Source of the DNA: a bacterium
GTDB lineage: Bacteria > CLD3 > SB21
Length of the DNA: 36,982 bases
Reading direction: 5' to 3'
Assembly: GCA_019695335.1 (NCBI GenBank)
Contig: JAIBAF010000037.1
Location: 1 to 36,982 of the forward strand
How positions within the stretch are numbered: the stretch's first letter is position 1; each line of letters opens with the position of its first letter. Below, in pieces: positions 1 through 36,982 of this stretch. The position numbers and the translations under genes were made by a program. The notes beneath the pieces are model-generated. The model worked only from the letters and a program-made list of their open reading frames with translations, ran no database searches and was not told where the DNA came from.

Positions 1-2
1 TT

Positions 3-131
3 CCCGCATCCGAAGTGAAGCTAAGCTGGATGCCGGTCAAACGTGAATACTTAGTGAAACAGCAAAACAAAATTCATAATCAGTTAGACAATCAGGACAA
101 TCAGCTCAAGTACCGTTTATTTCAACAATAG
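3..131 (+). CDS. C-terminal end of an unknown protein (partial)
   Basis: An open frame enters from the left edge and stops with TAG at 129-131, giving 42 residues. It is hydrophilic and rich in Gln and Asn, with the Q-N-K-I-H-N-Q and N-Q-D-N-Q-L type pattern expected of a coiled-coil or fibre tail. The two fibre-like proteins downstream also end in a charged helical tail, so this may be the end of a related protein, but that is a guess. The other two plus-strand frames are closed within the first 50 bases. No function can be assigned. Confidence 0.5.
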   Translation, partial: PASEVKLSWMPVKREYLVKQQNKIHNQLDNQDNQLKYRLFQQ

Positions 132-175
132 TTCAATGACTAATGATTAATGAACAATGAGTAATAAAGAGCCCG
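132..175. repeat. Degenerate heptamer-phased AT-rich repeat
   Basis: The gap before the metallopeptidase is made of variations on AATGA, AATGAAC and GAGTAA at roughly 7-nt spacing. The same words occur in the gaps at 903-1003 and 2921-3312. No coding potential is seen. It looks like a local simple-sequence family rather than a regulatory site. Confidence 0.4.
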
Positions 176-185
176 AGGTTTGAAA

Positions 186-902
186 ATGATTCAGTTATTC
201 AATAAACGCCAATCCGCAATCGGCAATCGGAAGTTCTTCCTTACACTTTTTTTGTGTTTTTTGCTGGGTTGGGTTTCGATAGCGAAGGCGGGCGTTTCTG
301 AAAATGATCTGAAGGGATTATTGGAAAAGCTTCGTGTCTTAAGCGGTATTCCAAATATACAGCAGGAACTTATCGTCGATCCGGTGATGTCGAGAGGATA
401 TGCCGCAATCACATGGGACGGCGTGAAAGCGACGATCTACGTGCATCCTACCGCGATGAACCGCGAGTCGCTGAATAGCTGGGCGTTTGTGCTGGGTCAT
501 GAGATCGGACACCAGGTGCTCAATCATTCCGGAAGAGGCGGCTCCCAGGAAGAATTTGCGGCGGATATCTGGGGCGGACAATTAGCGATAAAAGCGGGAT
601 TCGATCCAAAACCGTACATCCTCGCCATGTTTTCGAGACCCAATAGCTGCAGCGTCAGTCACGGCTGCTGGCATACGCGGGCGGAGAATCTTGAAAGCGG
701 ATTGCATGTCCAGGTCGAAAGACCGGCCACTTACACGAGTTATTCGCCGACGTTGGGTTACGAAGATCACACGAACTGTGAATGCCACGGCACGCACGTT
801 CAAGCTATGGGACCGAATATTCCGGTCGTGACAATTAAAAGCATGATTTCGCTGCAAGGTTATGAATATGTGCAATCAACGGGATGCATTATTTCTCAAT
901 AA
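186..902 (+). CDS. Secreted HExxH zinc metallopeptidase
   Basis: A 238-residue exported protein, predicted to be a zinc peptidase acting outside the cytoplasm. A signal peptide covers about residues 1-36: Arg/Lys near 8-16, a Phe/Leu-rich core, then a VSIAKAG-type cleavage region. The motif HEIGH is at 105-109, with a further His a few residues on, and a downstream E-F-A-A-D at 123-127 supplies a plausible third zinc ligand, as in gluzincin-type enzymes. The C-terminal half is Cys-rich, suggesting disulfides. ATG 186 is preferred over TTG 180 because a GAGG lies about 8 bases upstream. It reads in the same direction as the fibre and Rhs genes, so a role in processing those exported proteins is possible but unproven. 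The exact peptidase family is uncertain. Confidence 0.75.
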   Translation: MIQLFNKRQSAIGNRKFFLTLFLCFLLGWVSIAKAGVSENDLKGLLEKLRVLSGIPNIQQELIVDPVMSRGYAAITWDGVKATIYVHPTAMNRESLNSWAFVLGHEIGHQVLNHSGRGGSQEEFAADIWGGQLAIKAGFDPKPYILAMFSRPNSCSVSHGCWHTRAENLESGLHVQVERPATYTSYSPTLGYEDHTNCECHGTHVQAMGPNIPVVTIKSMISLQGYEYVQSTGCIISQ

Positions 903-1003
903 ATAATGAGCAATCAACAATGAACAGAGCAGTGAACAGTAATGAGTTAGCAAGACACCATGCTCAAAATCTCAAATCCTCAATTGTCAATCTTCAATTC
1001 AAA
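903..1003. repeat. Degenerate heptamer-phased intergenic repeat
   Basis: The sequence between the metallopeptidase and the first fibre gene consists of loosely repeated 7-nt words such as AACAATG, TGAACAG and CAATTCAA. Its last 40 bases, up to the start codon, closely match the bases before the second fibre gene at about 3350-3394. The duplication of that gene therefore included its leader. Confidence 0.5.
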
Positions 1004-1012
1004 AGGTTTGAT

Positions 1013-2920
1013 ATGAAAAAGCTACTTTTGATTCTTGTCTTCCTGATTTCAGGAACGAGCATCGCTCAAACACCCTATTGGCTCAGCGGTGACGGGTATA
1101 ACATTTACAATGGCAATCCCGGTAATGTACTCCTGGGTTTACGTTCACCCTTCGGAGCGAGACTTTCGATCGATGCCGGAAGCGAAGCGTATGGATTGTC
1201 ACTGACGTCCGATATGGGACAATTCGGTAATTACGTCCAGATCGGGATGCTGGGACGGAATATGGACATCCTGCAAGGAAGGATGCTGTTCAATCTCTAC
1301 ACATCGAACAAAGAACTGAAATACACCGGCTATGATTTCCGGATAGCGGAGAAGAGCGCCTTTTTCATCAATGGCGAAGGCAATGTCGGGATAGGGACGG
1401 TCACGAAGAATCCACCGATAGCACGGCTTCAGATTGAAGGGGGACCTTTATGGAGCGTGGATGGATATAAGAAATCGTTATTTCTGGGAGCGCAGGATGC
1501 GATCGGTTTCAACGGAGGCGGTTACAAGTTTGGAATCGGAGCGAACGGATCGAGTTTGAATTTTTTCTCGACGTTACAGGAATCGAATGCACAGATGCAG
1601 CCGATCATGAGTTTACAGAATAATTCGGTGACGGTGGAGGGAGATTTGATAGTAAAAGGGAACGTGTATACGAATGGGCAAGGGATGACGCAGAAGCAGG
1701 AGACGAATCAGAGTAATTACGGACCATTGTTGGGAGCCGTGGGAGATCCTGTGACGAATCCGTGGCTTGAGGCGACTGGAGGCATCTATTACAGTGCAGG
1801 GAATGTAGGGATCGGAACGAATGCGCCGGCACAAAAATTACATATTTACGATGGATATCTCAAAATCTCAAGAGCATCTAATGCTCCGCTTGCTTTAGAA
1901 AACCTGTCGACTAATGATGCTGTTGAATTTGTTTTAAGGAGCTCTCCAAGGGTGCTCTCGGTGAGCGGTTTGAATGGGTTTCCTACGAACATGATGAATT
2001 TCAGTACATCCGGTAACGTTGGTATCGGTACGACGAGTCCTAACTACAAATTGCATGTAAGTGGAGACATGGCAACTTATAGCAGTCAAAGCAAAATTGG
2101 TATCAGCTTTACAACTTGGCCATCCGATGGACTCGGCTACAAGTGGTGGCTTCGAACTTCAGATGATGGCGGAGGCGCCAGCACTTTATACATTGGAGAT
2201 GATTGGGGTCAGCAGGGCAACGGAAAAAATCATTTTGTTGTTAAATCCAGTGGCAGTGTCGGCGTCGGCACGACTTTTAGTGAAGGAGATGTCACAGGAA
2301 AATTAAACGTAAGAAAGGATGGCGCGGAAGGTGTTATTAGCGATCTTCTTACGTTACGTAATCACCAGAACTCTATCGGCAATATAGGAACTGGAGTGGG
2401 TTTAAGGTTCGTGCAAGGGTATATTTCTGAAACAAGCAAATATGTTGAAATAGGTTCGATAGCAGAAACAGAATGGAGCAACGGTGTTGGTTTTTACATA
2501 AAAACCAGTGCCTATGGAGTTACTTCAGAACGATTGAGAGTTGACCGTTATGGCAACGTCGGCATAGGCACATCCAATCCCGATCCCAATTACAAACTCT
2601 CCGTCAACGGCAAAATCAAAGCTAAGGAACTTTACCTGATCACTACCGGCTGGTCCGATTTTGTTTTCCAAAAAGATTATAAACTGCGTTCACTCAAAGA
2701 AGTCGAAGAACATATCAAAGACAAAGGCCATTTACCGGACATTCCTTCTGAAAAAGAAGTGACCGAAAACGGTGTCGCCATCGTGGATATGCAGGCGAAG
2801 TTGTTGCAGAAAATAGAAGAACTGACGCTCTATGCGATCGAACAAAACAAGCTGATTCTGAAGCAGAATGAAAAAATCGAAGCATTAGAGAAAAAGATGA
2901 AAGCCATGGGTAATGAATAA
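1013..2920 (+). CDS. Secreted GIGT-repeat fibre-like protein (copy 1)
   Basis: A 635-residue exported protein. The open frame extends upstream to 884, but ATG 1013 is chosen because it begins a clean signal peptide (MKKLLLILVFLISGTSIAQ) and the same start is conserved in the second copy. Repeated NVGIGT(T/N)SP-type motifs occur throughout; in tail-fibre and adhesin-like proteins of the FCB group such motifs mark short beta-strand repeats. The C-terminal 90 residues carry a conserved block (LKEVEEHIKDKGHLPDIPS, then a DMQAKLLQKIEELTLY-type coiled coil), the usual end of secreted S74/tail-fibre-like proteins. The classical SDxRLK motif of S74 auto-processing domains is not visible. About the first 240 and last 100 residues match copy 2 almost exactly, while the middle differs. 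Probably a surface fibre; target unknown. Confidence 0.8.
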   Translation: MKKLLLILVFLISGTSIAQTPYWLSGDGYNIYNGNPGNVLLGLRSPFGARLSIDAGSEAYGLSLTSDMGQFGNYVQIGMLGRNMDILQGRMLFNLYTSNKELKYTGYDFRIAEKSAFFINGEGNVGIGTVTKNPPIARLQIEGGPLWSVDGYKKSLFLGAQDAIGFNGGGYKFGIGANGSSLNFFSTLQESNAQMQPIMSLQNNSVTVEGDLIVKGNVYTNGQGMTQKQETNQSNYGPLLGAVGDPVTNPWLEATGGIYYSAGNVGIGTNAPAQKLHIYDGYLKISRASNAPLALENLSTNDAVEFVLRSSPRVLSVSGLNGFPTNMMNFSTSGNVGIGTTSPNYKLHVSGDMATYSSQSKIGISFTTWPSDGLGYKWWLRTSDDGGGASTLYIGDDWGQQGNGKNHFVVKSSGSVGVGTTFSEGDVTGKLNVRKDGAEGVISDLLTLRNHQNSIGNIGTGVGLRFVQGYISETSKYVEIGSIAETEWSNGVGFYIKTSAYGVTSERLRVDRYGNVGIGTSNPDPNYKLSVNGKIKAKELYLITTGWSDFVFQKDYKLRSLKEVEEHIKDKGHLPDIPSEKEVTENGVAIVDMQAKLLQKIEELTLYAIEQNKLILKQNEKIEALEKKMKAMGNE

Positions 2921-2956
2921 TGAATAATGAGTAATGAACGATGAACAAAAAGAAGG
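2921..2956. repeat. AATGA-type degenerate repeat after fibre copy 1
   Basis: Immediately after the stop codon the sequence runs through several near-copies of AATGAATAATGAGTAATGAAC at about 7-nt spacing. The words match those at 132-175 and 903-1003. It begins the 474-base gene-free stretch before fibre copy 2. Confidence 0.4.
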
Positions 2957-3014
2957 TCATTGAGCGAAGTCGAAACGACATCTTAGCGAGACTCATTTCG
3001 ACTACGCTCAATGA
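2957..3014. repeat. 22-bp inverted repeat (REP-like palindrome)
   Basis: Arms at 2957-2978 and 2993-3014 pair with two mismatches around a 14-base spacer. The arm core TTGAGCGAAGTCGAAA resembles short palindromic intergenic repeats common in many bacteria. There is no T-run after it, so a simple terminator is less likely than a dispersed REP-type element, though an RNA hairpin would certainly form. Confidence 0.55.
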
Positions 3015-3029
3015 GCAATGAACAATCAG

Positions 3030-3312
3030 CAGCCAAGTCCTTAACGTAAGCGATGAGGTTTCAAACGTGGATAATGAAGTTTCAGACATAAAGTGATGAG
3101 GTTCTAACCATGAGCAATGAGGTTTCAAACGTAGATAATGAAGTTTCAGACATAAAGTGATGAGGTTCTAACCATGAGCAATGAGGTTTCAAACGTGGAT
3201 AATGAAGTTTCAGACATAAAGTAATGAGGTTCTGAACGTGAGTAATGAGGTTTTTAACGTGAATAATGAGGTTTCATGCGTAAGTAATGAGGTTCTAAAC
3301 GTGTTCGATAAA
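3030..3312. repeat. Four tandem 64-bp repeats with ~21-nt sub-units
   Basis: Copies start at 3057, 3121, 3185 and 3249, each exactly 64 bases, with a partial degenerate unit before 3057. Each begins GGTTTC or GGTTTT and is itself made of three related sub-units of about 21, 22 and 21 bases around ATGAGGTTTCAAACGTG. Copies 1-3 are nearly identical and copy 4 is diverged. Stops occur in the frames I read, and no gene is seen in 2921-3394. The 21-nt sub-unit is three times the 7-nt phase of the neighbouring repeats. Confidence 0.8.
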
Positions 3313-3394
3313 GTTTTAATTTAAAAGCAATGCAATACGTACCAATTCAATCTCAAATTCTCGATCGTCAATCTTCAATTCAAAGGTATTGGAT

Positions 3395-5917
3395 ATGAAA
3401 AAGCTACTTTTGATTCTAGTCTTCCTGATTTCAGGAACGAGCATCGCTCAAACACCCTATTGGCTCAGCGGTGACGGGTATAACATTTACAACGGTAATC
3501 CCGGTAATGTACTTCTGGGTTTACGTTCACCCTTCGGAGCTAGACTTTCGATCGATGCCGGAAGCGAAGCGTATGGATTGTCATTGACGTCCGATATGGG
3601 GCAATTTGGAAATTACGTCCAGATCGGAATGCTCGGACGGAATATGGATTTATTACAAGGACGAATGCTGTTCAATCTCTACACATCGAACAAAGAACTG
3701 AAATACACCGGGTATGATTTTAGGATAGCGGAGAAGAGTGCGTTTTTCATCAATGGCGAAGGCAATGTCGGGATAGGGACCGTTACTAAAAACCCGCCGA
3801 TCGCAAGGCTTCAGATCGAAGGCGGTCCTTTGTGGAGCGTGGATGGATATAAGAAATCGTTATTTCTGGGAGCACAGGATGCGATCGGTTTCAACGGAGG
3901 CGGTTACAAGTTTGGCATTGGAGCGAACGGATCGAGTTTGAATTTCTTTTCGACGTTACAGGAATCGAATGCACAGATGCAGCCGATTTTGAGTTTACAG
4001 AATAACTCGGTGACGGTGGAGGGAGATTTGATAGTAAAAGGCAATGTGTATACGAACGGACAAGGGATGACGCAGCAGAACCAACAAACGAATCAGAGTA
4101 ATTACGGGCCGTTGTTGGGAGCTGTGGGAGATACTGTAAACCCCTGGCGTGAGGCGACTGGAGGAATTTATTACGGTGCAGGCAACGTGGGGATCGGACC
4201 AACCAATCCATTAGGAAAACTCCATGTGAGAGATACTACCGATGCGGCCGATATATATTCGGGAATTAGATTGTATCCTGCAACATCAGCGACTAGTGGG
4301 CAGAACAGCTATCATCGGATATGGGGATTTAGAAAGAGCGGGCTCTTGCTGGGTGGGAGTCAATTTGGCTCAACCTATACTTATTCCAATATGTGGTTTA
4401 ATACTTCAGGAATTTATGTCGGTATGAGCGATGGTAATACGGATCCGTTCGCCAATGTAAAATTTTCAATTCTAAATGCCGGTAATGTCGGTATTGGAAC
4501 GACAAGCCCTTCTGAAAAACTTCATGTAACGGGAAATATTAAAGCCGGAGGAAAAATTTATACCGGCGGCGCCTACCATTACCATACGGACAGTGCGGGT
4601 GGATATTGGGCGAGCGGCGATGCAACCTCGAAAGTAGGATGGTGGAATAGCCAGGGAAAGATGCAGTTCAGGACGAACACTACCGAGAGAATGGTGATCG
4701 ATACAAATGGCAATGTCGGGATAGGGACGACGAGTCCCGTGACGTTATTGCATATTCGAGGCGCAGGTTCAGGAGCCACTACTTACAACTCATTACGGCT
4801 TGACAATCCGGGGAATGGCAGCCTTGCCGCAGGAACCTCAAATGGCATACTTTTATTCTGGAGTACAATAGAGGGTGCAAAGCTCGCATCCATACTCGAG
4901 AGTACCTCGAGCTGGGCATCCAGTTTGGCCTTTATGACGGCCCCGGGCGTTACGGGAGCTACTGAAAAAATGCGCATTACGGGGGCCGGTAATGTCGGTA
5001 TTGGAACGACAAGTCCTTCTGAAAAATTTCATGTAAACGGGAATATCAAAGCCGGAGGAAAAATTTATACCGGCGGCGCATACAATTACCATACGGATAG
5101 TACGGGTGGATATTGGGCGAGCGGCGATGCAACGTCGAAAATAGGATGGTGGAATAGTCAGGGAAAGATGCAATTCAGAACGAACACTGCCGAACGAATG
5201 GTGATTGATACAAGTGGTAATGTCGGCATAGGAACCACAAGTCCTAGCTACAAACTAGAAGTAGTCGGTGATGTTGGTCAACAACAATTGTATGTAAACG
5301 GAGGTCTTCAAGTCGGGGCATACACCATCCTTCAAACTCATATTGAAGCCGATAACTCATACCGACGATTGCTTTTAGCTTCAGGTGCTAAGTATGATTG
5401 GACAAACAATCGTTATCAACTAACCAATGCTCAATATGACCGTGCTGCATTGGAGATTCTAAACGGAGGAATCATTAGTTTTAAAACTGAATCTTTGAAT
5501 CGCACAACACCGGGTTATATGACGATTGCTGAGTGGGATGGTATTGAAAGAATGCGAATTACCAATACTGGCAATGTCGGCATCGGTACTTCCAATCCCG
5601 ATCCCAATTACAAACTCTCCGTCAACGGCAAAATCAAAGCTCACGAATTATACCTGATCACGACGGGCTGGTCCGATTTTGTTTTCCAAAAAGATTACAA
5701 ACTGCGTTCACTCAAAGAAGTCGAAGAACACATCAAAGACAAAGGCCATTTGCCGGATATTCCTTCCGAGAAAGAAGTAACAGAAAACGGCGTTGCCGTT
5801 GTGGACATGCAGGCGAAACTGTTACAGAAAATCGAGGAACTGACGCTCTACGTGATCCAACAGCAAAAAGAAATTGAAGCGCTGAAGAAAGCTATGTCAG
5901 TGAATAATAAGCAATAG
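3395..5917 (+). CDS. Secreted GIGT-repeat fibre-like protein (copy 2)
   Basis: An 840-residue paralogue of the protein at 1013-2920. ATG 3395 opens the same signal peptide; the frame also allows TTG 3389, but copy 1 supports the ATG. The first ~240 residues and the final ~100 are nearly identical to copy 1, including the terminal coiled coil. The middle is longer and different, with at least four NVGIGTTSP-type repeats. It contains an internal duplication of about 230 bases (4481-4710 and 4988-5217), each encoding an NIKAGGKIYTGGAY-type block followed by GGYWASGDATSK. It lies 40 bases before the Rhs gene on the same strand, so co-transcription is likely. Probably a surface fibre or adhesin; partner unknown. 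Confidence 0.8.
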   Translation: MKKLLLILVFLISGTSIAQTPYWLSGDGYNIYNGNPGNVLLGLRSPFGARLSIDAGSEAYGLSLTSDMGQFGNYVQIGMLGRNMDLLQGRMLFNLYTSNKELKYTGYDFRIAEKSAFFINGEGNVGIGTVTKNPPIARLQIEGGPLWSVDGYKKSLFLGAQDAIGFNGGGYKFGIGANGSSLNFFSTLQESNAQMQPILSLQNNSVTVEGDLIVKGNVYTNGQGMTQQNQQTNQSNYGPLLGAVGDTVNPWREATGGIYYGAGNVGIGPTNPLGKLHVRDTTDAADIYSGIRLYPATSATSGQNSYHRIWGFRKSGLLLGGSQFGSTYTYSNMWFNTSGIYVGMSDGNTDPFANVKFSILNAGNVGIGTTSPSEKLHVTGNIKAGGKIYTGGAYHYHTDSAGGYWASGDATSKVGWWNSQGKMQFRTNTTERMVIDTNGNVGIGTTSPVTLLHIRGAGSGATTYNSLRLDNPGNGSLAAGTSNGILLFWSTIEGAKLASILESTSSWASSLAFMTAPGVTGATEKMRITGAGNVGIGTTSPSEKFHVNGNIKAGGKIYTGGAYNYHTDSTGGYWASGDATSKIGWWNSQGKMQFRTNTAERMVIDTSGNVGIGTTSPSYKLEVVGDVGQQQLYVNGGLQVGAYTILQTHIEADNSYRRLLLASGAKYDWTNNRYQLTNAQYDRAALEILNGGIISFKTESLNRTTPGYMTIAEWDGIERMRITNTGNVGIGTSNPDPNYKLSVNGKIKAHELYLITTGWSDFVFQKDYKLRSLKEVEEHIKDKGHLPDIPSEKEVTENGVAVVDMQAKLLQKIEELTLYVIQQQKEIEALKKAMSVNNKQ
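4481..5217 (+). repeat. Intragenic duplication in fibre copy 2
   Basis: Bases 4481-4710 recur at 4988-5217 with an offset of 507 and only scattered substitutions. Each encodes about 77 residues beginning NVGIGTTSPSEK and ending ERMVIDT. The sequence between the copies is unrelated. It shows recent in-frame expansion of the variable middle. Confidence 0.8.
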
Positions 5918-5957
5918 GCAATTAACGATACTAATCACATCAAAAATAGTTATTCCC

Positions 5958-8900
5958 ATGAAAAAGATAATCATTCATAGCGTTCGGTTTTTGTTTTTAG
6001 TAACGATTGCAGTAAAAGCATTGGCCCAAACTGATCTGAGCAGTTCCGCACCTAAGATTAACACATTTGCGCTCAATCCGGATCTCAAAGGAATGGTCGG
6101 CAATAGTGTGAATTTGTACACCGGTGACGTGAATTTGCCGATGAACCTGATCAATTTACCCGGACGCAATGGTCTGGACGTCAATGTCACGGCCATGTAC
6201 TCGAGTAACGTGCAAAACCAGGTAGGCACGTGGAATCTTGAAGCGCCAACGGGTATTCTCGGCCTTGGCTGGTCAATGGATTACGATCGAATTATCGTGG
6301 ATCATAAAAATACGGGCTCGCGCCATGATGACGAATTTTATCTGGTTTCCGGTGGAAGCAGTAATTTGCTAGTACGTACCGGAACCGACGGTGATGGGTC
6401 ATATATTTATGAAACCAAAAATTATCAGTTTTGGAAGATCAAATATGTTCCTAATTTATTACGCTGGGAAATTACAAAGGAAGACGGTAGTGTTTTTATT
6501 TATGGCGGTAAAAAGACAGTCTTGGGCAATAGCCAAGCGTCAGTTAGAAATTCAATCCAATGGACTGTTAAATGGGGCAACTGGATCGGTAGCAGTGTGG
6601 ACACTACCGCTCAAGAAGAACTTCCCGTAGGATGGAATTTAACGACGATCAGAAACATTTGGAACGATTCGACTTTATTTGAATATGATGAGATTACAGA
6701 ACGGGTTGGAAAAAAAATTATTAGCCCTGACTTTTCACATTATACCAAGGCTTCATATCTTTCCAAAATTACGGATACTTATGGCCGTTATATTGTTTTC
6801 AATTATTCTGAAAAAACTGAAAATGTCGAGTACCAGGATCCCCATACGGAAGATTCTGAACCGGATGCCTACCAGGAGAGATTTGAAACACGATATCTCG
6901 ATTCAGTTGATGTTTTCAACGAAAATAATACCAAACTGCTGTCAATCGATTTTGGATATGGCTTTTTAGGCAGTGGAGATTTGACCAAGCGCCTGCTGAC
7001 GTCTATCACTCAAAAAAATGGTGCCGGTGAATCTTTACCGAATATGAAGTTTAATTATTATCCAAGCGGAACGACAGCTGGAATGCTCAATACTATTACT
7101 TTTCCATTAGGTGGAACGGCTACATATTCATATACACAAAAAACTATCGGGTACTCAGATCGTGAACTAACGATTACTGCTCCTTCAGGTTATTCTGAGC
7201 CGCGCGTGTGGCTGGCAGATGATTATGCAGTAGTGACTTGGCGTAAAACCGGTGATTCATTGAAAGTTTTTGCGTATGTCTGGGATGGAAGATGGGTGGA
7301 TTGCGGACAGTTATTGCAAACAGGCGGAATTAATAAAATTGATGATAAACAGGATTTCGAGATTGAAATACAAAAAGATTTTTTTGCATTACTAACCGAA
7401 TACCATAGCAAGAGCGCCAGTAAGTATCTTCACGTGTTTAGAAAAAATGTCAGCAGAAGCAATGCATGGGATTATAGTAATTTCACGCTTGACGTAGTGG
7501 ATATTAACGATAACAATATTCATTTTATGTCAGGCAAAGATTACATAACGGTGCTGGCAGCCGAATCGGGAAAAATGTTCCGTTATAAATGGGCTGGTAA
7601 TTCATGGAACCTGACCACGGATGGACCATTTCACAATGATCAACGCCACCATTTTTGGGGAGCAGGTGGTTACAATTATTTTATATATCACAATCAAAAT
7701 GAAATATTAACGACATGTGGTGGCTTGCCTTGTTACCAGGATGCCGATGACGTGATCAACATTTATTATCTTGACGAGACAGGTAATTGGAATGTTAAGA
7801 CTTTGAATTCATCCTACGGCTTTGATACCGATGGCGGAGGAGATAATCCTACCTATTGGTATCCGGGAGGTAGTTTTGTTGGTGCTATGCTAGATGAAAT
7901 TGATTCCAGAATATATTGGTGGGATGAGAATTTTAACGTTACGCAAGCTCCTGCCCAAATAAGTTATGTGGACGAAAACTCTAAAGTATTTCTTACCAAT
8001 GAGATGATTACAATTGTGAATAGCAATGATGCAGCTTACAAAACTTCGTACCTTGGAAGATTTAATGGCTCCTCATGGAATGTATTAGACATCGGACATT
8101 TTCTTAGTCAAGTAGTTTCCTCCGGATTAGATTTCGGCTTCAGCAATGATAATTACCATAATCGGAATACTTTTGATCCGAATACGAATTCCTATAATCT
8201 TTATACCGACATCGGCGTTAACGGAATTCCGGTTGCTGGTTCGAATTTTTGCATTCGATATTCACTAGGGCAAGTTTCATGGTTATTTTCAAAGAAAAAC
8301 CAATCAGGAAATTGGAGTGATACTCAATATAATCTGAATACAGGCGTGTATTGGGCAGCAACATGTCAAAATGGTTTTATGCTCGAAGATGCCGATTCTC
8401 CTCATAATTCTTACTTCGTTCAACTTAAGAACGGTCAAATTGGTACATCATTTTCATTTGACAACCGTAAAATCTTACCTCATTTCTCCAGTTCATTTCC
8501 GCAACAGCCATTTTTAGTTTCTGCAAAGAGTATAGTTACTTACAATTCAGCTGATTATTTAAACGAGGCTACGGAATTAAGGCTACATCGAGAAATTAAT
8601 TTTCAGATTTCTGAAATGATCACTGATTTTCCTTGCACTTCCGTCTCTATCTCCGACGGTTACGAAACTACCGTCACAGGATATGCATACAATGAAAATA
8701 CCGCAACGTACGATCCATCGGGCACGGTTGCGCAATACAATGAAGTCACAGTGAAACCGGATAATTCGACTGCTTTCGGCTACACCAAAACTTATTTTGT
8801 GAATGGATTACCTGATAATACTATCGGTTTTAATCAACCATTCCCAGGCTCTACCATCGACAACAACTACGGGCTTCTCAAAGGTTTGCCATACTATAGC

Positions 8901-11900
8901 GCCGTTTATAAGACGGGCGATACATTGATTTCATCCACGACGACCGATTACGCCGTTTACACTAAAACTTTGGGAAGCAAAGATCAGGGCGTGTATTTCC
9001 GCCAGTCTTCGCAAACAACGATGAAGGACGGTGTGTCGAGCTCGGCAACTTACAATTACCTTACCGATTCCGGTCTTTTATCGTCAACGGTAACGTCAAC
9101 CTACGATGCCGGTGGCGCCGTTGACAATATTACTCAGTACAACCGTTATTGGTATGAAGCATACGATCCAACCAAAACTTTGAATCTTCTCACGCCGGTT
9201 GTACAAAATAAAACGTTGGTCAATTCACAATGGGCTAATTCGTCAGCGACGACATGGAAAGACTGGGGAAGCGGTAAGTGGGCGCCGCATAAATCGTATG
9301 TCATGGACGTTCAAGGCGGCAATCCAGATTACGCATTCTCAAGTTATTCCGGATCAAATGAACCTCCTTCCGGCTGGCTCAAAACTTCTGAAATCATCGA
9401 ACGCACCGCCAAAGGCGCCGTTACTATGACCAAAGATATCGACGGCGTTGTGTCATCGGCGATTTATGATTATCAATACGAAGCACCGGTCGCATCGTTT
9501 GGCAATGCACGGATTTCGCAAACGGCTTTAGGTAGTGAAGCGAGTTATATCAATTTTGAAAGTAATTCCACGATGTCCGGCATCAAAGAAAATGATTATT
9601 GGACTCTATCCGGAGGTAATTCATTTTCGAGTGATGCGCACACAGGGCAATACAGTCTGAAAATCAACGGAGGCAGTCCCACATACGGACCCATACGCGA
9701 TTTCCTGCCGCCCGATCTCACCGGTCAGGGACGGAAATATATTGTATCATGTTGGGTTAAAACGCAAGCGGGTTTTGCCAGCGGCCAGGGATGGATCGTA
9801 TTACATACGAAACATAATTCAGACGGTGATCATTCGCTCTATCCCAATATTAGTGGTGCAAGCGTCGTCAAATACATAGGCGATACGCAAGGCCAATGGC
9901 AGTATGTCGAGATCGTCGTCGATCTCGGAAAAGTCCGGCAGGATGGCGGCATTTCGTCCGGTGAATTGCTTCGTCTGCGTGCGTATTTTGCCAATTACGA
10001 TCCTTCTCATTACATGCTGATCGACGATATCCGAGTTTCGCCTTACGAATCGCCGTTTTCAGGCGCGTCATACGAAAAAACGTACGGATCGCCCATCGGA
10101 AGCATCGGCGCCAATGGCGAATCCGGCAAAAGCGTTTATGATCAATTTCAAAGACCTTTCGGCGCGATTGCCAATGATAGCCTCGTTTCGGGATTTTCTG
10201 CGATGTATTATTCTCGTGTCGGCCATAGCGATGCTTTCAGTAACAGCGATCCAAATAGCTCGATATCCGTGAGTGCACGAGGTAGAGGACTTATGGATGA
10301 TTTCAATGATACTGATCTGAATGGATGGACAGTCAGTTCCGGAAGCTGGTCGGCGACGTCGGGCATGTTAGTTTCAAATTCAGGCGAAATTACTCTCAAT
10401 AACTCCGGACCATCTGAGTATGCCGTGCGATTAAAAACCAGAGGAACCGGCAACGGTGGTTTCAAAGTCGGAAGCCAGTCATTTACCCGAAGTTGGAGCA
10501 AAGAGGAAGACTGGTTGATCGTCGTGACAGGTTCCAGCGTCTGGTTTTACGTCAATGGCCAGCGTATAACGACCGGTACAGCTACTGGTGATTTTAAATT
10601 AACGTCAAGCGGCACCGGCACAACGTATGACGATGTGTTTTATCTCAAAAATCCTTCCATCGCCATGACCTATATCGACGGCAGTGGTAAAACTCGGCAA
10701 TCCCAAATTTGGGATATTGACAGCATTATTGTCACGCAACCGGTGTATGATAAACTTGGCCGTGCCGCCGTCGCGAGCAAGCCGGCGAAAGTCTCAGCAG
10801 GATTCGGGTATCGTTCCGGTTTTTGCAGTTTCGACTGGAATACCACCGTGATGTCCGGCGAAGTGGCGACGTACCATTCAGGAGATGCCGGATATTGTTA
10901 TACGCGTACCATTTTTGAAAATTCGCCTCTGTCCCGTACGATCGAGACCGGCTTGCCCAGTGCAACTTTCAATGCCGGTTCAGGGCACACCAATCGCGTT
11001 GCTTACGGCAAAAATGTCAACGGCGATAATTTCCGTGACGATCTTCCGGTCAATCAATATTTCATGCAAACTCTGACCGATCCCAACGGCGTCATCGGCA
11101 AAGTCATCACGACGAAAGACGGCAAAACCGTTTCCAAACAATCCGGGCCGATCACCGGCCCCGGCGGGATCTCTCCGATGACGTTGAATATTGAATTTGG
11201 TGAACTCACGTATGCGCCCAATAATGACAGTGCAATAATTAAGGAAAATGTAAATCAAGCGGCTTATGATCCTTCGGGACAATTCATTCCAAACTTTACT
11301 CACCAGGTTTCATGGAGTTGTACTATCAGTGGTGGACGGTATCAGTTTTCGGATAACCCTCCCAAATATACCAATTATACGGCGTATTTTACGATCACAG
11401 GATCTACCGGCGGAACCATCGTTTCGAGGCAACACACCGGCGCCGGCAGTTTGTCTGATAACGGTACGTTTACCGCCCAGGCCGGAGTCACCTACACGGT
11501 TTCCATTACCGGTAATGCAACGTATTCGTGGGGACAAGCTGAAGTTGATTATCAATCGGTCGGCGAAACTGCATTTTATCCAACCACTTCCTATGTATAC
11601 GACGACTTCGGAAGGCTTACGACAATTTATCCGCCGAATTATTATAATTCGCCGACAGGATCGGGTGGAAGCAGTTATATCGTTACGATGCAGTACGATT
11701 TCCTCGGCCGTATGACACAAAAAACCACGCCGGACGCCGGTACAACAAAATTCATGTACGATAAAGCCGGGCGATTACGTTTTGTCGTGGATGCAAACGG
11801 TGACGCGCAGTCGCCCGACAATATCATGTATTACAAATACGATGTCTACGGACGTAAAATTGAAGAAGGTTATTATGCTTACAACTGGACCAGTCTGAGT

Positions 11901-14417
11901 TCGACGCAGGCCAATGATCCTGCATGGCCTTCGACGCCAACTACGTGGCGCAAAAAATATTATTTTGACTTCGACCCGTCGGTCATGTCGAGCCCAGTCG
12001 AGACGCGACCGACGAAGGGCCGTCTCGTCAAAGTTCAAACCAACAACGATACGGACAACGAACTTGAAGTCGAAGAAACGTTCACGTACGACGCTCTCGG
12101 ACGACTTACACTAAAAACCAACCGCGTTACCGATTTCGATAACCAGACGTATGTTACGACATACGAATACGATCTTACCGGGAATGTCACGAAACTTATT
12201 TATCCTTTTGCTTTCACGAGCGGTACGCTTGATCTTACCGGAACCATTTCCGGTTCTTATGGGGCTGACAGTATTCATATCAGTAATGCGACCGGTTCCG
12301 GTTCCGTATCCATGCAAGCAACCAAAGGCATTTTACTGTCGGCAACGTTCAATTCCAGCGGCGCGACAATGTCCTTCAAGCCGAATGCCTTAAGTGGTAG
12401 CGGTGGTGGAACAATCGATCCGAATGCAACGGTCGTGACGTACACTTACAATCATCTTGGCCAATTAGTCAGCATCGGCGATGCTGCCGATCCGGATAAA
12501 TATGCGGCATATACGTATCGCGTCGATGGGGCGATGGCAACAGAAAAGTTGAATAATAGCTCAATAAATCGTAGTTTTACTTACGAATCGCAGGGGTGGC
12601 TTAAACAAATCAGCGATTCGTATTTCACAGAGACGATTGATTACACTTCTGGCGGGTATGGCGGTGTAGGATATTTTAATGGAAATATATCAAAGGCTAC
12701 ATTTATGTATGCCACTTTGAATTACAATTACACATTCAAGTATGACAACCTGAATCAACTGCAAGTTGCCGATCACTCGAGTAATCCTAATGGCGACATC
12801 GGCGTCGGTGAAGAAATGCGCTACGATGCAAATGGAAATATTACTAAAATGAAAGTGAACTCTACAACGAAAACCTATGCATATTACACGAATACGAATA
12901 AAGTTCAGAATGTCGATGGCAGCGGGAATGACTACGTTTACGATCAAATAGGGAATATCACGCAATCGATTCCGAAATCGATCAATGCATTGACATATGA
13001 TCCATTCGTAAATCGTACGAAAACGGTCTCCATGAGCAGCGGGAATTCGATGAATATGTCGTATGACGGCACTGAGAGAAGAGTTTATCGAAAAGACATC
13101 GTATCGGGCGTGACTACGGAAGTGCTTTACTTGCACGATGGAATGAATGCGATCATAGAGAAAGACAAGAATGGCAATTCAACGGAATATGTATATGGGC
13201 CTACCGGAATTATTTTTATAAAGACAGCCACACAGACGAATTATGTATTGAAAGATCATTTGGGATCGATACGAGCCACGATTAATACGGCGGAGTTGCC
13301 GTATGCGGCTGTAGGATATGACTATAGCGCATTTGGTACGATTTTGAGCACGGTTTCAAATTCGGGGTATTTCTACACGGGTCAGGAATACGACAAAACT
13401 TCAGGTCTGCATAATTTCAAGGCGAGGATGTATGATAGTGATTTAGCGATGTTTTATGGAGTAGATGTAGCGGAACAATTTTCATCGCCATATGCATACT
13501 CTGGAAATAATCCTGTGATAATGGTCGATGAAGATGGTAATTTTGCTTTTATTCCTATATTAATTGGCGCAGCGATTGGAGGATATAGCGGATTTCAAAT
13601 TGGGAAAGCGAGTCATGCTAAAGGATGGGAGATGTTTGGATACATAGCTGGAGGCGCATTGATAGGAGGATTTTCTGGACATATTGGCGCAGAAATAGCT
13701 GCAAGTGGCGGCGCATTTTCTCAGACATCTTCGATTGCTGTCAGTTCGTATGTAAACTCTTCAGGGATGAATATGTTAAGTGGTGGAAGAACGGGCGTTC
13801 AAATTAGTTTTGGAGTTGCTTCATATAATTTGGGTACAGGTGACTTCGGATATCTAGGCGAAAAAGGAAATTCCGCTATGGAAAACGTCGGTTATGGTTT
13901 AGGAACATTCGCTAATGTTGCTGATATTAATCGTATCATCAACAGTACAAATGCGACGCTATACACAGAAAAAAACGATGCAATTTCACATAACGCCATT
14001 GCTGACGAAAAAGGGAATAGCCTAATGTCATATGGTCCAAATGATGATAAATTTAGTGCGGATAATTTTAAAACAGATATTATCGATTCAAAAGGTGGGA
14101 CAATGCGAGACATTGGAGCATATAAGAAATTTGGTTTAGCATTTCGAAAAAGCACATCTGATTACCAGATATACAAAGATATGCCAGTTAATGTTACAGT
14201 GAATAAGTATACGATTAATCTTGTTCGAGCTATGGGAAAAATGCTTCCTTATCAAGGTGCCACCATCAATTGTTCAAATATGGCTTCATTATCATTATGG
14301 CTCAACGGTATACCAAACATTGGAATACATCCTTATTTATTATATGCAACAACTAAGGCTTATGCATTAGGCATAAGGCCAGATTTGTTTTCCTATAATT
14401 TAACCAAACATTATTAA
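5958..14417 (+). CDS. Sec-exported Rhs/YD-repeat polymorphic toxin
   Basis: A 2819-residue protein and the only full-length Rhs gene here. A Sec signal peptide covers residues 1-24, ending KALAQ. The N-terminal region resembles other secreted FCB Rhs proteins (VNLYTGDVNLPMNL). Jelly-roll or LamG-like modules are suggested near 1195-1370 and 1445-1570. YD repeats run from about 1877 to 2300, for example YDDFGRLTTIY and YDALGRLTLK. The Rhs core (LKDHLGSIRATIN) is near 2431 and the core ends with GNNPVIMVDEDGN at about 2528. The expected DPxG self-cleavage motif is DEDG, keeping Asp but lacking Pro. The last ~290 residues are a Gly-rich linker and a toxin domain with His2678 (SHNAI) and Asn2771-Cys2772 (INCSNMAS). 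That His-then-NC order fits a permuted papain/LRAT-like fold, which is inference. No Shine-Dalgarno is obvious. Confidence 0.9.
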   Translation: MKKIIIHSVRFLFLVTIAVKALAQTDLSSSAPKINTFALNPDLKGMVGNSVNLYTGDVNLPMNLINLPGRNGLDVNVTAMYSSNVQNQVGTWNLEAPTGILGLGWSMDYDRIIVDHKNTGSRHDDEFYLVSGGSSNLLVRTGTDGDGSYIYETKNYQFWKIKYVPNLLRWEITKEDGSVFIYGGKKTVLGNSQASVRNSIQWTVKWGNWIGSSVDTTAQEELPVGWNLTTIRNIWNDSTLFEYDEITERVGKKIISPDFSHYTKASYLSKITDTYGRYIVFNYSEKTENVEYQDPHTEDSEPDAYQERFETRYLDSVDVFNENNTKLLSIDFGYGFLGSGDLTKRLLTSITQKNGAGESLPNMKFNYYPSGTTAGMLNTITFPLGGTATYSYTQKTIGYSDRELTITAPSGYSEPRVWLADDYAVVTWRKTGDSLKVFAYVWDGRWVDCGQLLQTGGINKIDDKQDFEIEIQKDFFALLTEYHSKSASKYLHVFRKNVSRSNAWDYSNFTLDVVDINDNNIHFMSGKDYITVLAAESGKMFRYKWAGNSWNLTTDGPFHNDQRHHFWGAGGYNYFIYHNQNEILTTCGGLPCYQDADDVINIYYLDETGNWNVKTLNSSYGFDTDGGGDNPTYWYPGGSFVGAMLDEIDSRIYWWDENFNVTQAPAQISYVDENSKVFLTNEMITIVNSNDAAYKTSYLGRFNGSSWNVLDIGHFLSQVVSSGLDFGFSNDNYHNRNTFDPNTNSYNLYTDIGVNGIPVAGSNFCIRYSLGQVSWLFSKKNQSGNWSDTQYNLNTGVYWAATCQNGFMLEDADSPHNSYFVQLKNGQIGTSFSFDNRKILPHFSSSFPQQPFLVSAKSIVTYNSADYLNEATELRLHREINFQISEMITDFPCTSVSISDGYETTVTGYAYNENTATYDPSGTVAQYNEVTVKPDNSTAFGYTKTYFVNGLPDNTIGFNQPFPGSTIDNNYGLLKGLPYYSAVYKTGDTLISSTTTDYAVYTKTLGSKDQGVYFRQSSQTTMKDGVSSSATYNYLTDSGLLSSTVTSTYDAGGAVDNITQYNRYWYEAYDPTKTLNLLTPVVQNKTLVNSQWANSSATTWKDWGSGKWAPHKSYVMDVQGGNPDYAFSSYSGSNEPPSGWLKTSEIIERTAKGAVTMTKDIDGVVSSAIYDYQYEAPVASFGNARISQTALGSEASYINFESNSTMSGIKENDYWTLSGGNSFSSDAHTGQYSLKINGGSPTYGPIRDFLPPDLTGQGRKYIVSCWVKTQAGFASGQGWIVLHTKHNSDGDHSLYPNISGASVVKYIGDTQGQWQYVEIVVDLGKVRQDGGISSGELLRLRAYFANYDPSHYMLIDDIRVSPYESPFSGASYEKTYGSPIGSIGANGESGKSVYDQFQRPFGAIANDSLVSGFSAMYYSRVGHSDAFSNSDPNSSISVSARGRGLMDDFNDTDLNGWTVSSGSWSATSGMLVSNSGEITLNNSGPSEYAVRLKTRGTGNGGFKVGSQSFTRSWSKEEDWLIVVTGSSVWFYVNGQRITTGTATGDFKLTSSGTGTTYDDVFYLKNPSIAMTYIDGSGKTRQSQIWDIDSIIVTQPVYDKLGRAAVASKPAKVSAGFGYRSGFCSFDWNTTVMSGEVATYHSGDAGYCYTRTIFENSPLSRTIETGLPSATFNAGSGHTNRVAYGKNVNGDNFRDDLPVNQYFMQTLTDPNGVIGKVITTKDGKTVSKQSGPITGPGGISPMTLNIEFGELTYAPNNDSAIIKENVNQAAYDPSGQFIPNFTHQVSWSCTISGGRYQFSDNPPKYTNYTAYFTITGSTGGTIVSRQHTGAGSLSDNGTFTAQAGVTYTVSITGNATYSWGQAEVDYQSVGETAFYPTTSYVYDDFGRLTTIYPPNYYNSPTGSGGSSYIVTMQYDFLGRMTQKTTPDAGTTKFMYDKAGRLRFVVDANGDAQSPDNIMYYKYDVYGRKIEEGYYAYNWTSLSSTQANDPAWPSTPTTWRKKYYFDFDPSVMSSPVETRPTKGRLVKVQTNNDTDNELEVEETFTYDALGRLTLKTNRVTDFDNQTYVTTYEYDLTGNVTKLIYPFAFTSGTLDLTGTISGSYGADSIHISNATGSGSVSMQATKGILLSATFNSSGATMSFKPNALSGSGGGTIDPNATVVTYTYNHLGQLVSIGDAADPDKYAAYTYRVDGAMATEKLNNSSINRSFTYESQGWLKQISDSYFTETIDYTSGGYGGVGYFNGNISKATFMYATLNYNYTFKYDNLNQLQVADHSSNPNGDIGVGEEMRYDANGNITKMKVNSTTKTYAYYTNTNKVQNVDGSGNDYVYDQIGNITQSIPKSINALTYDPFVNRTKTVSMSSGNSMNMSYDGTERRVYRKDIVSGVTTEVLYLHDGMNAIIEKDKNGNSTEYVYGPTGIIFIKTATQTNYVLKDHLGSIRATINTAELPYAAVGYDYSAFGTILSTVSNSGYFYTGQEYDKTSGLHNFKARMYDSDLAMFYGVDVAEQFSSPYAYSGNNPVIMVDEDGNFAFIPILIGAAIGGYSGFQIGKASHAKGWEMFGYIAGGALIGGFSGHIGAEIAASGGAFSQTSSIAVSSYVNSSGMNMLSGGRTGVQISFGVASYNLGTGDFGYLGEKGNSAMENVGYGLGTFANVADINRIINSTNATLYTEKNDAISHNAIADEKGNSLMSYGPNDDKFSADNFKTDIIDSKGGTMRDIGAYKKFGLAFRKSTSDYQIYKDMPVNVTVNKYTINLVRAMGKMLPYQGATINCSNMASLSLWLNGIPNIGIHPYLLYATTKAYALGIRPDLFSYNLTKHY

Positions 14418-14422
14418 AAAAA

Positions 14423-14848
14423 ATGAGAACACTAATAGTATTGATGCTGATTTTAAGTTCAACATGTGAGAATGTTAATCAAAATATGTCGACAGGAGAC
14501 AAGGAATTGTATATTTTTGAATATCCAGGTAAAATTTCAGGGCAAACGATAATTGGTTTTATAGAAACCTTCGATTCAATTGCGATACAAATCTCCTTTA
14601 AAATCTCATTTTCAGAAAACATGATTCGTAGTATAAAAGTGGAATTGAATAAGAGCCATTATAAGTATTCAAGAACTGAGGATAGAAATATTTATGTTAT
14701 CGGTTTGCATCTTAACGGCTTTAGGAGTGAAGATTTTAGCAAAAGAAAATTGAATTCGGATTCATTTTACAAATTACTTTCTATTGATTTTTTAGATATT
14801 AATAACAACGAAAGATTTAGAATTTTGCAGAAAAAATCAAAACTTTAA
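14423..14848 (+). CDS. Putative immunity protein for the main Rhs toxin
   Basis: A 141-residue protein starting 5 bases after the Rhs stop. The N-terminus is a short hydrophobic signal followed by SSTC, a weak lipobox with Cys near residue 15, so it may be an exported lipoprotein. The rest is beta-rich in appearance with no family I recognise. It is visibly more AT-rich than the Rhs core. Position directly after a toxin C-terminus, small size and lack of conservation with the other array genes are the basis for the immunity call. Its 3' end abuts the next Rhs core fragment. Confidence 0.65.
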   Translation: MRTLIVLMLILSSTCENVNQNMSTGDKELYIFEYPGKISGQTIIGFIETFDSIAIQISFKISFSENMIRSIKVELNKSHYKYSRTEDRNIYVIGLHLNGFRSEDFSKRKLNSDSFYKLLSIDFLDINNNERFRILQKKSKL

Positions 14849-14868
14849 GCCTCATTGATACAACTTTT

Positions 14869-14982
14869 GGCAGCGGAAATGATTATGTTTACGATCAAAT
14901 CGGGAATATCACGCAATCAATTCCGAAATCGATCAATGCACTGACGTACGATCCCTTTGTAAATCGGACAAAGACTATTTCC
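14869..14982 (+). pseudogene. 5' part of orphan Rhs core fragment, cassette 2
   Basis: Rhs-core coding sequence in frame with the cassette 2 gene but without an ATG, GTG or TTG. Homology begins abruptly at GGCAGCGG (14869), which corresponds to 12919 of the main gene. The reading frame is open back to 14821, inside the immunity gene, where it meets TAG. It encodes YVYDQIGNITQSIP and onward. This shows the cassette is a 5'-truncated copy rather than an independent gene with its own start. Confidence 0.75.
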
Positions 14983-16404
14983 ATGAGTAGCGGAAATTCG
15001 ATGAATATGTCGTATGACGGTACTGAGAGGAGAGTTTATCGAAAAGACATCGTATCGGGTGTGACCACAGAAGTTCTATACCTGCACGACGGAATGAATG
15101 CGATCGTGGAGAAAGACAAGAATGGTAATTCGACGGAATATGTATATGGGCCTACCGGAATTATTTTTATAAAGACAGCTACACAGACGAATTTTGTATT
15201 GAAAGATCACTTAGGATCGATACGAGCCACGATTAATACTGCGGAGCTGCCCTATGCGGCTGTAGGCTATGACTATAGCGCATTTGGTACGATTTTGAGC
15301 ACGGTTTCAAATTCAGGATATTTCTACACGGGTCAGGAATATGATAAGACTTCAGGTCTGCATAATTTCAAGGCGAGGATGTATGATAGTGATTTAGCGA
15401 TGTTTTATGGGACGGATCCGGCAGGGCAGTATTCATCGCCTTATACTTATGTCGGGAATAATCCGGTTATACGAAGAGACCCGAGTGGTAATTTTTCTAT
15501 TAAATTTGATTTTAAGAACTTGATTCCAGGGTATGCTGTTTATTCGTTTGGTAGAAATATTGTAAGCGCATACAACAATGCTGGCGGAGGGCTTTATGGG
15601 ATAGGAATGGCTTTTTCTGTAGCAAATAGATCGATTATCAGCGCTGGTTATGCTTACGTAATACAGGGTGTAACCGGACAATATTTACCAATAATTGGAA
15701 TTGAGGGTGGGTTACCAAAAGAGATTATTACTGGAGCAGCAGGAGGGGGTGCAGCAAGCGCTCCAAGTGGCAGCAACTTTTTGAATGCAGTTGCTCAAGG
15801 TGCTGCCTTGAATGGTGCGAGTGCAATTGCAGGTCGTTTTTTTTCAAGAACGGTCGCAGCACTAAATGAGAGTATAAATAGTAGTAGTAATAATCAAAAT
15901 TTTGTTCCTCCTGATCCAGAGTTTGCTAACAAAGCCCTTGAAGAAATGAAATTATATGGTGGCGAAGAAGGCATATTACAATATGAAGAGATAGTGACCA
16001 ATAACACCGCTATAAAGATAAATAACGAAATTAAAACATATGCGCAATATGAGGCTTATGACTCCTGGTGGAATTTTGTAATTGGAAGAAAGGACCCTGC
16101 AATTTATCTTAATGCCAGCCGTCTGTTTAATCCAACATTGGACGTAGAAACTTGGAATAGTGTGGGTATCAGTTCTTATGATTATTTGTCAAAAACTGTA
16201 GAAGCGTTGTATCATGAGTCAGGCCATTTGTACGGATTGCCATCATATGTTAATGGAGTAATGAAACGACTACCTAATGCTCAAATCACTCATGGCTTCA
16301 ATTCTCACACAATGTTTCAGTATCCTATTGGTGAATTAACTAAAGCATGGTTACAAAACGTATTTGTACCTAATTTACATAAAAGTGGAGTTATTTGCAG
16401 ATGA
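14983..16404 (+). CDS. Orphan Rhs-CT cassette 2: HESGH metallopeptidase toxin
   Basis: Up to 473 residues if read from ATG 14983, but with no Shine-Dalgarno and no signal peptide, so probably silent unless recombined into the main gene. Residues 1-170 are Rhs core, nearly identical to the main protein and ending RRDPSGN with an intact DPxG motif. Residues 171 to about 300 are a linker (NLIPGYAVYSFGRN, then Gly/Ala-rich) shared with cassette 5. The C-terminal domain carries HESGH at 411-415, a zinc-peptidase signature, and ends IGELTKAWLQNVFVPN. That domain is homologous to cassette 4. The stop overlaps the immunity start (ATGA at 16401-16404). Substrate unknown. Confidence 0.8.
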   Translation: MSSGNSMNMSYDGTERRVYRKDIVSGVTTEVLYLHDGMNAIVEKDKNGNSTEYVYGPTGIIFIKTATQTNFVLKDHLGSIRATINTAELPYAAVGYDYSAFGTILSTVSNSGYFYTGQEYDKTSGLHNFKARMYDSDLAMFYGTDPAGQYSSPYTYVGNNPVIRRDPSGNFSIKFDFKNLIPGYAVYSFGRNIVSAYNNAGGGLYGIGMAFSVANRSIISAGYAYVIQGVTGQYLPIIGIEGGLPKEIITGAAGGGAASAPSGSNFLNAVAQGAALNGASAIAGRFFSRTVAALNESINSSSNNQNFVPPDPEFANKALEEMKLYGGEEGILQYEEIVTNNTAIKINNEIKTYAQYEAYDSWWNFVIGRKDPAIYLNASRLFNPTLDVETWNSVGISSYDYLSKTVEALYHESGHLYGLPSYVNGVMKRLPNAQITHGFNSHTMFQYPIGELTKAWLQNVFVPNLHKSGVICR

Positions 16405-16787
16405 AGGATTTTATTGTTGATACCCTATTGCTTTCTCCTTTCTGGAGAGCTGAATTAATTGGTTTCGTGATTTTAAATCTCTTTTTCTTAACAATGTTTA
16501 TTTATGTTGTAAGATATAAAGGCTCTGGTAATTTAGCCGCTCTTTTTTCAATGTTGTATCAACATAGTAGTTTGGCATTCATTCTTTTTTTCGGATTAAT
16601 CCCACGCTTATATGGACTTTATGTGACCGCATTGGGTAACGTCTTTGTAACTGAAACTGCAATTTTTGCTATATATTCAACATTAATGTCGATGGCTCCT
16701 TTAGTAATTGAAATTATAATTATAATGTTTTTCAACGTTTTTTTTCAAACACGTTTAACTTTTCTGAAAAGACGCCTGAGTAAGTGA
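16401..16787 (+). CDS. Membrane immunity protein for cassette 2
   Basis: A 128-residue protein with three or four transmembrane segments (near 16-38, 55-80 and 84-117) and a basic C-terminal tail. ATG 16401 overlaps the toxin stop as ATGA, implying translational coupling; TTG 16395 is a less likely start. It resembles the immunity gene of cassette 4: both begin with an (S/N)PFW region followed by hydrophobic helices, and both end with EI(I/M) helices and a basic (T)RL tail. Matching toxin domains thus have matching immunity families. A membrane location suggests that the toxin is neutralised at the inner membrane. Confidence 0.7.
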   Translation: MKDFIVDTLLLSPFWRAELIGFVILNLFFLTMFIYVVRYKGSGNLAALFSMLYQHSSLAFILFFGLIPRLYGLYVTALGNVFVTETAIFAIYSTLMSMAPLVIEIIIIMFFNVFFQTRLTFLKRRLSK

Positions 16788-16796
16788 TTCAGTAGA

Positions 16797-17302
16797 TTGT
16801 CACTTTCTACTTTTTTACCTTCACGAGTGGTACTGAGCTATTTCCGGCGCCGTATTCATGCAGCAACCAATTTGAATTACAATTACACATTCAAATACGA
16901 TAATCTGAATCAATTGCAAGTTGCCGATCACTCGAGTAATGTCAATGGCGATATCGGCGTCGGTGAAGAAATGCGCTACGACGCGAATGGCAATATTACT
17001 AAAATGAAAGTCAATACGGCGACGAAGACCTACGCGTATTACACGAATACAAATAAAGTTCAGAATGTCGACGGCAGCGGAAATGATTATGTGTACGATG
17101 CAATTGGGAATATCACGCAATCGATTCCGAAATCGATCAATGCACTGACGTATGATCCGTTTGTAAATAGAACGAAAACTATTTCCATGAGTAGCGGGAA
17201 TTCGATGAATATGTCGTATGACGGTACTGAGAGAAGAGTTTATCGAAAAGACATCGTTTCAGGCGTGACTACGGAAGTGCTTTGCCTGCACGATGGGAAT
17301 GA
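16797..17302 (+). pseudogene. Frameshifted, mosaic Rhs core fragment, cassette 3
   Basis: Rhs core sequence corresponding to main-gene 12711 onward (YTFKYDNLNQLQVADH). It is preceded at about 16810-16870 by short scraps resembling main-gene 12207-12230 (TTCACGAGTGGTAC) and about 12300-12325 (CATGCAGCAACCAA), so the 5' end is a deleted mosaic. Relative to the other copies there is one extra G near 17297 (GATGGGAATG) and one extra T near 17310 (GCGATTCG). Together they move the reading into another frame, so the core and the cassette 3 C-terminus cannot be one protein as written. Confidence 0.8.
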
Positions 17303-18631
17303 ATGCGATTCGTGGAGAAAGACAAGTCAGGTAATTCGACAGAATATGTATATGGACCTACCGGAATTATTTTTATAAAGACCGCCACACAGACGAATTT
17401 TGTATTGAAAGATCATTTAGGATCGATACGAGCTACGATTAATACGGCGGAGTTGCCCTATGCGGCTGTAGGCTATGACTACAGCGCATTTGGTACGATT
17501 TTGAGCACGGTTTCAAATTCAGGGTATTTCTACACGGGTCAAGAGTATGATAAGACTTCAGGTTTGCATAACTTCAAGGCGAGGATGTATGATAGTGATT
17601 TAGCGATGTTTTATGGAGTGGATGCTGCGGGGCAAACAAATTCGCCATTTGCCTATGTGGGAAATAATCCTGTCATCAGGAAAGACAAAGACGGGAATTT
17701 CTTTTTTGTTCCTATTTTAATTGGCGCAGCAATTGGAGGTTATTCAGGTTATCAAATAGGAAAAGCAAAAGGAGCTAAAGGTTGGGATATGTTTGGTTAT
17801 ATAGCGGGCGGTTCCTTAATTGGTGGCTTATCTGGTGGCGCTGCGGCAGGAATGAGTGCGGCTGGAGGAGGAGCTCTTTTGTCAGGAGCGTCAGCAGGTG
17901 CGGTAGGAGGCGCTGGCTTTAATGGTTTGGCATCGAATTGGAAAACTGGAGCGATGCTAAATGGAGCTTGGAAGGGCGCATTGTCGGGCTTTGTGAGTGG
18001 CGGAGTTGGTTCGGCAATAGGGGGCGGCTCGGGTGCGTTTGCAGGTGGTGCAGTCGGTTCAGGATTGAATACGGCATTGAATGGTGGAAAAGGCAGGGAT
18101 ATTATTAGTTCAATGGCTACTGGCGGTGCATTGTCATATGGGACCTATGAGTTGAGTTCATACGTAAATTGGAAGTACGGAGGTGGTAATAATCTTGGAG
18201 GCCACAAACTTTCTTACACACAATACAAAACTATGCAAGCAGATTTTCAGAGATCGGCGTTTTGGGGCAAAGAATACGGTGGATTTTTAATGAAAGACGG
18301 AAGTGTCCAAAGGCTCCCAGCTCAATTCTCTCACGGTCTTGGAGAAATTAACGTTCCTGCGGAGGCAGATGGATTTTATCATACGCATTGGGATAGCGAA
18401 GGTCAAACATTTTATATTGATCAAAATGGACAAAAAATAGAAACTGGATTTAGTGGAAAGGCATGGGAATTAACAACAACTCGTGATCATTCACCAAGTG
18501 AATATGTAAATGTCGACAGCTATGTAGTCAACAGATATGGACAAGTTTCGGTTCATCTCGCGGGATTTGATAATCATCATCTTTTCAACGATCCGTTTTT
18601 GCGATATTTTCCATGGTTTATTTGGCCATAA
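17303..18631 (+). CDS. Orphan Rhs-CT cassette 3: JAB/JAMM-like toxin
   Basis: A 442-residue frame starting after the core frameshift; no signal peptide, likely silent. Residues 1-132 are Rhs core ending RKDKDGN. Residues 133 to about 290 are a Gly-rich linker beginning FVPILIGAAIGGYSG, clearly related to the main Rhs linker. The C-terminal domain has Glu324 in a KEYGGF context, H360-T-H362 and S397-P-S-E400, followed by SYVVNRYGQ. That order (E, HxH, SxxD/E) matches JAB/MPN metallopeptidases of the DUF4329-like type found in Rhs proteins; the usual Asp is replaced by Glu, which might weaken metal binding. The following gene, 22 bases on, is the presumed immunity. Confidence 0.75.
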   Translation: MRFVEKDKSGNSTEYVYGPTGIIFIKTATQTNFVLKDHLGSIRATINTAELPYAAVGYDYSAFGTILSTVSNSGYFYTGQEYDKTSGLHNFKARMYDSDLAMFYGVDAAGQTNSPFAYVGNNPVIRKDKDGNFFFVPILIGAAIGGYSGYQIGKAKGAKGWDMFGYIAGGSLIGGLSGGAAAGMSAAGGGALLSGASAGAVGGAGFNGLASNWKTGAMLNGAWKGALSGFVSGGVGSAIGGGSGAFAGGAVGSGLNTALNGGKGRDIISSMATGGALSYGTYELSSYVNWKYGGGNNLGGHKLSYTQYKTMQADFQRSAFWGKEYGGFLMKDGSVQRLPAQFSHGLGEINVPAEADGFYHTHWDSEGQTFYIDQNGQKIETGFSGKAWELTTTRDHSPSEYVNVDSYVVNRYGQVSVHLAGFDNHHLFNDPFLRYFPWFIWP

Positions 18632-18652
18632 TATAAATGAAATGGAGGCAAC

Positions 18653-19087
18653 ATGTTGATTAAAAGTATTATAATAAAATGTTCACTTGTATTCTTCTGT
18701 TACATTACAACATCATGCTTGAAGCCCAGTACATCACACGGTGATTTAAAACGAAATAGTATAGTCGTTGATTCTGTATCTGTCAAGGAATTTGGTGAGA
18801 AAGTTAGTCAAAGGTTCGCAGATTATCAAGCATCGTCAAAGGGAAAGACCTTTAAAGCAATGGTTAGCGGTAAAATTCGTGGTTTAGTATTTAAACATTC
18901 AATCCCCAAGGATGTAACTCTTGTACTTTATACATATGATGAGCAAGATTCGTGTGTACTTTATAGTGGACAATTACCATCCGGTGAGTCATTTTTAAAT
19001 GCCCTGAATTTACCAATTCCAGTAGGGGATTATTATGTTTTCGATGGCGGGCACAAGATTCCCTTTATGCGTATAAAAGATCAGTAA
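18653..19087 (+). CDS. Lipoprotein-like immunity protein for cassette 3
   Basis: A 144-residue protein with a strong GGAGG at 18644-18648, 5 bases before the ATG, the best ribosome site in the array. A hydrophobic signal (about residues 5-20) ends in TTSC, a lipobox with Cys near 22, predicting export and lipidation. The mature part has no family I recognise; its C-terminus reads as small beta-strands (VGDYYVFDGGHKIPF). It directly follows the JAB-like toxin domain. Periplasmic anchoring suggests that the toxin is met outside the cytoplasm. Confidence 0.65.
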   Translation: MLIKSIIIKCSLVFFCYITTSCLKPSTSHGDLKRNSIVVDSVSVKEFGEKVSQRFADYQASSKGKTFKAMVSGKIRGLVFKHSIPKDVTLVLYTYDEQDSCVLYSGQLPSGESFLNALNLPIPVGDYYVFDGGHKIPFMRIKDQ

Positions 19088-19235
19088 TTCATCATTTTTT
19101 TTCAAACTTATTTCTGCCTTTTATCTTGGCGGGGTTGTTCCAATCGCGTAAAAAATGTCGATGGCCTGCGAACAACTCCTATGTCTATGACAACATCGGA
19201 AATGTAACGCAGTCTGTTCCAAAGGCATTAACGCA
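19088..19235 (+). pseudogene. Degenerate 5' Rhs core scrap, cassette 4
   Basis: Rhs homology resumes at AATGTCGATGGC (19154-19165), equivalent to about 12910-12920 of the main gene, and reads SYVYDNIGNVTQSVPK. It is more diverged than the other copies. A missing base near 19223 breaks the frame before TTG 19236. Bases 19088-19153 between the immunity stop and this point show nothing recognisable. Confidence 0.65.
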
Positions 19236-20666
19236 TTGACGTACGATCCCTTCATCAATCGTACAAAGCAAATCGCGATGGCCAACAGCAATCAAATGCA
19301 GATGAATTACGATGGGACGGAGAGACGTGTTTATAAAAAAGACATCGTATCGGGCGTGACCACGGAAGTGCTTTACTTGCACGATGGAATGAATGCGATC
19401 GTGGAGAAAGACAAGAATGGTAATTCGACGGAATATGTATATGGTCCTACCGGAATTATTTTTATAAAGACAGCTACACAGACGAATTTTGTATTGAAAG
19501 ATCACTTAGGATCGATACGAGCCACGATTAATACTGCGGAGTTGCCTTATGCGGCTGTAGGATATGACTATAGCGCATTTGGTACGATTTTGAGCACGGT
19601 TTCAAATTCAGGGTATTTCTTCACGGGTCAGGAATACGACAAGACTTCAGGTTTGCATAATTTCAAAGCGAGGATGTATGATAGTGATTTAGCGATGTTT
19701 TATGGTGGCGATCCTGCGGAGCAAGGAAACTCACCATTTGCGTATGCCGGAAACAACCCAATTATGCGAGTTGATAAAAACGGAAAATTTTGGATGGCTG
19801 TTCTGGCTGCTGCTTATGTAGGAGGATATTGGGGAGGAGTACGCGCTCATGAAAGTCATACAAATATTTGGGAAGGAATCATCACAGGTGGAGTCAGTGG
19901 TGCTGCTGGAGGGGCTACTGGTGCCGCTTTTGGAAATGTTTATGGAATAGTTTCTAATGGAATAGTTGGTGCAATCAGTGCGGGAATTTCATCAAGTGTA
20001 AATGCGGCTATAACCGGACAAAATACAAACTCAATTGGAAACGATATTCTGAAAGGAGGAATTACTGCTGCTGCATTCTCAGCCATAGATATAGGGACAT
20101 CATTGTTAGCGAAAGGTCAACAGAATGACATCGGTTATTTTGAAGGTCAAGGAAAAATTAGCGATCCTGATTTTGTTGGAAAAGCTCTAAATTCCATGGA
20201 AACAAATGGCGGGCAAAGTGGTAAGGTACAGTCTAAATTACTAGAGGAAAAAGCTAAAATTGGATTTACCAACAGTAAAATGGTTTCATTGGCTCATACC
20301 GCAATAGTACCCAAAACTTGGAAGGATGCCTTGTTCGGTGGTTTGTTTTTTGAAGCGGAATTAATTCCCTATATTGAACTAAAACCTCAAAATATTTTTG
20401 ATCCACATTATAAAGCAGATAAATGGTTGGAGGCTGGTATAGATCCAAGCGATTATATTTCAAAAACCGTCGAAATTCTTTATCATGAATCTGCTCATGC
20501 CTTTGGTTTATTTGATTTTTCTCCTAAGTATGGACCATATCGATATTATTCTCCTTCAGAGTTGGATCACCATAGTATGAACTACGAGATATGGGATCAC
20601 AAAATCGGGCAGTTGACAAAAAATTGGATAATGAATGTTTATTTACCAAACAAAAACGGATATTAA
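19236..20666 (+). CDS. Orphan Rhs-CT cassette 4: HESAH metallopeptidase toxin
   Basis: A frame of up to 476 residues from TTG 19236 with no signal peptide; probably silent. Residues 1-184 are Rhs core ending RVDKNGK; the first ~25 residues come from a diverged core type (MANSNQMQMNYDGTE), after which it matches the others. The linker (AAAYVGGYWGGVRAHE, then Gly/Ala-rich) is unlike the other four. The C-terminal domain carries HESAH at 417-421 and ends IGQLTKNWIMNVYLPN, homologous to cassette 2 but well diverged. The immunity gene begins 2 bases after the stop. Predicted zinc peptidase; target unknown. Confidence 0.8.
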   Translation: MTYDPFINRTKQIAMANSNQMQMNYDGTERRVYKKDIVSGVTTEVLYLHDGMNAIVEKDKNGNSTEYVYGPTGIIFIKTATQTNFVLKDHLGSIRATINTAELPYAAVGYDYSAFGTILSTVSNSGYFFTGQEYDKTSGLHNFKARMYDSDLAMFYGGDPAEQGNSPFAYAGNNPIMRVDKNGKFWMAVLAAAYVGGYWGGVRAHESHTNIWEGIITGGVSGAAGGATGAAFGNVYGIVSNGIVGAISAGISSSVNAAITGQNTNSIGNDILKGGITAAAFSAIDIGTSLLAKGQQNDIGYFEGQGKISDPDFVGKALNSMETNGGQSGKVQSKLLEEKAKIGFTNSKMVSLAHTAIVPKTWKDALFGGLFFEAELIPYIELKPQNIFDPHYKADKWLEAGIDPSDYISKTVEILYHESAHAFGLFDFSPKYGPYRYYSPSELDHHSMNYEIWDHKIGQLTKNWIMNVYLPNKNGY

Positions 20667-20668
20667 TT

Positions 20669-21079
20669 ATGGACTATTATATTCTTTCGTATTTTGATTT
20701 TTTATCTCAAAACCCTTTTTGGTTTCGTGAAATTTTGTGGTTTAGTATCACTAGTTTTGTGTTAATTGTTAATACAATTTATTTTTTTTTCTTCAGTAAA
20801 ATTCCAACCGATAAAAAATTTCAATTGTTTAAGAATTATTATTTTGGAGTTTCAGCGTTTTATTTTTGTCTGATTCTTTTATTTAACTTGAGCAATTTGG
20901 AAGAAATGACGCATCAACATTCTTTTACTTCAAGCGATGCCTTGACATGCCTCTATATGGGTTTGATTATTATTGGTTGTCTAATTTATGAAATCATGTT
21001 CTTAATAATATTTTATTTACTATGTTTAGTTTTTTTTACTATAAGGCTTCGTGATGAAAAAAATGTACCAAGGAGATAA
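20669..21079 (+). CDS. Membrane immunity protein for cassette 4
   Basis: A 136-residue, very AT-rich gene with three or four predicted transmembrane helices (around 18-42, 56-76 and 97-128). ATG 20669 lies 2 bases after the toxin stop; the frame extends upstream to 20591 but that would overlap the toxin by 76 bases. It is related to the cassette 2 immunity protein by its NPFW start, helix layout and basic tail. Function inferred from position and from the matching toxin family. Confidence 0.7.
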   Translation: MDYYILSYFDFLSQNPFWFREILWFSITSFVLIVNTIYFFFFSKIPTDKKFQLFKNYYFGVSAFYFCLILLFNLSNLEEMTHQHSFTSSDALTCLYMGLIIIGCLIYEIMFLIIFYLLCLVFFTIRLRDEKNVPRR

Positions 21080-21236
21080 CTAAATAAAATAATTGGTATT
21101 CTCATTTTGCAGTTTAGCTACAATTCATTTGAGTGGCCGGATATTTTAATGGAAATATATCAAAGGCTACCTGAATCATCTGCAAGTTGCCGATCACTCG
21201 AGTAATCCTAATGGCGACATCGGCGTCGGTGAAGAA
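21080..21236 (+). pseudogene. 5' Rhs core scrap with 49-bp deletion, cassette 5
   Basis: From about 21133 the bases match main-gene 12670-12702 (GGATATTTTAATGGAAATAT), then jump at GGCTAC to the equivalent of about 12751 (CTGAATCA), removing 49 bases. As 49 is not a multiple of three, this shifts the frame. No start codon lies in the downstream frame before ATG 21237. Bases 21080-21120 show nothing recognisable. Confidence 0.75.
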
Positions 21237-22892
21237 ATGCGCTACGACGTGAATGGCAATATTACTAAAATGAAGGTCAATACGACGACGAAGACGTACG
21301 CGTATTACACGAATGCGAATAAAGTTCAGAATGTCGACCGCAGCGGGAATGACTACGTTTACGATCCAATCGGGAATATCACGCAATCGATTCCGAAATC
21401 GATCAATACACTGACGTATGATCCGTTTGTAAATAGAACGAAAACTATTTCCATGAGTAGCGGGAACTCGATGAATATGTCGTATGATGGCACTGAGAGA
21501 AGAGTTTATCGAAAAGACATCGTATCGGGCGTGACCACAGAAGTTCTATACCTGCACGACGGAATGAATGCGATCGTGGAGAAAGACAAGAATGGCAATT
21601 CAACGGAATATGTATATGGGCCTACCGGAATTATTTTTATAAAGACAGCTACACAGACGAATTTTGTATTAAAAGATCATTTAGGATCGATACGAGCCAC
21701 GATTAATACTGCGGAGTTGCCTTATGCGGCTGTAGGCTATGACTACAGCGCATTTGGTACGATTTTGAGCACGGTTTCAAATTCAGGGTATTTCTACACG
21801 GGTCAGGAATACGACAAGACTTCAGGTCTGCATAATTTCAAAGCGAGGATGTATGATAGTGATTTAGCGATGTTTTATGGAGTAGATGCTGCTGGACAGT
21901 ATGCAAGTCCTTTTGCATTCGTCGGTAATAATCCTATAACTAGACGAGACCCTAGCGGAAACTTTTCATTTGATTTGAAGAATTTAATACCAGGTTATAG
22001 CGTATATTCGCTTGGTAGAAATATTGTGAGAGCTTACAATAATGCCGGTGGCGGTTTGCATGGAATTGGGGAAGCTTTCTCAGTCGTAAATAGAACGATT
22101 ATCAGCGTCGGAGCCAGTGTAGCGGTGGGGGGTGTCACAGGAAATGTATTGGCTGGAGCCGGAATTGCGGAAGGCGGTTTTTTAAATATGGCCGGATCAG
22201 GAGCCGCTGGCGGTGCTGCCGGTTCTGCAGCGGGAGGAGGCAATATTGGCGATGGCGCGATTAGTGGAGCGATTGGTGGAGCAATTGGATATGGCGCAAA
22301 TCAAATTTTGAATTTCGTTCAACATAGAAATCCCAATGAATTTATGAGTCAAACCACCACGAATGGTAACTCAGAAACAAATCCAAGTGAATTAGAGTTG
22401 CACGAATACGCTGAAAAAAAGTTTGGAGCCAAAGAAGGAGAATTTGCTGTAAATAGACTATACCTAGCATCAGAATCGCAAGTTCCGCCTGGCTGGAGGT
22501 ACACAGAAAGTAGTTTATTAGGTAATCAGCCAAATTGGTTTAAAAGATTTTTATTTGGAGAAATAACCGCCTTAGGAGTTACTCGACCATCATCAATTAG
22601 TGGCCTTGCAGATATTTGGATTGCCCCTGCGGCATTTGCTTCACCGGAGCAATTATATTATACGGTAGGGCATGAATTGATTCATGCTTACCATATTCAT
22701 ATTAATAATGGCTTACTCGATGTCTACAAAAGTGAACATGCCGCATATCTATGGATGTATCAAAAAGCAATATTTTATCGCGATATGGATATTGCCCGCG
22801 AAGCTTTTCAGTCGTGGCAATATTATAAATCGTATTCAGGTTATCCATATCCAGGCTCAAGCTCATGGAGCGCTCCTTGGCATGGATTTTAA
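21237..22892 (+). CDS. Orphan Rhs-CT cassette 5: HELIH metallopeptidase toxin
   Basis: A 551-residue frame from ATG 21237, within former core sequence and without signal peptide or clear Shine-Dalgarno. Residues 1-242 are Rhs core ending RRDPSGN, with an intact DPxG motif. The linker (NLIPGYSVYSLGRN) is shared with cassette 2, followed by a Gly/Ala-rich stretch. The toxin domain carries HELIH at 479-483 and Glu500 in SEHAAY, which fits a gluzincin-type zinc site. It is not obviously related to the HESGH/HESAH domains of cassettes 2 and 4. The C-terminus is rich in Tyr, Pro, Ser and Trp. A lipoprotein immunity gene follows after 25 bases. Confidence 0.8.
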   Translation: MRYDVNGNITKMKVNTTTKTYAYYTNANKVQNVDRSGNDYVYDPIGNITQSIPKSINTLTYDPFVNRTKTISMSSGNSMNMSYDGTERRVYRKDIVSGVTTEVLYLHDGMNAIVEKDKNGNSTEYVYGPTGIIFIKTATQTNFVLKDHLGSIRATINTAELPYAAVGYDYSAFGTILSTVSNSGYFYTGQEYDKTSGLHNFKARMYDSDLAMFYGVDAAGQYASPFAFVGNNPITRRDPSGNFSFDLKNLIPGYSVYSLGRNIVRAYNNAGGGLHGIGEAFSVVNRTIISVGASVAVGGVTGNVLAGAGIAEGGFLNMAGSGAAGGAAGSAAGGGNIGDGAISGAIGGAIGYGANQILNFVQHRNPNEFMSQTTTNGNSETNPSELELHEYAEKKFGAKEGEFAVNRLYLASESQVPPGWRYTESSLLGNQPNWFKRFLFGEITALGVTRPSSISGLADIWIAPAAFASPEQLYYTVGHELIHAYHIHINNGLLDVYKSEHAAYLWMYQKAIFYRDMDIAREAFQSWQYYKSYSGYPYPGSSSWSAPWHGF

Positions 22893-22917
22893 ATTTATTT
22901 CAATGGATTTATAAAAA

Positions 22918-23400
22918 ATGAAAAAAATTATATTAATAAGTTTGATTAATACGCTCTTGTCTTGTTCTTCGCAAGAAGAAAAAGTCGTGACTCAAGGTAT
23001 TACAGATTTAATTAAGTATGAAATTAAAGGAAACGACTCATTGCTCTATGCCATGGAAAACATTTATTTTCTACGACAAGAAGAACCAGTATGGTGCATT
23101 GGATTAGTTAGCGATAAAGTTTTGGACAAATTAAACCATACATTTAGTGATAACAGAATATTATTATATAGATATACTGAGATGGATTATGATGAATTGG
23201 GCACGATAGTTTTAAAGGGTACTACAATGAAGGGAACATTGTTGTCAATTCGAGATATCCAATGGAAATCTGAAAACGAAGTTTTCTTATTAGTGGGTCA
23301 TTCATTTTCAAAGCAAAGTTTTGCAGAATTTCAATTATTATTGATAAAAAGCGATGGAATTTGGAAGACTCAAAAAATCGAATTGGTTTCAATCATGTAA
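22918..23400 (+). CDS. Lipoprotein immunity protein for cassette 5
   Basis: A 160-residue protein with a textbook short lipoprotein signal: MKKIILISLINTLLSC, Cys at 16. The mature protein is charged and AT-rich in codon choice, ending KIELVSIM, with no family I recognise. It follows the HELIH toxin directly and is the last intact gene of the array. Immunity is inferred from position, and periplasmic location from the lipobox. Confidence 0.7.
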   Translation: MKKIILISLINTLLSCSSQEEKVVTQGITDLIKYEIKGNDSLLYAMENIYFLRQEEPVWCIGLVSDKVLDKLNHTFSDNRILLYRYTEMDYDELGTIVLKGTTMKGTLLSIRDIQWKSENEVFLLVGHSFSKQSFAEFQLLLIKSDGIWKTQKIELVSIM

Positions 23401-23496
23401 ACTAGAATTTCAGCTAAGTGAATGGATGAAATACTGCGTTGAAAAAATCAAAAATTATTCTATGATTCAAAAGTATCACTAAAAATCTAGAATCAA

Positions 23497-23560
23497 GACG
23501 ACAACGAAAACCTACGCATATTATACGAATACGAATAAAGTTCAGAATGTCGATGGCAAC
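23497..23560 (+). pseudogene. Terminal Rhs core remnant
   Basis: Sixty-four bases matching main-gene sequence from about 12860 to 12922, coding for KTYAYYTNTNKVQNVDG. It begins near CGACAACG and ends at GTCGATGGCAAC, one base before the stop codon (23562-23564, minus strand) of the acetolactate decarboxylase gene. Bases 23401-23496 before it contain no gene that I can see; CTAGAAT occurs at 23402 and again near 23488. Confidence 0.8.
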
Positions 23561-23561
23561 T

Positions 23562-24254
23562 TTACTCCGGTAGAAATATTTTCGCCTGCCCGTTAAAAAG
23601 CACTTCATCGACATGGGCGGATGTTTTTTTATCATCCGTAGTGACATGCATGTGCACATTCGATGAATGATGCGTGAAAACTCCCTGATGTTTGGATGAA
23701 TAAAAACCTAAGATATTCACACCCACACCCGTCAAATTACCTCGAATTCCACTCTGTGCGTGCTGATCGTGAGGAAGCAATTCTTCGCCGTTCCCCGGGC
23801 GGACAACATGCCAATTCAATGATTCAATTTCTCCGGTGATCAAAAATGAAACCGGAAACTCCGGATTGTTCAGCGTTTCTTTGATATAATTTTCCAAGTC
23901 CGCAATCGTTTTAACAGATTCAGGCAGCAGCATTTCCTTCCACTTTGGCACACTCACAAAGACCAGTAATGCCGCTTTAGGATCGAATGTAGAGTCTATA
24001 CTTAGCGAATCGCCGTTGGCGTGGGCCGTCAGCGGCCGGCTATTCCAAATCAAAATTTCGCCATCCAGATTTTCCGCAGCTCCAAGCGCGTACAAATGAT
24101 CGCGGTTTTTCAGACTGTCCAATGCAATCGTCGCGCTTGTATTACCTTCATGCATGATAGACTTCAGAGAACCGCGATACTCGACAGAATAATTTTGTGG
24201 GCTTTCGCAAGCCTGAATCAAAAAAGCCAGAGCAATCCATCGTTTCCACGTCAT
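23562..24254 (-). CDS. Lipoprotein acetolactate decarboxylase
   Basis: A 230-residue protein of the alpha-acetolactate decarboxylase family, which converts 2-acetolactate to acetoin. The family's three zinc ligands are spaced as expected: His201, His203 and His214 (VHMHV, then AHVDE), matching the HxH-x10-H pattern of the Bacillus enzyme. LDGEI near 63-67 and FLITGEIESL near 137-146 are also family-like. Unusually it begins with a signal and a lipobox Cys at residue 16 (LIQAC), predicting an exported lipoprotein. AAGGA precedes the start. It is the last gene of the heavy-metal operon, 24 bases after the HMA gene. The exported location and operon context make the usual acetoin role uncertain. 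Confidence 0.85.
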   Translation of the reverse strand: MTWKRWIALAFLIQACESPQNYSVEYRGSLKSIMHEGNTSATIALDSLKNRDHLYALGAAENLDGEILIWNSRPLTAHANGDSLSIDSTFDPKAALLVFVSVPKWKEMLLPESVKTIADLENYIKETLNNPEFPVSFLITGEIESLNWHVVRPGNGEELLPHDQHAQSGIRGNLTGVGVNILGFYSSKHQGVFTHHSSNVHMHVTTDDKKTSAHVDEVLFNGQAKIFLPE

Positions 24255-24278
24255 AAGTTATCCTTTAATTTTAAATCA

Positions 24279-24608
24279 TTATTGGCAACAGTCGGGAAGT
24301 TTGCTGTAAGCATCCGCATCGCGCTTACTTTCATTGGCATTATAGCCGGAAGCCGTAATTGCTTTTTCAATATCGGCGACGGTTACTTTAGCCGGATCAT
24401 ATTTTACAGTGGCGGTTTTTTTATCGAGATCGATGTTTGTTTCGACAATTCCGTCGAGTTTTCCGACGGCTTTTTTGACGGTTTTCACGCACATCGAACA
24501 CTTGATAGTCGGTAAGTTGATGATCGTTTCTTTATTAGACTTATCCTGGCCGGTAACAACTGCGGCCACGATGCTGACCAAACCGATTAATAATAATGTC
24601 AGTTTCAT
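24279..24608 (-). CDS. Exported HMA-domain metal-binding protein
   Basis: A 109-residue protein: N-terminal signal peptide (about 1-20), then one heavy-metal-associated domain with the metal motif C37-S-M-C40, and a short C-terminal tail ending LPDCCQ that could add ligands. It resembles MerP/CopZ-type carriers that bind Cu(I) or similar ions; export places it in the periplasm. It lies between the RND adaptor and the acetolactate decarboxylase, with AAGG upstream. Probably passes metal to the efflux complex. Confidence 0.85.
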   Translation of the reverse strand: MKLTLLLIGLVSIVAAVVTGQDKSNKETIINLPTIKCSMCVKTVKKAVGKLDGIVETNIDLDKKTATVKYDPAKVTVADIEKAITASGYNANESKRDADAYSKLPDCCQ

Positions 24609-24650
24609 AACAGATACCTTTTTGGTTAATGTTAAACAGGGAAATTTAAA

Positions 24651-25859
24651 TTAATCATGCTGATGCTCTTCGGTAACTAATCCTGCTCTCAATTGACTCT
24701 CAGAATCGATCAGGAAACCGCCTGTGACAGCAATTTCATCGCCTTCTTTTAATCCGGAAATAATTTGATACTGCCCGTCGATCTTCATTCCAACCGTAAC
24801 GTCTTTGGCTTCGAAAGCGTTGTGACCCGTTTTGATCCACACAACATTACGCTTGCCTGTGAATAACACCGCGTCGGATGGAATCGCAATGCCTTTGCCG
24901 AGACTTACTGAAAAAACCGATTCTCCGTACATTTGCGGTTTGAGTTTGTTGCCGACGTTGACAAATTCCGAACGAATTTTGACCGTACGGGTTTGTGAAT
25001 TGACGATGGGATAAATGAATGTCACCGTTCCGCGAAAAGCCTCATTGGGATAGGACTGCGTTTTTAATTCAACGTTTCTGCCGGGCTTGATATAAGGCAA
25101 ATCATTTTCATACACTTCGGCAAGATTCCATAGAACGGATAGATCGGCTACATCGTACAATTTGCTTCCTTCATTGACGTACTGACCTTCCTGGATATTT
25201 TTTTCGATAACCGTTCCGCTGAAAGGCGATAAAAAAGTCAGCACGTACTGCGGCTCTTTTGTTTTTTCCAGTGATTGAATTTGTTCAGTGGTGATTCCGT
25301 ACAATTCAAGTTTTTTTCTGGCGGATTTGATCAGCGTTTCGTCAAAACCGGATTTAGAATTAAGAGCAATCAAGTATTCGTTTTGTGCCTGTAATAAATC
25401 GGGGCTATAGATGTCAAATAACGGCTGGCCTTTACCGATGTAATCGCCGGTTGTATTGACGTATAATTTTTCGATGCGTCCGTTGAACCGGGCCGTGATG
25501 ACGCGCCGGTTCTGCTCGGCAAAATCGAGATAACTGTAAGCCGTAATTTTTTTAGACAATTCCGATGACACCACTTTCATGGTTGAAACATTGGCCAAAA
25601 CTTGTTTACGGTCGCTCAGTTTCAAGTCATCGCTCATTGCCATAACGTCGACATCACCATCATCGGATTTCTTAACAAGATCCATGTGACAGATCGGGCA
25701 CACGCCCGGTTTGTCTGAAGTAATCTGCGGATGCATCGGGCAATAATAAATGATCTTCTGATCGGCATGACCATCGGTCGAATTCTCCGTTTTACTGTTA
25801 CAGCCACTGAATAGCAGAAAGACGGTCGTAAAACTGACGAGCATTAAAAATGATTTCAT
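24651..25859 (-). CDS. cusB: RND efflux periplasmic adaptor with heavy-metal-binding domain (CusB-like)
   Basis: A 402-residue membrane-fusion protein linking the RND pump to the outer-membrane channel. A lipobox (LFSGC, Cys20) anchors it. Residues 39-60 form a heavy-metal-binding motif YYCPMHP...CPICHMDL, with Cys40, Cys54 and Cys57, typical of CusB/CzcB-type adaptors. The rest has the usual lipoyl, hairpin and beta-barrel regions (RFNGRIEKLYVNTTG, FSGTVIEKNIQEGQYV). GGAG lies ahead of the start, and the gene begins 22 bases after the pump gene. A copper/silver substrate is inferred from the Cys/His/Met content and the HMA neighbour. Confidence 0.9.
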   Translation of the reverse strand: MKSFLMLVSFTTVFLLFSGCNSKTENSTDGHADQKIIYYCPMHPQITSDKPGVCPICHMDLVKKSDDGDVDVMAMSDDLKLSDRKQVLANVSTMKVVSSELSKKITAYSYLDFAEQNRRVITARFNGRIEKLYVNTTGDYIGKGQPLFDIYSPDLLQAQNEYLIALNSKSGFDETLIKSARKKLELYGITTEQIQSLEKTKEPQYVLTFLSPFSGTVIEKNIQEGQYVNEGSKLYDVADLSVLWNLAEVYENDLPYIKPGRNVELKTQSYPNEAFRGTVTFIYPIVNSQTRTVKIRSEFVNVGNKLKPQMYGESVFSVSLGKGIAIPSDAVLFTGKRNVVWIKTGHNAFEAKDVTVGMKIDGQYQIISGLKEGDEIAVTGGFLIDSESQLRAGLVTEEHQHD

Positions 25860-25881
25860 AAATCTATCTCCATTAAAACTT

Positions 25882-28800
25882 TTATTTCATCCAATCGGCC
25901 ATTTTTGAAATTTCGAGCGTTCCTTTTTTCAAAGCATGTTCTTTCATCATGGCAAATAAAATCGGCGTGACAACTAAAACGTGAACGGCTGACGTGATCA
26001 ATCCGCCGATCATCGGCGCCGTGAGCGGTTTCATCACGTCCGAACCCGTTCCGGTTGCCCACATGACAGGAACCAGGCCGATCAAACTGGTGCAGACCGT
26101 CATGAGTTTTGGACGTAAGCGCAGTACAGAACCTTCGATGGTGGCTTCGTAAATATCTTTAACCGTTATAGCTCCGCGTTCGCCATTTTGAAACGCACGC
26201 AACCGTTTATCCAGAGCCTCATGAAGATACACCACCATCACGACGCCGGTTTCAACGGCGATTCCATATAGCGCAATAAATCCGACCCATACGGCAACTG
26301 AAAAATTATAGCCCATGGCGTAAATCATGTACACGCCGCCGATCAACGCAAACGGCACGGACAGCATTACTACAAACGCTTCTTTGTAATCATGAAGCGT
26401 GAAATAGAGCAATACAAAAATGATCAAAAAAACAACCGGCATGATGATCGTGATCGTGCGTTGCGCACGCATCTTACTTTCGTATTGTCCGCTCCATGTG
26501 TACGAGTAACCGCTCGGAAGTTTTAATTGCGATTCAATCGCGCGTTTGGCGTCATTCATCACACTGCCCATATCTCGGCCGCGCGTATTCATGTACACGA
26601 TCGAGCGTAACATGCCGTTTTCACTGCTTATCATCGGCGGGCCCGACTGGATCCGAATATCAGCCAATTCTGATAATTGAAGATACAATTTGGCGTTTTG
26701 ATCGATACGATCGAGCGAAAACGGATTGGTTACAGTTTCATTGGAATTCATCACCGGGTCATTCATACTGTTATTGGCAACAGGACGATAAACCGATTTG
26801 GCATTCATCGATGTTGATGCCATTGCCGATCCTGTATTGACCGGAACGATCAGGCTTTTTAGCTCATCAACATTGTTGCGCAGATCACGATCATAACGCA
26901 TCCGGATAGGGAAGCGCATACGCCCATCGAGTATGGTTCCTAAATTTTGCCCTCCGATAGCCATCTCGATAATATCCTGCACATCCGTAATATTGATTCC
27001 ATATCGCGCGATAGCCTCGCGTTTAATAGCCATATCAAGATAAAGCCCGTTTTGTACACGCTCGGCAACCACATCGGCCGCGCCGTCAACAGCTTTTAAA
27101 ATCTGTTCGGCTTTCACGGCATAATATTCGAGCGTATCGAGATTATTGCCGAAAACTTTGAAACCGATATCGGTCCGGACGCCCGTCGCCAACATATTGA
27201 TTCGGTTTATGATCGGTTGCGTCCATCCGTTGCTGACGCCGGGGATTTGCAACTTGGAATCCAGTTCGTTGATGATATCGCTTTTAGTGATTCCGGGACG
27301 CCAGGTATTCTTCGGTTTCAGCAATATGATCGTTTCAATCATGCTTAACGGCGCATTGTCCGTTGCCGTTTCGGCGCGACCGGCTTTACCGAGAACGTGA
27401 TGCACTTCCGGAATGCTCCGGATAATTTTATCCTGCGTCTGCAAAATTCGGTTAACCTCGGTAATGGATGCGTTGGGCAGAGTGACCGGCATGTAGAGTA
27501 TTGAGCCTTCGTCGAGCGGCGGCATGAATTCAGAACCGGTATTGAGAATCATCGGAACCGTTGAGATTAAAGCTATCACATTAATTCCGATCGTAATTTT
27601 ACGGTATTTCAAAACCCATCGAATTACCGGTTCATAAAATTTATTAGTAACTCTGGTAACAGGATTTTCGTTTTCGTTGCGAAATTTACCACGCATCAAT
27701 AGCGTCATCAGCACTGGGATTAATGTAATGACCACCACCGAAGCGCCGATCATGACGAATGTTTTGGTAAATGCGAGAGGAATAAAAAGCTTACCTTCTT
27801 GCCCGGTGAGCAAAAATACTGGCAGAAAAGAGACGAGGATGATCAGTTCAGAAAAGAAAATTGCCCGGCCAACTTGTTTGGCCGATTGAATGGATAAGGT
27901 TTTGTAATCTTTAGCGTTTAAATGTCCTTTTTCCTTAATGGCATTGGCAATATTCCGATAAGCGTTTTCGACCATGACAATGGACGAATCTACGATGACG
28001 CCGATGGCAAGAATAATTCCACCCAGGCTCATAATATTCGATGTAATTCCGAAAACACGCATCAAAATAAAAGAAAGAAGTACGGCGACCGGAATTTCAA
28101 TAATGATCCGGAGAATACTTCTAAAATGGAGAAGAAACAGTGCAACCATCAGCGAAACGACGATAGCGGCTTCGATCAACGCGCGATCCAGCGTTCCGAT
28201 CGCTTCATCAATCAACGTACTGCGATCATACGAAGTCTTAATCTCGACGCCTTCGGGCAAACCATTTTTCAATTCTTCAATTTTTTCTTTGACGCGGTCG
28301 ATGACGGCTTTTGCATTTTCGCCGTTACGCATTACAATGATGCCGCCGACTACTTGTCCTTGTCCGTCTTTTTCGAGAGAACCGCGGCGAATATCCGCGC
28401 CGATCTGGACGGTTGCAACTGTTTTTAAGAAAACAGGAATTCCGTTGGCCGAGTTTTTGACAACAGTGTTTTCAATATCTTCTTTAGTTTGAATGTATCC
28501 TTGTCCGCGCACAAAATATTCGGCGGCGCTGGCTTCGACAATTTTACCGCCAACTTCGTTGTTGCTGCGCTGAATGGCATTGACAATATCGGATACGGTA
28601 AGATTGAATGCCCGCAGTTTGATCGGATCGATATCAACCTGATATTGCCGGACGTAACCTCCTATACTGGCGACTTCGGCAACGCCTTCAACGGCCGAAA
28701 GTTTATAACGAATGTACCAGTCCTGAACGGCGCGTAACGTTCCCAAATCGTAATTTTTTCTTTCGACGGTATACCAAAATACATGCCCGACACCGGTTCC

Positions 28801-29196
28801 GTCCGGACCCAATGTCGGCGTCACGCCGACAGGTAACTGAGTTTGTACCGTACTGAGTCGTTCGAGTACGCGCGTCCGTGCAAAATAAATATCGGTATTG
28901 TCTTCAAATATGACAAAGACGAATGACATACCGAACATCGACGAGGCGCGAACGGCTTTGACATCGGTCAATCCTTGTAAAGACGTTACAATTGGAAAAG
29001 TTAATTGCTGCTCAACCACTTCCGGCGAACGCCCCATCCATTCCGTGAAAATGATGACTTGATTTTCGGAGAGATCGGGGATAGCGTCAACCGGTAAATT
29101 CGAAACGGAATATATTCCGAATCCTGTCAGGATGAGATATGCGAGAATGACGATAAAACGATTCTTGGCCGACCAATCTATAATTTTTTCTATCAT
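25882..29196 (-). CDS. cusA: CusA/CzcA-family RND heavy-metal efflux pump
   Basis: A 1104-residue inner-membrane proton-driven pump of the heavy-metal RND family. The start is taken at ATG 29196 (MIEKIIDWSAKN, the usual family start) with AAGGAAA upstream; the frame extends 17 codons further but those overlap the previous gene. Twelve transmembrane helices are expected and the hydrophobic pattern fits. The proton-relay segment AIGVIVDSSIVMVENA is present around residue 400. FMPPLDEGSILYMPVT and NRINMLATGVRT have Met at positions used by CusA for Cu/Ag. It lies between the channel and adaptor genes. An insertion-like Ser/Asn/Met-rich stretch near 800-840 (STSMNAKSVYRPV) is longer than I expect. 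Confidence 0.92.
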   Translation of the reverse strand: MIEKIIDWSAKNRFIVILAYLILTGFGIYSVSNLPVDAIPDLSENQVIIFTEWMGRSPEVVEQQLTFPIVTSLQGLTDVKAVRASSMFGMSFVFVIFEDNTDIYFARTRVLERLSTVQTQLPVGVTPTLGPDGTGVGHVFWYTVERKNYDLGTLRAVQDWYIRYKLSAVEGVAEVASIGGYVRQYQVDIDPIKLRAFNLTVSDIVNAIQRSNNEVGGKIVEASAAEYFVRGQGYIQTKEDIENTVVKNSANGIPVFLKTVATVQIGADIRRGSLEKDGQGQVVGGIIVMRNGENAKAVIDRVKEKIEELKNGLPEGVEIKTSYDRSTLIDEAIGTLDRALIEAAIVVSLMVALFLLHFRSILRIIIEIPVAVLLSFILMRVFGITSNIMSLGGIILAIGVIVDSSIVMVENAYRNIANAIKEKGHLNAKDYKTLSIQSAKQVGRAIFFSELIILVSFLPVFLLTGQEGKLFIPLAFTKTFVMIGASVVVITLIPVLMTLLMRGKFRNENENPVTRVTNKFYEPVIRWVLKYRKITIGINVIALISTVPMILNTGSEFMPPLDEGSILYMPVTLPNASITEVNRILQTQDKIIRSIPEVHHVLGKAGRAETATDNAPLSMIETIILLKPKNTWRPGITKSDIINELDSKLQIPGVSNGWTQPIINRINMLATGVRTDIGFKVFGNNLDTLEYYAVKAEQILKAVDGAADVVAERVQNGLYLDMAIKREAIARYGINITDVQDIIEMAIGGQNLGTILDGRMRFPIRMRYDRDLRNNVDELKSLIVPVNTGSAMASTSMNAKSVYRPVANNSMNDPVMNSNETVTNPFSLDRIDQNAKLYLQLSELADIRIQSGPPMISSENGMLRSIVYMNTRGRDMGSVMNDAKRAIESQLKLPSGYSYTWSGQYESKMRAQRTITIIMPVVFLIIFVLLYFTLHDYKEAFVVMLSVPFALIGGVYMIYAMGYNFSVAVWVGFIALYGIAVETGVVMVVYLHEALDKRLRAFQNGERGAITVKDIYEATIEGSVLRLRPKLMTVCTSLIGLVPVMWATGTGSDVMKPLTAPMIGGLITSAVHVLVVTPILFAMMKEHALKKGTLEISKMADWMK

Positions 29197-29209
29197 ACCA
29201 TTTTCCTTA

Positions 29210-30475
29210 TTACAAACGTTGGTTGATTTCAGAAGCGCTGAGCCCAACCGCTTTTTCCAAATCGCTGAGCGCCTGCATGAAATTCATTGTAGCCATTTGG
29301 TGATCCAGTTTAGCCATCAAAAGCATGCGTTCTGTTTCGACGACCATTCCGAAGTCCAACTTTCCGCTTTGATACTCGATAACTAATAGTTTTAAAGTCT
29401 GCTCATACTGCGGAATGATGTTATCACGATACAGCGTCATCATGTTCCGGCTGTTTTCAAGCGATGACAATGCTTTTTGAATATCGTAAGCTATCATGTT
29501 TTGCATGGATGAAATTTCTTTTTCGGCATGAAGAATATGTTCATCCGATTCCAGTAAACGTCCGTTGTATTTATCTTTTGACCACGGTGCAAAGGGAAGA
29601 TTAATACCGATCATAAACGACCAAAAATCCTTACTGGTATTGCTCATATTTTTGTAGACGGTTTTGAGCATGACGTCAGGATAAAGTTCTTTTTTAACCG
29701 CCGATTGTTCTGCCTGGAACATTTTAAGATTAAAATTCATCGAATGAAGCTCAGGCCGTATTTCATTGGCAAGCGGAATAAGTTTTTCAATGCTCCATAC
29801 GGGAATGATGGTTTCAATACTATCGGCAGTGCTTACCGGAGCAACTATATCACGGTTCAAAGTCGTATTGATCATTATTTCCACTGTTCGCGCATCGCGT
29901 TGAAAATTAACTGTTTCAACACTCAACTTTGCCGATTCAATGTGTAATCGAAGTAAATCCTGTTGTTTACTGCGTCCGATGGTAATCTGCGATTGGATTA
30001 TTGTCTCGAGGTTTTCTATCCATTTCAAATTTTCATTATTGATCCTGATTTTTTGACGGATGAAATACAATTCGTAATAAGCGTATTTTAGATCTCTGAC
30101 GATTTGCTGCTCTAAAACGCGATAATTTGCCTCGCTTATACGCGCTGAATTTTCAACAACCTTGCTCATGGCATTGAGTTTACCGGGCCACGGAACCATT
30201 TGCTGGACGAAATAATCTGTTTCCATACCACCGCGCATCGGCAAGGGAAACGAACGAATAGGTGTTTGATAAAATTCGATACCGATCTGTGGGGCTTCCC
30301 ATGCAGTGGCCTGATCGATCTTAATACGTTCCGATTCGATCTGATGGTGGAATGCGTGTAATTGCAAATTATTTTGACGTGCATCGTCAATCAACGATTG
30401 CAGTATTTTGTCCTGACTGAAACCGAAAGAATTTACGATGAGTATTAAAAAGAAATAAGTTTTCAAGAAATTCAT
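29210..30475 (-). CDS. TolC/CusC-like outer-membrane efflux channel
   Basis: A 421-residue outer-membrane factor. ATG 30475 begins a signal peptide (MNFLKTYFFLILIVNSFGFSQ) and has GAGGA upstream; the longer frame to 30520 adds residues without signal character. The body is long alpha-helical repeats typical of TolC-type proteins, with two similar halves, e.g. LKYAYYELYFIRQKI and MNFMQALSDLEKAVG near the end. The pump gene starts 13 bases after the stop, so pump, channel and adaptor are co-transcribed. Confidence 0.87.
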   Translation of the reverse strand: MNFLKTYFFLILIVNSFGFSQDKILQSLIDDARQNNLQLHAFHHQIESERIKIDQATAWEAPQIGIEFYQTPIRSFPLPMRGGMETDYFVQQMVPWPGKLNAMSKVVENSARISEANYRVLEQQIVRDLKYAYYELYFIRQKIRINNENLKWIENLETIIQSQITIGRSKQQDLLRLHIESAKLSVETVNFQRDARTVEIMINTTLNRDIVAPVSTADSIETIIPVWSIEKLIPLANEIRPELHSMNFNLKMFQAEQSAVKKELYPDVMLKTVYKNMSNTSKDFWSFMIGINLPFAPWSKDKYNGRLLESDEHILHAEKEISSMQNMIAYDIQKALSSLENSRNMMTLYRDNIIPQYEQTLKLLVIEYQSGKLDFGMVVETERMLLMAKLDHQMATMNFMQALSDLEKAVGLSASEINQRL

Positions 30476-30575
30476 AATATCCTCATTAATCACGTACGTT
30501 CTTTGCGATGTTAAAAACATACATTCATAATCAGTCCAAAGCGTTATACAATTCCTGAAAAAGATTACAGGATTA

Positions 30576-30592
30576 CGGTAAAAAAATTACCG
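30576..30592 (-). terminator. Short hairpin after the Cys-rich gene (possible attenuator)
   Basis: CGGTAA (30576-30581) and TTACCG (30587-30592) form a 6-bp stem with a 5-base loop, in the 146-base gap between the Cys-rich gene and the channel gene. A second weak stem, CCTG/CAGG, follows. There is no strong T-run after it, so a partial terminator, an operator or an mRNA-processing site is possible. Confidence 0.25.
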
Positions 30593-30621
30593 CAGCATCA
30601 ACGACTTTGGATGAGAATCGA

Positions 30622-31029
30622 TTAAATGAGGAAAGATTGGAGAAAAATAATCCTGTCGTGATCAGGGGGAGATGGGATAGGAAGTGAATGGAGTTTAAAA
30701 GTAACCGGCGAAGCATCGATATCGGATTCAAATGAAATTAATTGAATCGTATCGACAATTTTTATTGAAATGTTTGAAGTCTGAGGAGTGATTTCGTCGA
30801 ATGAGCCTTGAACCGTTGCAGTCATCAAAGGACAGTGGCATGAATTGGATTTAGAAATCGTAACACTGCCCGTATTGGTTGAAGCTTTCTGGCAGCAATT
30901 CTTTGATGATGTTTTCGATTTCATCGAACATACGGCTGATCTGTTCATCCCGGCGGTCGTAACAATCACTAAAGAAACTACCAGCAAAAAGCTTGTAGTC
31001 GAGCGGTATATGTTGGTTAACTTTTTCAT
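30622..31029 (-). CDS. Small exported Cys-rich protein heading the metal operon
   Basis: A 135-residue protein of unrecognised family. A signal-like hydrophobic segment covers about residues 10-28. Cysteines cluster in SAVCSMKSK, KNCCQK and NSCHCPLM, a composition suited to metal binding. The C-terminal half is ordinary beta-like sequence with a Pro-rich IPSPPDHD tail. It precedes the efflux channel by 146 bases on the same strand and probably shares its promoter or regulation. A periplasmic metal sponge or sensor is a reasonable but unproven idea. Confidence 0.6.
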   Translation of the reverse strand: MKKLTNIYRSTTSFLLVVSLVIVTTAGMNRSAVCSMKSKTSSKNCCQKASTNTGSVTISKSNSCHCPLMTATVQGSFDEITPQTSNISIKIVDTIQLISFESDIDASPVTFKLHSLPIPSPPDHDRIIFLQSFLI

Positions 31030-31142
31030 AAGGCTGCCTATCTAACGACAAAGTAGAACAAAAAGTTCCAAAAATCTATGAGCAAGGTCATGATTAAAGG
31101 CAAAAATAACCATGGACGAATAGGCATAAGCCAAACTATTAC

Positions 31143-32036
31143 TTACTTTTGAGATAATTTTAAAGCACGTTGAGCTTCAGGTATCATTTCAAGACGCTCA
31201 CATGCCACGGCCATCAATAATTGCGCGGAAGAATTATACGGCTCTTGATCTAACATTCGATCCAAAATTGTTTTGGCGTCTTGATTCATCTCATGTTGTA
31301 ATAGCAATTGTGCATAGAGCAATTTGTACTCGACGGTAGCCGAATCTGCGATTGATTCAAGATGCCTTTTTTCAGACTCCCAAAGCCGTTTTTCAGACTC
31401 ATCCATCACTGAAAACCATACCGCTACAGGTACTTGAGCTATTGTTTCATAATGCGGTTTGACATACCAATGATAAATAATATCTTTTTGAATTCCGATT
31501 TTTTCAGAAAGTGCGAATGTGTTTCCTGTAATTGTTTCGTCAAACGTGAAGTCATTATCGTAGCATCGAATAGCAATATCAAACTTTTTAGTAGAATTTT
31601 CAATCCACGTCAAGCGATCGGGGAGTTCAGTTAATTTAGAATTTCGGGGCGATTCAAGAAAAGTCTCGGTCGTATTTCCGCTGCGAACGGTCATCTTTTC
31701 TGCGGCCGTTTTTGACCATTCACGAATTGAAGCCATCTGGCGGATGAGTTTAGAGGCTAGCAAATCGTTCTTCGATTGTGATGAAAAGTTAATCCGAGTA
31801 GATTGCAAGTAGGTTTGTTTTTTGCCTGTAAAGTCTAAAACCTGAACGATTGACTGGCCAGAAAAAGCGAGCGAATCTCCGTTGCGAAGTAACATACCGG
31901 CTTTAAGAACTGTTTTATCTTTTTGGCCGATAGAAGTAACACTGCCGTTGCACGACAAAATCAAGGCTTGATAATCGGCATCCTGAGCCGAAAGCTCAGA
32001 AAATACAGAAATTAGTAATAAAATTAGAACCCTCAT
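31143..32036 (-). CDS. Secreted FecR-like protein with C-terminal TPR-like helices
   Basis: A 297-residue exported protein with a signal peptide ending in SAQ at about residue 18. Residues 25-85 resemble a FecR-type domain: a Gly/Val beta pattern, LKAGMLLRNGDSLAFSGQS, as in secreted FecR-like proteins. A central beta region follows (LTWIENSTKKFDIAIR). The C-terminal ~80 residues form TPR-like helices (YAQLLLQHEMNQDAKTILD). GAGG precedes the start. It lies 49 bases after the GAF-PP2C phosphatase, suggesting a shared operon and a possible cell-surface or signalling role. Confidence 0.65.
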   Translation of the reverse strand: MRVLILLLISVFSELSAQDADYQALILSCNGSVTSIGQKDKTVLKAGMLLRNGDSLAFSGQSIVQVLDFTGKKQTYLQSTRINFSSQSKNDLLASKLIRQMASIREWSKTAAEKMTVRSGNTTETFLESPRNSKLTELPDRLTWIENSTKKFDIAIRCYDNDFTFDETITGNTFALSEKIGIQKDIIYHWYVKPHYETIAQVPVAVWFSVMDESEKRLWESEKRHLESIADSATVEYKLLYAQLLLQHEMNQDAKTILDRMLDQEPYNSSAQLLMAVACERLEMIPEAQRALKLSQK

Positions 32037-32085
32037 ACATCCTCATAAAATTCAATTTGATTATTTTTACAAGAATGATAAAGAG

Positions 32086-33351
32086 TTAGAGGCATTTTAG
32101 CAATAGCATAGTTATGTCGTCCGACTGTTCGGCATTGCCGACAAATTTTTTCAGGTCGTCATGAATGAGATCTTTGAGTTGGAATGCTGAAGCATTCTGA
32201 TGTTTGACAACACACTGTTCTAGACGTTCATCATCGTAAAACTCGTCATTTCTATCGGCTGCTTCTGTTACGCCATCTGTAAACATCACGACCATATCAT
32301 CGGGTTGTAAGACATTTTCTTCGCTGACATATTGATCAAATTCTACCATCCCAAGCGGGATGCCTCCGTTTTTGAGCTTTGCAATAGTGCCTTTGCGGCT
32401 CAGCAGCGGGGGATTATGTCCCGCGTTTACGGAAGTAAATTTTCTGGATTTTGGATCGAGAATTCCGATAAAAAAGGTAATGTATTTATCGACCGTCGAG
32501 TTGCCGAGGATGACCCGATTGAGTTTCCCGGCCAGTTTGGTTAATTCAAAATCGCTTTCCAGATAAGCCCTCAGCGAAGCCTGCAACGTCGAGACCAAAA
32601 GCGCTCCCGGCACGCTTTTCCCGGATACATCGGCAATGATCAAAGCGACGTTGCCATTGGGCAAATGAACGACATCGTAATAATCGCCGCCTACTTGTTT
32701 GCTTGGAACATTAAAACCTGCGATTTCAAAACCGGTGATTTGCTTAACTTCTTTGGGAAGGATCATTTTCTGAATCGTTGCGGCCACTTCAAGTTCCTTT
32801 TCCATACGTTCCTTTTCAATCGATTCTTCATGAAGCCGCGCGTTTTCTATGGCGATGCAGGCATCGACGGAAAGAGTATCAAGAAATTTTACATCGTCAA
32901 GAGTGAAGTAGCCTTCCAATTTATTAATGATCTGAAAAACACCGATCATTTCGCCTTTACGGTTTTTCATCGGTGTACACAACATTGTTTGGGTTTTATA
33001 CCCTGTTTTTTTGTCAAATTCAGGATTAAAACGTTCGTCTTTATAGGCGTCTTTTAACATTATTTTTTTTCCGGTTTCGGCGACATGCCCGGCAATACCG
33101 GCGCCGATAGGAAATCGGATTTCCACTTTGACGTCACCTTGTAAAACCTTGGCCCATAGCTGTTTGTCTTCATGGTCAATCAGATAAACTGTGCCACGAT
33201 CCGCGTTAAGGTTTTTAACAGCCGTATCGAGTATGATTTCAAGAATTTTATCGAGATTGAGCGTCGAATTCAGCAATTTGCCGATCTCAACGATCGCCAT
33301 TAGACGCAATGTTTCTTCCGTTACGTCTTTTAGTTTTTTTGCAAGGCTCAC
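32086..33351 (-). CDS. GAF-domain PP2C (RsbU/SpoIIE-type) serine phosphatase
   Basis: A 421-residue cytoplasmic signalling protein. Residues about 20-175 form a GAF sensor domain (ILDTAVKNLNADRGTVYLID, PIGAGIAGHVAETGKK). A short coiled coil (EKERMEKELEVAATIQKMIL) leads to a C-terminal PP2C/SpoIIE phosphatase domain with VGGDYYDVV, ALIIADVSGKSVPGA, MFTDGVTEA and QSDDITMLLL, which hold the metal-binding aspartates. Such proteins usually dephosphorylate anti-sigma antagonists. The start is GTG 33351, preceded by GGAG. No partner anti-sigma gene is present in the window. Confidence 0.92.
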   Translation of the reverse strand: MSLAKKLKDVTEETLRLMAIVEIGKLLNSTLNLDKILEIILDTAVKNLNADRGTVYLIDHEDKQLWAKVLQGDVKVEIRFPIGAGIAGHVAETGKKIMLKDAYKDERFNPEFDKKTGYKTQTMLCTPMKNRKGEMIGVFQIINKLEGYFTLDDVKFLDTLSVDACIAIENARLHEESIEKERMEKELEVAATIQKMILPKEVKQITGFEIAGFNVPSKQVGGDYYDVVHLPNGNVALIIADVSGKSVPGALLVSTLQASLRAYLESDFELTKLAGKLNRVILGNSTVDKYITFFIGILDPKSRKFTSVNAGHNPPLLSRKGTIAKLKNGGIPLGMVEFDQYVSEENVLQPDDMVVMFTDGVTEAADRNDEFYDDERLEQCVVKHQNASAFQLKDLIHDDLKKFVGNAEQSDDITMLLLKCL

Positions 33352-33396
33352 ACTAAACTCCGTTTATAAGATAGGGTTGTACAGAAATGTGCGGAT

Positions 33397-33987
33397 TTAA
33401 CGCAACGCGCGTAACACCGATTGGTCGGGAAATCCCGTAAGGGTAACTTCGTCGGATTTCAACGTGATTTCAAATTCCTGCTCGCCCGATTCCACCCTGG
33501 AGCGGTAGCCGGAATAGCGTTCGGTCAGAAAATGAACACGTTGATTGGATGAACTGTGCCACAGTCGGGTCGTAGACAGCGAACGAATATACTCACCATC
33601 AATTAAAATGTCTAATTGATTTAATAAAATAATACCGGATTTGCTGGACTGAATTTCTTCCAGCGTCCAGCCTGAATAGGACATTATACTTAATCCATGG
33701 CGACGAAATAATTTTGCGGCTTCGGCCAAAGTTTCAGCCTGTGAAAACGGCTCGCCACCGCTGAAGGTAACGCCTTCAATGTCATTAAAAGAATGCGTGG
33801 CTTCTCTTACATATTCAACCAGCTTTTTGGGAGTGAGCTTCCGGTCGGAACCAAAGGTCAGAAATTCCGGATTCCAGCAACCCGGACAGCGCTTGGGACA
33901 GCCTTGAACCCAGATGACCGTTCGTTTGCCGGGGCCGTTCACTTCCGAAACCGGAAGAATGTCGGCTATTTCAATCGGTTTTTTCAT
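33397..33987 (-). CDS. NrdG-like radical SAM activating protein
   Basis: A 196-residue radical SAM protein of the anaerobic ribonucleotide reductase activase type. The cluster motif C30-PKR-C34-PG-C37 follows the usual NGPGKRTVIWVQG lead-in, and VTFSGGEPFSQAE is the SAM-binding GGEP segment. The C-terminal ~50 residues (VHFLTERYSGYRSRVE) are extra or diverged. No nrdD-type reductase gene is in the window, so the partner is unknown; it may activate another glycyl-radical enzyme. The ATG lies only 5 bases from a strong hairpin, leaving no room for a normal Shine-Dalgarno. Confidence 0.82.
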   Translation of the reverse strand: MKKPIEIADILPVSEVNGPGKRTVIWVQGCPKRCPGCWNPEFLTFGSDRKLTPKKLVEYVREATHSFNDIEGVTFSGGEPFSQAETLAEAAKLFRRHGLSIMSYSGWTLEEIQSSKSGIILLNQLDILIDGEYIRSLSTTRLWHSSSNQRVHFLTERYSGYRSRVESGEQEFEITLKSDEVTLTGFPDQSVLRALR

Positions 33988-33992
33988 AAACT

Positions 33993-34023
33993 AAAACAGC
34001 TTGCAATATGAGCAAGCTGTTTT
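33993..34023 (-). terminator. 12-bp perfect hairpin between nusB and the NrdG-like gene
   Basis: AAAACAGCTTGC (33993-34004) and GCAAGCTGTTTT (34012-34023) form a perfect 12-bp stem with a 7-base loop, 27 bases after the nusB stop. On the minus strand the 3' arm ends in TTTTAGTTT, consistent with an intrinsic terminator. It also ends 5 bases before the next start codon, so it could control translation of that gene. Confidence 0.7.
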
Positions 34024-34050
34024 AAAATTCCGTTAGCTTATAAAAATAAA

Positions 34051-34557
34051 TTAAACATCGATCATTCCGCGACCACTTTTGTGAATTTTTCCAGCGGCTT
34101 TTAGATCATCCAGAACAGAATCAAGAATACCATTGATGAACTTACTGCTTCGATCGGTGCTGTACCGTTTGGCTATTTCGATCATTTCATTGATCGATAC
34201 TTTGGGGGGAATATCTTCGAAATACAAAAACTCGCAAATGGCCATTCGTAACAGCAATCGGTCGATAATAGCGATTCTTTCGAAATCCCAATTTTGTGTC
34301 CGGATTTTGATCGAGGTATCTAATTCTTTTTCCTGTTCGATCGCATGAAACACAAGCTTTTTAATAAAGCTCATAGCCAGTTCGGAAAATGAATCACAGA
34401 CGTCGTCGATGATCGTCTGGACATTGGCGTGCGTATGTTCATAGGCATAAAGAACCTGAAGAACCGTCTCACGAGCCTCGCGTCGGCTTGTCTTCGGACT
34501 TTTTTCTTTCGTCGACTTTCCCGAAGACCTCGCATCGTCCAATAAATGAGGATTCAT
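34051..34557 (-). CDS. nusB: Transcription antitermination factor NusB
   Basis: A 168-residue cytoplasmic RNA-binding factor used in rRNA antitermination. The N-terminal SRREARETVLQVLYAYE and central ELDTSIKIRTQNWDFERI, IDRLLLRMAICEFL and SINEMIEIAKRYSTDRSSKFINGILD are typical NusB segments. The first ~23 residues are Lys/Ser-rich and longer than usual; the conserved fold begins at about residue 24. It lies 35 bases after the dehydrogenase gene on the same strand and is followed by a terminator-like hairpin. Confidence 0.95.
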   Translation of the reverse strand: MNPHLLDDARSSGKSTKEKSPKTSRREARETVLQVLYAYEHTHANVQTIIDDVCDSFSELAMSFIKKLVFHAIEQEKELDTSIKIRTQNWDFERIAIIDRLLLRMAICEFLYFEDIPPKVSINEMIEIAKRYSTDRSSKFINGILDSVLDDLKAAGKIHKSGRGMIDV

Positions 34558-34592
34558 ACACGAAAAACTTTGCAGCTTATGGTAAAGAACAA

Positions 34593-35699
34593 CTAAAATC
34601 TTTCGAGACGGCGCATAACCGTTTCGGATTTACTCACGTAAGTTTGTTTGATATGCCCGATATGATGAATACGTTCCTCGGCAATTTTATTGGAAGCCAC
34701 ATACGTCGGAATTTTTTCACGATCGGCATATTCGAGAATGTTTTTGACAATATCGTAGATATTTTTGGCTTGGGACAATGCTTTTTCCTGGTTATAACCT
34801 TCGAGTTCGTTATACACATTGATCAAACCGCCAGAATTGATCACATAATCGGGAGCATAGACGATTTTTTGTTCAATCAGCATTTTTCCATGCCGGTCTT
34901 CATCCGCCAATTGATTATTAGCCGCTCCGGCAATGATTTTGAACTTGAACTGCGGAATGGTTTGATCATTTACGATAGCGCCTAAGGCACAAGGTGCAAA
35001 AATATCGGCGTCTACCGAATAAATTTTATCGCCTTCGACGTATTCTGCATTAAATTCATTCACAACTTTCTTTACACGTTCAGAGTCAATATCAGAAACT
35101 ATTAACTTTGCGCCTTCATCATGAAGGTGGCGTACCAAATAATAGCCAACGTGTCCAAGGCCCTGAACAGCAATTCGCAATCCTTTCAACGATTGGGTAT
35201 TGAATACTTTTTCAACGCAGGCTTTTAATCCGCGGTAGACTCCCAGGGCCGTGACAGGGGAGGGATCGCCGCTGCCACCCAATGCCCGAGAAATACCGGT
35301 GACATATTTGGTTTCCATCCGTGTATATTCCATATCTGTCACGTTGGTGCCAACATCTTCAGCCGTAATATAACGTCCGCCTAATCCTTGAACAAATCGT
35401 CCAAATGAGCGGAATAACATTTCAGTTTTGTCCTTTTTAGGATCGCCGATAACAACGGCTTTACCACCGCCTAAATTCAATCCGGCAACAGCTGCTTTAT
35501 ACGTCATGCCGCGTGATAAGCGTAATACATCATTGAGCGCCTGATCAGCCGATGCGTACGGATACATCCGGCATCCGCCTAAGGCCGGCCCCAGCGTCGT
35601 ATTGTGAATAGCGACAATTGCCCGCAATCCGCTTTTTTTATCGCTGAAAAAGACCACTTCTTCATGATCTTTTTCTTCCATCATTTCAAAAGCGTTCAT
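34593..35699 (-). CDS. Leucine/valine-type amino acid dehydrogenase
   Basis: A 368-residue NAD-dependent oxidative deaminase of the Glu/Leu/Phe/Val dehydrogenase family. The substrate region includes GGCRMYPYAS and LGGGKAVVIGDP, holding the catalytic Lys; ITAEDVGTNVTDMEY follows. The NAD fold is IAVQGLGHVGYYLVRHL with a DIDS acidic end. Length and motifs fit leucine dehydrogenase better than glutamate dehydrogenase. GGAGA precedes the start. It begins 11 bases after the acyl-CoA dehydrogenase stop, and together they fit branched-chain amino acid breakdown. Confidence 0.9.
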   Translation of the reverse strand: MNAFEMMEEKDHEEVVFFSDKKSGLRAIVAIHNTTLGPALGGCRMYPYASADQALNDVLRLSRGMTYKAAVAGLNLGGGKAVVIGDPKKDKTEMLFRSFGRFVQGLGGRYITAEDVGTNVTDMEYTRMETKYVTGISRALGGSGDPSPVTALGVYRGLKACVEKVFNTQSLKGLRIAVQGLGHVGYYLVRHLHDEGAKLIVSDIDSERVKKVVNEFNAEYVEGDKIYSVDADIFAPCALGAIVNDQTIPQFKFKIIAGAANNQLADEDRHGKMLIEQKIVYAPDYVINSGGLINVYNELEGYNQEKALSQAKNIYDIVKNILEYADREKIPTYVASNKIAEERIHHIGHIKQTYVSKSETVMRRLERF

Positions 35700-35710
35700 T
35701 CAAATCTCCA

Positions 35711-36853
35711 TTATGAATTTAATACGTGACGTGCGATAACGACGCGTTGAATTTCTGAAGTACCTTCATAGATTTCGGTAATTTTGGCATCACGCATCAT
35801 GCGTTCAACCGGATATTCTTTGGTATAACCGTAACCGCCGTGCATTTGTACCGCTTGTGTAGTGACGGCCATAGCAGTTTCCGACGCAAATAGTTTGGCC
35901 ATGGCGGCTTCTTTGCCGTATTTTTGTCCGTTATCTTTGAGCCAGCACGCGCGGTAGAGCAGCATTTTGGCCGCGTCAACGCGTGTAGCCATATCGGCGA
36001 TTTTAAATTCATTGGCCTGGAATTTCGAAATCGATTGGCCGAATTGTTCGCGCGTTTTAGAATATTTGACAGCCTCTTCCAGCGCGCCTTCGGCAATGCC
36101 AATTGCTTGTGCGGCGATACCAATACGGCCGCCATCGAGCGTTTCCATCGCGATCTTAAAACCGATACCTTCTTCGCCCAGAAGGTTTTCTTTCGGAATC
36201 ATACAGTTTTCAAAAACCAATTCTGTCGTATCGGAAGCGCGGATACCGAGTTTGTTTTCTTTTTTACCGACACGGAACCCCGGAAATTTTTTATCAACGA
36301 CAAAAGCACTGATGCCTTTAGTTTTGCTGGAGCGATCCGTGCGTATGAAACATACGACATAGTCCGAACTTGCACCGTTGGTGACCCATAATTTAGTACC
36401 GTTAACCAGATAATGATCACCTTTTTTCTCAGCGAAACATTGTAAACTGGCGGCGTCACTTCCGGAAGAGGCTTCGGATAGTGAATACGCACCGAGCGCT
36501 TTTCCGCTGGCTAATGGAACAAGATATTTTTGTTTTTGTTCTTCGGTGCCGTATTTTTCAACATTGAAACAGACGAGCGAGTTATTGACGGAACAAATCA
36601 CGCCGGCAGATGCGTCGACTTTGGAAAGCTCCTGAATCACCAAAACATACGTCATCGCATCCAGGCCCGAACCGCCGTATTTGTCAGAAACCATCATACC
36701 CATGAAACCCAATTCGCCTAATTTTTCGACGGCTTCTTTTGGAAACTTTTGATGCTCATCGCGCTCATGTGCGAATGGCGCTAAATATTCCTGTGCAAAG
36801 TTTTTTGCGGTTTCCCGAATCAGTTCCTGCTCTTCACTGAATTTGAAATCCAT
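35711..36853 (-). CDS. Acyl-CoA dehydrogenase
   Basis: A 380-residue FAD-dependent dehydrogenase that introduces a double bond in acyl-CoA. Typical motifs: YSLSEASSGSDAASL, WVTNGASSDYVVCFIRTD, IAAQAIGIAEGALEEAVKYS, EQFGQSISKFQ, QMHGGYGYTKEYPVERMMRDA and IYEGTSEIQRVVIARHVL, the last with the Glu base of short/medium-chain enzymes. AAGGGA precedes ATG 36853. It is first in the operon with leucine dehydrogenase, suggesting branched-chain acyl-CoA (isovaleryl, isobutyryl) or short-chain substrates, though the exact substrate cannot be read from the sequence. Confidence 0.93.
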   Translation of the reverse strand: MDFKFSEEQELIRETAKNFAQEYLAPFAHERDEHQKFPKEAVEKLGELGFMGMMVSDKYGGSGLDAMTYVLVIQELSKVDASAGVICSVNNSLVCFNVEKYGTEEQKQKYLVPLASGKALGAYSLSEASSGSDAASLQCFAEKKGDHYLVNGTKLWVTNGASSDYVVCFIRTDRSSKTKGISAFVVDKKFPGFRVGKKENKLGIRASDTTELVFENCMIPKENLLGEEGIGFKIAMETLDGGRIGIAAQAIGIAEGALEEAVKYSKTREQFGQSISKFQANEFKIADMATRVDAAKMLLYRACWLKDNGQKYGKEAAMAKLFASETAMAVTTQAVQMHGGYGYTKEYPVERMMRDAKITEIYEGTSEIQRVVIARHVLNS

Positions 36854-36914
36854 AATTTTCCCTTGAAACTATGTGAGAGTATTTTAAAAAATTAATGCAA
36901 AATTCAAACGGCGC

Positions 36915-36943
36915 AATATATATACGAAGTAAAGAAGAATCAA
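36915..36943 (-). promoter_or_regulatory. Sigma70-like promoter for the acyl-CoA dehydrogenase operon
   Basis: On the minus strand TTGATT (36943-36938) and TATATT (36920-36915) are separated by 17 bases, four and five matches to the -35 and -10 consensus. It lies about 60 bases upstream of ATG 36853. The -35 region forms part of a small 7-bp inverted repeat, GAATCAA/TTGATTC (36937-36943 and 36952-36958), that could be a regulator site. Confidence 0.5.
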
Positions 36944-36982
36944 GGCTTTCTTTGATTCGAAAGGCTCATTTTATTTGAATAA

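What the first reader, a model, noticed from the sequence alone, without database searches (positions are those of the whole stretch)
12919..23560. Tandem store of four silent Rhs C-terminal toxin/immunity cassettes behind one Sec-exported Rhs gene
The sequence shows a full Rhs gene followed by four 5'-truncated copies of its core, each fused to a different C-terminus with its own small neighbour gene, and a terminal remnant. Orphan Rhs-CT modules are established in enterobacterial rhs and contact-dependent inhibition loci, where they recombine into the main gene. Here the host protein carries a Sec signal rather than a type VI N-terminus, and the set is built mainly from predicted peptidases. 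Inference: a switchable toxin repertoire in a poorly studied phylum.
Basis: partly seen in the sequence, partly recalled or inferred. Interest (0 to 1): 0.9.

Follow-up and report, generated by a model that had tools for sequence, protein, structure and literature searches.

The report
Rhs gene with spare toxin tips
A little-known bacterium carries one complete gene for a large secreted toxin-carrier protein followed by four partial copies that each hold a different likely toxin tip with its likely antidote, an arrangement already known from other bacteria but here in a new lineage, apparently with a different export route.

Summary
One 2819-aa Rhs gene with a Sec-type start (5958-14417) is followed by four core fragments, each fused to its own C-terminus (CT) and followed by a small gene, and by a CT-less remnant. 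The copies are 86-100% alike (60-bp blocks) across most of a 369-bp core block, then diverge abruptly. Cassette c3 is a recombinant (0 of 2000 permutations reach its breakpoint score). All ten core pairs have dN/dS of 0.06 or less: the cores diverged as working coding sequence, most simply inside full-length genes. CTs are modular: c1's toxin family sits on two pre-toxin modules, and on the main gene of a relative, G004. At another locus two congeneric genomes share the Rhs gene up to the core, then carry dissimilar CT/immunity pairs. The genome has the T9SS translocon SprA and no T6SS VipB. This is C-terminal displacement with a recombinable cassette array, known from enterobacteria, Neisseria and bee symbionts. 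New member of a known kind.

The parts
884..5917 (+). two paralogous NVGIGTTSP-repeat, tail-fibre-like proteins (884-2920, 3389-5917) just upstream of the Rhs gene; possible partners, not proven; the label is recalled, no Pfam family was hit
   Evidence: the same kind of gene lies upstream of the Rhs gene in G004 (one gene between) and L043
5958..14417 (+). main Rhs gene, 2819 aa, N-terminal Sec-type signal sequence (by eye), RHS/YD repeats, Rhs core, pre-toxin module type alpha and toxin T1
13091..13459 (+). 369-bp core block shared by all five copies; likely recombination substrate; identity collapses right after 13459
14423..14848 (+). immunity candidate of main CT, lipoprotein-like (lipobox-like Cys)
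   Evidence: 5 bp after main stop
14868..16404 (+). cassette c1: core fragment + pre-toxin beta + zincin-like toxin T3 (HESGH); ORF from ATG 14983
16401..16787 (+). c1 immunity candidate, polytopic membrane protein, homologous to c3's
   Evidence: overlaps c1 stop by 4 bp
16867..18631 (+). cassette c2: core fragment with frameshifts near 17.28-17.30 kb, open from 17303; pre-toxin alpha + toxin T2
18653..19087 (+). c2 immunity candidate, lipoprotein-like
19154..20666 (+). cassette c3: divergent left part with a frameshift, recombination breakpoint near 19337, then standard core block, pre-toxin gamma + zincin-like toxin T3 (HESAH)
20669..21079 (+). c3 immunity candidate, polytopic membrane protein, homologous to c1's and to the gene after the G004 main gene
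21139..22892 (+). cassette c4: 32 bp identical to main 12669-12700 joined to core from about 12746 (deletion scar), then core, pre-toxin beta, toxin T4 (HELIH)
22918..23400 (+). c4 immunity candidate, lipoprotein-like
23474..23558 (+). terminal core remnant (26 residues aligned), no CT

Best explanation
The locus is a polymorphic-toxin Rhs system. The long Sec-exported Rhs protein carries the toxin currently in use at its C-terminus; the four downstream fragments are orphan CT/immunity cassettes. New CT/immunity pairs, probably from diverged relatives, enter by homologous recombination in the conserved core (about 370 bp; in c3 a breakpoint is visible at its left edge) and push the previous tip downstream (C-terminal displacement). 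A second joint lies after the pre-toxin module, so toxins with their immunity genes also change pre-toxin modules. Orphans lack an export signal and, in c2 and c3, an open upstream core, so their toxins should not be exported unless the core block recombines with the main gene again; their immunity genes could still protect. All five immunity candidates look membrane- or lipid-anchored, so the toxins probably act in the envelope of rival cells. Shown: anatomy, recombination in c3, selection on cores, module exchange, CT difference at a syntenic locus in relatives. Inferred: silence, antagonism, envelope target, direction of transfer, export by T9SS.
For: Five core copies with different CTs. 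Sharp breakpoint in c3: mismatch to the consensus of the other copies 0.37 left versus 0.035 right, LR 50.3 versus maximum 11.5 in 2000 permutations. Core block (121 codons) dN 0.000-0.021, dS 0.166-0.393, dN/dS 0.00-0.06 in 10 of 10 pairs; private non-synonymous changes no higher in orphans (c1-c4: 0, 2, 1, 0) than in main (2). Toxin T3 in c1, c3 and on the G004 main gene, with pre-toxin beta in c1 and gamma in c3 and G004; beta carries T3 in c1 and T4 in c4; 0 of 300 shuffles reach these scores. Downstream genes c1I-c3I and c3I-G004 are similar beyond shuffles (0 of 500 reach the score, each). G005 and G006 (same genus): Rhs gene 87.6% over 370 aa, then no similarity at E 1e-4 in CT or downstream gene; flanking gene 100% over 244 aa. 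SprA present, VipB absent. Salmonella precedent: 522 bp at 95% identity between main and orphan, with evidence for their recombination (PMC3967940, passages).
Against: No same-species strain, reads or RNA data, so no rearrangement was observed at this locus. The G004 relation is family-level: core 59% (110/187) and T3 28-30% identical, so it shows a shared toxin family, not a recent swap with this genome; G004 has no orphan core (1 match). Only c3 shows a clear breakpoint. c1I versus the G004 downstream gene is not significant (7 of 500 shuffles reach it). The pre-toxin types are not wholly separate: main, c2, c3 and G004 are distantly similar to each other (0 of 300 shuffles reach the scores in all six of those pairs). 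In the C34 array the main-orphan pair was saturated at synonymous sites and so was the G003 pair, so the young, similar block is not general. The G005 gene is cut by its contig end and the G006 gene lies in three frames. Immunity function, toxicity and envelope target are unproven; anchoring is by hydropathy and lipobox-like motifs. Two downstream genes in the C34 array look soluble (by eye). The main protein shows no T9SS sorting domain in the NCBIfam scan.
Confidence: 0.75

Rival explanations
1. One reading: a standing store from which the cell itself repeatedly switches its main toxin by intragenomic recombination, reversibly, as a regulated or frequent process.
For: The core block is long and similar enough (86-100% by 60-bp block over most of it) for recombination like the 522 bp/95% case in Salmonella (PMC3967940, passages); all four cassettes keep an open frame from the block (c2: from 17303) to the CT stop; c3 is a recombinant.
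Against: dS of 0.17-0.39 between cores means the copies have not been homogenised recently, so frequent exchange is unlikely; no inverted copy in the window (both strands) and no recombinase family among the 20 window proteins scanned with Pfam (four further ORFs at 33397-36853 not scanned); no strain data. A simple crossover would delete the main immunity gene (the point is made in PMC3967940) and any cassettes in between.
Confidence: 0.3
2. Immunity archive: displaced cassettes are kept mainly because their immunity genes protect against relatives still using the old toxins; the toxin fragments are passengers on their way to decay.
For: Frameshifts in the c2 and c3 cores and a CT-less remnant at the far end; precedent in Vibrio immunity arrays (PMC5361080, passages) and an expressed orphan CdiI in E. 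coli EC93 (PMC3150448, passages).
Against: All four orphan CT frames are open to their stop and the cores show dN/dS of 0.06 or less; passengers should decay before the immunity genes do. No promoter signal could be shown: promoter-like sites 28 versus 31.5 expected.
Confidence: 0.4
3. Orphans are expressed in place, as internal toxin-antitoxin pairs or as toxins delivered in trans.
For: All four orphan ORFs contain an ATG start; an orphan rhs gene beside a full-length one in Salmonella is reported under the title 'RHS-elements function as type II toxin-antitoxin modules' (PMC7043789, search listing and start of abstract only).
Against: No signal peptide at any orphan start (by eye), the starts lie inside core sequence, and the upstream frames of c2 and c3 are broken.
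Confidence: 0.1
4. Recent tandem duplication of one gene with decay, or an assembly artefact.
For: Direct tandem repeats in a 130-contig draft genome.
Against: The copies end in mostly unrelated toxins (only c1 and c3 related), core dS is 0.17-0.39 with strong constraint, and long Rhs genes with nearby core fragments appear in other genomes.
Confidence: 0.03

Closest known systems
Enterobacterial rhs loci with orphan rhs-CT/rhsI pairs (Poole 2011 PMC3150448; Koskiniemi 2014 PMC3967940; passages seen)
   Same: Full rhs gene, downstream fragments with partial core, variable CT and small downstream gene, long stretch of near identity with main
   Different: Here Sec-type N-terminus and no T6SS VipB in the genome; different phylum; CTs without a Pfam family above cut-off
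Neisseria MafB loci with silent mafB-CT cassettes (PMC4287609; passages seen)
   Same: Signal-peptide toxin, CT cassettes some of which lack a start codon, each with immunity gene, same CT found on the full-length gene of other strains
   Different: MafB has a DUF1020 N-terminus, not an Rhs; strain-level evidence exists there and not here
T9SS-associated polymorphic toxins of Bacteroidetes: TANFOR proteins (PMC7073777) and Apibacter Rhs with SpvB/TcdB domains next to T9SS genes (PMC8125069); passages seen
   Same: Genome with T9SS, toxin tip at the C-terminus, downstream immunity gene; Sec signal peptide on most TANFOR toxins; the TANFOR paper also notes toxin domains encoded by the next gene downstream
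   Different: T9SS export is a hypothesis there too; the passages I saw neither state nor exclude an Rhs core-fragment array in Apibacter
C-terminal displacement arrays in bee symbionts and Vibrio (PMC8125069, PMC5361080; passages seen)
   Different: T6SS-linked; the Vibrio arrays keep mainly immunity genes, here the CT frames are kept as well

Membership tests
Rhs polymorphic toxin with orphan CT array | RHS/YD-repeat protein with Rhs-associated core | tested here: met
   TIGR03696 52.2 bits (cut-off 32.5), PF05593 36.4 (cut-off 22) in the main protein; TIGR03696 in all four cassettes
Rhs polymorphic toxin with orphan CT array | Downstream fragments sharing part of the core, then a different CT | tested here: met
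Rhs polymorphic toxin with orphan CT array | Each CT followed by a cognate immunity gene | tested here: inconclusive
   position met in 5 of 5; similar downstream genes follow similar T3 toxins in two of three pairings; protection not tested
Rhs polymorphic toxin with orphan CT array | Same CT family found on a full-length gene elsewhere | tested here: met
   T3 on the G004 main gene, found in 2 of 386 genomes, the own one included. Not met for the other three toxins: main, c4 and c2 found in the own genome only, 1 of 386 each
Rhs polymorphic toxin with orphan CT array | CT inhibits growth of bacteria | not testable with these tools
   no experiment
T6SS Rhs effector | T6SS sheath gene in the genome | tested here: not met
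   PF05943 VipB: 0 matches in G000; of 14 control genomes only E. coli rings. One marker only
T9SS cargo | T9SS translocon in the genome | tested here: met
   TIGR04189 SprA, 607.8 bits on the best stretch, cut-off 200; 0 of 14 controls ring. Other T9SS components not tested
T9SS cargo | C-terminal sorting domain on the protein | tested here: not met
   no sorting-domain family among the NCBIfam hits of P0001 at E 0.1; the C-terminus is the variable CT
Zincin metallopeptidase toxin (c1, c3, c4) | HExxH motif | tested here: met
   present in 3 of 5 CTs; shuffles of those three CTs show it in 0.3-1.2%; HES[AG]H kept in c1, c3 and G004
Zincin metallopeptidase toxin (c1, c3, c4) | Family match or fold | tested here: inconclusive
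   only sub-threshold Pfam hits (c1: Metallopep 0.0066, M66 0.0097; c4: SprT-like 0.048, M76 0.25; c3: none); the c1/c3 AlphaFold model is unusable, mean pLDDT 32.5

The most novel reading that the evidence does not exclude
A two-joint combinatorial toxin store outside the T6SS world: a Sec-exported (possibly T9SS-delivered) Rhs protein, in a genome without the T6SS sheath gene, whose core, pre-toxin module and toxin-immunity pair are exchanged independently, with cassettes cycling through the main gene of related strains often enough to keep their cores under protein-level selection.
Probability: 0.3. Interest if true: 0.65.

Novelty: new member of a known kind. Interest (0 to 1): 0.42.

Why it matters
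It extends orphan Rhs toxin arrays to a phylum with nine held genomes, in a genome with a T9SS translocon and no T6SS sheath gene, which would help make testable whether T9SS-bearing bacteria use Rhs proteins as antibacterial weapons. The core dN/dS suggests that orphan cores can be read as records of recent service in full-length genes, a simple test that could be applied to other arrays. The module map (toxin and immunity move together, pre-toxin moves apart) gives concrete joints to look for.

Tried and rejected
AlphaFold models of the c1/c3 zincin (2-sequence alignment) and of the main CT (single sequence) were unusable (mean pLDDT 32.5 and 28.8), so no fold search was run. PDB sequence search with the c1 CT gave one chance-level hit, leucine aminopeptidase at E 0.93; the other CTs were not searched there. 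PADLOC: no hit for the 5 proteins given. Plasmid tblastn with the main and c2 CTs: no match; c1, c3 and c4 were not tried. Promoter and terminator scan: at or below chance (28 versus 31.5; 4 versus 6.2), so it says nothing about silence. A run-length test for gene conversion gave uncorrected p below 0.01 for three of ten pairs (c2-c4 0.0001, c1-c3 0.0094, main-c2 0.0097) and 0.047 for c1-c2; I rely on the c3 breakpoint instead. Recent tandem duplication was rejected by the CT differences and the core dS.

Dropped rows and errors: the G004 CT was cut at a wrong NNP motif, so its pre-toxin rows there are invalid; redone. Of 11 core pairs in other arrays, 6 were scored, 2 were saturated (C34 main-orphan, G003), 1 G048 pair had no open frame in both copies, and 2 G006 pairs were set aside (one repeat without an open frame, one pair of recombinase-like genes). 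The scored G048 copy 10095-10508 had two stops in the compared frame. The query typed has one wrong residue (99% identity to its own gene). A c2 'JAB-like' reading from an HTH motif is recalled, has no hit and is not claimed.
Full report
What is there. The window is the whole of contig C37 of a 3.76-Mb, 130-contig genome. A 2819-aa Rhs gene (5958-14417) begins with a Sec-type signal sequence (MKKIIIHSVRFLFLVTIAVKALAQ, read by eye; no signal-peptide predictor was at hand) and hits PF05593, TIGR01643 and TIGR03696. Downstream lie four partial copies of its core (c1-c4) with different C-termini and a terminal 85-bp remnant. Each CT ends at, or within 25 bp of, a small gene (gaps 5, -4, 21, 2 and 25 bp). 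By hydropathy and lipobox-like motifs three of these small proteins look like lipoproteins (main, c2, c4) and two are polytopic (c1, c3).

Recombination. In the alignment of the five copies, the core block runs from about main position 13091 to 13459. Identity there is 86-100% by 60-bp block from alignment column 501 on (columns 441-500, which straddle the c3 breakpoint: 82-87% for pairs with c3, 90-95% for the others) and falls to 51-73% in the 45 columns right after it, in all ten pairs. c3 changes abruptly from 37% to 3.5% mismatch against the consensus of the others near main 13091 (LR 50.3; 0 of 2000 permutations reach it; maximum 11.5). c4 starts with 32 bp identical to main 12669-12700 joined to sequence from about 12746, a deletion scar. 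c3 has its frameshift upstream of the block and c2 has frameshifts within the first part of it, so of these two only the remaining part of the block and the CT read as one open frame.

Selection. In the block (121 codons) all ten pairs have dN 0.000-0.021 and dS 0.166-0.393, dN/dS 0.00-0.06. Private non-synonymous changes are main 2, c1 0, c2 2, c3 1, c4 0. The orphan cores thus diverged while constrained as protein. The simplest account, an inference, is that each was, until recently on this time scale, part of a full-length gene, probably in other strains, and was then displaced or imported. In other arrays 6 of 11 core pairs could be scored: dN/dS 0.017, 0.064 and 0.119 (C34), 0.072 (G005), 0.051 and 0.075 (G048, the latter with two stops in one copy). 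Two were saturated (C34 main-orphan, G003), one G048 pair had no open frame in both copies, and two G006 pairs were not Rhs cores.

Modules. Comparing CTs with shuffled controls (300 each): the closest pre-toxin pairs are main-c2 (50/90 identical), c1-c4 (63/106) and c3-G004 main gene (46/120); toxins are shared by c1, c3 and G004 (49/166, 47/168 and 52/165) but not by c1 and c4 (221 of 300 shuffles reach the score) or by main and c2 (200 of 300). So the same toxin family sits on two pre-toxin modules and one pre-toxin module carries two toxins. The types are not wholly separate: main, c2, c3 and G004 pre-toxins are distantly similar in all six pairs, and G004-c4 just exceeds its shuffles. The downstream genes follow the toxin: for c1I-c3I and c3I-G004 0 of 500 shuffles reach the score, while c1I-G004 does not pass (7 of 500). 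The core-to-pre-toxin and pre-toxin-to-toxin borders therefore look like two separate exchange joints.

Relatives. Nine genomes of the phylum are held, the own one included. The main gene's N-terminus is found in 2 of 9, the own genome and G004 (57%); the one other genome of the same genus, G001 (91% complete), shows no match. G004 has a single full-length gene (2905 aa) with a T3 toxin and no orphan core. At a different Rhs locus, G005 and G006 of one genus (G006 with 9% contamination) share a flanking gene (100% over 244 aa; 93.8% DNA) and the Rhs gene (87.6% over 370 aa), but the CTs and downstream genes show no similarity at E 1e-4, and the orphans behind them differ. The G005 gene is cut by its contig end and the G006 gene lies in three frames. 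The own genome has a second array on C34, with a 2270-residue main frame and five core fragments. A Balneolaceae genome (CP030887, L043) has a related main gene with no second core found in the 27.9 kb held. Toxins searched in 386 genomes each: c1's in 2 (own and G004), main's, c4's and c2's in 1 each (own); c3's was not searched separately but is a hit of c1's.

Export. SprA of the type IX system is present and the T6SS sheath protein VipB is absent, one marker each, in this genome only. The main protein shows no sorting domain, so T9SS export is an inference. Rhs proteins with SpvB/TcdB N-termini next to T9SS genes have been noted in Apibacter (PMC8125069, passages) and T9SS export was proposed for TANFOR toxins (PMC7073777, passages).

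Toxin identity. HExxH occurs in c1, c3 and c4 (3 of 5; shuffles of these CTs contain it in 0.3-1.2%), with HES[AG]H kept in c1, c3 and G004. Pfam gives only sub-threshold hits and structure prediction failed. 'Zincin-like' is a motif-level statement; the main and c2 toxins have no assignment.

Comparison with the known. Orphan rhs-CT/rhsI fragments behind a main gene, evidence for their recombination through 522 bp of 95% identity in Salmonella, C-terminal displacement, and potentially silent CT cassettes behind signal-peptide toxins in Neisseria are all published (PMC3967940, PMC3150448, PMC8125069, PMC5361080, PMC4287609, PMC3482391; passages seen). What is particular here is the lineage, the non-T6SS context, the two-joint module exchange and the core dN/dS argument. 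Of my six paper searches, three bear on this (15 of 46, 12 of 44 and 12 of 27 papers listed), and no listed title or abstract start describes such an array in a T9SS-type bacterium. That is a weak negative: the lists were capped, most subscription papers are not held, and the Apibacter paper may hold such cases in parts I did not see.

Verdict. The stronger claim of a self-switching repertoire is plausible but untested; displacement by incoming tips, with immunity kept, explains the data at least as well. New member of a known kind, moderate interest.

Noticed in passing
window 884-5917 and 3049-3303: Two adjacent tail-fibre-like NVGIGTTSP proteins share a 91% identical 850-bp 5' part and an 89% 294-bp 3' part with different middles, and a short tandem repeat lies between them; this too looks like a recombining surface-protein pair. 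Similar genes lie upstream of the Rhs gene in G004 and L043.
   Followed up: partly
L039:1479-20000 and L040:1-1531 (contig C34): Second Rhs array in the same genome with a 2270-residue main frame and five core fragments with different continuations, separated in part by other genes; two downstream genes look soluble rather than envelope-anchored (by eye).
   Followed up: partly
window 12909-12921 versus 14868, 19154, 23558: Three cassette boundaries fall within 13 bp of the main gene (c1 start 12917, c3 start about 12909, remnant end 12921). Whether this marks a preferred breakpoint or is chance is unexplained.
   Followed up: no
window 180-902: Small M48-like peptidase gene (Pfam 26.1 bits, cut-off 20.3) near the start of the contig, upstream of the tail-fibre-like genes.
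   Followed up: no
window 23562-24254, minus strand: Alpha-acetolactate decarboxylase-like protein (PF03306 41.6 bits) with a lipoprotein-like start (by eye), right next to the array end, followed by genes with CusB/HlyD, ACR_tran and OEP hits that look like a metal RND efflux operon.
   Followed up: no
L047 (G006:C443), about 11.6-13.6 kb of the reversed locus: Two genes (366 and 327 aa) with an HTFRH.CATH motif, recalled as typical of tyrosine recombinases and not tested, lie between the G006 Rhs gene and its orphan; possible mobility of the cassette region.
   Followed up: no
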